The notes below the pieces were generated by a model. That model did no database searches, had not been told where the DNA came from, and saw nothing but the letters and a program-made list of their open reading frames with translations. A program made the translations under genes and the position numbers. A stretch of DNA of 64,000 nt from Laccaria trichodermophora (taxonomy: Eukaryota > Basidiomycota > Agaricomycetes > Agaricales > Hydnangiaceae): contig JACTVC010000025.1 of assembly GCA_018417955.1 (NCBI GenBank), positions 868,001 to 932,000 of the forward strand, written 5' to 3'. Shown here in pieces: positions 1 through 64,000 of this stretch; within the stretch, counting starts at the first letter, position 1; every line of letters begins with the position of its first letter.

Positions 1-39
1 TCATATCCTGAACTGACCATCAGTATGTAGAATGGCTGT

Positions 40-3000
40 CTAAGGATTGGACTTCACCTATCTATGTCTTTTTCAGGACATCACCTCACATTGATTATGT
101 GGATGGCTGTCATGCTCACATATTTGAATGTGCAGCTGGGTAAGAATGGAAGGGTTGTTCATTGATATTTAGATAAGGGCAATGTGAAGTCAACGAGTGG
201 CCTGTGTCGTCATGCAACCAAATGTTGGGGTGCTGAAACCATGAAGTTGGCAGATGGTACCAAGGATTTAGAGGCTGTGCATGGAATCTTGCTGAAGATG
301 AAGTTGCATGATGGGACAATTATGGCTGAGTTTGAACATATCGGGAAAGGCAAGGTCACCTATTCGCACTGTCAGCATACTTCAACTGAAGCAAGGTAAG
401 CAACATACCTTTAAATGACATTTTCCACCTGACTTCCTGTGCCACTGTAGGGCTGAGATTGTCTGTTGGGTGTTGGAGAATAAATGGCCCTTCAAGATTG
501 AGGTTTCCGCAGCCTCATGAAAACCAGATGGCCTGATTACCACCTTCCCTCTGCTGAAACTGTGTCCCACGATGCATGGGTTGTGTTTGTCAACATCTGA
601 AGATGCATTGCAAATATGTTACAAGTAAGTCATAAGTCTTCCTCATTGTGAACTCACCTTGAAAACTGCTGCAGGAACACATAGGGGCACTGAGCTTCGC
701 AACTGATGCATGGACATCCCCCAACCACAAGGCATATGTGACTGTGACAGTTCATTTCAAAAATGAAGGCATCTCTTTGGCAATGCTTTTTGACATTGTG
801 GAAGTTGTGCACTTGCATTCTGGCCTCAATTTGGCAGCTGCATTTGTGAAGGTTCTTGAAGATTTCAGAATTGAAGACAAGGTGAGCAAAGCAAAGAATT
901 TGGTGGAGAGGGTGTAAATAACTCACCAAATACATCAAGATCCTCTCAATCACCTGTGATAATGCCTTGAACAATGACAAAATGATCGACAAACTTGTCA
1001 ACTTGCTTGATGACTTCCCAGGTCCTGCAAATCAAACATGATGTTTCCTACACATCCTAAACCTTGTGGTAAAGAGCATCATCTGACAATTTGACTTACC
1101 CAAATCCAAGAAAACATCAGATGACAAGGACAAAGATGATCCTACACTGGATGCAGCTACAACAGAGCTTTTGAAGCTCACTGGTGATATTGATCTTGAG
1201 GAACACATCACCCTGAGTGGTAGTGATGATGATGAGGAGGGATGGGTTGATGAACATGAGGATATGACTGAGGAGGATTTGAAGGAGTTGGCAGCCAACA
1301 TGCAGCCTGTCTGATTGTTGTTGACAAAGATAACAACATGAATTATATTTTGTTTTATTATCTAATGTTTGTGGTCAGCTGCGAAAGGTTGCGTTTGCAA
1401 TCAAAAACTCAACAACCATTGTTCTACCCCAATGGTTCATGGTTCTTCAAGATCTCGAACTCCCTGAATGGATGATGCCCCACAATGTCACCATTAGTGC
1501 TTGGAAGTCCGGTCCAGTCTGGTCTTTTGTCCAAAATTGACAAGACCAAGACTGAGACCAGTCCTCCCAATTTGAACAACCATGAAAAACTGGACTGAAC
1601 CGATGTCAACTGGTTCAGTGCGGTTTTGGTCAGTTTTTTATGGTTGAAAGACTGGTCTCAACCAGTCTCAGTCTCAACTGGTTGAGGACTGGTTGAGGAC
1701 CGGTCTCATAGCTACTAACATAGAGAAAATATGTATCTAATTTACTAAATATACTAGTACTACATGAAAGTGAATGAGGGGGGGCAGGGGGCTCATCCGT
1801 TGTTGCTGCCACTTTGTGTCATCGTCGTGCACCTGTCTCCATCGTTGTAGTGTGGTTGTTGTCATGTGTTGTCGTCAACACCAAAGGTGGCAGAGAGTGA
1901 GGGGGTGACGGCGATGTGGCATCTGGTTCTGGTGTTGAAAATGAGAGAGGGGGAGGGGGGGGGGGGTTATAAGTGCTCACTGTGGTGGTTGTGGGTCATT
2001 GGTGTGGGCTCTTGTAAGATGCAAGTGGGTGTTGAGAGGAATGACATCCATCATTGTCATTTGGTTGCCACGTCGCTGTCAGCGATGTGGCACCTGGCTC
2101 TGATGTTAAAAAATACAGCGGGAGGGGATATGAGTGCTCACACTCGTGGTTCTAGGTCATTGATGTGGGTGCTCGTCAAGAGGAACGACGTCGTCCATCA
2201 TCGTCATGTGGTCGCCACATCGCTATGGTGTTGTCGCAGTCCGTTGTCGTCGTCTTTGCCATGCTGGTGATGTGGCGTGCTGTGGCCATGTTGTTGTTGT
2301 CGCTGAGCCTCTGGCGTGTGACATTGTGGTCAATGTGCGGGCCTACATGGATGCAAGGTGGTGGTCATGAAGGATGGTGATGGTGGTGGGGATGGTGGTA
2401 GTGGGAGCATTTGTGTTTGTATTCAGTAACCAGTTACTAGTTACAAGTTTGTTTGGTTATGAATTCCGGTAAAGACCGGTTAAGACCGGTTAGACCGGTC
2501 TTTTGTTGGTCTTGAAATTTCCGAGATTGTGAGAGACCAAAGACCGAACTGCAGTTGCGGTCTTCGGCGGTCCTGGGAATTTCTGGTCTTGTGCAGTCTC
2601 AGTCCAGTCCAGTCTCAGTCTTTTTTCAGTCTTGGGACTGGACTTCCAAGCACTAGTCACCATCCAATGGAACTTGACTTTCAACATGCTCAACTTTGCT
2701 GTTGAGCACATTGCCACCATCAACACCATCACTGGTGATCGTGATATGAAGCTGAGGCAGTATGAGCTGAGTGAGGATGAGTCGGATGTTGCATGCCAGC
2801 TTTGGAATGTTCTTGAGGTGTGTATTCTATTAACTATTCTCAAACTTGGTTGATCATTCTACATCATTAGATTTTCAAAGACACAATGTTGTTCTTTTCC
2901 TGAGGAATGCCCAACATCACCACCGTCATACCAGCCATGGACCACATTTGACGAACACCTCGCCACAGCCACTATCAACAACAAATACCCTCTGGCGATC

Positions 3001-3823
3001 AAGGCAGCCCTGGCAATCAGCAAAAAAACCCTCAACCACTACTACAACAAATCCGATCATTCCAAAGTGTTTAGGATCGTGATGGGTACATATTGTATTA
3101 CTCTCTTGTTTTCTCCTTCTTACCCATGGCTAGTATTACACCCTTGTCACAAGCTTCATTACTTCAAAAAAAAAAACAATTTGCAGGATGGCAGGACAAG
3201 TGGATTGACAGAGCAGAGGAATTTGTATGGACGGAATTTGACCTATCATATGGATCCATAGAGGCCACCTTGGCAGAGACCTGACTTCCTAAATCAAAGG
3301 TACATGTTTCAAAATTGTTATCCTTATAAAGTCTTACCGTTTACTATAGGTTGCATCATCCAAGTCTAAAAACATCTTCAATAACCTACCTTCCCTCCAA
3401 GCACCCAAAGCAGCAGAGTTGCATGGCAAATTGGATAAGTTTCTAAGCACCAACCCTGAGCACATCACCGATGCCCTAGCCTGGTGGTGGAAGAACAGAG
3501 GTGCCTATCCTCATCTTCATCAGATGGCATTAGATTACTTATTGATCCCAGGTAAGTTGTATTATCTCAATGCTGGATATATTTTTGACCATAAACTACT
3601 GCTAGCAACATCAGTGGATGTTGAACATACATTCAGCCAGGGCTGGCTCCTCTCACACATACACAACCAACTTTCCATTCAATCAATGCAGGCCTTGTTA
3701 TGTCTTGGAGTCTGGAGCAAGATGGGGTATGTGAAGGACAAGGATGTGAAGGCAGCCACTGTGTTACCTGAAGTGGGCTCGGATGAGGAAGAGATCTTGA
3801 GTGATGACTGGGATGCTATCTAG
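40..3823 (+). pseudogene. hAT-family transposase, decayed and interrupted
   Basis: Translation in shifting frames recovers a typical fungal hAT transposase. A BED-like N-terminal part lies around 45-400 (DYVDGCHAHIF, then KSTSGLCRHATKCWG). The first catalytic region is around 690-760 (ATDAWTSPNHKAYV), and an acidic stretch is at 1130-1310. The C-terminal dimerisation region is at 3419-3823 (ALAWWWKNRG, then YLLIPATSVDVEHTFSQG). In-frame stops occur near 151 and 168 and several frameshifts follow, so no intact protein can be made. Some gaps look like introns (about 3553-3606 before ATSVDVEHTF). Coding sequence stops at 1494 and resumes at 2664 because a MITE is inserted. The true 5' end may lie left of the window. 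Family assignment is firm; exon borders are not resolved. Confidence 0.85.
1495..2655. mobile_element. 1.16-kb non-autonomous hAT-type MITE with TSD
   Basis: The element starts TAGTGCTTGGAAGTCC and ends with its exact reverse complement (16-bp perfect TIR). It is flanked by the 8-bp direct repeat GTCACCAT at 1487-1494 and 2656-2663, the usual hAT duplication length. It splits the hAT transposase pseudogene, whose reading frame resumes on the far side (VTIQWN). Both ends carry many copies of GACCAGTC/GACCGGT-like subterminal motifs. The interior (1800-2400) is GT-rich with no recognisable transposase. The left end of the shell at 4046 is related. Confidence 0.92.
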
Positions 3824-4045
3824 CCCTTAGATAGCTTTTTCTTAATGTTAGACCTGATTTAATGTTTAATCCCATATGGGTTTTGATACCCACAGGTTAT
3901 CCCCAACCCTTGACCCAAAGCTGCAAAAACCCATACTCATGTGTATGGGTATGTGTTTTGACAGGTATGGGCACAGGTTGCCCTGGAAAACCCCAGGTAG
4001 CCCATGACATTCCCTACAGCCATGTGATAGTTAAGTAGAGTCATA
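3824..4045. other. 3' tail of the decayed hAT element
   Basis: No coding sequence is seen. The stretch has short tandem variants of TATGGGTATG and CCCAGGTAGCCC, the kind of subterminal repeats seen at hAT ends, following directly on the C-terminal end of the transposase pseudogene. Confidence 0.4.
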
Positions 4046-4090
4046 TAGTATTTGAAAGTTCAGTCCAGTCCAGTTTTTTGATGCCCCAGG

Positions 4091-6918
4091 TAGTGTTGTT
4101 GGCGAAACTTCGCCATCTCGCCTCGCCACACCTCGCCACCTGGCGATCGCCAGGTGGCGACCAAAAATTTCCAAAAGGAGGTGGCGAGACCTGGCAAGTC
4201 CCAAAGCAGAATTTCAAATAACAGGGTCAGTGTACGGTAGCAGTACTGTACAATGTAGTCTACACTCCACGAAACTCCTCTATACTCTATGTCAGCCAAT
4301 ACCCACAGTGGTCATGCCAGGGATGAATTTATACACAAGCATTTTAATGGGAGGAGAGACCCAAACAAAAAATCCAAGCGATGGCTAATGACGTGCAAGT
4401 ACTGCCCCAGTGACGTGGCAAAGGAGATCGTCCACTGTGATTCACGCTGCTTGAAGCACATTGGAAAAACAAATGGAGAGGACAGTTGCAAAAATGTACC
4501 TGCAGAGGTCCGGTTGGAGGCAGCGCGCTTGTTGATGAGGAAGGGTGGGATTGAGGAGATCCAGGTTTCAGATGGGGAAAGTGATGTTGTAGAGATTGTG
4601 GACGGATCTGCTGAGAAGAAGAAGAAGGTTAATTCGGGGGAGGCGGTGGCAGTGAAACACCCAATTGAGGCATTTCTTGATCGGTCAATGAGTGTTGAGG
4701 AGATGGATAAAGCTAATCTACACATGCTGAGGTGTGTAGCCTTTATTTTTCTATATTTAATGTAACAATAAACATAATATTCATAGGTTTTTTGTACATG
4801 GAAACATTCCTTTTTCTGTGGCTGAAAACCCATTCTTCTTGAGATGGTTGCAATGCTTACGGCCCTCTTATTCCCCTGCATCTCGATATACCCTGATGGA
4901 GCGACTTCTCCCAGCCGAAGAAGCACGCGCATTTGCTGAGGATGTTCAGCGGCTGGAGGGATGGAATAATCTCACGTACTTGATGGATGGATGGGATGAC
5001 AGTCAGCGATGCAGCATCTATGGATGTATGATAGCAGAGGTGTCAGAGTTCCCCGTGGTACTGGGATTAGAAGAACTTACCGACATCCGGGGGACTGCAG
5101 ATAATCTCGTTGAAGTTGCCAATAAGGCCATCACAAAGAAGAGCCTTGACCCAAAGGCAATCATTGCAGTTTGTACGGATAACCCAACTACAATGCTTGC
5201 TTTTCATCGAAAATGGACAAATCAGCACTCCTGGATTCTCGTGAGTCTCTTTACTTTATTTTCAATTGGATTCTCAGGGAATTCTATTTTAGGCCATTCA
5301 CTGCTTCATGCACAGTATCAACACGATTATTGGTAAAATCGTGAGCTACCCCTCGGTCAAAAAAACAATTACTTCGAATTCACGGCTCGTTTCCTTCTTC
5401 AATTCGTCACACTACTGGGGAGGACAACTCAAGAAAATTTGCAAGGAGAATGGGGTAATCCGTGGTCTAAAAACGAACACAGAATCCCGTTTCTACGCCC
5501 TTATTCTCCAAGCCCTGAGTGTTCGTGAACACAAAATTCCCTTGATGACTTTGTGTGTGCGAGACAATGCACAGCAGTCTCAGGGCGGCCTAACTGCAGT
5601 CTCAAAGGATGTTCTCACCACAATTTTTGATGTCCAGCGGTGGCAACTAACTGACCAGCTGATCCGTGTCTGCAAGCCTTTAGTGGACATTATCGGTGAT
5701 GTCGAATCTCGAGATGCATCACTCGCCGATTGTATGCTCCAACTGATCTGGGCTCATCGACAAATCAAGAAATTACCTCACATTCCCGGAGACAATTCAC
5801 ACTTTCTGCGACATGCTCAAAAAATTGTGAATGCCCAGTTTCATGAAATGAACACCGACATTCATTGGCTTACCCTTTTTCTCCATCCTCTTTGCCACAA
5901 ACTCGCAATCTCTAACTCACCCCACTCTCGTAAACTCGACGATGCTTACAAAATCTTGCTTGGGATTGCGTTATGCTGGGGATGGACTAAAGAAATGGCA
6001 ACGAAATTGGCCGCCGACATCAAGGCTTATTTTCATGCACAGGCGCCGTTTCAGGGTGGGAAGGGTGACAGGAGAGACTGGTGGAAATCCCTGTTGGTAA
6101 ACGTCACATCCCACCCTCTCAAAGCCATGGCCATCAAATTGTTTAGTATTGTTCCCCATGCAGGAGAGGTTGAGCAGTTTTTTTCTAATCTAGGTGGTGT
6201 TCAGAGTGTCAAGCGCTCGCGTCTCACGGTTTCTCATATGGAAACATTGGGAATGCTTCAGAACCATTACACACATCAACTTCACGAGGCCACGCTCGCC
6301 GCTGGAAAATCAATGCGTCGCAAGCATGCTCATATGCACACCCAACCCGATGGTGGAATAGATGTAGGACGAGCAGAAGATTTGATCAAGGCATTCAATT
6401 GGACCCCACTCCCACCTAATTTCAATACTGACCTCGAGGGCCTTGAAGAGTTGACCAAAGAAGAGCTTGGCGAGGAATTGGCAAAGATTGGATCACTTAT
6501 GCCAACAGGGGAGGGAGATGGACTTGATGCGACAATTCCGATCGACGAGATTTTTGATACCTCCCATCTCAACAGCATCCGGGCAGGCAACGCACCACTT
6601 GCTATCGACAAGGAACTCAGTCTACACATTGAGAATGCAGGTCCCCGTGATAAATGGGATGCTGCTTCTTTAATGCGTTCCCTTGGTGTTAGCTAGGGTT
6701 GTAAAAGTCTTAGAAACTCATGTCTTGCCAGTTAATATGATCCCTTGATGTTACTTAGAGTTCTGTAGTACTTTTATTTTGTTCTAAGTGACTCAGATCT
6801 TATAGAAATGGATGTTTACACCTTGCCAGTCTCGCCACCATTCGCCAGGTTCCCATGCCAGCTGCCTCGCCACACCAGCAAATGGCGAATGCTTTGGGAG
6901 CATTCGCCATCAACACTA
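4091..6918 (+). mobile_element. complete hAT DNA transposon with TIRs and 8-bp TSD
   Basis: The left end TAGTGTTGTTGGCGAA pairs with the right end, whose reverse complement is TAGTGTTGATGGCGAA (15 of 16 matching). Both lie next to the direct repeat GCCCCAGG (4083-4090 and 6919-6926). Subterminal regions are rich in TGGCGA/TCGCCA motifs, likely transposase binding sites. The element carries one intact three-exon transposase gene and nothing else. Intact TIRs, a perfect duplication and an open gene point to a recent insertion of an element that may still be able to move. Confidence 0.93.
4289..6696 (+). CDS. hAT transposase, apparently intact
   Basis: Three exons join cleanly: 4289-4731, 4787-5240 and 5293-6696 (introns with GTGTGT..ATAG and GTGAGT..TTAG), giving about 766 residues. 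An N-terminal zinc-finger-like segment (CKYCPSDV..HCDSRCLKH) resembles a BED finger for binding TIR-proximal DNA. The expected acidic positions of hAT nucleases are visible: DGWDDSQRCS, VCTDNPTTML, and GEVEQFFSNLGG in the C-terminal dimerisation region with KRSRLT after it. AIHCFMHSIN begins exon 3 and is a hallmark of this branch. The start was chosen as the first Met upstream of the zinc finger. No stop or frameshift was seen. It acts in the nucleus, excising and inserting its own element. Confidence 0.88.
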
Positions 6919-6926
6919 GCCCCAGG

Positions 6927-7236
6927 TCTTAGACCATAACCATAACTGGTCTGCCTCTTTCCCAGAAGTCAAAAGAGTGAACTGGACCACAAAAAACCAT
7001 GGTCTGCAGTCTTTTTGCAGTCTATAGACCAGTCTTGGTCTTCTTTGGTTTTAACTTGTTTAAAGTGGTTTTTCAGCTGATATTTTAGAGTTATGAGTTG
7101 GTGAATTTATTGACATTTTTATTAGCTTTGAAAAGGCCCAAGACATAAAATGCTGTTAAGAATTGGTGTTTCTCTAAAGTAGTCTGGTACATCTACTATT
7201 TTCAACAATATTGTACATCTTCAACTATATTGTTGT
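6927..7236. other. GACC-rich shell sequence, no gene
   Basis: Contains repeated ACTGGTC/GACCAGTC motifs (about 6930-7070) followed by AT-rich sequence. It is interpreted as the interior of the MITE shell into which the neighbouring elements inserted. No reading frame of note. Confidence 0.5.
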
Positions 7237-7254
7237 CAGTTTTGGAGCTCTTTA

Positions 7255-7510
7255 CACTCCCCCACCTATTCCTACTGGACTCCTACTGGATTCTACTAGG
7301 ACTCCAGCCAATTTCATATTGCCTGAACACCATACAAATTTTGCATCTCAGTCCTACTGGAGTCCTAGTAGATTCCTACTGGAATGATCCCAAATCACAA
7401 GGAATTAAGGATTCCTAAGGAATGGGTGTAGTGGAGTCCAGTACAAGGAGTCCAGTAGGAGTCCACTAGGAGTCCACTAGGAATTTCCAAGTACAAGGAG
7501 TCCAGTAAGT
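7255..7510. repeat. left subterminal repeat block (CCTACTGGACT family)
   Basis: Six or more variants of TCCTACTGGACTCC in both orientations. Near 7425 there is a sequence (GGAATGGGTGTAGTGGAGTCC) that roughly mirrors the outer terminus, so 7255-7445 might itself be a small foldback element. Confidence 0.6.
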
Positions 7511-7526
7511 CCAGTAGTTTGTCACT

Positions 7527-7650
7527 ATTATTGTTATTATATAATAATAATAAAAGTGCAACCTGCATGGATTGAACACTCAACCTCATGGAGACAGCAA
7601 CATTTTATGGAGTGAGCACTTTACCACTTGCACCACGTAGGCATTATTGT
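7527..7650 (-). mobile_element. tRNA-derived SINE-like insertion
   Basis: On the minus strand the 108-bp body (7535-7642) begins GCCTACGTGGTGCAAGTGG. It contains an A-box-like TGGTGCAAGTGG and a B-box-like GAGTGTTCAATCC, spaced as in a tRNA gene. It ends in a TTATTA-type tail, as in SINEs that use a short microsatellite tail. An 8-bp direct repeat, ATTATTGT on the plus strand, flanks it (7527-7534, 7643-7650). The cloverleaf is imperfect, so a working tRNA is unlikely. The tail is AT-rich, so part of the duplication could be chance. Confidence 0.5.
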
Positions 7651-7683
7651 ACAGATATATTTTATGCCATACAAGCTTTAGAC

Positions 7684-7764
7684 CCGTGCCTACAGCACGG
7701 CACTTGCTAATGCTCGGCCGTTCCTCCAGCACTGGTCACAGCTTGCCAGGGGCACGCCCCCTGG
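7684..7764 (-). other. paired GC-rich hairpins, probable Helitron 3' end
   Basis: CCGTGCCTACAGCACGG (7684-7700) and CCAGGGGCACGCCCCCTGG (7746-7764) are both strong hairpins. They lie 110-190 bp downstream of the stop of the minus-strand Rep/helicase gene. On the minus strand the first hairpin is followed after two bases by CTAA, which fits the CTRR terminus of Helitrons. Helitron 3' ends carry such a hairpin. Orientation and distance fit, but the 5' terminus was not found. Confidence 0.45.
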
Positions 7765-7875
7765 ACCCCCTGGTACACATGTTTAATCCTAGTTCTGGTA
7801 CACATGTTCAATTTTGGCTCTTCTTGCATCTCAATCAAAATAAAGTTACATTTATCAGTACTTTTACCATTTACA

Positions 7876-10800
7876 TCAATCTAATAATACCTCTGGATAG
7901 ACTACATTTTGTGTTACAGTTTGTTGTGAACCATCTTTAAAGAGAACTTTGATACGGTTGCTTGACGTGCAACGTGAAAGAGCCACATAAAGTTGTCCAT
8001 GTGTGAACACTGGGGTCCGAACATCCAGTCCTAAATGTTTCACTGACTGTCCCTGAGATTTGTTGATTGTCATGCAAAAGGCCAGGTGAACAGGAAATTG
8101 CCTTCTGCATAACTGGAATGGAAGTTCACCATTTGAAGGCTCAAATCTTATGCAGGGAATGAATGCCGTGTGTCCTGCAAATTCTCCTCCCAGAATGCGT
8201 ACTTCTAAAACTCGGGAAGAGGCACGGGTGAGGATTGCCCGGGTTCCATTGCATTGTCCATTTGCTGGATCAATATTTCGAAGGATCATTATTGGTGCAC
8301 CTATCTTGAGTTTCAATTTTGCTAGAGGCATTCCACTAAGGTTGATGGAATTGAGGTATTCTACTGGGTATTCAAATTCACCATCCACACCTCCTTCTCT
8401 CATAACAGAGTCTGCTGAGTGAAATGTTAATTCATTTCCACGCATGTGTTGAAGTATAGTTTCATTGAGATCATCAACATCATCATTCCGAGCTGTCAAA
8501 ATGGTCTGATCAAGTAAATACTGGTCATTTCTTGCATTTTGAGACAAAGTGGTTAGGCCAGGATAGAGAGCATTAATTAGAGATGCAACATCATTCCCAC
8601 ATTTCATTCTTTCTGGCAGAAGAGTAGAACCATCTGCATTTGTATGCTTCCCATGCCCAATTTCAATAAGCCATCGTGCAAAGTCTTTTTCTTCCTGTGA
8701 AGTATTTTCCAGATGCATATTCTCTTTCAAAGTCAGAATGTTGACAGATGTCCAGAGATGTGATCGCTGAAAACACTGGCTGACAATTTGTTCCCGTCCA
8801 CCTTTGACAACTACTGGAAGAATTTGTTGAAAGTCTCCTCCGAAAATAACAGTAACTCCACCAAATGGTACATCTGGTTGATCTCTAATATCTCTGAAGC
8901 TAATATCAACTGCTTCTTGACATAGTCTATCTTGCATTGGTACCTCATCCCAGATGATTGCATTGACAATTTTCATGAGATCTGCTAGATGTGTCCCTTT
9001 CTTAATTGAGCAACTTTTTCCATCATGGAGTTGAATTGGAATACGGAATGTGGAGTGGGCAGTTCTTCCTCCAATCAATAACAGGGAAGCAATGCCAGAG
9101 GATGCAACACAAAGAACTATCATTCCATTCCCTCGAAGATGGTAGCAAATGGTATTGTAAAGAAATGTTTTTCCTGTTCCTGCAGGACCATTCAAAAAGA
9201 ACATTTTTGGTGTGTTACTTTCTATTGCATTTATAATGGCATCATATGCTGCATGTTGCTCTGCATTGAGTTGACCAAGTCGTTGTTGAGCTTTATCTCT
9301 TTGGTCAGCCTGATCATATGCTAATTGCTCAGCAATTAGGCGATTTCCCTGAAGTTGCGCCCAGTTGCCAACTGGAAGTGGCATTGGTGGACACTGCTCT
9401 AATGACTTTCCTTTCTTTCGTAGATCCAAATCAATAAGGTATAGGCCATAGTCATAAACTTGTTCCTCTGTAAGATTTTCATGACCCATGTGCTGCAACT
9501 TTCTTTTGAGATCATCACAGATGTTTTCTTTAAATTGGTCCCATAATACCAATGGATTTGTTGGATTACAGTCATGAAGAATAGTTGTGAACAAATGCCT
9601 TAGTTGACCTCCTGTTTGCATTACTGCTGCTTCTTGAAGACATTGACTCCATTCATTATCATCTTCCAACAAACCTCTGGCCAAGCATGCTTCTTTAAAG
9701 GTTGGTACCTCAATACCATTGAATGTTCTCAAATTATGAAATGAAGTTGGTCCACGCACAACTGTCAAGAGAGTTCGCAGGTAGAAGCGTTCACCTGAAG
9801 ATGGATGTGCAAAATACATTCTTCCAATAGCAAACCCTCTTTGTCGCTCTTTCCAAATACGTTGCACTAAATTCCATGTATACTTTTGTGGAAATTCTTG
9901 ATAGAGTAAACCTCGTGAAAAATGCTGCCTTGGTCCAATAATGGGATTGGCATTGTCTGCTTCCTCCTCCTCAGCATTTTTCTTGAAGAATGCTGTCAGA
10001 GTAGTATTTTTAGCTTCTGCACGATTCAATACCATCACTGGCTGATCATTCTCATTGAAGATCACTGGTTGCTCATTTGGTAAGTGAACTGCCAGACGAA
10101 CAACATTAGGAGACTCCTCATGCATATTATATCTGAATAGGCGCCAGCTAGACTCAGATGCTGATATATATCTGGCATCTAAATACTGCTTTATTTCATC
10201 TTGATCACTTCCAAAAGCCATTGTAGTACGGTCATGCCCTTTGTAAATATACTTGTGAATATATTTTGTAGCTTTGATAGAAATACAGCACTCCAAATTT
10301 GCATGGCACTCCATCATCAAAATAATGTGTGGAGAGTGTGGTACAATCCATCGGTTGTCAATGATTGTCCCATCTGCCATTTCAAAAGTTCTGCCATTGT
10401 CTCTTCGTTGGTAAATAGTGTACCCATCCTGTGCCAGAATTGTCTCAGGTTGGAAAGTTTTTGGATAACCCTTGGAACACTTGTTATCCTTCATGCATGG
10501 TGCATTTGGGTTTGCCAAACCACATGGTTTATGAACCATCAAAGAAGTTACCAATTTGTGAAGTCGTGGATGTGTGACAGGATCAGGGATTTCAGCTCTA
10601 ATTACCTTGTCAATTGTTCCAGGATCCTGTGCATGTGCCTCAGGTGCCAGAAAAATGAGGATATGGATGTGTGGCAGGCCCCTCTTTTGAAACTCAATTG
10701 TATAGACATGCCCAACATGTCTTCCAAGGAACCCTTTCTTGATTTTTGAGAGAAGAATTTTGACTTTTTCACGGAAAACACAGGACACTAAATCTGGTCG

Positions 10801-12987
10801 ATCTTGAGGTGTCTGGCCAGGTAGCAGTTCATCCTTAATTTCATCCCAATATGGATTAGCAGTCACAGTCAGAAAAAAATCTGGCTTGGCAAAGAATCGG
10901 GCCAATGCTAATGAATCCTGATAAAGTTGAAACATATTTCTTGAACTTCCAATGTAAGAAGAAGGGAGAATAAATCTTTGCCCCAGTTCAGCAAGGTTTG
11001 CATCAGCATTTGCTACAACAGCATCTACAACCCCAGAATATATATCAACCCTCAGCTTATCCTGGTTATTTTTCAGAAACCAAAGACGTGACTGATCTGT
11101 TTGAGCAAAACCATCCACTATATATCTGCAAAATAGTGCCTTGGCTCTGAACAAATGATCTGATTCATTTGTTCTCTGATGAAGGCGATATGCATAGTAC
11201 TCCAGCTGTGACACTGTTTTTCTTGCCTTTCGCCTATGGTTGGGTGTATCATTATTCTCATTATTCTCAGGCTCTTCACCTGGATCCAGGTCCTCATCCT
11301 CATGGTCACCTGGAATGAAAGCTGCCTGACCATCAGCCAGAGTTAGAGGAATGTCTGGATGCCAGCCATGCTCCCCTTGAGGAAAAAGTAACACATAGTA
11401 GAGTGGCTGGAATGCAGGATGTATCTCTGTGATGCGCTTCAGAGGGCCTTGATGTGTGTGTAAAATAATATCTCTCTTGTCATTAGCCTGTGTGCCATCC
11501 CCTGGAATAACAACTGCAACCTCATTAGCAGTTGGAAGATTATATCTTCGCTGATCCTGCTCAGGGCTGAAGTGGAGGCGAACAGTAAGTTCAGGAATGT
11601 TGCTCTCCTGAATTTTTTGAAATGCAGTCTTATAGATTGCTACATATCGATTATTGCGATGAACAACATCTTGCAATGTTTGCATCACAGAAATCTTGAG
11701 GGGAGGTCGATTTGGAGCAGCTTGACCCTCTTGATTACCATTTGCATAGGCCATTCTAAGATCCAATTGCTCCTCATTTGTCTGAAAGTATACCTGGGCA
11801 TAAGTAGCTACTCTGCCTGGCTCAGGTAACAAAGATCCAGAGCGATGCCGAAGTTCTTCTTGAATAGTGAAGACATCAGGACCTCCACCATGTCTAATCC
11901 TTTTGTGAGACATTGAGACCATAGAGAAAGCATTATTATAGGAAGTAATATGACTCAGGAAATGCTTAGAGTCAGGGCTAGTCCCATCGTATAAATGCCA
12001 GAGCTCCAGTGGTGGCTTTTCTAGAGGTGGAATCTTTACTTTTCCATCTAGACAGCATGTGCCAAATACTGGCAGTGCTACAGTACTCTTTGATAATCTC
12101 TCACATTTCCAATGTAAAGCATCACACTTAGAGCATATTATATTCATTCTACCCAGTTTAAGCTTTTCACACTGAGCCTCAACCACAGGCAAGTAAGCAG
12201 GTGGGAGGATAACAGGAGCAGCAGCCATAGCAGCAGGAACAGCAGCAGCAGCAGCAGGAACAACAGCAGCAGCAGGAATAGCAGGGTGGTCAGCAGGTGG
12301 AACAGCAGCAACTAAAGGAGCAGGTACAGGAAGAGGATGATCAGGAAGAGGTGCAGGAGAAGGCTGCCTTCTTCTGCCTCTCCTTCCAGGTTGAGCAGGT
12401 TCATGAGCAGGTGCTCTCCCTCTCCCCCTCCTCCCTCTTGCTCCTACAGGCTGAGGAAGAGGTAGAGCTGCAGCCAATGCCTGTAAATGAGCAGGTAAGT
12501 GTGGATACTGAATACCATTTTGGTTAGGATGCCCCATATTCTGGAAAAAAGCTTGTTAGACAGATAGAAAATAGCCTAATGGTTTTTCTTACCACATCTA
12601 CCATAGCAGCAGGTGGAAATAGAGGTGGAGGGGCAGCAAGGGGGGCAGCATGAGCCTAAAAGATATATTAAATATTAGAAAAAGAGATATAACTCTGCAA
12701 CCTACCTGATTTTGCAAATTACCCACTTGTGCAGCCATCCCAGGAGTAAGGTGAAGAATTTGACCATTATATAGAACCTCAACAAATGGATCATCACCTA
12801 CAGGACCTTGAGGAATTTGAAGAGGAGCAACAGGGGGTGGAATAGGGAAAGGAAGAATAAAAGGTACACCACCAACAGCAGGATTTTGAGGTGTTCTCCT
12901 ATGCTCAGGACTTTCCAACATCCTTCCTTGACGCTCTCTTGCCCTCTCAATATTTCTATGCCTTTGTGGAGTATTAGGAGGAGAATC
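7876..12987 (-). CDS. Helitron replication initiator/helicase (RepHel)
   Basis: The main exon (12537-7876) encodes 1553 residues without a stop. Splice sites upstream support further exons at about 12595-12656 and 12707-12987, rich in Pro/Ala, so the true start lies at or beyond 12987 and is not resolved. After a low-complexity Ala/Pro segment comes a Cys cluster (CSKCDALHWKC, about residue 135). Then comes the HUH nuclease motif GLPHIHILIF (about 617) and the tyrosine pair TKYIHKYIYKG (about 760). The PIF1-like SF1 helicase follows: Walker A GPAGTGKT (about 1119), IIWDEVPM, GGDFQQILP and C-terminal LYVALSRCTS. This protein would nick and unwind DNA for rolling-circle transposition. It is open throughout, so activity is possible. 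Confidence 0.93.
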
Positions 12988-13444
12988 CCTGGAGAATAAA
13001 TGATAGTTAAGTAATAAAGGCAGGGAGCAAAAGAAATATCCTACATCAAGACCAATAGGACAACTAAAGCATATATTCTGATTAGCCAAAAAAAAGAGAA
13101 AAAGATCCACATATTGAAGCAACTAACCAATCAGCAAAACCTTGTGAAATCTTATCATCAAAAGTGATCAGAAGCAATCCAAGTGGACAAAATGTCAATT
13201 GAAGGTGTCTAAAAATGGTTGAAGGCTTTCCATAATGATCAAGATGTTATCCAAAAACTTACAAAATAATGTATGAGAGTTCGTGGTGGTTTGTGGAAAA
13301 GTGAGGCAGGAGGAGCAGCCTGAAGCCGTGTTGAGAAGTCTCGTGACGGTGTGAACTGCTTAGTAAAATAGAGCTGAATTTGTCAGCCATCAATCCTTTG
13401 TGTTTTCATGTATAGATACTATCACGACCCTAATGTTGCAAACT
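12988..13444. other. probable 5' part of the Helitron gene, exons unresolved
   Basis: On the minus strand a short open stretch (about 13201-13131, ending FDDKISQGFADW before GTTAGT) is preceded by TTTTTAG and may be a small upstream exon. No start codon with good context was identified here. The rest is AT-rich and non-coding. Confidence 0.3.
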
Positions 13445-13922
13445 CACCTAGTGTTGCAAATCACCGTCTCACACCTCAACAAACAGGACTAAGCCTCTGA
13501 AAATATTTGAGACAATATAAACCAATATGCTTAACATGACTCTATTTTTTATTTGAGGAAAATCCCTCAGGAAACAAGCTTAGGAGGGTCGATATAGTGA
13601 AATTCAGTGGTTTGACAGCATGTTGCCCACCTAGAATAATCAAAACTAGGTGAAGAGTTGTAAAACTTTGTCCTGACAGAGATACATACTTATGCTAAAC
13701 ACTACAGATACATTTGAGCCTATCCGTTGAGTAGCTCTATGAAAAGGACGTTCGAGTGGGCGAGCGTGACAATTCACGATGACCCAAAGCTGCCCATTCA
13801 AACTCCGACGAAGGGTGGGCGTGCTGACATCAAAACGTGAACAGGGCGGAGATTGTAATCTCACCTCATCATTTCTGATCAGACGTGACTCCACCATGAC
13901 AAAATTTGCAACACTAGGTGAT
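13445..13922. repeat. inverted repeat around TCACCTAGTGTTGCAAAT
   Basis: The 18-bp word TCACCTAGTGTTGCAAAT at about 13446-13463 recurs as its reverse complement at about 13904-13921. A degenerate tandem copy (CCTAATGTTGCAAACTCA) precedes the left arm. The right arm encodes SPSVAN of the minus-strand reading frame 13942-13646. Possible foldback duplication; no clean target duplication was seen. Confidence 0.5.
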
Positions 13923-13942
13923 TTTCTCTTTTGCCTCGGCAT
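13646..13942 (-). CDS. possible small ORF or 5' exon, unknown
   Basis: A 98-residue minus-strand frame starts MPRQKRKSPSVANF and is basic at its N-terminus (a plausible nuclear-targeting start). It resembles no family I recognise. It lies upstream of the Helitron gene on the same strand and could be its first exon, with a splice after GSNVS, or an unrelated remnant. Coding status is doubtful. Confidence 0.22.
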   Translation of the reverse strand: MPRQKRKSPSVANFVMVESRLIRNDEVRLQSPPCSRFDVSTPTLRRSLNGQLWVIVNCHARPLERPFHRATQRIGSNVSVVFSISMYLCQDKVLQLFT

Positions 13943-14500
13943 CTACCTCACCCACCTCAGATAAATACGAAAAAAAGCATATTATGAAAGCCTAGAACTA
14001 AGGCTTTCCAATGGCCAAAGAATTACAAAATTTGGTTGAGTTCTTGAGGCACTATAGTGGTTTGATTGGAATATTTGCAACACCCTGTCAATGATAGTAG
14101 ACATACCAACTGTAAGGCTACCTTCCTAGAAAGGATGCCGGCAAATTCCATGAGTGGGAATTTGCCCAAACCCTCAACCCACAACCTTCCACGACACCAC
14201 CACCACCCCATCTTTGCTCCGTCACCACTGTCGCCTCATCACCACTGTCGCCTCGTCACCACCGTCGTCTCGTCACCACCACCGCCTCGTTCATAGCCAC
14301 GCCGTCTCCAATGAGGATTCCAGGTGCCACGTCGCTGACAGCAGTGTGGCAACCAGACGACGAACGATGAACCTCGTCGTTCGTCGTCGTGCATTCGTGA
14401 GCACCCCCACCCCATCCTACCTCGTCTGACCCACCAACAGACGGCGCCACGGCACGCAACGACGACCCTAAACAGCAGCGAGGACCCACCACCTCACCCC
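13943..14500. other. non-coding, leading into CAC/CGT-rich repeats
   Basis: 14200-14300 has a short tandem run of variants of CACCACTGTCGCCTCGT. The open frames seen here are by-products of this composition. No gene is supported. Confidence 0.5.
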
Positions 14501-14930
14501 ATGGAGTGCCAACAACCACGAGCGCCCATGGACACGAGAAATGAGAATGCCGTGGGACAGCGACGACCCCCGCCTACCCGCCAACGCCCACGAAAACGAC
14601 CGCCCATGCCTATGAACAACGACCGCCCACCCCCACGAACGACGCCCATGTCCACAAACGAAAAGCGCCCACGAACACGCCTACGCCCACCCACCCGCCA
14701 ACGCCCATGAAAGACGACCGCCCACACCCATGAACAACAACCGCCCACGAAAGACAACCGCCCATGCCATGAAACCCACGTACGACAACAACAACCGCCC
14801 ACGTACAAGAACGACTGCCCATATACAACAATAACCGTGCTGATGCACAAGAACGACCGCCCATGAGAACGACCGCCCACGCACGAGAACGACTGCCCAT
14901 GGATGAGAATGAACCCCACCTGTCTCCCCT
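14501..14930. repeat. minisatellite of ACGACCGCCCATG-type units
   Basis: Degenerate 12-15-bp units built on CGCCCACGAACGAC / ACGACCGCCCATG repeat for about 400 bp. Long open frames on both strands here reflect the repeat period and composition and should not be read as genes. Confidence 0.75.
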
Positions 14931-15118
14931 CTCCATCCCTCCCCTCCCTCTTCCTCCATCCCTCCCCCCCTCTTCCTCCATCCCTCCCTCCCTCCCCTCC
15001 CCCTCCATCATTCCCACCTCCCTTCCCTCCCTTCCCCTCCCCCTGTCTCCCCCTCCCTTCTCCTCCCTCCCCCTCCCTTCTCCTCCCTCCCCCTCCCTTC
15101 CCCTGCCTTCCCCCTCCC
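14931..15118. repeat. polypyrimidine tract (CCCTCC)n
   Basis: About 190 bp of almost pure C/T on the plus strand (CCTCCCTCCC, CCCCTCCCCCTCCC variants) with very few purines. The complementary strand is a G-rich polypurine run able in principle to form triplex or G-quadruplex structures. Confidence 0.85.
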
Positions 15119-15510
15119 ACATTAGATTATTAGATACTTTTGTATATATTTGTGTATATAGTTATCAATATAATATCTATGTTCAAATGGAAGTTTGGTA
15201 TGGAATTCTGAGGTGTTAAAAGGTCTGACTGACTTAACCAAAAATTGATAGAATGCATGATACTCCAGTAGGAGTCCAGTAGGAATCCAACTGAAGCATT
15301 GGATTTTTTTTGTCTAAGTTCAGTTGGAGTCCAGCAGGAGTCCAGCAGGAGTCCAATAGGAGTCCAATAGGAGTCCAATAGGTGGAAAATGCCTTTTTTG
15401 GAAGAATTGTTGAAATCCAGTGGGAATCCTACTGGAGTCCTGGAATCCAGTAGGAATCTTACTGGAGTCCTGGAGTCCAGTAGGAATAGGTGGGGGAGTG
15501 ATAAGTACTG
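15119..15510. repeat. right subterminal repeat block and terminus
   Basis: An AT-rich stretch (15119-15240) is followed by at least eight copies of GGAGTCCAGTAGGA/GGAGTCCAATAGGA (15263-15482) and the inverted terminal repeat 15472-15500. It mirrors the block at 7255-7510. Confidence 0.7.
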
Positions 15511-15688
15511 CAGTTTTGGACCAATTAATATGTTCTTGGGTGTGTTTTGAAAGGTATTTAGTGGGCTACAAAAAGCTGATAATAACCAGTCAAGACCAGT
15601 TCACTTAGACCAGTTTTTTTGCAGTCTTTACTTTTGAAAAATGAAAAGACCAGACCACAGGTCCAGTCTTTTGTGGTGGAAAGGGCAA

Positions 15689-16310
15689 ATGCTAACCCCT
15701 CCTCCCCAAGACATATTCAATGTCAGCATCCTAGCAACAACATCCTCAACCCTAATCTCTGTCCTAACATTCAACTACCTCCTCCCCCTCCTTCTCCCCA
15801 CCTCCTCCTCATCTTCTTTCTTTTCCTGCCTCCAAACACTATCAACAAAAACCCTCCGCATCCAAGCATATTCCCTCTTCTTCTGCTACATCGTCCTGTT
15901 GGCAGCTATGATCCCATTCATGCTGTTCTTCGCTATGTGTGAGGTGGTGGTTTGCGCATTTGTGGGGATGCTTGAGTTGCCTAAGGAGGTGGTTCAGAAG
16001 GTGTCAGCGGCTAGTGGAAGTATGCCTGTGTATAGTAAGATTGACTATAGTATGTCTGTTCTTTCTTTCTCTCTCCTTTTCCTGTTTACCTTTACTAACA
16101 TTCGAAATCACAGTCAGATTGGTAGCCATCTTCCTGTGGTTCTCACTCTTCTTCACCTTTATCATGACGGTTGTTTTGCTTAAAGCAGACAAAGTGGCAT
16201 GTGTTGCTGCTGTTTTGAATGATAATTTGGAGATGAGTGATAAGAAGGCAAAGTCAGAGGCGAGTGATGAGAAGGAGATGGAGTCATGTCTTGAGAAAGT
16301 CGATGTTTGA
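15689..16310 (+). CDS. small multi-pass membrane protein, unknown family
   Basis: Two exons, 15689-16049 and 16114-16310, join through a 64-bp intron (GTATGT..TCACAG) to give about 185 residues. Three hydrophobic segments are visible: about residues 10-32 (ILATTSSTLISVL..YLLPLLLP), 53-80 (LFFCYIVLLAAMIPF..), and 122-145 (LVAIFLWFSLFFTFIMTVV). A charged Lys/Glu/Ser-rich C-terminal tail follows (DKKAKSEASDEKEME). The first Met falls at the very end of the upstream transposon shell (ATGCTA). The original start may therefore have been lost and replaced, or the gene may be N-terminally truncated. I do not recognise the family; coding status rests on the clean splice and the consistent hydrophobic pattern. 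Confidence 0.5.
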
Positions 16311-16506
16311 TAAGGCAATAGGGTTGATTGTTGGGATATATGCTGGCAATTGACCAGTGCGGTTGTCACGATTTTTTGGGGGCGGGTGTGGGTGACATGC
16401 CAGTGTTATGACGTTTCTAATGCCAAGTTAACATGGCAGCTGACAATTTGAACCATATGTATGCATTTGGATGAGTAGTTATATACCATTACCATTATCC
16501 TTGTAT
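16311..16506. other. 3' flank of the membrane-protein gene
   Basis: AT-rich spacer; no gene or repeat recognised before the MITE. Confidence 0.4.
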
Positions 16507-16891
16507 TACTGTGGCATTTCGACCAACTGTTCAGCCAATGTGACATGTGACAGCCCCAAACAGATGGGAGGGGTGTTCAGAATTGGGATGACTGTGTGAC
16601 ATAGCAACAAAAGTGTTTGGCCAGCAGCAACTGTTCATTGAGCAGTTGACATGGCATGTAGTAGCAACCTTCTTGCCTCCTTCACAGCCTCCTAGATTAG
16701 TGAATGGTATATAATTTTGTAATAAATGTATGCCGCACAGCGGAAAAATTGAATTTTTGGGAGACTTTCCTTTTTGGGGTAAAATGTCACCCTATTCGAC
16801 CTTCCAAGTGACCTGTGACAGGCGCCAAGATCTGTTCGGTTCACAGCTCAATGTGACAAGTGACCAAACAGTCAGTCGAAATACCACAGTA
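16507..16891. mobile_element. Tc1/mariner-type MITE, family A copy 1
   Basis: 385 bp bounded by TA. The ends are CTGTGGCATTTCGACC and GTCGAAATACCACAG (inverted). A second copy lies at 54800-55283. The two share their whole length apart from an internal block of about 100 bp missing here. TA at both ends fits the Tc1/mariner superfamily. The interior has a run of GTGACATGTGACAG-like words and no transposase. Confidence 0.82.
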
Positions 16892-17379
16892 CTTGGGATG
16901 TCAAGGAGACGATATCATATATATTACCAGACTCGGATTGACGTGTCTCAGTACTGGTGTGTGAGGTGCGTGTGTGTGGGTTCATGTGAAAGGGATCGTA
17001 TTGCACAGGAGGAAGGAGTTGAATTTGACATAGCAAAATCCAACACGGAGTGGGGGTCGATGGCAAACTCAACCAACATTCCAGGGGTTCAAGGTTAGTT
17101 CACTGTAGCAGGAGTGGAAGGCACCCTCAAAGATGAAGTTGACGTCAAAGAGTCCACGACCTGTACCGTGCTAGTCTCGTTCCCATCCATTGTGGTGGTT
17201 GGCCCGACAGACTGTCAGAGATTCAAAATACACTGCAGAAAGACCACCAGAACGTCTGGTGCATTTGGTGCAGCAAACCTACCATTGAGTCACAGGTGTG
17301 ACTCAACAGTCACATCTGTCTTATCTACTCATGTAATCTACGCAAATCAATGTAACTCATCAACCCTTCCTGTCCCATC
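16892..17379. repeat. left inverted arm of the DUF6589/RecQ element
   Basis: Within this stretch, about 17180-17300 matches the reverse complement of about 26030-26155 (shared words: GACTGTC, GTCTGGTGCATTTGGT, CATTGAGTCACAG). I judge identity at roughly 70% by eye, with indels. The arms face each other outside the convergent DUF6589 and RecQ genes. No exact terminus or target duplication was found. The reading frames here look like by-products. Confidence 0.55.
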
Positions 17380-20060
17380 ATGTCCTGTGAACCAATGTTA
17401 AACTATGCCGATACCTTCCTTGATGAAGATGCTCGCCGCACTGCTGACAGCTCAGACTTCAAAGATGACTGGAACTCTGAAATGGACATTGATGATGTCA
17501 CGCCGCTCTGCGATCCTCGTCCTATTCAGGTTGAAGTGACTCAAAGTCTATGTGAGCAACTGGATGGACCCCTTCATGACAAAGTTACCAATGTTCTGTG
17601 ATTTATGGATGCACAAGGCCTCAATCTCACCATTTTTCTGGATGCTTTGAGCTGGGTGATCCTTACTGCAACTCACCTAAAATTAGGTATGAACGCACTG
17701 GTCTCCTTTTGAGTGAGGAACTACCCTCAATTCTTCAACAATGGTGGAAACCACCAAGGGTTCCTGGGTCGCCACATGCCCGATTCCAAGGTGCAACTGC
17801 AGCCTTGGATAATTTCACAACAAACTCTTTTTCTGCAATTGCAGAGAAAGAACTGGAGAATTTAACTCCTCTATTTTTTTCTCATACTGGTCAGGATGTT
17901 ACTGAAGATGAACTGACAAGCATCAAAATTCCTGATGCTGTCGAGTCAGTACAAACACTTGCACCAAGTCTATGGAAGCAATTCCATGGAATGGCTGTCA
18001 CTCGACGGCAGCAAGAGAAAAACACAAGGAAGAACCCCAATAAGGTCAGTCCTGTGAACAAATTTACTATTGCTCATTCTCACACTTGTTAGATAATATT
18101 CATGATATTTTCAATGCTGGCATTCACTTGCAGCTCATGCCATGGTCGGTTTCAAAAATTTCTATCCATATACTTTAAATTTTGAGGCCTTTCTGCAAAG
18201 GGGTTTGATACCCTTCATGCTCTTGCTCTTACTATGAGCCACAAATGGACTTGCAACGCAGTGGGAAAAATATTGGAGAAGGCAATGGATGAGATGAACT
18301 CTCTGAAGGATAAATATCCTTGGACATTGTCTTATGACAACATCAATATTCCATTTCATGTCTTTTCCCAGAGGCTTGATAACCAGTGGGAATTCGGGAT
18401 GGAACTGCAGCCACTGTTTATATAAAACATGATGCAACTCCTCTATCATCAACAGCCAATCACACGCTTCAGGAAACCCAAGCAGCTGGCATGCAAAACC
18501 CCTTGACAGCACTTGATATATTTGATCTTGCAGTCAAATCCACCCTGCACATATTGTTACACATAAGATATCAAGTCCTTCGATTTCTTCTCATAAATCC
18601 AGAGTTCAACCTTCCAAGCTACTCCTTCTCACAAAGTGAACTCCTCCATCCACCAAACCCACGCCAGCCACTTCCAACTGGATCAAAACATGTAATGCTT
18701 CAGTACCTCCTTGGAACCGTGAATATTCCTGAGGCGAGTTACGAGGACAACAGCCATTTGGTCAGAGAATGGGTGGCAACTCAAAGTTGAAGGAGCTGAA
18801 ATGCAGCAAAAACTTGGTATGGACCAATTAGTTGCATGGGCGGGTGATCAACTCACAGTTGATCGATTGCGGAATCTTTATAAATTTCGTGTGGAGGACC
18901 TCAATTCATACAATAGACTTGACTGGTTAATCCTGGTCAATGGATGGCTCCATATCATGATGGGTGCAGGGGGATCAATGCACAAGCAATACATGGGCAC
19001 ATCGAGGGGACAGGGAATCAGTCAAACCATTGACCTCCTCAACAAGAAGGGGCTTGGAAATGCTCAAATCAAGGGACCATTTCATCATGATCTTGATGAA
19101 CTTCTCTATGAAATGGCTGAGGTGCACATCCGAGAAGCATGGCTTGAAATTGGGAAAGTCGACTCCCTTGCACAACTTTGTCAAAAATCTGCTGAGGAAT
19201 TGGTGGGATTGGCAGAAATTATTGTTGGAAAGTATGCATCAACCGATGCATTGATTGAGCAAGATAGCAAACCTGACAACCAAAAGGACGCCGTATTATG
19301 GCAAACAATACTGTTTTGTCAAGACGTCCTTCATTACATCACCTTGGATCAGGCTATACAAAGTGGTGATGTGGGGTTAATGGAAGACTTTTTACCATAT
19401 CTGCTTTACAGGTTTCTTGGGAGTGGGAGTTCCAATTATGCGACGGAGATCTTGGAAATACTTCAAGCTTTTCACTGGGAATGGCCCTCTGAAGTAAAGT
19501 AAGCCATCTCTTGTCTCATTCATTCCAGCTACTCATCATTCTTCAGAGAATTTGTTTTAAAACACTGTTGGTTAGTAAACCATACAGGAAGACCTGGGGA
19601 TTTTCTTCCAATCGATAAAGCACAAGAGCATAATATCAAGGACATCAAGGTCACTCACCATTCTGAGGGCCCTAACGTCGATTGGGAATATCTCAAAAAA
19701 TTGCATCCAGCAATTCATATTATCTGTGCTGTTACATTGCATGCTGAGAAGGAATTCGCTACACTCATGCAAGGAAAGAAGCACACAGTACCACAAAGAG
19801 AACTCGATATCCGCACTCTCCAGAATTCATATCATGCATCCCATATCTTTCACTTCACTCCTGGAAGAGGAAAACCTTCTAATGCAGATTACGCAGCTGA
19901 TGTTTTCTCAGAGGGAGCTCATTCTCTGCACACAGGCAAGTTTCTCAAGAACTGGGTTGATGGACAGACATACAAACGAGCAACTACTCAAGAGCAATTT
20001 GGAGACGAGGGGTCTAGCAGTGATTCTAATAGTACTGGAGAAGACTTGATGTCAGAGTAA
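17380..20060 (+). pseudogene. DUF6589-type transposon protein
   Basis: Translation over three frames gives a nearly full-length member of the basidiomycete DUF6589 family. It begins FLDALSW/DPYCNSPKIRYERT (17620-17700) and passes through SYDNINIPFHVFSQRLDNQ (about 18330) and GMQNPLTALDIFDLAV. It continues with WAGDQLTVDRLRNL (about 18836), GPFHHDLDEL (about 19075) and HNIKDIKVTHHSEGP (19630). It ends in an acidic tail (SSSDSNSTGEDLMSE). Introns of 50-70 bp are seen near 18045 and 19500. Defects: TGA at 17599-17601 (CGA expected), a 1-nt shift near 17653, and shifts near 18395 and 18765. Its function is not established. Conserved Asp/His motifs (YDN, GDQLT, HHDLDE) suggest an RNase H-like or other nuclease, as inference only. 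It converges on the RecQ gene next door. Confidence 0.8.
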
Positions 20061-22019
20061 AATTTACAAAGAATGTAGCTACGGTTGTGGTTGTTGATAA
20101 TTAAGCCACCTCTGATTGGGAAGTGTTGAAGCAACAGGCAGGAAGTCGTCAGGATGTCGGTTGGGGCGATGGTAAGACGATGTGGGGGTATTGTAGTGGT
20201 AAGGATAGTACGTATTGGGGTATGTATGAGGCATGCGAGGCGGAGTCGTGCACGGAAGGTCAAAAGGATTGTAGTGCGGAAGTGGAAGATGGGTTGCAGT
20301 GGCATGGATTTGTGGATGTGGAAAATGGGTCATGGCAGCATGGGTTTGCGGATGTGGAAAATGGGTCACAGCGGCATGGGTTAGCAAGCTTGGGGTCCTG
20401 CTGCCTCCCAGTGTAAATGATGAGGATGGGGTCAGGGTAGACGGTGAGAATGACGTGAAGGGGTTTTGTGGGTATGGCCAAAGCTGAATGTTGGCATCAA
20501 TTGGGAATGCAACATACATATTTCATTGTAAATTCACGATGTACCAGTTCACCTGTGCTATTGAATGTCAATGAACTAGCAAGTGCATGCACTGGCGTCA
20601 ATGCACTCACCTGGCTTCATTCAACGTGGGTCTTCTGTGATCGTCTAGCTTCTTGCAACTGTGCCGTTTCCTGCTTCTTTGCCTCCCGACGCTCCAGCTT
20701 TTCACACTCTCTGTTCCCCTTATTGTCCGCATCCAGCTTTGCCAACAGATCGATCACCTCTTGTCCATGCCTCGCAGCTAAAAACCACGGGGGATTGAGC
20801 AGCGCCACCATGTCGTTGGGTGTCTTGATTCAAGCATTCAATGCGAGGGTGGTGAGCCTTGAATTCAGTAGGAGTGTGGCAGGCGTACATGGGCTGGATG
20901 GGTACTCCCGGTTTCATAGCTTCACGCACCATGTTTCAAGGGCCATTCGTACGTTTTTGAAGTGCTGTCCGCGTCGAGTAGCTGGTCCAGTGGGAGTTTC
21001 GTCACTGCGAGGCACCATTTAGCACTTGCCATTCGGATTTCTTGATTTTGAGGGGTACTGTGCATGCTTTATGGTCCGAGAACACCAATGGGAGACGTTG
21101 GGGTGCTGGGACGTGATAGTGGACTAGGTGGTGCAGAGGGTGTCATTGTCAACTTGGGAGAGGACAGGCCACCTTCTCGCCGACTGTTCTCACAGTTGTC
21201 ACACAAGGCCCCACAACACGCCGTGTTCGCGCCGTAATGCGTTGAATCTGAAAGTGTACATAGAGGTGAGCTATTGAAATGGTATGAAGTTTTTGCACTT
21301 ACCTGACATTGAGCTCGAGAGTGGTGGGTTGTTGAAATACACATCGCTTACCACATTTCGACACCCATCTGTCGAGATGTACTCACAAAGGTCTGGGTCG
21401 ACCTTTTTCCCCCAGTCTTTCCCATCGGTTGGTTGACCCTGTGTCCCATCAGAATGTCCTTCGTTGGTGTTGTCTGAATGGTCAGACTCGGAATCTGACA
21501 AGATTTCTGCTTGAGGCTTCCTGTGCTTCTTTTCAATGCTGCCTCCATCCTTCTTCTTCAGTCTCTTTTTTCTTTTGAACATCGACTTTTCAACAAGTAA
21601 TATCGCTCTCGCACAGATGTCTCTAGAGTGCCCACCTCGACTGGAACGTTGATTCCACACAGAAAGTGACATCGGAACCCCAAACTGGATAATAACTTAT
21701 CAGGAAAACGTCCAGTTGAACTTTGGGCAACTTTGGCAACTTTGCAAAGTTGTAAAGTTGCCAAAGTTGCCAAAGTTTGACAACTTTGTAAAGTAACGTA
21801 CAATAACTTTGAAAGTTATCGAGCAACTTTCAAAGTTGTCGAATCAACTTTCAAAGTTGTTCAAAAACTTTCCAAAGTTGGGAATCCATCTTTCAGTAGC
21901 ACTTTGGCACCTTTGCATGGGTACTTTGGTGAACTTATTCAGTGACTTTGGATCTCAAGAAGGAAGGCAGGGAACAGAAGAAAGGAATAGCATTGATGTT
22001 CAGTATCTAATACAGTAGA

Positions 22020-23054
22020 TGTGTTCTAGATAAAGCCCTAGCTATACACTAATCCAGAGGCTTCTCGCCTACATGTCTGCTATCAACCTGCCTGCTACCA
22101 CTGTCCTATGCCATTCACTCGGTTGTTTGGAGGAGCAACAAGATTGCACCTGGGCGTGGTCACAGTCGCGTGGGTGTGGTCGTGGTTGTGGACATGTGGG
22201 CGTGGACATATCGCGGTCGTGAACACATTGTGGTTGTATTCGTGGTCGTCGTGTCTTGATTGTGGTAGTGGTGGTCATGGAGTTCATTTCATGGTCTGGG
22301 GAGCAATGAGATTGTACATTAGTTCAGATAAAAATGAGGGTGAAACGGCACACACCAATGCCCCATCCTCCCACACTCACAATGAAAGGCAAGATCGGCG
22401 ATGAGAACTATATCAGAAGAAAAGCAAAATCAATAACCCAGCTGCCAGGGAGAAAGGTAAAAAAAACGTACATGGTGCATGGGTCCCACAGTTTCGTTCC
22501 CTCACTGCGTGTTTCATGAGAGTTAACTGCTTGCTGAAGTATAACGTAACCTGCAAGGAGGGGTGTTATATAGACCAATACAGAAAGAAAAGAGAGATTC
22601 ATACTGGCATATTGTCATTGAGGTGAGATCTGTTAGACTGTCCTACTTTAGAAAGGCCGCAATTGCAAGGAGAGTTGGAAGGGGGGGTAAATGAACACTT
22701 ACCAGATGTATTGTCATATGCAGCTAAGGTGCGGATTGCGCTTCAAATGGGTTGCAATCTGAAAGCAAGACCCAAAGTTTGTGGACAAGCATGGGGGTAG
22801 ATGGGGGCACAGTTGATGGAGGACCGTGAGGGTAAGACAGGTGGAGAAGAGGGAGTGGCAACCCACCATCCAATTGGCATCAATGAACGGGGGGAGCCAT
22901 GGGGGAGTTCGTGGGGAAGGGAGAAAGAGCGCAAAAATTTCTGTCCATGAACTTGAACCAAAGTCATGTGTACTTGTGATCACGTCATTCTCGTGAGGGC
23001 CAGACATTTCAACTTGGGCGTTCTCAGACGTATGTTACTTCGTTCGTCTATGAT
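22020..23054. other. interior of the 3-kb insertion, no gene recognised
   Basis: GT-rich around 22140-22280 (GTGGTCGTGG-like words); otherwise unremarkable. No open frame resembles a known protein. Confidence 0.4.
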
Positions 23055-23841
23055 AAGGTAGAGGACATCCACTTCCTTCCAACGTCATGTGCAGTTACTT
23101 TGCTGTGACATCCTCATCTAAATCGGGAACCACACCTAGAAAAAATAAGAGAAATGAGAATCAGATATTACTCACCCACAAATTGCAAAATCAAAGATAA
23201 TAGAATCGTTTAAAACTAGATTAAGCATTTATATACAAAATTAAAAGTTATAAGAGTAAGAACTAGGTCTAATCCCCCAAAAATACGAAATTATGTACAG
23301 AAACATGGGAGGAATTGATGAAATGGAAAGGCAAACAGTTGAGTAGATGCTCTGGATAGAGCAAATTTGATGGATCTTTGCTTTCTCCATGTCATCCATA
23401 AGTTTTTGTGAGAGAACATGGTGTCCTCAATATTTGCATGCTGCCCAAGCAGCTCGACGGCTGTTGAGGCCCTTTTCATAGGCATCTGGCATAAAGTGGT
23501 CAGCTCGCATGGCGAACCTCAAAAAATATCAGATTTGACATACTTGGACTGCATGCTTCGTTTTGGCATTCTAGTCACACTTTGAATAGGATTCCACAAG
23601 ACGCGCTGCAGAATATAGCTGTGTTGGCAGTATTTCTGGGCGATCACACTAAATATTCAAATTTCTCCTGATTTCTTTATTTCTACAACATTACAACTAC
23701 TTTTGAAACAATTCTATGGAAACCGATTGTCCTGAAAAGTTTTTGTTATTATTTGAGGAACTTTATTATAGAAAGGTAGACGCTTTTGGAATTGTCACAC
23801 TCAACACGTGATGTTGGAAGGAAGTGGATGTCCTTTACCTT
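23055..23841. repeat. 787-bp interval with 37-bp inverted repeats
   Basis: The arm AAGGTAGAGGACATCCACTT.. (23055-23091) recurs inverted at 23805-23841 with about three mismatches. It is probably a MITE nested in the larger insertion. No clear target duplication was identified. Confidence 0.6.
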
Positions 23842-24560
23842 ACATTGCTCAGCTCTCAGCACACTTTCAGTTACTCCTCTTCCGTTGTGTTTTCTTCCCC
23901 CTCCATCCTTCAGCAAATCTTTCTCCCGATGGCGAAGGCACGTGTTCATCTTCCTATGTGCTCTGGAGTTGGTCATTCTTTTCGCATTTCTGATATGCAG
24001 TAGCACCAAAGGAAAGCTAGGAACTTTGTACATATTCAGGTCTGACAGCTTTGCGCTGCCATTTATTGGCAATCTGTAGGTATTCAAAAGAACTCAAATT
24101 TCACCCCGCTGTGAGCCCAATCATCACCGAAACATTTGAGGATGATCAAATGTGAGGGGCCACACCTCTGCCACAGACTTTCGAAGCGAAACTCACACCC
24201 ACAACGAAAGCGAGGAGGGAGAAGAAGATGGGCACTAGGAAGCTGAAGCGAAAAACAAACTAGAGTCAGTGGGTGTTAGGTGTTATCAGCCAAGCTGTCT
24301 TGACTGATGTCTATGTCTTACGCTGACAGGTAATTGGTTAAGGGGTCACCCAGGTCACGCGAAATCACCACAGGGCATCATGGGCGACATCGGGTAGGCA
24401 ATGGCGGAGGATGGCCGTCAGAGGGAAAGACTGATGGAAGGGGAGATGGAGATGGGCGTAGCAAGGCAGAGGACTCTCATTTCTTCAGTGAAGCCTGTAA
24501 GCATGATAACCAACTTACAAAAACCACCCATCTAATGATGACTTTTGTTTTCAAGTTTTC
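23842..24560. other. interior of the 3-kb insertion, no gene recognised
   Basis: A plus-strand frame at 23786-24079 has a hydrophobic stretch (FIFLCALELVILFAF) but overlaps the repeat arm and has no supporting context. It is treated as chance. Confidence 0.35.
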
Positions 24561-25838
24561 AGTTAGTGGTGCAACTCCTTGGAAAGAGACAAATCAAAGT
24601 AAAAGTTGCGTTCTGAAAGTGAAAGTTGTCAATAAAAGTTGAAATAGTTGTCCTACTCAAAGTAAAGTTACCCAAAGTTCCCACATCTGGAGTGAAAGTT
24701 GTCAAAGTACAACTGGACGTTTTGCTGATGAGCTCGATATCAGGAATATCTGTGCCCTTCATATAGTTAGTAAGTGAACAGACTAGAATTAATGCCACTT
24801 ACCATCCCTGCCACTTCCATTGCAATCAGAATTTGAACCCTTCGTTTCTGGAAGTCTTTCATGATGCTTTGCTTTGCTTTTCTTGTGCAGTGAGTGTGCA
24901 GGTAATCAATGTGCTTGTAAAACCGAGGGCCATAACGTTTCTGCAGATCTTGACAAATAATTTGTGTGTTGTTTACAGAATTGGTGAAAATAATCGTGTG
25001 AGGGAGATCTTTTGGCATCGTAATCTTGTTGGGATCAGGCAACAGTGCATGAATGGCAGACAAGTCCTTGGAACCATCCATATGATGAACTGCATATGAA
25101 ATATTCGACCAACGGTTCCCCAAGTTCAAGAAAAATGAATCCTCATGATCGACATTGATTTGAGAACAGACCTCTGAAAGGGCAAGGGGTGGGAGGGTCA
25201 CTGACGTGAGAAGAACAGGGATGTCTGAGGGCATAAAAGCCCTTAGTTTGCTGACTTCAGCATAGGCAGGTCAGAAATCCCCTCCCCACTGGGATATACA
25301 GTGAGCCTCATCAATAATAATTGCAGCCATACTTTCAGTAGTTTTTTTGGAGCTCAACCACTTCCGAAATTCAGGGTGCTTGAGGCACATCTCGGGGGAT
25401 GTGAAAATTGCTTGATATTCATGTTCTGAAAGGCTCTAGGCAAAGAATGGATAAATGGTGTTAGTTGTCTGTCAATAAAATGAGATATTGTGCACCTGGA
25501 GGAGAGACTGTGACCATGAGTCGCCATTGACTGCAACAGAGGGAATTTTCATTTTCTTAAACCTCTGAACCTAAATTCAATCATCCAAAATTTAGCATGA
25601 TAAATTTAAAAAAAAGCTGGGCTCTTACCTGATCCGTTTGAAGAACTTTCAATGGTGAGATGATGAGAACCATCTTGTCAGGAAGGTGCAGAAGTGGAAG
25701 CATGAACGGAATAGTTTTCCCTGAGCCTGTACCTGCAATGACAACACTGTCTAGACCTAGCAGAAGTGCCTCTGCTACATCTAGCTGCCATTCATAAGGG
25801 GCAGAACCAAAGCACTCTGCAAAAAGTGCTGCCAGCAC

Positions 25839-26437
25839 ACATCATGTGGCCCCACTATTGTATTTTCTCTGCTTTTCTGCAGCGGCACACGCTTCTTGGA
25901 GCCACTTTTAGGATGTGATTCAGGCCACCTCATGTCAGGTGACGTCAGATCCTGATTCCGTAGGCATTTGGATGTGTGTAGCCTTGTGTGCGTAGTATGA
26001 CACAGCCACAGAAAAAATTCTATTCATGTTACAGAATGTCACGCTGTGACTCAATGGGTGGTTTTGCCTACCAAATGCACCAGACATTATAGAGTGTTCT
26101 TTGTTGTGTGTTTTCACACTCCGACAGTCCGCTGGGCCGTACACTCTATAACAGATGGGGATAAGACTATACCATGCAGGATACACTCCATCTGGCAATG
26201 GCCTGATGGATGAACATGATCAGCATTCCTCTCGTTCGCATCTGCAGTTCAATATTGGGTTTGGAGAGCGCAACAAAATGGTGATCCCCAATTCCAGAAT
26301 GTTATGTGGGTATTACATGGAGTACCCCCCCAGGGACATAAACAACTTTGAGCAATTTGGCTCCATGCATAGAAGATGACTGTCACTTACAGACGACTTA
26401 TACATCTTGGGATTGATTCCTTGGAGGCATAGGCAAG
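25839..26437. repeat. right inverted arm of the DUF6589/RecQ element
   Basis: Upstream (5') of the minus-strand RecQ gene; 26030-26155 is the inverted counterpart of about 17180-17300. A minus-strand frame reads ICYRVYGPADCRSVK..SGAFGRQNHPLSHS, and the left arm in plus orientation reads similarly (VVVGPTDCQRFK..SGAFGAANLPLSHR). The arms may therefore once have been coding or share structure. The remainder has no gene. Confidence 0.5.
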
Positions 26438-26442
26438 CATTA

Positions 26443-26688
26443 TGTTGAATTCTGCATCAAGATCGTGATTGTGATTGACCATTATGTAACCCACTACTAT
26501 AAGTACTGTACAGGGGTTCGTTCCTTCCCTCAGTCACTCTTCTATTGGCTGAGGTGAGTAATGTTCCCTGCCATTACTATATCATTGGTACTGACTCAGG
26601 TGTTACTCATAGAGTATACTAGGTACGGTTCCAATGATATCCGAGTCGCTCTTCTATTGGCTGAGAGTATACTAGTTTATTTCCAACA
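26443..26688 (+). repeat. 5' LTR of the copia element
   Basis: 246 bp, TG..CA borders, with an internal repeated block around CACTCTTCTAT(T/C)GGCTGAG. Of the 13 differences from the 3' LTR, 12 are transitions and 11 are at positions where one copy has, or both imply, CpG. Confidence 0.95.
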
Positions 26689-26757
26689 GGTTATGGGCCA
26701 TTTTGGACTCTAGTTACCCTGCCATTAATTCGACCATTCCCAATCATTTGATCTACG

Positions 26758-29700
26758 ATGACTGTAGGCAACCCTGTCCTTGATGACCCTTCGCCCATCA
26801 CTGCTTTGACCCTGTCGAGTTCCTTGCCTGTCACTGCCCTTGCCAGCAATGTATCTCATCCCTCTATAACCATTCAGAGTGTGAAGGAGTTGAGCTGGGG
26901 GACTTTTGATGTTCTCGACAAATCCTCAAATAACTACACGACATAGAGCCAACACGTTGTTCGCATTTTGTGTCTTTCTTCTGGCTTGGACCTCTATTTG
27001 AATGAATCATTTCTCCCACCCGACTCATGCCTCAAACCTTGTGCTAACCGCAACTGGTTTATCAATGACGCCGCTATTCAGGTGTTCCTTCTCATGAAGT
27101 GTGCCCATTCGGAACTATCTTTCATTGAGAAATGCATGACTTCCATTGATATCTGGTTGACTCTGAAGAAACACCATGTTCACCAGGGACCAATGTCCCA
27201 AGTTACTCTCATCCAAGAAGCTCTTTCCCTTCATTATTCATTGTCTATGCCTTCCTCTGAAACGACACTTTGATACTGTGAACTTAATCAATGCATTTGG
27301 GATATGGGCACTCCAACCCCTGAGGGTTTTCTTTGCATTATGATGTTACTTGGCCTCTCTTCTGATAGCTCTCTCTCTGCCGTTCGAGACTCTATTATAT
27401 CTGGTCTTTCGTCCTCTACTTCCGAATGCGCATATACTTTGGTGGATATCATTGCCTGCCTCGATTTTGATCAACAGGCCCACTCTTTGGCCATTATGCA
27501 AACAGTACCTGTACCTGCTGAGGCTCACATCAGCCGATGCTCGAACTCTAACTCCTTGCAAATGATTTGTTCAAATTGCAAGAAACCCTGACACACTTCT
27601 GAATTTTGCATTCAACCCGGTGGTGGCATGGCAGGCAAAACTATTGCTGAAGCTCAACAGGCATGCGATGCGAAACACAGCAAGAAATCTAAAGTCAAAT
27701 CCAAGGAAACTGTGAAAGGAATGGCTGGCAGTATTATTCAATCCAGACACCAAGCTTACATCGTCGACGCTGACGGCAAAGCTCACGAAATTGTTGGTTC
27801 TTCCACTTCGAGTACTGCTACGTCTACGTCGTCCGAATCTGCTCATTTCCTTCAAACAGATGACCTCAATTCAATTGATCCCCTCGTCCTGGACTCTTTA
27901 TGTGCTGCAGATGTTGACGAATATGCACATATAGCCAAGTATTCTTGGCTCACAACTCAAGATTCGCTTCATGCTTCCGTTGATTGGCATGAGAGGAGGA
28001 GAAATCTTGACGAATTAGATCTCACAGCCATCACTGCAGCACCACTTTCCACTGCTGCTCATCAAACTTCCCTTTCCTTGGACTCTTCCCCTTTCTTGCT
28101 AGATAGTGCCTGCACCACCCACATCTCACCAGATCGTTCAGACTTCCTGATGCTACACCCCATTGCAGACCGAACCATTACTGGTGTTGGTGGTTCTTCC
28201 ATCAAGGCCCTAAGAATCGGATCTGTCAAACTCGTTGTCAGCAAGGGATCTTCCTTGTTACTCGAAACCGTATTATTCATCCCTTCTTCCACCATTCGAC
28301 TCATCTCAATCGCTTGCATTAATGAATTGCTACAATGTTCTGTTACCTTCAAATCTTCTACCATTATGCTCAAGCAACGCTCTGGTTCGCTCTTCGCAAC
28401 TGGCACACGCCTTCCTACCCGAAAACTCTATTGTCTCAACTGTACCCGCCTCTCAACCAAGCATGCATTCCATATGGCTGATCTTGACACTTGGCACTGA
28501 CGGCTTGGACATGCATCTAACCAATGTGTTCTTGACTTAGCCACCAAGCAATTAGCCCAAGGTATGCTCATCAATCTTTCTCGATCCCCTCCCAAATGTG
28601 ACAGTTGTATCTGCGGTAAACAGGGTCGAACCCCAGTACCAAAGACATGTCAGGGGGAGAGATCGATTCGAAAATTGGGAGTGATATTTGTGGACTTGAC
28701 AGGACCTGAGGCTGTGAAATCGGCGAGCAGTAATTCCTATGTGATGAACATTGTCGACGATTATTCTAGTCACCCTTGGACCTTTTGTCTTAAGTTAAAA
28801 TCTGATGTGCTATCCACCCTCCAAGTTTGGGTGCATCGAGCTGAAGCAGAAAGCGGGGAACATATAGGCATCATCCATGTGGATGGTGGTGAATTGAATT
28901 CTGATGCGATGAATGCATGGTGCGATGCTAACAGTTACAGACTACAGTTCACTGCACCTTACACATCTGCCCACAATGGCCGTGCCAAATGCATGTACCT
29001 TACTATCATGAATAGGATGCATGCTATGCACGCGTCCACACCTAATGTTCCTCCCAATTGTTGGGATGAATTTGTGATGACAGCAGGCTACTTGTCCACA
29101 CATATGCCCACTTGCACACTCCAGAAAACACCTTATGAGGCTTGGCATGGGAGTAAACCAGACTTATCACATTTACGAGAAATAGGTTCCTGAGCTTTCG
29201 CCCTTATCCTTAAACACAACCCCAAAATTTATGAATGGTCCATTGAATGTGTCCTTGTTGGATATTCTCCAAACTCAAAGGCTTACCGTCTCTACCATCC
29301 CTCTACACATCGACTCTTTGAGTCCTTCCATGTCAAATTTATCAAGTGAAAAGATAATGTTTCCCAACCTCTTTTCCCAGGCTGTATTATTGACATTCCC
29401 ATTGCAGTTGACCCTGATAATACCACACTGGTTCCTGTGGTTGAATCGTTGTCACACAACAACACCTCCATCCACGATGAGGAGGAGCTTGTCACTAGAC
29501 CAGCTCCTGTGGTTCATTCATTTCCACACAAGAACACCCCTATCCAAGACGAGGAGGAGACTGTCATGCCTGATTCTGGCCAAGTCTGGACTCATAATCT
29601 GGGAGCACCTGTTCCTTTACTTCCAAACTCTACTGACACTCCTACTGCAGTAGATACAATTGTGCCTGTCCCTGTACTGGACATTGACACTGTTCCCCAG

Positions 29701-29850
29701 TGCTCCAATCAGCCCCTGGTTCTGACTCCCAAGGTTGCTGAAACTCTGGGTATCCGACATGTGCCACATGTCGCCCAGGCAGTTAACAGCGCACTCAGGC
29801 AAAATTCGAGAGACATCAACTTGTCCTTGACCAACGCACCTCCCTTACTA
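26758..29850 (+). pseudogene. copia gag, protease and integrase (decayed)
   Basis: The gag-like frame starts MTVGNPVLDDPSP and is broken by stops at 26944 and 27271. A CCHC zinc knuckle (CSNCKKP-HTSEFC, about 27563-27605) is interrupted by a stop. The protease active site is LLDSACTTH (about 28097). The integrase zinc region H-(stop)-RLGHAS..CDSCICG is at 28490-28620. The core has DLTGPEAV and VDGGELNSD, but the usual AERMN-type motif reads NGRAKCM, so the third catalytic Glu is gone. Further stops occur at 28498, 29191 and 29347. Several are TGA where CGA/Arg is expected. Not functional. Confidence 0.9.
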
Positions 29851-29900
29851 ACAAGGCTGTTCTGCTTCCTACCATTGCTAACGCCATTCCAGATGACACC

Positions 29901-31595
29901 TTGCCACCTCCACTTGTTCAACTTTCTGATCCTGAAGTCGACCTTGTTAATCTTTGCAAGGCTTTTGTGGCTGAATTAGCTTCCCCTCTCATCAACCTGC
30001 ACAATCCTGATGAACCTACCTTCTGTGAGGCTATGGCTTCTCCTGACGCTGCCAAGTGGACCTTTGGTATCCAGGATGAATTACACAGCCTTAAAGAGAT
30101 GGGTGTTTATAAACTTGTACCTCATTCTGATGTCTCTGCAGGTCATAAGATCCTAACCGGCAAATGGGTTCTCAACCTCAAACGCGATGAGCTCAGTGAT
30201 CCTAAACAACACAAGGCATGGTATGTCCTCAGAGGTTACGAACAAATTTTTGGTCAAGACTATGTTGATACCACCTCACCTACCGCCCACATGGAATCCG
30301 TCTGCTTGCTCCTCAACATCACTGCTGCCAAGGATTGGGACCTTCAGCAAATCGATGTCAAGACCACTTTTCTTTATGGCCTTTTGCCTGCTGACGAAGT
30401 CCAGTATATGGAACAGCCTCTCTCTTTTGAGGAGCCTGGAAAAGAAGACTGGGTTTGGTGCTTACAGTGTGGCTTATATGGAATGAAGCAAAGCAGTCAC
30501 ATCTGGAACAAGACTATGCACAAGGCTATGTTAGATTGGGGCTTTAAACGACTCCATGCTGACCCTTGTGTTTGTTATAGGGTCACTCAACTGGGGACGG
30601 TCTTGTCTGCTGTCCATGTTGATGATTTCCTGATTGTGTCTAGTTCACCAGAAGCATCCCAATCATTCAAGGAGGAGCTCAAGTCCCTCTGGACCATCTC
30701 CAACCTCAGTGAAGCACATTTTTGTGTGGGGATTGTGATTTCTCATGACAGGCCTAATTGTCTCATTTCTATTTCTCAAACTGCACTTATTGACCATGTT
30801 ATTCAACAGTTTGGCCAGGCCGACCCTGACCCCATTTCCACCCCAATGGATCCATCGGTCACCAAGAGCCTTACTCACCCTTCCCCTTCTGATCCACCTC
30901 TTTCTGACTCTGACGTCTGCGACCTGGCACGCATCCCTTATCAGTCACTGGTTGGCTCCCTTATGTACCTGGCTGTTGGTACTCGACCTGATATCTCCTT
31001 TGCTGTTGCTTGTCTCTGCCAATTTCTCGATTGCTATCGCCATGTACACTGGAATGCAGCCATATGTGTTGTTCGTTATCTTAAAAGTACACACTTGCTC
31101 ACTCTTACACTAGGTGGTGATCTAGAACTGGACCTGGTTGGCTTCTCTGATTCCTCCCATGTGGATTGTCTGGACACTGCTTGTTCGACCATGGGCTACT
31201 GCTTCTCTGTTGGCGGTGCTGTCTTCACTTGGTCATCTCGCTGCCAGACAACCATTTCCAACTCTTCCTGCGAAGCTGAATATATCGCCCTCAGCAAGGC
31301 CAGCCATGAAGCCCTTTGGTTGCAACAGTTTCTATGTGAGATTCATTTCCTCAAACCCAATCCTACTGTACTCCTCTGTGACAACAACAGCGCCAAGGCC
31401 CTTTCATCCGATCCTACACACCACTCCCAGAGCAAGCACATTGATGTCCGTCATCATTTTGTTCGCGAGCACATTGAAGAAGGTTCTCTCACCATTTGGC
31501 GCGTCCCTGGTCATGTCAACGTCACCGACATTTTCACAAAAGCCTTACCACGTCCCGACTTCACTTGTTTACAGCCCTTCCTTGGACTACGGTGA
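29901..31595 (+). CDS. copia reverse transcriptase-RNase H part, open
   Basis: A 564-residue open frame, in a different frame from the integrase segment, so it is no longer part of one polyprotein. The copia RT block is visible: AKWTFGIQDELHSLKEMGVYKLV, DLQQIDVKTTFLYG, and the catalytic HVDDFLIV (usually YVDD) at about 30615. The tether MYLAVGTRPDISFA follows, then RNase H (GFSDSSHVDCLD, SSCEAEYIALS, SKHIDVRHHFVREH, TDIFTKALPR). Start at 29901 is simply the first Met of the frame. The domain survives while gag and integrase are broken. Confidence 0.88.
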   Translation: MPPPLVQLSDPEVDLVNLCKAFVAELASPLINLHNPDEPTFCEAMASPDAAKWTFGIQDELHSLKEMGVYKLVPHSDVSAGHKILTGKWVLNLKRDELSDPKQHKAWYVLRGYEQIFGQDYVDTTSPTAHMESVCLLLNITAAKDWDLQQIDVKTTFLYGLLPADEVQYMEQPLSFEEPGKEDWVWCLQCGLYGMKQSSHIWNKTMHKAMLDWGFKRLHADPCVCYRVTQLGTVLSAVHVDDFLIVSSSPEASQSFKEELKSLWTISNLSEAHFCVGIVISHDRPNCLISISQTALIDHVIQQFGQADPDPISTPMDPSVTKSLTHPSPSDPPLSDSDVCDLARIPYQSLVGSLMYLAVGTRPDISFAVACLCQFLDCYRHVHWNAAICVVRYLKSTHLLTLTLGGDLELDLVGFSDSSHVDCLDTACSTMGYCFSVGGAVFTWSSRCQTTISNSSCEAEYIALSKASHEALWLQQFLCEIHFLKPNPTVLLCDNNSAKALSSDPTHHSQSKHIDVRHHFVREHIEEGSLTIWRVPGHVNVTDIFTKALPRPDFTCLQPFLGLR

Positions 31596-31860
31596 TTCTT
31601 GTGTGAGGAGGAGCATTTCCTGGTTGGCATCTTGATTTTGATCTCCTTGACCTAGGTAGATTTCATTTCAACCATGCCAGCCAGTAGCTTTTTCCCACTG
31701 GGTTTTGACACACCCAGCGTTCAGATTTACCTATCCATTTCTCATTCTATCCTCCATCCCCATTATCATCTCTGCCTCCATATTCTCTCCTTTCCTTTTT
31801 GTTTTGTTTTTATTACCTACTGTTCTCTCACTCCTCCACAACCTTTGCTTTGAGGAGGAG
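31596..31860 (+). other. copia 3' untranslated region and polypurine tract
   Basis: No reading frame. Pyrimidine-rich in the middle, ending TTTGAGGAGGAG immediately before the 3' LTR, as expected for plus-strand priming. Confidence 0.7.
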
Positions 31861-32106
31861 TGTTGAATTCTGCATCGAGATCATGATCGTGATTGACCAT
31901 TACGTAACCCACTACTATAAGTACTGTACAGGGGTTTGTTCCTTCCCTCAGTCACTCTTCTATCAGCTGAGGTGAGTAATGTTCCCCGCCATTACTATAT
32001 CATTGGTACTGACTCAGGTGTTACTCATAGAGTATACTAGGTATGGTTCCAATGACATCCGAGTCACTCTTGTATCGGCTGAGAGTATACTAGTTTATTT
32101 CCAACA
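31861..32106 (+). repeat. 3' LTR of the copia element
   Basis: 246 bp, same borders as the 5' LTR, followed by the target duplication CATTA (32107-32111). Confidence 0.95.
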
Positions 32107-32111
32107 CATTA

Positions 32112-33862
32112 GCATTAGAAGCTGACACGATGAACCATGGGAACAAGGGAACGTACCTGGTGGAACACATATAAGCGCACTGGTTTGTAGCAGCGTCGAG
32201 ATGGCTCTAATAAGCTCTCAAGCATTTGAGGTTCGTCACGCGTCACATGCGTGACCGTGACAGAGATTCAGAACTGAGACGAGCTTCATGGTCGACGTGG
32301 CTTTCATCACGACGGTGGTGCAATCGGTTTTCGTGGGCCAAAGAAACCTTGGATGGCAATGGTCGTATATCCGTGCTCTGAAAAGCCCTCGAGCCCCATT
32401 TCCGCTTGTAACAGTGACCTATGCTGAAACGGTTTTGTGTTGAAAACGCCGCAAAAACTTCAACTTGTCCCCATGTTGGTTGCTGACCACAGCCAGAACA
32501 ACAATGGCCGATGTTGCGCATGAATCAATGAGGTATTTTTAGCCAGATAAACGTGTTTCTGTTTGAGGTGTGTGTGCTATGGCGGAGGCTTGGCACTTGA
32601 AGCTTTCTTTCACCAAAATTTTCCATGCAGCGAAAGGACCCGAGCCTAAGTAAGAAGCCCACCCTAACTGAACGATCAGCTACCGTCGAAGAGTGTGATA
32701 AATCAAAGAAGTACCAGGGACGATGAGCGCTCATTACGGTCCACTCCGACCGTTGCGAGCCTCAGAGCAACACAAAGCCCGATCTAGAAGAGATGACTTT
32801 CGATATGGGCTGAGTCATAAAGCCACTTGGCATCACTCATGAGTTCTGAGTAAAGTGTTTTAGTAAGTCCACAACGTGTGTTCGAGGACCTCTAAGCATG
32901 ACCCAAGCATGACCTCACCTTTTCAACACAACCCTTGGCACCGATGAAGGTCGATTTTTCTGGCTGCCACGTAACGCGAATGATCGAGTAAGAACACAGT
33001 ACGCCCTTCGACGTTTGAAAGTCTCATAACTCGACATGGGGAGCCGAAAGACGACTGAGAGGACATTAAGGCTGGGTAGGCCCGTTGTAGATTAGGCCGC
33101 ACGCGAGCCTCGATATCACTGGTATAATTTCGTCGCCCATCCACTAGGTTGTGGGTAAAATATAATCTAAAAACGATTCACATGAAAGCTCAAGGAACGC
33201 CGAAAGGAAACGACATACACGGACACGGAAAACTGATTGGTTGTAAATTCGGGGCGGTCCCATCCCTCGGTTTCCGGGCTAAGCTCTTTCCACGGGGTTT
33301 TTCAAACAACGTCAGGACAGGAAATTGCTGGAAATTTGTCCAACGACGAGTGGAGCCTAGAGAACGAGATACGGGTGGTTGTGATTGTTGATGGCAAGAG
33401 ACAAGTGACTTGTTGAGAGCTCAGGCTGTTGAGCGACCGTGATCATCATCGAACTCGACCACAAGAATCACTCGCCGAAGTCACTGCCAGCTCTACTACG
33501 ATGCTCTGAAAGGTGATTTTGGTGTTTATTGAAATAAGTCATGCTTACCTTGACTTGTTCAGGTATTAGCACTTAGCATGCTGGTGAAGTCGTGTCATGT
33601 GGACGACCAATAGACAACGCTTCGTTAGACTCTGCTGGCTTCCGCTGGTGTTGTCCAGGTATGAGATTCAGAAATCGAAGTTCACCTTGGAGATTTGCCA
33701 CAACTTTATGTAGACTCAGTCAGTGGTCCTGACGTTGAGCGCCCATCCCCATCTTTTTGATTTGGCTGGCAATGAGGCTAGGTCATGGCACTTGACATGT
33801 TCCCTGACCTGCCATTCGAAACGCTCTGAGCGCTAATCTCTCCGCTTTCACTGATAACCACT
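32112..33862. other. no convincing gene; upstream flank of the GTPase gene
   Basis: Several open frames of 60-90 codons occur on the minus strand (around 32243-32734 and 32923-33144), but none shows a recognisable motif, splice pattern or repeat. Composition is less AT-rich than the transposons to the left. May contain decayed sequence. Confidence 0.4.
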
Positions 33863-36563
33863 ATGTCTTCCTCCGGGACTGGGAGCTCCCCCAGCATCGA
33901 GATTTTCGGTAAGTCCTCTCAGAGTTTTGCCACTGCTGAAGCTGAACATCTAGTTTTCGCGTGCCAGAAATCCGCGTTACATCGCAGAACGTTCTCAGAT
34001 CTGTCGAGCTTTCGATTGGATCGGTCAAGCGTGAATCACCCTGTCTCCTAGGCGCAAAGACCCACAAATTCGAGTTGCCATCCCCCTGGTGAGCTGATGA
34101 TCGTGTGTAGCATTGGACGACAAACCCAATCCAAGCAGTCAACTTTCACCTTCAGAGCCCCTCTGTCTTCGGGTCCGATTCCGTGATTTGTTTCGTGTCA
34201 CGGCGAAGAACAAGATAGATCTTGATGAAATATCAAGGAACGTGGACCCTCATTCCTCTGGAAAACAAGGCAAGTGTGCCCCTTTTGCAATAGCGCTTGT
34301 CTTGCTGATGTAGAACTTTCTACTCTAAAGAATGGTCGAAATCATTCGACAAGTTCGATGTCGTCCTTAAAGTGAAGTCTAGCCAAAACGCAGGGGTGTG
34401 TGCACTTCTTCCTCGGACCCAGAAGCATCCGCCTAATTCGGGTGCGATCGATCTTAGAATGCTTCAACCGAGCCCGGGCCAGAATCTTCAACGAGTGGCG
34501 ACCTGCAACCCACAACGGATGCGTTATTCAAGTTGGTCGAACGGTCAGTCTGCTTAATCCCCAACTACTCCGGCTTACCTTACCGCTAGGTTCCGAGTCT
34601 TGGTTATCGGCAACGTAGTTCCCTCACATTTCTTCCCTCATGCACTAGCTTATAGTTTTGTTGTTACAGAGTGGTGTAGGGAAATCTTCTCTTATCAACG
34701 AATGCTTTGGCGTCAAGGATGCGGTGAGGTCACTTCCCCGTCTTGTCAAAATCCGCTACTAAAGCTTGTCCTTCCCAGACCGTGTCTGATCACAAAGCTG
34801 GCGTGTCAAATATCAATACTGAGATCAAAGCAAAGGAAAATGGAAGGTTTGTTCTGCACGATAGTCAGGGCTTTGAGCACGGGGAGGGTGACAACTTCAA
34901 GAAAGTCGTCGATTTTTTGAAAGCTCGGAAGGACATGCCCAATGTGAGGGATCAGGTACATGCTGTCTGGTATGTTTAACACTCCTAGGTCACTTAAGTG
35001 AACAAGATGATGAAGGTGTTGCGCAGGCTTTGTTTCCAAGTATCCGTCTCTGAAGGTGATCGTTTGTTCGAGGCTGGGGTCGAGGAGTTATTCCGCATGA
35101 AGTCCAAAGGAGAACTTGGCCCTGGTAGGCTTTTGGCGTTTTTTGGTCGACAGTCACTCACTGTTTGATCCAGTTCCTGTGATCACCGTGTTTACGAAGT
35201 ATGATCGGCTGGTAACACAGGTTAAGTTTGGTAACAACAATGAGTTCATGCGCCGCACGAAAACCTTGGATGCAGACGCGCGCAATGCACTTCTGGTCAA
35301 AGAGGCAAATGAAAGGTTCGAAACACTTTGTGTTCGTCCCTTCAGGGCGGTGGTCGGCCCAGACGTCCCCCACATTTCTGTCTCAAGTAAGTTCCTGACC
35401 GATTTTTTCTCTAGATTTGTCTTCACATTCGCGATTGCAGCTAAGAAAGAATACATAAATACCTTAAAGGACCTTACTGCACTCACCGCAAAATACGTAA
35501 AAGAATGCCTCGCGGTTGACGTTGCGGAAGAAGTCGCGGTGCTCTCTGCTGTTGCTCAACGCGTGAACCCAGCTATGAAGATCGATGCGGTGATTGCGTG
35601 AGCATACAGACATTTGTCTTCTGAACGTCCTGCTGACATCTTCTGGTCAAAGAGTTGGCAAGAAGCGTATGAGATTTCCGCTGTGTCACTAAACTGGGAC
35701 TTAACCCCCATCTAGGATATTGGAGGGGCCTTGCTTCCAGCGCGAACTTCCCTGGGAAAACTATAGACGCATGCCTTCGACTTTTACACACTGATATTGT
35801 GCGAGTGTGGAATATGCAGGATGAATTTGGGGTAAAGACTTCATTATCATGCCCCCTCATGCTTTGCTTACTGAGCATATCCCCTCAGCATCTCGAGAGC
35901 AAGGAGTTCAGGGCATTAATGACCACACTTGCGGGAGAGCAATATGACGAGCTGTTGGATCCCAATACGACAATGTGAGTTTGCTTTTTGAACTATTATC
36001 ACATTATTTTTCACACACAAGTCGTCAGTATTCGCGCTTCCCCGCTGTTTGGTGCTTTAACTGGACTCGTTGGGGGTTTATCCGGACCCGCTGCTCCTAT
36101 CGTGATTCCTATCGCTGCAGTTGTAGTCCTCGCAAAGTGGGGATACGATGTATACAAGCAATCGTGCGTTCTCAGTCTCCTACGTATTCGGTGAAATACT
36201 AATCGACAAACTTCCAGGGAGCTTATCATACAACGTCTAATGGCGTACATCGTTGATTTCACCATCATCATGCAAATCATCTTTGGCCTCGTGGTTAACG
36301 CCCAACTGCACCTTACCCGTCGCCTGATCAAGCTTGCCTTCGCCACGTACAACAGTTCACTGGAAAGAAGAGCTGTCCACAATGAGATCCGGGATCATGT
36401 GGAGTTGGCAGGTCGCGCCGACCGGGATGCAGCACTTGCGGAGATGCTTCGACTGATCAAGGACTACCAGATGAACCCTGAGGACATGGACAAGCTACAG
36501 TTCGCGATGGGGGAGGGGTTTGATAATGATGAAGATGAGCCCTGGGACGTCCCCAAAGCCTGA
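33863..36563 (+). CDS. P-loop GTPase with C-terminal hydrophobic region, multi-exon
   Basis: Many short exons. Start MSSSGTGSSPSIEIF (33863-33908) was chosen because the paralogue on the other strand has the matching start. Exon 34111-34269 encodes DDKPNPSSQLSPSEP. The P-loop is split by an intron: VLVIGN ends at 34614 and SGVGKSSLINECFG starts at 34670, together GNSGVGKS. G3 is HDSQGFEHGE (about 34858); G4 is FTKYD (about 35200). A helical region KKEYINTLKDLTAL.. follows, then RGLASSANFPGKT and a glycine/hydrophobic segment PLFGALTGLVGGLSGPAAPIVIPIAAVVV (about 36030-36130; quoted in part). The last exon begins about 36218 (MAYIVDFTIIMQIIFGLVVNAQ). Basidiomycetes have many such G-domain proteins of unknown role; membrane association is inferred. 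Appears intact. Confidence 0.75.
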
Positions 36564-37380
36564 AAATTCATCATGCTCTGCTTATTTTGAGTTAAAATGA
36601 ATATAACCACACTCTCGAATAGCAAAATCCTTCTTGTTCTACAAGATTTATCAGATTGGAGGGGCTCTTCAAGTATATCTCGCATGCCGTTGCCGTTTGG
36701 AAGTTGAAGATGTGAGCAATACCCATCGTTGGGAAGTGCTGCAGCGCACCACCACCGTCTACTAGCTTTCTTGACACCGCCGTTGCTACTCCAAAGCTGC
36801 AAGCAGTGTGTCACAGACTTGAGAACAATTTCAACGATGCTTCCGAATTCCAAGAAATCTTTGGCGTCGGGAATTTGCTTTCTGTGATGTTGGACGTCAT
36901 GTATGAGGGGCCTACTGTCTCAATTTGCTTCGTGATAGTGATGGGCGCTGAGCAGGGTATCTGGATGAAAGTTGGTTTCATGAACATTCTAAAACCTGTG
37001 AGAGTCTGAATTTGAAGGTCGATCATTCAGTCAAAACCTGCAGATAGAGAGACCCAGGTTGCGATTTTCAATGAGCTGCGTCGTCGTCGTCATTCCCGTA
37101 TTCCGCCGTAGCTGATGGAATCCGCGACGTTCGGAGGGTATGGACATCAAATGGACAAGAGGAAAAGAGAAACGTGATGAGGCTAGGATGTGATCACACA
37201 AAACTAACACTTGTAAACGATCACCTACATAACGAGTTCCAGCCTACAAAACCATCAACAATCTCCCACCAACCATTCCGAACCTTTCAGTATCCTTTAC
37301 AACTGCAAAACAGAGAGGAGAATAGGAAAATCTATGCGTTTGAAACCTGGGGCATACATGGCGAGGTCAACAACTTGAGA
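36564..37380. other. spacer between the convergent GTPase genes, left part
   Basis: No gene recognised. Frames of 60-130 codons on the minus strand (36464-36853) largely overlap the GTPase 3' end and look like chance. Confidence 0.4.
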
Positions 37381-37727
37381 TACTGTACTAATCCAATCAA
37401 TTCGTCACACCCTGTGACCTGTGACCGACGCGACGAAATTTTGGTTTCGTCGCGTCACTCGGGAAGGTGTGACTGGCTGAAAATTTCGTCGAAATGTAGG
37501 AGTGGCCGTCTGTCTATAGATAATTTAGGACTGTTCAGAAAACTTTGCTAGAGCAACGCAGAGGGGAAAATTTTGGTTTCTAATGAAAAAGGACCCCAAT
37601 TTTGCTCCTTTTCCGACTGATTTGGTGGTTTCGTCGCTGGCCCCTGTGACCTGTGACCCCTTGATATTTCGTCGATTTCGGACCCCCTGTGACGCGTGAC
37701 CGACGAATTGATTGGATTAGTACAGTA
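37381..37727. mobile_element. MITE family B copy 1
   Basis: 347 bp beginning TACTGTACTAATCCAATCAA and ending TTGATTGGATTAGTACAGTA, a TIR of about 26 bp with TA at both ends. The interior is rich in GTGACCTGTGACC and TTTCGTCG words. A second copy in the opposite orientation lies at 55414-56521. TA borders suggest Tc1/mariner-type mobilisation. No coding capacity. Confidence 0.88.
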
Positions 37728-38383
37728 CTCACAATGCGTGGGCCAGTGCCCATTGGTCCCCACGTTACGAGTCCGTGTTTGACGTCCAGCTTCTTGGTGT
37801 GCAGTTTAGAAGTTTGTTTACTTCGGTATCCCCACGAGGTGAGTACTTACTTGGAACTTGGTCGAACTTTTTACCACCTTTCTGATTTATGGCCACAAGG
37901 ACATTCAAAAATTCATGAACGTCCCTCATGATCGGATTCACCCCCAAGCCTTTCCTGGGGCCTTTCTCACACCGTCGATGAGCATATCGATTACTCATCT
38001 GCAGTTGATACACGTCTTTTGAGAAGGACGATGTTCTACAAATCACTCGGTCGTAGTACAAATCAATGGATTGTATCATGGAACTCTCTATGTACCCCTG
38101 TCATCTTTCGCGTTTAGAAGGAAACGTTTGGAGCTAGAAATTGCGTTTCCATAGGAAGGCGTTGCACAGATTGAAGTAGCTTTCTTTGCAAGTAAGTCGC
38201 GTTACTACCTAAGTTCGCGCATGTCCTCCATTTAATCATCGCACCAGCTCTTGGTCCTATACCAATGCCCAGGAGGGCATACTTGTAATCTTTCGTCAAC
38301 CCATCAGCTTCGCGGTTCGTTTTTGTTCGGATTATAACACTTGCATCCGGACAACAAAGTACACAAGGAACCGAATGATAAAG
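37728..38383. other. spacer between the convergent GTPase genes, right part
   Basis: No gene recognised; a minus-strand frame at 37765-38079 shows no motif. Confidence 0.4.
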
Positions 38384-41300
38384 TCACGCTTCGCATACGT
38401 CCCAATCCTCGTTGTCATTGTTCTCGAACCTCTTAGCTTGTAACCCCTCCATGTTCTCGGGTTTTATCTGATACTCCTTGATCAATTGGATGATCTTCGC
38501 CAGAGCTGCATCCCGGTCAAAGCGGACTGCCAGCTTCACATGTTCCATGATCTCCTTATGAACTGTGCTCTTCTCCTCTGAACTATTGTACGTATTGAGG
38601 ACGAGCTTGATCAGGCGGCGGGAAAGGCGTAAACGGGCGTTCACTACGAGGCCGAAAATTACTTGCATAATAATTGTGAAGTCAACGATGTACCCCATTA
38701 AACGTTGTAACATGAGTGCCCTGAGTTTTTCCCGTTTAGCATTTTAACATGGCACAGGGAGGAAGACATACGATTGCTCGTACACGTCGTAAACCCATTT
38801 CACAAGGACGACAGTCGCAACGATGGGAACCATCGGATGGGAGCGGCGTGTGGAAGTGAATCCAAAATGGGCATCAAGGCACTCTGCAGTGACTTAGCAT
38901 AAGCACTGACGGCTTGTAAGAAATAAGGCGGCAATGTTGACACTACTGACTTACTAGGTTGTGTTGGGATTTCGGAGCTCGTCGCATTGATTCCCAACAA
39001 GTGCGGTCATTAGCGTTTTCAGTTCCTTGCTTTCCAGGTACTGACCGCACAATTGCCGTAAGTGCGGGGAGAGGGCTCGAAATTCAAGTATTTACCCCGC
39101 AAGGATCCTGAATATTACACACTCGAACGATATCGGTGTGTAGAACCTGTAGACACGCTTCTATAGTCTTTCCCGGAAAATTTACACTAGCCGCGAGACC
39201 CATCCAATAACCTGACGAAGAACAGGTAGATTAGTTGAAATTTCATTGAGAGGCACACCGAAAAACTCATACGTTTCTTCCCAACTCTTGACATAGGCGT
39301 CAGCACGACATTAACAAGACAAGTGTTTGAATGCTCACGCAATCACCGCATCAATCTTTACAGTCAGCAGTGAGACGGACAAGCTCGTTCAACATCCGCC
39401 TGGTATCCTTGTATTCTTTATTGGCTGTGTTGGCAAGTATAAGCGCAAGCCCAAGAAATCTCTTTGTAACTTACTTGAGACGGCGATGTGCGGAATCAAT
39501 GCGGAATGTCTTTATTAACGGCCTCCTCGAAGGGACCAAGACACAATTCTTGAAACTTCGCTCTTGTCTCCTCAGCAAGACATGCATTTCGGGTTTCCCA
39601 ATCCAAATGTTTGTTGCGTTTGTGGAACTCGAGGACATCTCTGAATTCGAAAGTGCGGCGATCATTGTGCGGCAGATCTGTGCGGCGATCCAGGTCACGT
39701 GTCTGTTTGCCAAACAATTGAGACGCGTCAACACAAGTCCAACTTACAAGTGCGACGTGTTTACCTTGCACGCTCAGCCGGAAAACACACTTTCATAGCT
39801 TTAGATTATAAAACAAGTACACAAATGTAACTACACATTTCGGCCAGGAAGATCGGGAGTATGGGATACTTCATTATACACACTACCTACTGTCATGTGG
39901 CTGACCAGCCACTGCCCCGAGCGTGACATCAGCGACTCTCGCAGCACCCTCAGTCCGACTCTATCCACAGCCGTTGGTATGTCCCACCCCGATGTCAGTG
40001 TGAATGGGGTTGGTGGTGGAAAAAGATCCAGAAGGCAGGCCAAATGCGTGGCTACAATGGTTATCACATATCAATATTAATACTTTGATCCGCAATGATT
40101 TTGAGAGGGCACTGTTGGGCGTGCGCGTGAAGCTTCGTGAACAGGTAGTATGGATAATGGCGACGGTTTGTTGGGGAATTTGTAGCAAAAGTCCCGTGAC
40201 ATGCTCGGCGGAGGTTCCTGCCGCACAGTGCGGCGGTTTTGTCGCCGCACTTTCGAATTCAGAGATTCTCTGTGGAACTCTAGATTGTTCCCAAATTCAA
40301 TCTGCTCTACCAACTTATCATATTTGGTAAAAACGGTGATCACAGGAGCTTATAAACAGTGAGCCATCGTCGATTAGGGAACACCAAGAACCTACCAGGG
40401 CCAAGGTCTCCGTTGGACTTCATGCGGAATAACTCCTCCACCCCAGCCTCGAACAAATGGTCACCTTCAGACAAGGACACTTGGAAACAAAGCCTGCGCA
40501 ACACCTTCATCATCTTGTTCACTAAGGTGATCGAGGAGCGGTAACCATACCAGACAGCATGTACCTGATCCCTCACATTGGGCATTTCCTTCCGAGCTAT
40601 CAAGAAATCGATGACTTTCTTGAAGTTGTCACGCTCCCCATGCTCGAAGCCCTGACTATCGTGCAGAACAAACCTTCCGTTTTCCTTTGCTATAATTGCA
40701 GTATCAATATCTGATATGCCAGCATTTGCGTGAGACACGTGGAGAAGTATAGGCTTCAGGAGCGGATTTCAACAGGGCGGGAAAGTGGCCTCACAGCTTC
40801 CGTGACTCCGAAGCATTCGTTGATAAGGGAGGATTTCCCTACACCACTCTGTGGAAACGAACTGTAAGCTGGTACCTGAGGGTAGAGGCATGAGAGAACT
40901 ACGTTGCTGATGACCAGGACCCGGAACCTAGCGGCAAGGTAAGCCACAGAAGATGGGGATTAAGCAGACTGACCGTTCGACCAACTTGATTAACACATCC
41001 GTTGTTGGTTGCAGGCCGCCGCCCGTCGAGGATTCCGCATCGGTTGAAGCATTCTAAGATTGATCGCACCAGCATTAGGCGGACGCTTTTGTGTTTGAGA
41101 AAGAAGTGCACACACCCCTGCGTATTGGGTAAACTTCAAGACGACATTGAAGTTGTCAAATGATTTTGACCATTCTAGAGTAGAAAGTCCTGCATCAGCA
41201 AGACAGGAGCGACTGCAAAAGGGGGGCACTTGCCTTGTTTTCCGCAGGACCGGGGGTCCACCTTGCTTAGCAGTTCATCAGGGGGTATCTTGTTCTTCGA

Positions 41301-41639
41301 CGCAAAACGAAACAATCCGCGGAATCGGACTTGCAAATCGAGGGGATCTGAAGGAGAAAGTTGACTGCTTTGATTGGGTTTGTCGTCCAATACTACACAT
41401 GATCATCGGCTCACCAGGGGGATGACAACTCAAATTTGTGGGTCTTTCCGTCCTGGGGACAGGGTGATTCCTGCTTGAACGATCCAATCGAGAGCTGGAC
41501 CGATTTGAGGATGTGTTGGGATGAAACGCAAATTTCTAGTCAATGGGTATCAGATGTTTGACTTGCGGCAAAAATGTGAGAGGTTACCTGTAATCTCAAT
41601 GCTGGGGCTTCCCGTTGAGCTACCACTTGCGGTAGACAT
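38384..41639 (-). pseudogene. second copy of the P-loop GTPase, interrupted
   Basis: Reverse-oriented paralogue of the gene at 33863-36563 with the same exon order. It starts MSTASGSSTGSPSIEI (41639 down), then DDKPNQSSQLSPSDP (41390), VLVISN / SGVGKSSLINECFG (40920-40810), HDSQGFEHGERDNF (40665), and FTKYDKLVEQIEFGNN (40330). It ends with the last exon MLQRLMGYIVDFTIIMQ.. to 38384. Two lesions stand out. The first P-loop glycine is Ser (AGC for GGC), and a 640-bp transposon splits the exon after FGNNLEFH, which resumes as EFHKRNKHLDWETRN at about 39630. Similarity to copy 1 is high in the G domain and last exon. It is probably not functional unless the insertion is spliced out. Confidence 0.8.
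39631..40270. mobile_element. 640-bp MULE-like MITE with 10-bp TSD
   Basis: The left end GAGGACATCTCTGAATTCGA.. (31 bp, 39631-39661) and the right end are inverted repeats. The inner 24 bp (TCTCTGAATTCG..GTGCGGCGA) match perfectly; the outermost GAG is shared, with a small indel between. TGTGGAACTC is duplicated at 39621-39630 and 40271-40280. Subterminal GTGCGGC/GCCGCAC words repeat several times at both ends. 9-10-bp duplications point to the Mutator superfamily. It lies in an exon of the GTPase copy. Confidence 0.87.
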
Positions 41640-41644
41640 GGTGG

Positions 41645-43579
41645 TTTTGGTGAAAGGGAGGTGCTTAGCGCTCGGAACACGCTTGGAACGGCAGGCAAGG
41701 CTAGGTGAAGACCGACTGAAATAGAAATTTTAGCCTCGTTTCAAGTGATGGTGTGTGATAAGGCGCTCGGTGTGACTGTCAGAGGATGTGACGGTATCAC
41801 CTATGGGGAATAGCTGGTTGCTATTGCGTTCGTTGAAATGAAGAGCAATGAATACGCACTACTCGAGACATTGCACCCGTAGATGTTTCTGCCTTGGATT
41901 CACAGCAACGAACAGAAGGTTAGTAGTGTCATCAGTTCTTCGCAACCGTCCTCAGAAGGGGGGCTGAGGTCAGGAAAGCGTCTGCGGAGGACAACAAAGA
42001 GTCATTTGAATATCCCAGATAAGTACAGGGTATGTCCTATGGCTTCCGCCACGGCAGAGGACAGTGCTCCGGAAAGGATGGTTGGATGGTCTATAAAGTA
42101 GCCAACTTTGTCCACAATTGTGCCAGCGCACGGCAAGGTCTTTCGGTTGCGAACCTACTGTCGGCCAGGCTACGATGCGGCTAGTTGATAATCTGAGTAC
42201 AACGTACGCTAGAGGTGGGAGAAAATGGGAATATCAGAAAACGTGCTTACGGAACAAGTCACAGTTGAAAGAAGTAGTTTCAGACACTTACAGTCGAGCG
42301 GAACCATGTGTGCCCTCCTCTGGTCTCAACAACCCACGGCGTGCATTGACTTTGTGAGGGATGGGGTATGAGACGTGATCGCATGTTACAAATTGGTGCG
42401 GCGCCAATCCCTAGATATGAAATCGAAGCCCCCAAGTTGCGAACGTGCCTCTGGGTTGAGATAAGAAGGTGAAAGTGCAACTTGAATGGAAACAAACGCT
42501 ATGTAGGCATAACGAATAGTCGGTAGATAGAATTTTGACGTGTCGCCCGGGCTTGCTTGGAGGACAATGATCCCAAGTTGTCATGAAGATGCGCGTCGAC
42601 GTGGTTCATGCCCGCGAATGGCGTTGCAGTGCTAGAAGTCGAGGTTCCAGGTGCCACTCGTTCTGGCCAAAATGAGCAGAAGCTTTCCTTAACATGTTGA
42701 CCAGAAGTTTAACCCAATGCGGGTGTACCACCAACTGAAGAAAAAAAGAGCGTGCGTGTTGAGTGAAAATCCAGATAGGCGGAACCTAATGTGATTGGTA
42801 AGTACCTACACAACAAAGTCAATAACGAGGCTTACAAACCGGTTGAAAGTATTGTGAGGTCGCGCCGTTCCCGTTCCTTCCCCTCCAAGGCATCGAACCA
42901 CTAGGCGTCTTTCTGGAACGTGACACGATGAACTTCCACGGCGCAGTACGGAGAATGTGCTCCGTCACAAGATCAGCCGTGTTGGCATTGGCATTACGAC
43001 AAGCATTGATTGTACATGACGAGGCTCATGGAAAGTTCGTCGACCTTTCCTTGAAGGATTTCGCAGGACGTAGGTCCCAGCGCAGTGTCCAGTGTCAACA
43101 CCACACGATGGAGATTCGCATCCGCTGTAGTAAAGGGTTGAAAGTCATAACAGTCGTGAGAGGCGCCCCGCACTCTTCCACAGAATAGCAACAGCCTTGG
43201 TTCGCGCACAACTGGCCAAAGTGATTCAGCGAGTCTTCAGACTGGTTACTGAACTCTGGATAAGTATCTTCGCCAGTAGAATGAGCATGGCGCGACTCAC
43301 AATCTCGCTAAGAAACATCGCCGAGGTATCGTAGAACCTCTAGCCTCCCCTTCGGCTCCTTTTGAACGAGGTGGTGAAACCCCAGCTTACGTTCTTTGGC
43401 TCATTACCTGTGCTGGGGATGCCAGCCTTTGATACTTGGTGCCTAAGTCGCGAATATTCGTCATAAAAATCAATCTCATGAGTTGGTTGAAGAGAACCAG
43501 AAGACGACCCACCTCATAAGGCCTCAGGGAAATAGGTAGTCGACTTGAATGTAGCTCAACACTTGTGGTCAGCTTGTGG
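41645..43579. other. no convincing gene
   Basis: Short frames on both strands (for example 41883-42101 plus, 42994-43209 minus) have no recognisable domain, repeat or splice context. This may include the upstream region of the minus-strand GTPase copy and decayed sequence. Confidence 0.4.
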
Positions 43580-43782
43580 TAGTGTGAAGCTAGTCCTGTT
43601 CTCTTCGCGCCCCAAAAACCGCGTCAGGAAATGTTTATGTAATCTTCGGACTTTGAAACCCTTGCGCGTCAACAACGCGTCAACAACTGCGTGCTCCCTC
43701 CTGGCTCCTTACGTGTTTACAGCACTATTGTCCTCCCTTCCTATCCCAATTCTATTCTTTTTTCTTCGACACATCAATTACT

Positions 43783-44840
43783 ATGGAAAACAATGTCCCA
43801 ACCATCCGAACTTACAAGAAAACGCCCCTGGTTGAGGTGCCAGAAGCCCCACAATATATCACACGTTTTCTGCCCCCTACCTCGAATTCTGTCCTCTTTT
43901 CACATCCGAGTGAGCCAGGGAAACCGTCATCTCCCGAGCTGTTGTTGCCTCTTCTCAGGTCTCCTTTCAATCAGCTTCGTTGTCCAAGCGGATCCTCAAG
44001 TCAACCACGACTGATAGAAGCTCCACAAGACGACGCGCAAAAGCTCGCATCGAAATTTGATCGGATGGAGCAGTTGCTTAAGGACTCTGGCTTTGACTCT
44101 CTCGGCGAATTTCTGAAGATCTTGTTCTACAACCCGAGCCGCGTCTCTGGACAGCAAGGGCGGAACAAGGTCAAATTTTCGGACATCATAACGCTTGTCT
44201 ATAAGCACAAGCACAGCGCGCCTTCGCCGAGCTCACCACATGCTTCAGAACATCATGCTCCGTTCTCACCATCAGTCTCTCCTGTCGACTTCTTTTACGC
44301 GCATCCTTCTTTATTCACGTGGGCGACGAATCTCGTCGCTAATCATGTTCATCGTGAGATCTCCGAACTTGCGGATAAGGATGACGATGTCCATCTCTGA
44401 GCTTCGACGAATGGACGGTGTCCAACGGATAGCGTCAATCTCGTCACCTGGGAAGCTTTGGGAAGGTTTAGTATTGCCGCCCTCATGGAGAAATACAAAA
44501 GTCATGCACCTGTTGCTTGGCATCTCACGGAATGCATGGCTGCCTCTCACAAGAATGGCGTTGTGGTGGTCAAGAAGCAACGGCCACATCCAATTGTATC
44601 TATCTTAATGGAGTTTAATATCACGACCTCATTTACCTTTTCCTGCAGATTCAAGTGGGCGCTATCAGCTCCTTTTTACTTGCGCACAACCACTTTGCTA
44701 CCGGAGACCTTGCGATGGCCTTGGGCGTATGGCACTTTGCGGTTAAATCCCATATCGACGTCAAACGTGTCTACAGCCGGTTTGGAAATATTGTAAGCGA
44801 CTCGACAGTCCGTAAAGCTCTCGACACCATGACTGGTTCC
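43783..44840 (+). pseudogene. N-terminal part of a DUF6589-type protein
   Basis: Starts MENNVPTIRTYKKTP. A predicted helical segment RMEQLLKDSGFDSLGEF is followed by a Ser/Pro-rich stretch, LFTWATNLVANHVH.., a stop TGA at 44398-44400, and ASTNGRCPTDSVNLVTWEALG.. in the same frame. An intron near 44600-44650 joins to QVGAISSFLLAHNHFATGDL, and then comes VKRVYSRFGNIVSDSTVRKAL. This order matches the N-terminal half that precedes the DUF6589 core in basidiomycete proteins as I know them. Sequence of this family ends abruptly after DTMT, where the opposing RecQ fragment begins. The stop sits where Arg (CGA) would read. Confidence 0.65.
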
Positions 44841-45109
44841 AGAATTGGCCTTGAACGGGTGGGCAGATTGGCGGGATAGGACTCGGGGTGCTGGTTGTAC
44901 TCTGAAAGCAAGAGACATGGAATAGAAAAGGCTGCTGACTTCCCATCTCCGGTTGCAGTGCAACAGAGAATATCTTGTCCATCAAGGATAGCTGAAACGA
45001 GGCTGAGTTGAACCATATGCAGCCCGCTCGTCCACAGTGGTATAATCTTTTTGACAATGGTGTTGATGGTTTGTTGCCCTAGAGGGTCCTGCCAGCGGGG
45101 TTTGGCCAT
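44841..45109 (-). pseudogene. N-terminal fragment of a RecQ-like helicase
   Basis: Starts MAKPRWQDPLGQQTINTI (45109) and continues through GLHMVQLSLVSAILDGQD to motif I CCTATGDGKSAAF, then SYPANLPTRSRP, where homology stops at the junction with the DUF6589 fragment. The TATGDGKS Walker A is the form seen in transposon-linked RecQ proteins of mushrooms. Only the Q-motif and Walker A region remains, so no activity is possible. Confidence 0.75.
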
Positions 45110-45313
45110 ACTTTCGTGTTCATAACACGTTCGAAGTAATTCTAAAAGCCAAAAAGTCAATGTTCAGGATGCATAAAGGGAAGAATGTACTCAAAACGCA
45201 TCAGGGCATGAAGGGAGCAGACCAATATCAACGCGACGAGGTCGGACCGTGATTTCAAAGTCCGAAGATTACATAAACATTTCCTGACACGGTTTTTGGG
45301 GCGCGACAAACAA

Positions 45314-45365
45314 CAGACTTCATATATCGTGAACCAAGGTACGACTTCACATATATCGAAGTCTG
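45314..45365. repeat. 52-bp near-perfect palindrome
   Basis: Arms CAGACTTCATATATCGTGAA and TTCACATATATCGAAGTCTG are inverted copies with one small shift around a 12-bp loop. It sits just outside the right 54-bp repeat and could be a tiny foldback insertion or part of the element's terminus. Confidence 0.65.
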
Positions 45366-45388
45366 TCTAGGAGAGACTAGTGTGAAGC

Positions 45389-46028
45389 AACGCCGTGACC
45401 AAGCCGTGACAGGCCGTGACCTTCCTTGCTCTTTCCTTATCTACACCTCAACTACACCTTTCTGTTGCCTTTCTGACCGAGCGTCCTCAAACATCGCAAC
45501 CTCTCATAAGGAAATTGAAAGATATAGACTACTTCGTGGGCCGGTTTGAAGGTGAGTTGCACAGCGTGTTTTAAACGACTCATGCACGCACCTAGGTTCA
45601 CGCACCTAGATTCAAGATTGTAATTTAAATGTCAAAGATGACAAGGGCTCCGAAAATTGGCAGTCATTTTGCTATCAATCTTATCTCTCTTTTTAAGTAG
45701 ATCCCCTTCATGAAGTAGTATATGTTGATCTTACAGGTCATCCCAGAGGGGTGCTTAGGGCCTGCTATCTTACCATTTCATACACCTCCAATTTCACACG
45801 ACACAGCAAGGCGTCGGACTCGCAAAACTCACACTTTTTACCAAGCCCTCTACGACTTGGACCTGGTAACGAATACTATCGATTAATTCAAAGGTGAACA
45901 GCTGTATGGTACAACCTTGAAAATTTCTTCATTACCTCAAACAGCCTTTGTTCACAAGAAGTTGTTAATTTTAACGTACTAGTACATCATTCAAGGTGAG
46001 CGTCTCCCTACCAGCATACTCCTCAAAC
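45389..46028. other. no gene recognised
   Basis: Mixed composition, no long frames; nothing supported. Confidence 0.4.
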
Positions 46029-46590
46029 CTAGACTCGGAATCGACGCTGGCCTCTGATCGCAGGGGGGTTAAGAATGTGTCGCAAAAGGTGTTTCAACAA
46101 GTTGCCAGCATATGCATTTTCCCTCGGGAAATATCGACCACACCCTCTCGTGTACTCGCTCAATGCAGCTTCAGATTTGAATATTATGACACTCTCGCCG
46201 GAAGTGAAGGAATCGGTCAGGTCGACCAAATTGACGTGGGTACTTTCAACGATCTAAATGATTCCGTTTAGTAATCCGCCAATATGTAGATTCAAATGAA
46301 AATTTCGCGCACTGCACGGCAGCCTGCCAGCTCGTCAGGAATGGGATCCACACCCAATGAAGCACAGAGACCTTGCCAAGCGGTGAGGTCATCTGCGTCT
46401 GTCCCAAAATTAACGTTGAATTGTTTGACCAACGCATCCTTGAATGATTCGTGAGCTTCCTGGCGATTGGGGTCGTCCCTGGAGTCCCAGTCAAAGTAAT
46501 CGCAGAGGCGATAAAATTCGGAGCTCGCCGATGAGCTACAGTCGTAGACGAATGGAGGGTAGCTGCTGAAGAATTCCTGTAAGGGTCCGC
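46029..46590 (-). CDS. small fungal protein of unknown function, copy B
   Basis: Two exons are clear: about 46590-46313 (PLQEFFSSYPPF, YRLCDYFDWDSRDD, FNVNFGTDADDLTAWQGLC, DPIPDELAGC) and 46253-46029 (VESTHVNLVDLTDSF, LSEYTRGCGRYFPREN, NLLKHLLRHI). They are separated by a 59-bp intron. The first exon has no Met in frame, so the start exon is missing or further upstream. The gene is the homologue of the one at 47209-47796, with the same intron position. Mushroom genomes carry many copies of this family (recognised from recurring wording such as TDVNDL..W..LC, THVNLVDL, YFP(R/K)ENAYAG). Function unknown; possibly a pseudogene. Confidence 0.55.
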
Positions 46591-46599
46591 TCCCCCCTA

Positions 46600-47208
46600 T
46601 GCTTGACTTCGGTTTACGAGATCGCTATTGAAAAATATATCCATCAACCACTGCGTCGGGTTATTTTGAGGAGCTGGTTACCTTGGATGACTTCCTACCA
46701 GCAACGGACGCGATCCCCGTTGTATGCGAGAATTTGCAAGATGAGCCATAGGGGCATGTTTGACGCTGTGAATGATAACGGCATGTGCCACGCTGAGAGG
46801 GCATTATCGACAGGGCGCGACTCGGAGAGACGAATGGAATTCAATCTCTATGGGGTAGCATGCTTTATATCTTTCAGCTCACCTGACGTTATGTGGGTGC
46901 AAGTAAACCTAGCTTGTGACTCATGAATCTTCCCATGGAAGCAACATGGAAGCCTCCGACTCGTGAAGGTGAACATGTGTATGCTTTCTTTGGAACTATA
47001 AGCGCCCACGGAGGCCATCAAAGGCGTTCTAGAACTTGAAGCTTGAAACGTTATCATAGATATCAGTCATAATTAGATTCGAATTACTAGAAGCCTAGGA
47101 TTCCTCACAGAATACTGTATCGACATTCCAACAACATTCTCAACGTGGTTTTTTGTGAGCAATGCGTGACATCTCTGGCTGGGCGACTCGATGCACTAGT
47201 AATCATGT
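46600..47208. other. intergenic, no gene recognised
   Basis: Contains the upstream region of copy B; one plus-strand frame of 107 codons (46603-46926) shows no motif. Confidence 0.4.
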
Positions 47209-47796
47209 TTAAGCCGTCGAAATCCCCCGTAATAAATACTTCAAAAGATTCCCCGCGTTTTCATCTTTTTTAGGAAAGAACTTCTTGGTCGAGGTCGTGT
47301 ACTGACGCAACGAGTTGACTGTTGTGAAAGTTTTGACTTGCCGGCCCGTCGAAAGCGTGGCGACTAAATCGATAAGGTTTACGTGAGTTCGCCTAAGCGC
47401 CTGTCCAATATAATTTACCATCAGAAAGCGCCAGGGCCAATTCAGCACAATAGAGAGCAAACCTTGCGACAGCCAGTTATACTATCTGGAAGAGGATTGA
47501 TGCGGACACGAGCACACAATCCCTGCCAGACGTTCAGATCCTTCGTATCAGTACCAAAACCTGCATTGAATTCGAGAACGAGGGCGGTGCAGAACGCCTT
47601 GTATGCAGCTTCTTTTGTAGGGGTATTTTTCTTCCACTTGTATAACTTGGCCAGCCGTCCGAACTCTCTCGTTGGAGGAGCAGTATTGTTGTAGTCGAAA
47701 CCATCATATCTTGCGAAGAATGCTTGAAGTGGCGTCTGCTTGTGCATGGGACCAGAACCGTATCCCGAAAACGACAAGGCTTACCGGGGCAGCCAT
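47209..47796 (-). CDS. small fungal protein of unknown function, copy A
   Basis: Three exons: 47796-47785 (MAAP), 47738-47463 and 47400-47209, with introns GTAAGC..CACAAG and GTTTGC..GGACAG. They give about 159 residues. Sequence runs TPLQAFFARYDGFDYN, FGRLAKLYKWKKN, EFNAGFGTDTKDLNVWQGLC, THVNLIDLVATLSTG, YTTSTKKFFPKKDENAG, NLLKYLLRGI. It resembles copy B throughout and shares an intron position, so the two are a tandem duplication about 1.2 kb apart. No signal peptide or membrane segment. Function unknown. This copy looks intact. Confidence 0.68.
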
Positions 47797-49769
47797 TTGT
47801 TTGATAAACCCGTGGTCTAGCTGATCGATGACGAAGGGGGAATTTGAGGTCTTTCACTCCTTGTTTGCTCTCCGTCTGTTTTATATGATGATGTTTTCTT
47901 ATCGCGTTGTGACGCTGAAAGTTTGTTCTTTTTACAGCACGCTTTCTAGCCGCACGTTGAGCACGCGTTCGATCGAAGCCCTATGACTCATATTATTCAT
48001 ATCTTGCGTTGAATAGGTGGCCATTCCGACGGAAGAGAAGTCAGGCATTGAGACGTGTGTGGGAGTCAACATCCCGATTCCCCGAACACGACTGCCCCAT
48101 GATGATCTGGGTCTATTCGAGCAGGAATCTATCGGATCGTTTCGTACGTGTGGATAGCGCAGAGTGGAGATTGCCGAGTGGTCGTGAGCCTTATGACGAT
48201 GGTGCAGGGTCAGGAGGCACAACAGCTGTTAGTTCTAAGTGCCCGTGATTAAGCTGGGGCCAACAGCCAGAGCCTTAAGAGAGCAACAAGATCAGAAGAA
48301 AAGAACAGGAAGAATCCGGATTGAAATAGCTTGGCCACATTCGTAGTGAAAGTCACATCATGGCCGAGGTTTATCCTGACGCTGGTGCGATGATAGGTTG
48401 TTGCGGAGATACTCAGCGTCACGGTCGCGCTGAAGCGAGTCGAGGCTTTCGTAAATGCTTGCAACGTTGCTGTGGTTGAATTAACTTCGCCAAAGTTAGT
48501 TAACTCACCAAGAGTCGCGCCCGGGCCAGTAGATGCAAATGAGACCTCCATTAGGTCACGGTGTTATTGAGCGCTATGAATTTTTCTGCGAGGGTGGAAT
48601 CCGAAACAGCGTAAACCCTGTAAACGTAATTGTCGGGAAATTTGAAGACGCGGTCAAGCCAGCCACGCTGGATGGGGAAGACTTCGCGTTCGCGGCTATA
48701 ACAAGAAACCCAGCATTGGTGTCCAGGGTAACAGGCGGAAAACGAAGAACTCGAGGAGTCCGGGCCTGAGTAACCAGTACCGTGGTTTCGCGGCGAGTCA
48801 GGGTTCGGTGCGTGAGGCCTAACTTTAAGGCGCCAACAATAGAGGGCATGAGAACGGCCCTCAGCCACGGGATAAATTCCCCCTCCGACGATTTGTCCAT
48901 TGGGTCCGTAATACTAATCGAAGCGGATTTGAGCGAAGAAGAAAAGCTTGGAGAGTTGTGGAGAAGATCCCCACTGCGGGGTTACGGTGTTACTGAGCCG
49001 TAAAGACGGAGTTCGTAGCGGCCCGTGCATAAACCCAGCAAATGAACCAGTAATTGTATTTTTCAGCGCGGAGCAAAAAGGGCCCGGGGTGAACACTGAA
49101 GAGGCCATCAAGCCAACTTCACGATGAATGGGGGGAGCCTTTGCAATCTCAACAAAAGACCCTAGCATTGCAGGGTAAACGAAGAACCTGGACGGTGAAG
49201 ACGAGCACGAGTAAACAGCACCGTGGTTTCACAAAGATTCAAGGTCGAGGCCAATTCGAGGCCTAACTCGCAGGCGCCACCAATAGAGGAGATGAGACCC
49301 TCAGCCACGCTGGAAGTGGCTTCTCCGACGATTTGGCCATTGGGTGGATCCGCACTCGAAACGAGGTTTGGCGCAGAGGCTCTGAAGAGTCTGAAAACGG
49401 GTGAAGAAAAAGTTCAATATGACAGGATTACGTACAACGCCACGTGTTGTGACATCCCGCGACGCTTCAAGTTGTGCAAAGGCGTTGAAGATAATAATAT
49501 TGAGGATCTGAAGGGATTGGATTCTGGTGTAGGAGTACGTATACACATTAGAAGGGAGTAGATTACATGTAAAGTGTTCGTTTCTAGTATGGGGTGGTTT
49601 ATAATAAGTAATAAGAGTACAACAGTCTTTGGTCGCCCAGCCTGTAGTTCATGATCTTAACAGAAGCGCCAGCGCCGAAGGAACAAAATACATGCGCCGG
49701 AAAAGACTGACACCAGGAGATCTGTCTCGGAGCACCAAAAGATCCAGCCAAGCGTCGAGCGTCGATCAA
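47797..49769. repeat. degenerate region with a tandem repeat of about 0.4 kb
   Basis: Segments 48555-48905 and 48975-49345 are diverged tandem copies (shared words: CACGGTGTTA.TGAG, CGAGGCCTAACT, CCAATAGAGG, TCCGACGATTTG.CCATTGGGT). On the minus strand each copy has fragments like DP..GQIVGEA..S..EGLISSIGGAC and FPTITFTGFTLFR, so this is probably the remains of a repeated-domain protein that I cannot name. Stops break every frame. Confidence 0.45.
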
Positions 49770-50811
49770 TCACAAAGCCATAGAAATCCCAACGACCGCC
49801 GGCCATAGTACAATCGCAGTCCTAAACCCAAGCGACTCCAGATCACTTCGTACCGCAGCACTGTAAGGCAACCTCGAAGTCCCAGAACCTGATCCAGATC
49901 CCGAAATCGTGTTCGGCGTTGGTGTGGGTGTGGGTGCGGGAGATCCGACTTCGCCTTTACCCAGAGGGGGAGCGATGATAGTTGATACTGCTGGTGGTGG
50001 TCCGCTCGTGCTTGAGTTTGTGTCGGTGGAATTTGAGTCTGGTTGGGGGTTGGGGCCCGGAGAGTTGGGATCTGTGATAGTTGGGTCGCTTGGGTCTTGA
50101 GGGTCGTTAGTGTTTGAGTCGGGTGTAGTATTGGGATCTTGAGTGCCTCCATCGCCGTTGTCGGCGGAAGGATCGTCTTCTTCTTCCGCGGTTAATGGGT
50201 ATACGGGGTCTCCGGTGCCGCCTAGGATGGAAAAGTCTGCGGTGTAGATTATAGAGGGGGGTGAGGTGGTTATGAAGCGGAGATTGCTGAGGGAGAGAAG
50301 GTGAGTGATAGAATGTAGAATGAGTGCGGAGGAAGGGAGAGAACGTACAAAGACAAGGCGTTTGATGGGACGTCGGCGGGGATGAAGCATGTTGTGCTGC
50401 CTGCGGTGGCGGGTACGTTCTTCGCCAGCGTCGAGACGTACGTCTGTGGGTGATAACAGTCGTAAGGATATATTCCGATACACGAGAGCGGTTTCTCTAA
50501 CAAGAAACATCCTGCAGGGCCGCTGATGACGACCCTCACAGCCCCAATACGCCTCGCCAACACACGCCCAGCGCCAATGCACGAAAATTAAACGCACTCA
50601 CATCGTGATTGGTATACAAATCAATCCGCACCGTGCCCATCTTCTTTAACAGCGGCTTCCCGCCGCCCTCGATCCACATAATCCTGGCCGCCTTGCCAGC
50701 AAGGTACACGGTGTTCTTGATAGGGCGAGTTGGGTATAAAGACGCTTGGACGTAGGAAGGTAGGATCAGAAAGGCAGCGATGTTGTAGAAGAGTCCCATT
50801 TTCATGTTCAT
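49770..50811 (-). CDS. Kre9/Knh1-like GPI-anchored Ser/Thr-rich wall protein
   Basis: Three exons, 50811-50602, 50443-50349 and 50286-49770, with introns GTGAGT..CCACAG and GTACGT..CCTCAG, give about 273 residues. A signal peptide (MNMKMGLFYNIAAFLIL..VQA) is followed by the Kre9/Knh1 N-terminal domain: SLYPTRPIKNTVYLAG, ARIMWIEGG, VRIDLYTNHD, YVSTLAKNVPAT, then IIYTADFSILGG. A Ser/Thr/Pro/Asn/Asp-rich linker (about residues 130-245) precedes a C-terminal hydrophobic tail (FRTAIVLWPAVVGISMAL), typical of GPI anchoring. Such proteins are thought to sit on the cell surface and act in beta-1,6-glucan or wall organisation. An alternative start 6 bp downstream keeps the signal peptide. Confidence 0.83.
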
Positions 50812-50904
50812 CGTGATTCTCGAGAGTTCTGTTCTTGTGGTGATGATCTTAAGGAAAAGCCTAGCCAAGTAAGTACCAGTAGTTCGTTGAGGAGCTTCCA
50901 GAGC

Positions 50905-51513
50905 CTGATACTATCCGAGGCGAGTGCGGCTGTAAATTCGTCGTCAGAATGAAAAGAAGAGATGCGGCTGTGACTGCTTGTTTATTCTGGTTTATATCCG
51001 TTTTTGAAAACGCCTCGAGTCGTCGCTGCGACGAGTGGTGATGGCGCCCGAAGGTAAGAATTGCATGACTTGCTCAGATAGATCAAAGTGAGTCGCCATC
51101 AAGGTGATTCCGGAAATATTGCATACTTACAGCGCCCAACGGGACAGGTGACAATGTTGGGCTGTGCTAAGTGAGCGCATGCACCTGAAACAAGGATGTA
51201 TCGGGCACCTGAGCAAAGCGTCGCACATATCCTAGGACGAATGAATCATTTTTGCTTGTTGTTTGTGTATCTGACAGATACCGAGGACAGATCCTTTATT
51301 TCAATTCAATTGAAGAATTTGTTTACAATATCTGTCTTCAGTTCAAACAATAAGCAAAAATTATTTGTTCGTTGAATGATCTGTCAATGAATTTGCTCAA
51401 GTGCCCGATTGTCCACTGTTTAAGGTGATGGTGTGCCCCGGCAAAATGCGAACGATACATCATGATCAAGGTTCTCGCTTCTTTCCTTTTCCCCCATCTG
51501 CGACACTTCCAAC
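50905..51513 (+). promoter_or_regulatory. upstream region of NB-ARC gene 1, shared with gene 2
   Basis: 50905-51180 is repeated at about 58655-58890 with about 90% identity, so the upstream region was duplicated along with the gene. The last 80 bp before the ATG (from GTGCCCCGGCAAAATGCG at 51433) are identical to those of gene 2. A 210-bp MITE lies in between (51200-51409), absent from gene 2. Confidence 0.6.
51200..51409. mobile_element. 210-bp foldback MITE in the NB-ARC gene 1 promoter
   Basis: ATCGGGCACCTGAGCAAA at 51200-51217 is inverted at 51392-51409 with one mismatch. A second inner pair (TTTTTGCTTGTTGTTTG versus its reverse complement near 51345-51362) makes a long foldback. The matching position in gene 2 lacks it. 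No clear target duplication. Confidence 0.65.
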
Positions 51514-54500
51514 ATGAGTGAAAAACATGTCCTCCAAGGTGCCCAGAATGTCGTTATAAGAGGCGGCACATTCATGGCTGCCGACACTGTAAGTGAAGCT
51601 CTCTGATACCTCGCATCACAAGCTAATCAATTCGCATTTCGCACAGATCAACTACAACACTAGCACTGGCAACAGAATGACATCCGATGCAGCGATTCCT
51701 GTGAAACAAAACTCGAGTATTCGATTCATAGGACGGAGCGATATTCTCGTAAAACTGACAGAACATTTTACTTCCGAAAGCAACGATAAACTCCGCCGTC
51801 GAAAGTTCTTTTTGTTGTATGGTATGGGGGGTATTGGGAAGACTCAGATTTGTTTGAGGTTTGTTGAAGACATGTCTGACTAGTAAGTACTCCACCATAC
51901 TATCTACTCAGGTTTCTGATTGCCAATCGGTCTCCAGCTTTTCCCATCTTTTCTGGATTGATGCATCTTCAATTGGTACAATCACACAGGGACTGAAGGG
52001 TATCTGCAACCTTCCTGAGGCTCAGCCTTCTGCACTGGATGGTTCACCTCAATCTGCTTTATGGTGGATCAGCTCTCTGGGAGATAACTATGTGATGGTC
52101 TTTGATAATGCCGATAATCTGACACCTGAGGAACTTGAGCAATATTTTCCATCTGGGTTAGGGGGGAATATTCTGATAACTAGTCGCAACTCTGGTCTAA
52201 AACATTTGACTTTACATGAGAATTCTCTTGAGGTGAAAGAGATGGAAGAAAATGATGCCATCTCTTTATTTCTAAAGGCTGCTGGTCTGGATGAGTCTCA
52301 GGAAGATCTACAAGCAGAGGCCTCCAAAATAGTGAATGAGCTCTTTTGCATTCCTCTGGCTATTGATCAGGCTGGAGCTTTTATTGCTTTTGGGGACACA
52401 GACATCAGAGACTATCTTGCTGAATATTCTCAATACAGAAAAAGATTATTATCTTACCCAGCTTTCAAAGGGGCATCTAAATATAACAGATCTGTGTATG
52501 GGACTTGGGAGCTATCATTTGAAGAAATTCAGGAAAGAGCTAAAAGTAATCATTCTGAAAGAGCTGAGGCAGCTAAGAGTGCAATATTATTGCTGGCAAT
52601 GTTTGCCTTCTTTCATTTTGATGGTATTACTGAAGAAATCTTTTCTTATGCTGCTACTCAAGAGCATGAGGAATGTGGAGATGATGAGCAGCAGCCTGCA
52701 TTACCTCTTGCAAGCTCTATAATAGACCACACACTGCTTCAACTTCATGACACAGGAAAATGGGATAATTTTATCTTCAAAGAGGGAATTCGAGTATTAC
52801 TGTCTTTTAGCCTGATCAGACTCATTTCATTGAAAGGCATCTATGCCATGCATCCACTTGTTCATGCATGGGGAAGAGACAGAATGTCCTCAGAAGATAA
52901 ACAGAAATACTGTTTGATGGCATATGTAATGTTAGCTTGCTCTCTGCCAGATGACTTCAGTAAACAGCCATATCAGTTCAGAAGGATTTTGGTCACTCAT
53001 TTGAGAGCCAATATAATGCACAATGTAATAGCAAAGAGGGAAGTGGTTGATAATTACTTTGATGATGCTCATGAAAAGTTTGGACAATTGTTGAGGGAAC
53101 AGGGGTATAATAGTGAGGCAGAGAAGTTCCAAATCCAAGTATTGGATGTGAGAACCAGAACTCTTGGAGAGGCACACACAGATGCAATCAGAGCCATGGG
53201 TGATCTTGCAGTCACATACAAAAATCTAGGAAAATATGCAGATGCAGGGAAGCTTGAAGCTGAAGTTTTAGATATGAGAAACATACTATTTGGAGAGGAG
53301 CACCCAAATACAATCACTGCCATGAGTAATCTTGCAGCTACATACATCATTCTGGGAAAATATGCAGATGCAGAGGAGCTACAAATCAAAGTTGTAGACC
53401 TAAGAAACAGATATCTTGGAAAAGAACAGCCAGATACAATCTCAGCCATGGGTAATCTTGCAGGTACATATGGGAGTCAAGGAAAATATGCAGATGCGGA
53501 GAAGCTCCAAATACAAGTTCTGGATATGTCAAACAAATTTCTTGGAGAGGAACATCCAGATACAATTACTGCCATGAGTAATCTTGCCATCACATATGAG
53601 AGTCAAGGAAAATATGCAGATGCAGAAAAACTCAAAGTTGAAGTTCTAAGTATGAGAAACAGATTTCTTGGAGAAGATCATCCAGATACAATCACTGCCA
53701 TGAGTAGCCTTGCTGTTATATATCGGAGGCTAGGACAATATTCAAATGCAGAGAAGCTCCAAATAAAAGTTCTGGACATGAGAAACAGACTTCTGGGAGA
53801 AGAACACCCAGATACAATCTCAGCCATGGGTAACCTTGTGAATACATATGAGAGTCTAGGAAAATATGCAGATGCAGGGAAGCTCAAAATTGAAGTTTTA
53901 GAAATGAAAAACATACTACTTGGGGAAGAGCACCCAGCTACAATCAATGCTATGGCTAATCTTGCAAATACATATGAGAGTCTAGGAAAATTTGCAGATG
54001 CAGAGAAGCTCAAAATCCAAGTTCTGGACATGAGAAACATACTACTTGGCCAAGACCATCCAGATACAATCTCATCCATGGGTAATCTTGCAGCTACGTA
54101 TGAGAGTTTAGAAAAATATGAATATGCAGAAAAGCTCAAAATCCAAGTTCTGGATATGAGAAACAGAGTTCTTGGAGGAGAACATCCAGATACGATTAGT
54201 GCCATGAGTAGCCTTGCAATTACATATAAGAGTCTAGGAAGATATGCAGATGCAGAGAAGCTTGAGATACAAGTTCTAGACATGAGAAGCGGATTTTTTG
54301 GGGAAGAACACCCTGATACAATAGATGTGATGGAAAATCTTGCAATAACCTTTTACCATCTACAAAAATACACAGATGCAGCTAGGCTGGAAGTCCAAGT
54401 TGTAGATGCATGGAAGAAGATTTTTGGAGAAGAACATCCACAAACAGTCAAGGCAGTGGCCATACTTGCAGAAATTAATAGATCTCAAGCCAACACAAAT

Positions 54501-54578
54501 ACTTCAGAAACTGAATTGAAGAAAAAATGTGAGTCTCATTTACATACTCTGAAGTCTAGTTCATTCACATATTCATAA
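51514..54578 (+). CDS. NB-ARC/TPR NLR-like protein 1
   Basis: Exons 51514-51588, 51647-51882 and 51938-54578 give 983 residues. The N-terminus (MSEKHVLQGAQNVVIRGGTF) is a short motif of the kind that heads many mushroom NLR-like proteins. NB-ARC: GMGGIGKT (about residue 89), YVMVFDNAD, NILITSRNS, CIPLAIDQAG, and MHPLVHAW in place of plant MHD. Then come 11 TPR units of 42 residues, each of the type GKYADAEKL.I.VLDMRN..LGEEHPDTI.AM.NLA.TY (residue about 525 to the end). Such ATPase-switch receptors are thought to act in the cytoplasm in recognition of non-self and programmed cell death. The TPRs would sense ligand. A GTGAGT at 54529 could splice the last residues differently. Intact. Confidence 0.9.
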
Positions 54579-54799
54579 TATTAGCTCACCATCTTTCCAA
54601 AATTGCAAGTAAAATTTCCAAAATATTGAAGAGAAAGGTATTTTGATATTGCAACATCTCTCAAATTATGAATTCTTATTTGGGTTTCCAGTAGGATGTA
54701 AAGTAGATCTGACCCACATTGTCCCAAAATTCATCTTTTAATGAAGGAATTCTGTTGGTTCAGCAAAAGAACAGTTATCATGTAGTATCTTCTTGGATT
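54579..54799. other. 3' flank of NB-ARC gene 1
   Basis: Similar to the gene 2 flank up to about 54717, then unique; probably contains the transcript end. Confidence 0.45.
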
Positions 54800-55283
54800 T
54801 ACTGTGGTATTTCAACTGACTGTTCAGCCAATGTGATGTGTGATGGCCTCAAACAGTTGGGAGGCATGTTCGAAATCAGGATCACTGTGTGACATAGCAA
54901 TGAAAGTGTTCAGCCAGCCACAAGTGTTTGTTGAGCAGTTGATATGGCATCTGGCCACAACCTTCTTGCCTCCTCCACAACCTCTCACCCAGTGCAACAC
55001 TCTCCTGATTGTGGCCAAAAAAGTTCTAGATTCCTATAATTTGACATTTATATCTTGTTTGGATGCCTATAGAAGTTGGGTAAAAGCATATTTAGTGGAT
55101 GGTATATAGTTTTGTAATATTTGTATGCTGCGCAGCAGAGAAAAATGAGTTTTTTTTTTTTCCTTTTTAGGGTAAAATGTCACCCTATTCAACCTTCCAA
55201 GTGACCCATGACAAGCGCCAGATCTGTTCAATTCATAGGCCGATGTGACAAGTGACCAAACAGTTGGTCGAAATACCACAGTA
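54800..55283. mobile_element. Tc1/mariner-type MITE, family A copy 2
   Basis: 484 bp with TA at both ends, starting CTGTGGTATTTCAACTGAC and ending GGTCGAAATACCACAG. It aligns with 16507-16891 and keeps about 100 bp (55000-55100) that copy 1 lacks. Confidence 0.85.
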
Positions 55284-55413
55284 TATCAAAGTTAAGATGT
55301 TTTGTGTCATTGACCAGTTGATAACTGTCCTATTATCATCTTTGGAATTTTTTTGCAGCACTGCTGAGGGCTTTGTGTCTGCATATGTAAGTATTGTCTA
55401 GATTGCATCCATA

Positions 55414-56521
55414 TACTGTACTAATCCAATCAATTTGTCGGTCACGCGTCACAGGGGGTCCGAAATCGACGAAATTCCAAGGGGTCACAGGTCACAGGGG
55501 CCAGCGACGAAACCACCAGGGAAGAGCGAAATTGGGGTCCTTTTTCATTAGAAATCGATTTTTTTCTCCTCTAAGTCTCTGTAGCAACCTTAGTGTTAGT
55601 TCTTTGAGCTCCTTTAAATTATCTATGGACAGAGGGCTACTCCGACATTTCGATGAAAATTTCAGGCAGTCACACCTTCCCTGGTGACGCGACGAAACCA
55701 AAATTTCGTCGCGTTGGTCACAGGTCACAGGGTGCGACGAATTGATTGGATTAGTACAGCAAGGGGGTCTTAGGATTCCAAAGTCTGACTGGGGGTTGGG
55801 TAGGTAGGTCGGCCACAGGCCCAGAAAAAAAAAAATGGAACCCTCTACAAAAGTATCTCAAAACAGGCCTGGAAGGCCATACCTTGCAGGTTTGTAGTGC
55901 CAATACACTCCAGAACATGTAGATCAGTCAGAATTCAATGATATTCAAGCGTTATATAATATTTCTTCAATCTTATCTAATCATAAAAATTCTCCACCAA
56001 TCACGAAGCCCCAACGAAGCCCATCCTAAAAGCAGAGCAATGGAAGCTGGTGCAACTACAGAAGTACAGTCACCAAATATCAATTAGAAGTTACTGACAA
56101 GTTGTTTAGCAACCCATGCTTGATTCTAATGGATACGCCATATGCCCTGATTGCAAAGTTCAGATACAGTGTGGAGCCGTCAGACTTGCCAACCTCAAAA
56201 AGAACCAAATGTAAGAGGCTTGGCTGTGAAACACAATGGGTAAGAATATATTCCATACAGAAATTACAAGTTACTCACCTATATTCCAGTATCATCTATG
56301 TTGCATTTCGTTGGAAATCGTTCCACGAAATTGGGTGTGCGAGGCCTGTGAGGCATCTGGCACAAGTCAAGGGACAAAGTGATCACAATGATGACATCAT
56401 CTTACCATATATGGACACGTGCCTGATTACATAGGTAGGTAGGTCAAGCTAGTAGGGCTTAAAAAAAAAAATCGACCCCAGGTCTATTTTTTTAATCCTA
56501 GGACCCCCTTGTAGTACAGTA
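55414..56521. mobile_element. MITE family B copy 2, with a nested element
   Basis: Starts TACTGTACTAATCCAATCAA, the same TIR as 37381-37727 but in opposite orientation. Its last bases are displaced to 56520-56521 by the 752-bp insertion at 55760-56511. Without the insert it is 348 bp, almost the same length as copy 1 (347 bp). Confidence 0.87.
55760..56511 (+). mobile_element. 752-bp hAT-like MITE carrying a PHD-finger-like remnant
   Basis: Ends CAAGGGGGTCTTAGGATT and AATCCTAGGACCCCCTTG are inverted (one mismatch). The 8-bp duplication TAGTACAG lies at 55752-55759 and 56512-56519. Inside, plus-strand fragments read CPDCKVQIQCGAV (56140-56180), then in another frame CKRLGCETQW. An apparent intron (GTAAGA..TTCCAG, 56239-56289) separates this from YHLCCISLEIVPRNWVCEAC. 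Cys/His spacing fits a PHD finger, but frames are broken. Probably a captured or ancestral domain fragment. Confidence 0.75.
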
Positions 56522-57091
56522 TGTAAGGAATGACCAAGGGACAACAGGGAACAACAAGTGGTTTTCGAATGGAATTTGGGGTGTCCTCAAGGTGTCCTTC
56601 CTTACTTCGGCCAGCACTGAGGACCTATGAGCTCATAAACATCTGTTATTCAGAATTCTCTGAAATCCTGACAGACTTCGCCAGGTTTTGCCAATCCTTT
56701 TCGGATTCGCCAGCTGGCGAAGGCTGGCAAACGATTGCCAACGACACTTCAGCATATGGTATTTAAGTGAGTGCAGCTATAAAGTCGTCAGAACAAAAGA
56801 AGAAGTACTGCTATCACTACTGGTGAGCAGGCGATATTCAGGCAGACCTCTCCGCAAAAATCAGAATTTTGCAAATTTCATCGTACAAGTGACCAAATCT
56901 TTGAATGGAAGTTGAGTGGAAAATAGGCTTCTCAAAGGTCGAGGACAAGACGGCGGCGTGAAAGAACTGATTGAAAGCTTTGACTTCAACTCAAAGTCCT
57001 TCACGCCTATTTTCGCCGCAACTGTAACGCCACACCCTCGAAAAGCGAAAACGTCGAGACCATTACTTATACATCCTACACAAGTTTCTGT
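56522..57091. other. no gene; possible hAT-end remnant
   Basis: 56670-56760 contains TTCGCCAG/CTGGCGAA words and ends AACGATTGCCAACGACACT, resembling the TCGCCA-rich end of the 4091-6918 hAT element. It may be a decayed end fragment. Otherwise nothing is recognised. Confidence 0.35.
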
Positions 57092-58514
57092 TCAAGTACC
57101 ACATTTCACTCGCTTCCCCGAAGGCAAAACCTCCGCCACAAGACACACATTTCCATAACTGTGCCCAAGCGACGCCTCAGCCAGATAAGGGGACTCGAGG
57201 CTGTTAAGAGTCGTTTGCAGCGTAACCCACAACACCTTCTTAGCTTGAATAACCTGACCGTCATAACACCCATCCGAATATTCCCCAACCTCATCGGCAT
57301 CACAAATCACGATCCCATGTCCAGCTTTAGGCAACGACACCCGAAACGGGTCCTCTGTGTCCCAATTAGGAATTTGGTCCTCGTCGTCTAACATGATGTG
57401 GGGCCGCTTGAGAGGTGGTAGGGGTTTGTCCCTGAAAGAGTGGCCTGGGGGGTAATCGTCTTGGTTGTCTTCGTAGATGATTTTGATTTGGGGAATGAGG
57501 TTGAGTTGGGAGAGGACGAGTTTGAGGAGGGCGTCGGTTCCTTTGAGGGAGTTGATTAGACCTCGGATGGACCCTCGTGCGATGGGATACATGAATTCGA
57601 GGCCGAAGCCGAGGTACCCGCTGTTTGGTAATAGGTCGCGGTGGTTTAGGAGGGCAGATAGGGATGTACGGAGTAAGAGTTCGTCTTCGGTCATCCAGGA
57701 ATGGTAGGAGGAATTCGGAGTGGTGTCGTCGAAATAGAGGTTGTATGTTAGGGTGACGCGGTAGCCAGAGGTGACCATGGAGACTTCGTGTTCGACGTCG
57801 CTGTAGAATGCGACGTAAGCGATTGAGGGGACGGGTTGCGTGGAAGTGATGGAGGCGGAGTCGAACATCCATTCTTGGCCCTTATGACGGAGTTGGAGGG
57901 CCCCGCCTTCGTGCCGAGTGGGGAAAACGACGACGAGTGAGCCGAACATGTTCTCGCTGCGCGGAGTATCCTTGTGTGCTTTGAAAAAAGACCCGGGATC
58001 TGCATATATGTGTCGTAAATTCTCTCCTTCATCAACAATTTATGAATCGCACTCACCATAGACGTTCAACTTGTACATCTCCGGCCTAATTTTCTTGTTC
58101 TCGTTTCCCTGCATGAGCATTGAGCGAATGCTTTCCAAGATTCCGTTATTGACAACGTCAAGGCGCATCGCGAAATTGGCGTTATCCATCTTCCAAGCTT
58201 TTCGATAGGTTTCATCTAACACGTCTTTGTCGTCGACGCCGAAAGGGGCCGGCTGACACGCTTCTAGCAATACTTGAAGGCTTGCGTCATCGGCGTTCGC
58301 GAAGTCTATGCAATGTGCTCTGTTTCGGACGAAAAGAAAATCAGAACGGCAACGCGATGACAGGAATGGCGAAAGGGGTTTACCCTGTACCGCCTCCTGT
58401 ACGGAAGAAGAAGAGACTAGTGTTGTCGGTGAGGGGATGGGTACCAGTGACGAAGGGCTGCTTCTTGGAGATGGCATTGCGTACAGCAGCAAGGTCGTGG
58501 TCGAGTGTTGACAT
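57092..58514 (-). CDS. 2OG-Fe(II) oxygenase (prolyl 4-hydroxylase-like)
   Basis: Exons 58514-58384, 58319-58057 and 57999-57092 join in frame (introns GTAAAC..AAACAG and GTGAGT..ATGCAG) to give about 433 residues. The start MSTLDHDLAAVRNAI is the first Met of a clean exon. The double-stranded beta-helix core begins around residue 130: YDPGSFFKAHKDTPR supplies the iron-binding His and Asp (HKD). MFGSLVVVFPTRHEGGAL follows, then DVEHEV with the distal His and SGYRVTLTYNLYF with the Arg that binds 2-oxoglutarate. The C-terminal half (to KCGT) is the extra region common in fungal members. The substrate is unknown; cytoplasm or nucleus is likely since no signal peptide is seen. Intact, between the two NB-ARC genes. 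Confidence 0.85.
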
Positions 58515-58885
58515 GATTCGAGGTGGGGGGCAATTGAGCAATTAAAGTGAGGGGTCCTTTTGGTTTGAGTCGACCAAGACCACCACACTCCTTTACTGAG
58601 TCATTTGTCAGGCGGCGGGGGCAGGATACCTAAAACGACCTCAGACATCTCTCAGACTCCGTCGGGCCGCTGTAAATTCGTTGTCAGAATGAAAAGAGAT
58701 GCGGCTGTGACTGCTTGTTTATTCTGATTTATATCCGTTTTTGAAAACGCCTCGAGTCGTCGCTGCGACCAAGCAGCGACGAGTGGCGATGAAGCCCGAC
58801 GGTAAGTATTGCACGACTTGCTCAGATAGATCAGAGTGAGTCGCCATGAAGGTGATTCCAGAGATATTGCATACAGCGCCCAACC
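58515..58885 (+). promoter_or_regulatory. duplicated upstream region of NB-ARC gene 2
   Basis: From about 58655 the sequence matches 50905-51150 upstream of gene 1 (shared: GATGCGGCTGTGACTGCTTG, CGAGTCGTCGCTGCGAC). It ends at 58885 where a transposon interrupts it and resumes at 59764. 58515-58655 is the 5' flank of the oxygenase gene. Confidence 0.6.
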
Positions 58886-59601
58886 TAGACTCGGACCAGT
58901 TCCTCGACAAGATTTCCGGGGGGGAAACGCGAACGTAGAGAACCGATGGAGGCGAACTCGGGTCAGAAATCATCCGTACCCCATTCTGAGATGGCGTGGA
59001 CCTCGTCGATCACAAGACAGATAACGCGTTGGCGAAATTTCGCGTCAGCCGTGACTTCATCAAATGCAGGACTCAGGGCGGTCTCAGGTCCAACAAGACA
59101 GACGCGGTATTTGCCACTGGAAAGCTCCTACGCGCTGTGAGTTCTGAGAGGCTGGAGATGTGAAGAACTATACCTTGAGGAGCCGCGTACGTTCAGGGAC
59201 CTCTGAATAGATGGCCACAGCAGGAATCTGCTTCGAAAGCAAGTCTACGACCTTGTGAAGAGGTATGTAGATCTGTCAGCGGCCTCACATGCGGGGATCA
59301 TGGAGTAACTCACCTGTGCTTGCATCAACGCAACAAGTGGACTGATGATGACTATGATCTTCTTCTGGCAGGAGTCGCGTTCGGTATTCCCAGGCCACCA
59401 GTAGTAGAAAAGTGCGTAGAAAAACGCAAGCGTCTTGCCGGACCCGGTTGGTACGTCAAGGACTGTGCTGCGTTTTTGTAAGATGTTTTGGCCCGTTTCG
59501 ATCTGGAATGGGTGGAGGAATGGAATACCAAACGTCTCGCAAAGTCTTCGAGATGTTGAGGCAAGGCGATCAGGGTCCAAAACGATCTCTGGGCCAGACA
59601 T
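58886..59601 (-). pseudogene. RecQ-like helicase, N-terminal lobe only
   Basis: Starts MSGPEIVLDPDRLAST (59601). Q-motif region FGIPFLHPFQIETGQNIL, motif I VPTGSGKTLAF, IIVIISPLVALMQAQ, then after introns KYRVCLVGPETALS and VICLVIDEVHAISEWGTDD. The next codon pair reads F-stop-P (TGA at 58963-58965) where F-R-P is usual. Frame ends at the left border of the insertion, so the second RecA-like lobe is absent. It is more diverged from the other two RecQ fragments than they are from each other. Confidence 0.8.
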
Positions 59602-59754
59602 CGCATCGCAGGCTCACTCAAAGGTTGGCTAAGTCCTCGTAATTCATGGGAAATTTCTGTACTGTACTAGATCACACATCAAATCTTCCAGTCCCTACGG
59701 TAATCGATTGAACGACTGTCTTCAATTTACAAAAAGGGACTTGGCTCGAGTCTA
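58886..59754 (-). mobile_element. 869-bp insertion carrying a RecQ-like helicase fragment
   Basis: Flanked by CGCCCAACC at 58877-58885 and 59755-59763 (9 bp, or 8 if the last C is not counted). The ends TAGACTCG and CGAGTCTA are inverted. The matching promoter of gene 1 reads straight through this site (CAGCGCCCAACGGGACAGG at about 51151), which proves an insertion. The only content is the 5' part of a RecQ-like gene. Confidence 0.8.
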
Positions 59755-59887
59755 CGCCCAACCGGGACAGGTGACAATGTTGGGCTGTGCTGAATGAGCG
59801 CTTGGTGTGCCCCGGCAAAATGCGAACGATACATCATGATCAAGGTTCTCGCTTCTTTCCTTTTCCCCCATCTGCGACACTTCCAAC

Positions 59888-62814
59888 ATGAGTGAAAAAC
59901 ATGTCCTCCAAGGTGCCCAGAATGTCGTTATAAGAGGCGGCACATTCATGGCTGCCGACACTGTAAGTGAAGCTCTCTGATACCTCGCATCACAAGCTAA
60001 TCAATTCGCATTTCGCACAGATCAACTACAACACTAGCACTGGCAACAGAATGACATCCGATGCAGCGATTCCTGTGAAACAAAACTCGAGTATTCGATT
60101 CATAGGACGGAGCGATATTCTCGCAAAACTGACAGAACATTTTACTTCCGAAAGCAACGATAAACTCCGCCGTCGAAAGTTCTTTTTGTTGTATGGTATG
60201 GGGGGTATTGGGAAGACTCAGATTTGTTTGAGGTTTGTTGAAGACATGTCTGACTAGTAAGTACTCCACCATACTATCTACTCAGGTTTCTGATTGCCAA
60301 TCGGTCTCCAGCTTTTCCCATCTTTTCTGGATTGATGCATCTTCAATTGGTACAATCACACAGGGACTGAAGGGTATCTGCAACCTTCCTGAGGCTCAGC
60401 CTTCTGCACTGGATGGTTCACCTCAATCTGCTTTATGGTGGATCAGCTCTCTGGGAGATAACTATGTGATGGTCTTTGATAATGCCGATAATCTGACACC
60501 TGAGGAACTTGAGCAATATTTTCCATCTGGGTTAGGGGGGAATATTCTGATAACTAGTCGCAACTCTGGTCTAAAACATTTGACTTTACATGAGAATTCT
60601 CTTGAGGTGAAAGAGATGGAAGAAAATGATGCCATCTCTTTATTTCTAAAGGCTGCTGGTCTGGATGAGTCTCAGGAAGATCTACAAGCAGAGGCCTCCA
60701 AAATAGTGAATGAGCTCTTTTGCATTCCTCTGGCTATTGATCAGGCTGGAGCTTTTATTGCTTTTGGGGACACAGACATCAGAGACTATCTTGCTGAATA
60801 TTCTCAATACAGAAAAAGATTATTATCTTACCCAGCTTTCAAAGGGGCATCTAAATATAACAGATCTGTGTATGGGACTTGGGAGCTATCATTTGAAGAA
60901 ATTCAGGAAAGAGCTAAAAGTAATCATTCTGAAAGAGCTGAGGCAGCTAAGAGTGCAATATTTCTACTGGCACTGTTTGCCTTCTTTCATTTTGATGGTA
61001 TTACTGAAGAAATTTTTGCTTATGCTGCTACTCAAGGGCATGAAGAATGTGGAGATAATGAGCAACAGCCTGCATTACCTCTTGCAAGCTCTATAATGGA
61101 CCATACACTGCTTCAGCTTCATGATACAGGAAAATGGGATAATTTTATATTCAAGGAGGGAGTTCGAGTATTACTGTCTTTTAGCCTGATTAGACTAATT
61201 TCATCAAAAGGTATCTATACCATGCATCCACTTGTTCATGCATGGGGAGCAGACAGAATGTCCTCAGAAGATAAACAGAAATACTGTTCAATGGCATATG
61301 TAATGTTAGCTTGCTCTCTGCCAGATGACTTCAGTAAACAGCCATACCAGTTCAGAAGGATTTTGGTCACTCATTTGAGAGCCAATTTAATGCACAATGT
61401 AATGGCAAAGAGGAAAGAGGTTGATAATTACTTTGATGATGCTCATGAAAAGTTTGGAAAATTGTTGAGGGAACAGGGGTATAATAGTGAGGCAGAGAAG
61501 TTTCAAATCCAAGTATTGGATGTAAGAAGCAGAACTCTTGGAGAGGAGCACATAAGTGCACTCAGAGCCATGGCTGATCTTGCAGCTACATACAGAAGTC
61601 TAGGAAAATATGCAGATGCAGGGAAGCTTGAAGCTGAGGTTTTAGATATGAGAAACATACTATTTGGAGAGGAGAACCCATATACAATCACTGCCATGGG
61701 TAACCTTGCAGCTACATATGGGAGTCAAAAGAAATATGCAGATGCAGAGAAGCTCCAAATTCAAGTTCTGGATATGTTTAACAAACTTCTTGGAGAAGAA
61801 CATCCACATACAATTACTGCCATGAGTGAGCTTGCCATCACATATCAGAGTCAAAGAAAATATGCAGATGCAGAGAAGCTTAAAATCAAAGTTCTAAGTA
61901 TGAGAGACAGACTTCTTGGAGAAGATCATCCAAATACAATTACTGCCATGAGTAGCCTTGCCATTACATATGGGAGTCTAGGAAAATATGCAGATGCAGA
62001 AAAGCTCCAAACAAAAGTTCTGGACATGAGAAACAGACTTCTGGGAAAAGAACATCCAGATACAATCTCAGCTATGAATAACCTTGCAAATACATATGGG
62101 AGGCTAGGAAAATATGCAGATGCAGAGAAGCTTGAAATACAAGCACTGCATATGAGAAACATACTTCTAGGAGAAGAACATCCTGATGCAATCTCTGCTA
62201 TGAGTAACCTTGCAAATACATATGAGAGACTAGGAAAATTTGCAGATGCAGAGAAGCTCAAGATCCAAGTTCTGGATATGAGAAATATACTACTTGGAGA
62301 AGAGCACCCAGATACAATCACTGCCATGGAAAGCCTTGCAGCTTCATATCAGAATTTGAAAAAATATGCAAATGCAGAGAAGCTTGAGATACAAGTTCTA
62401 GACACGAGAAGCAGGTTTCTTGGAGAAGAACACCCTGATACAATACATGCAATGGAAAATCTTGCCATAACATCTTACTATCTACAACAATACACAGTTG
62501 CAGCTAGGCTGGAAGTACAAGTTGTAGATGTGTGGAAGAAGATGTTTGGAGAGGAACATCCACAGACAGTCAGGGCAGTGGCCATACTTGCAGAAATTAA
62601 TAGATCTCAAGCCAACACAAATACTTCAGAAACTGAATTGAAGAAAAAATGTGAGTCTCATTTACATACTCTGAAGATTTGGTTCATTCACATGTTCATA
62701 TTAGCTCACCATTTTTCCAAATTTGCAAGTAAAATATTCAAAATATTGAAGAGAAAGGTATTTCAATATTGCAACATCTCTCAGATTATGAATTCTTATG
62801 TAGGTTTTCAGTAG
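59888..62814 (+). CDS. NB-ARC/TPR NLR-like protein 2
   Basis: Exons 59888-59962, 60021-60256 and 60312-62814 give 937 residues. From the start to about residue 300 the protein differs from gene 1 at one residue (ILAKLT versus ILVKLT). After that the two diverge, with many changes in the winged-helix-like part and the TPRs. The same NB-ARC motifs are present (GMGGIGKT, VFDNAD, NILITSRN, MHPLVHAW). There are nine 42-residue TPR units against 11 in gene 1. The predicted C-terminus reads on for 38 residues more than gene 1 past the shared LKKKCESHLHTLK, but GTGAGT at 62651 suggests an intron there. Intact. Its promoter is split by the RecQ-bearing insertion, leaving about 120 bp of ancestral sequence before the ATG. 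Confidence 0.9.
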
Positions 62815-63181
62815 GATGGGAAGTAGATCTTATGAAATAACATGCACAGTGCAACTCCCTCCCATTTTTGAAGTTCAGTGCCTGGATAATATTAATGCTC
62901 TGTCCTATCACTGATGTAATTCATATCAAGACTTAACTAAGACTTAGTATTGAACTCAAGTGATACTAACCCTTAGTTACAACACTGCAAAAATTACACC
63001 AAAATTTATGGTCTTGAACAATCCCTGCCAAGTGTGACAACCAGTGACATGCTGTGACAGAGCATCACAGGGCCAATTTCTTGAGACATGGATGTTGTAC
63101 CTTCCACAACACCAATTCAATATATTTTTTGCAATGGGTCTGAAGTAATGATGTGATTGAATCCACTGAGAGAATTTTCCA
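62815..63181. other. spacer between NB-ARC gene 2 and the copia LTR
   Basis: AT-rich, no gene. Homology to the gene 1 flank fades at about 62830. Confidence 0.4.
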
Positions 63182-63528
63182 TGTAGAAATTGTAGATGTA
63201 CGGAACTCAGAGTCAGATATGAAGTGATGACGACTGTATTGTTTAGCTACCTGTAGACATACAGAACTATAGTAGAAGTAAATGTAAGTCTCAGATAAGT
63301 AAATATAAGTAGAAAAGATCTCACCTCAGAGTCAGACACAAAGTGATGACGACTGAGGTGAGAGAAAATAAAGTTCAGGTTTATATATACGAAAAACGGT
63401 GGCTTGAGTAAAGACTGGTAAATAACGGAGGCAAAAGTATGGATAAAAGAAGAAGGATAAACACAATAGGAAATGCACAAACAGAATGTACGCGTAAACA
63501 GTGAGGTCACGAGGGGTCTCCTCTAACA
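63182..63528 (-). repeat. 3' LTR of a second copia element
   Basis: On the minus strand an LTR starts TGTTAGAGGAGACCCC right after a purine tract (CTGGGGGAG). It contains a TATA-like TATATATAAACC and ends near TTTCTACA. A 25-bp block around AGTCGTCATCACTT..TCTGACTCTGAG occurs twice inside. The exact inner end is uncertain because several TCTACA words occur. Confidence 0.6.
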
Positions 63529-63551
63529 CTCCCCCAGACGACGAGGGACCT

Positions 63552-64000
63552 CTAGATGTCTAATTTGAGTGCTCTAATGAGCTTTTGGTGGGTGACATGG
63601 GGAAGCGGCTTGGTAAAAATGTCAGTGAGGTTTTCTTTGGATGGAATTTGAACAAGCTCGATCTCCCCCTCAGCTACTCGTTCCCTAATGTAGTGGTGAC
63701 AGATATCAATGTGTTTCGTGCGTGAATGTCCTTTGGTATTAAGTGTGAGGGCGATGGAGGCGGCGTTATCACCATGGAGCATGGCGGGGAATTTGCACAT
63801 GAGTCCGATTTCGGACATGAATGAATACATCCATAGAGCCTGTTGGGCGGCACGGGTAAGCACCATGTACTCTGCCTCTGTAGTCGATTACGCCACGGTA
63901 GCCTGACGCTTTGCACTCCAGGATACAGGTCCTCCGGCCATGGTAAAGACATATCCCAAGGTGGATCTGCGCATGTTGACGTCTCCTGCGTAGTCGGCGT
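63552..64000 (-). pseudogene. copia RNase H end, truncated by the window
   Basis: Minus-strand translation gives [33 protein letters not shown], a stop (TAA at about 63893), STTEAEYMVLTRAAQQALW, KHIDICHHYIRERVAEGEIEL and NLTDIFTKPLP. This is the typical copia RNase H C-terminus. It is a different lineage from the element at 26-32 kb. The rest lies beyond the window. Confidence 0.9.

What the first reader, a model, noticed from the sequence alone, without database searches (positions are those of the whole stretch)
16892..26437. DUF6589 and RecQ-like helicase as the two convergent genes of one DNA transposon family
Seen: a DUF6589 gene (+, 17380-20060) and a RecQ-like gene (-, 25838-20079) converge, 20 bp apart, inside diverged inverted repeats (about 17180-17300 and 26030-26155). 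A second locus (43591-45377) has the same two genes, in the same order and orientation, between 54-bp inverted repeats. Inference: the pair is one mobile unit in which DUF6589 may supply strand cleavage (conserved YDN, GDQLT and HHDLDE motifs) and RecQ supplies unwinding. A helicase carried together with an uncharacterised putative transposase would be an unusual DNA transposon design. I do not know of a description of it.
Basis: partly seen in the sequence, partly recalled or inferred. Interest (0 to 1): 0.9.

Follow-up and report, generated by a model that had tools for sequence, protein, structure and literature searches.

The report
Helicase-carrying jumping gene of mushrooms
In this mushroom genome a gene predicted to encode a DNA cut-and-paste enzyme sits beside a RecQ-type helicase gene inside mobile elements flanked by duplicated target DNA, and the pair is most likely a member of the already described AcademH class of helicase-carrying transposons.

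The parts
17164..17171 (.). left target-site duplication TACCGTGC
   Evidence: one mismatch to the right copy
17172..17300 (+). left terminal inverted repeat, begins TAGTCTCG; shared with short paired copies elsewhere in the genome
17356..20057 (+). decayed DUF6589 (predicted DDE transposase) gene in several open pieces with stops between them
20610..25841 (-). decayed RecQ-like helicase gene (helicase matches in 25841-24770 and 21696-21250; its low end is approximate), interrupted by a transposon
21696..24732 (.). stretch with 30-bp inverted ends, probably a younger transposon inserted in the RecQ gene; not part of the element
26044..26169 (-). right terminal inverted repeat, ends ...AAGACTA
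26170..26177 (.). right target-site duplication TACCATGC
43582..43590 (.). left target-site duplication GTGTGAAGC of the second element
43591..45379 (+). second element: internal-deletion derivative of the kind of 6.2-kb element at G000:C21, TAGTCC... / ...GAGACTA ends
43777..44852 (+). N-terminal remnant of the DUF6589-family protein (domain itself deleted)
44843..45136 (-). N-terminal remnant of the RecQ-like helicase
45380..45388 (.). right target-site duplication GTGTGAAGC

Best explanation
This is a DNA transposon that carries two genes, a predicted DDE transposase (DUF6589) and a RecQ-type helicase, and it is most likely a member of the AcademH lineage of Academ transposons. Shown by the calls: the two genes are linked far beyond chance, share related termini that begin with TAG (TAGTCTCG, TAGTCC, TAGACTCG), and sit between direct repeats of 9 bp (8 bp in some short relatives). 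Predicted: DUF6589 folds as an RNase H-like transposase of the Hermes/P/RAG kind, with D326, D489 and E742 (numbering of P0003) as the metal-binding set. Inferred: DUF6589 cuts both ends and joins them to a target with a staggered cut that gives the 9-bp (or 8-bp) duplication, and the RecQ protein unwinds the ends or clears the gapped intermediate. The window copy is dead (broken genes, nested transposon), and the second copy is a non-autonomous deletion derivative.
Against: No Academ transposase sequence was on hand, so membership rests on gene content and duplication length. Five short relatives have 8-bp duplications and the window element an imperfect 8-bp one, whereas AcademH is reported with 9 or 10. 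Foldseek gave no match at E 0.001 or better (best 0.048); the structural case rests on the second aligner. D738 and some other acidic positions are about as conserved as the proposed set. 7 of 24 DUF6589 loci have no RecQ-like gene found within 10 kb, and 5 of 14 elements examined gave no exact duplication. Nothing shows that the helicase is needed for movement.
Confidence: 0.85

Rival explanations
1. The DUF6589-RecQ elements are a transposon superfamily of their own, not Academ, that took up a RecQ helicase independently.
For: Pfam lists DUF6589 as of unknown function; no held paper names DUF6589; short relatives have 8-bp duplications, outside the 9-10 bp given for AcademH.
Against: RecQ helicase, fungal hosts and 9-bp duplications are all as reported for Academ/AcademH.
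Confidence: 0.12
2. The elements are KolobokH transposons, which also carry a RecQ helicase in fungi.
For: KolobokH encodes a RecQ helicase and has been found in fungi (PMC9587614).
Against: Kolobok inserts at TTAA (recalled); the duplications found here are 8-9 bp and none is TTAA.
Confidence: 0.02
3. The RecQ gene is a passenger or a subtelomeric helicase, and DUF6589 elements insert beside it by chance.
For: Fungi do have subtelomeric RecQ families (PMC4522978, passages); 7 of 24 DUF6589 loci lack a RecQ-like neighbour within 10 kb.
Against: 17 of 24 linked, in only two of the possible orientations; both genes lie between the same termini and target duplications in C20, C21, C29, C4 and C34a; the two proteins co-vary across species.
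Confidence: 0.01

Closest known systems
AcademH lineage of Academ DNA transposons (Kojima 2020, Mob DNA 11:15; paper not held, known here only through passages of PMC10045372, PMC10799480 and PMC8290104)
   Same: transposase plus helicase, present in basidiomycetes, 9-bp target duplications
   Different: 8-bp duplications in some short relatives; two gene layouts (convergent and divergent) seen here; whether the 2020 paper reports them was not seen; transposase sequence not compared
Academ with RecQ helicase as noted in PMC3627910 and PMC6416283 (passages)
   Same: RecQ-family helicase carried by the element; in fungi often annotated as a host gene
   Different: no paper in the held library contains DUF6589, so neither names it
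KolobokH (PMC9587614, passages)
   Same: DDE transposase plus RecQ helicase in fungi
   Different: different target duplication (TTAA, recalled)
Hermes (hAT), P element and RAG1/Transib transposases
   Same: RNase H fold with a long helical stretch before the last catalytic helix, by predicted structure
   Different: no hAT or P Pfam match; no helicase gene in those elements (recalled)

Membership tests
AcademH | element encodes a helicase beside the transposase | tested here: met
   RecQ-like gene within 10 kb of DUF6589 at 17 of 24 loci; inside the same termini where ends were mapped
AcademH | 9- or 10-bp target duplications (PMC10045372) | tested here: met
   9 bp in all 9 gene-carrying or derivative elements that have exact duplications, of 14 examined; but 8 bp in 5 and 9 bp in 1 of 8 short copies, and the window element has 8 bp with a mismatch
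AcademH | transposase related in sequence to Academ transposases | not testable with these tools
   no Academ sequence or profile on hand; paper not held
AcademH | DDE catalytic core with RNase H fold | tested here: met
   predicted models and conserved D-D-E; prediction only
KolobokH | TTAA target duplication (recalled) | tested here: not met
   8-9-bp duplications, none TTAA
KDZ (Kyakuja-Dileera-Zisupton) | KDZ transposase domain PF18758 | tested here: not met
   Pfam scan of seven frames of two elements at E up to 1 lists DUF6589 and helicase domains but not KDZ
hAT | hAT transposase Pfam domains | tested here: not met
   no hAT family at E up to 1 in the seven frames scanned; similarity only in predicted fold
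Helitron | Helitron_like_N and Pif1 helicase, no target duplication (the last recalled) | tested here: not met
   RecQ-type helicase, no PF14214 in the seven frames, target duplications present
Telomere-linked RecQ helicase | subtelomeric position | tested here: inconclusive
   pairs such as C20:235340 lie far from the ends of their contig (919,028 bases), but contig ends were not shown to be telomeres

The most novel reading that the evidence does not exclude
DUF6589 defines a fungal DDE transposase lineage of the Hermes/P/RAG fold whose elements pair it with a RecQ helicase, and within which the two genes have been turned inside out (tail-to-tail with long inverted repeats, head-to-head with only short terminal repeats and subterminal hairpins) while related termini and 9-bp duplications were kept, so that the helicase is an obligate partner in transposition and the lineage is a superfamily of its own rather than Academ.
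Probability: 0.12. Interest if true: 0.6.

Novelty: new member of a known kind. Interest (0 to 1): 0.35.

Why it matters
It gives a large Pfam family of unknown function (DUF6589; the searches met hundreds of such proteins, mostly named hypothetical, in mushrooms) a likely job as a transposase, and it explains a set of RecQ-like helicase annotations in mushrooms as transposon genes. The paired families, with two gene layouts and clean ends, make it testable why a cut-and-paste element would need a helicase. The design itself is already in print as AcademH.

Tried and rejected
Ideas rejected: Helitron, KDZ, hAT and KolobokH membership (see Membership tests). The divergent layout as an artefact of tandem convergent elements was considered because C22 and C33 have small extra DUF6589 pieces upstream and internal repeats. 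It was rejected because C29, C4, C34a, C22 and C34b each have an exact 9-bp duplication around a RecQ-DUF6589 unit. HHDLDE as a catalytic motif was rejected by the alignment.

Led nowhere: a third protein search, with a distant subfamily, showed among its 120 listed rows (of 286) only mushroom-forming fungi, as far as I recognise the names, and unnamed proteins, so it neither supports nor excludes animal relatives. Foldseek alone gave no match at E 0.001 or better. No target duplication was found for C45, C33, C7 and C27 (left ends not reached or not recognised) or for the short copies L035 and L036. The 11.5-kb pair of window-type repeats on C19 has a damaged right end and was not pursued. 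In the two whole divergent elements tested (C29, C34a) no long terminal inverted repeat was found. The 2012 Laccaria bicolor transposon paper (PMC3411680) has no occurrence of 'helicase' or 'RecQ' in the text held. PMC12210899, PMC9970103 and PMC10989895 (passages) added nothing on DUF6589.

Counts by hand: the four extra linked loci, the duplications of C20 and C4, and the Helitron and KDZ controls were read off the outputs, not scripted.

Full report
What was checked. The window lies at G000:C18:868001-932000 of a 59.0-Mb genome in 77 contigs. The source is likely Laccaria bicolor or a near relative: a DUF6589 protein of the genome is 96% identical to LACBIDRAFT_300405.

The element in the window. 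A 95-nt inverted pair at 17201-17295 / 26044-26138 is 73% complementary. The left arm compared with every 95-base stretch between 17301 and 63994 gives 69 matching bases at 26044 and 42 at the next best place. The ends are TAGTCTCG at 17172 and AAGACTA at 26169, flanked by TACCGTGC and TACCATGC, an 8-bp repeat with one mismatch. Inside are DUF6589 (+) and a RecQ-like gene (-), both broken by stops and frame breaks. The RecQ gene is split by a stretch with 30-bp inverted ends at 21696-24732, which reads as a younger transposon.

The second locus. 43591-45379 lies between exact 9-bp repeats GTGTGAAGC. DNA comparison with a 6,222-bp relative on C21 shows that it joins the first 1.28 kb and the last 0.5 kb of such an element. 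Its left end gave 40 scored matches in the genome (104 candidates).

Linkage in this genome. PF20231 gave 61 matches, which cluster into 37 loci, 24 of them with 100 bits or more in sum. Two RecQ queries place a RecQ-like match within 10 kb of 13 of 24 (0.22 expected from 27 places). A third query adds C21, C1, C30 and C25 (C25 is a deletion derivative with only a fragment of RecQ), so 17 of 24; even with all 73 matches added to the 27, fewer than one is expected. Eight pairs are convergent and nine divergent; none is on the same strand. The seven without a found partner are one locus each on C11 and C13 and five on C5. As a control for clustering of transposons, Helitron domains (98 matches) lie within 10 kb of 1 of 24 (the window's own) and listed KDZ matches of 0 of 24.

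Linkage in other fungi. Of 111 RecQ relatives and 120 listed of 145 DUF6589 relatives, 45 and 45 lie on contigs of identical length; on 4-15-kb contigs 16 of 26 and 16 of 28; on contigs under 4 kb 0 of 21 and 0 of 15. Equal length is taken as the same contig. In Arthromyces matolae the two genes bear neighbouring tags H0H93_015956 and _015957. Distances within the two families correlate at r 0.90 over 43 pairs, against at most 0.30 in 2000 permutations; shared species history contributes to this.

Mobility. Exact 9-bp duplications flank C20 (TATGGACTC), C21, C25 and the second window element, C29 and C4, and C34a, C22 and C34b: 9 of 14 gene-carrying or derivative elements examined. The window element has an imperfect 8-bp repeat, and none was found for C45, C33, C7 and C27. 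C29 and C4 are 99% identical and sit between different duplications, so movement was probably recent. The window-type ends also bound short paired copies: 6 of 8 fetched have exact duplications, five of 8 bp and one of 9 bp. Convergent elements have inverted repeats of 81 bp (C21) to 245 bp (C20, 95.5% identical). Divergent ones end in TAGACTCG (TAGACTCA in C34b) / CGAGCCTA, with a subterminal palindrome visible at the right end.

The helicase. P0127 matches RECQL5 best among solved structures (6.5e-15; RECQL4 and BLM next) and the RecQ family models of NCBIfam below their cut-offs. Of the C20 frames, one matches Helicase_C and one DEAD over the cut-off.

Comparison with what is known. Only passages were read of each paper: PMC3627910 lists RecQ helicase in Academ; PMC6416283 says that fungal Academ copies carry PF00270 and recQ_fam and are often annotated as host genes; PMC10045372 gives AcademH 9- or 10-bp duplications; PMC10799480 says AcademH occurs in Basidiomycota, Ascomycota and Mucoromycota; PMC9587614 describes KolobokH with RecQ; PMC8290104 reports widespread putative non-autonomous Academ elements in a mushroom. 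The AcademH paper itself is not held. No held paper contains DUF6589, and the only PF20231 match is an unrelated physics paper (listing). So the design is known; the link from DUF6589 to it was not found in print in these searches.

Verdict. An AcademH-type transposon, present here as one dead copy and one deletion derivative. Shown: gene pairing, termini, target duplications. Predicted: fold and catalytic residues. Inferred: AcademH membership, cut-and-paste movement and the helicase's part in it.

Noticed in passing
window 7876-12537 (-): Open 1553-aa Helitron protein (Helitron_like_N plus PIF1 helicase).
   Followed up: no
window 27628-31595 (+): Retrotransposon pieces in separate frames (Pol_BBD, integrase core just under its cut-off, RVT_2), Copia-like by my recall of RVT_2.
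   Followed up: no
window 21696-24732: Stretch of about 3 kb with 30-bp inverted ends inside the RecQ gene, probably a transposon; inside it another inverted pair spanning 23054-23842.
   Followed up: partly
window 58912-59124 (-): A third RecQ-like fragment with one in-frame stop; no inverted repeats of 25 nt or more found in 57000-61000.
   Followed up: partly
G000:C10:128660-129595 and C23:3642720-3643655: RecQ genes 96-97% identical to that of C21, open, 0.4 and 1.3 kb from a matching terminal repeat but with no DUF6589 match on those contigs: derivatives that seem to have kept the helicase and lost the transposase.
   Followed up: no
G000:C10:869956-870590: Closest relative of the window's RecQ gene (77-85%), without a DUF6589 match on that contig.
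   Followed up: no
L021 (G000:C45): A 688-bp repeat with 30-bp inverted ends seems to sit in the left terminal repeat, and a 97% identical copy in the opposite orientation lies just beyond the right end.
   Followed up: no
L047 with L011 (C29), L048 with L017 (C34): The two whole divergent elements also have a palindrome of about 20 bp close to the left end.
   Followed up: partly
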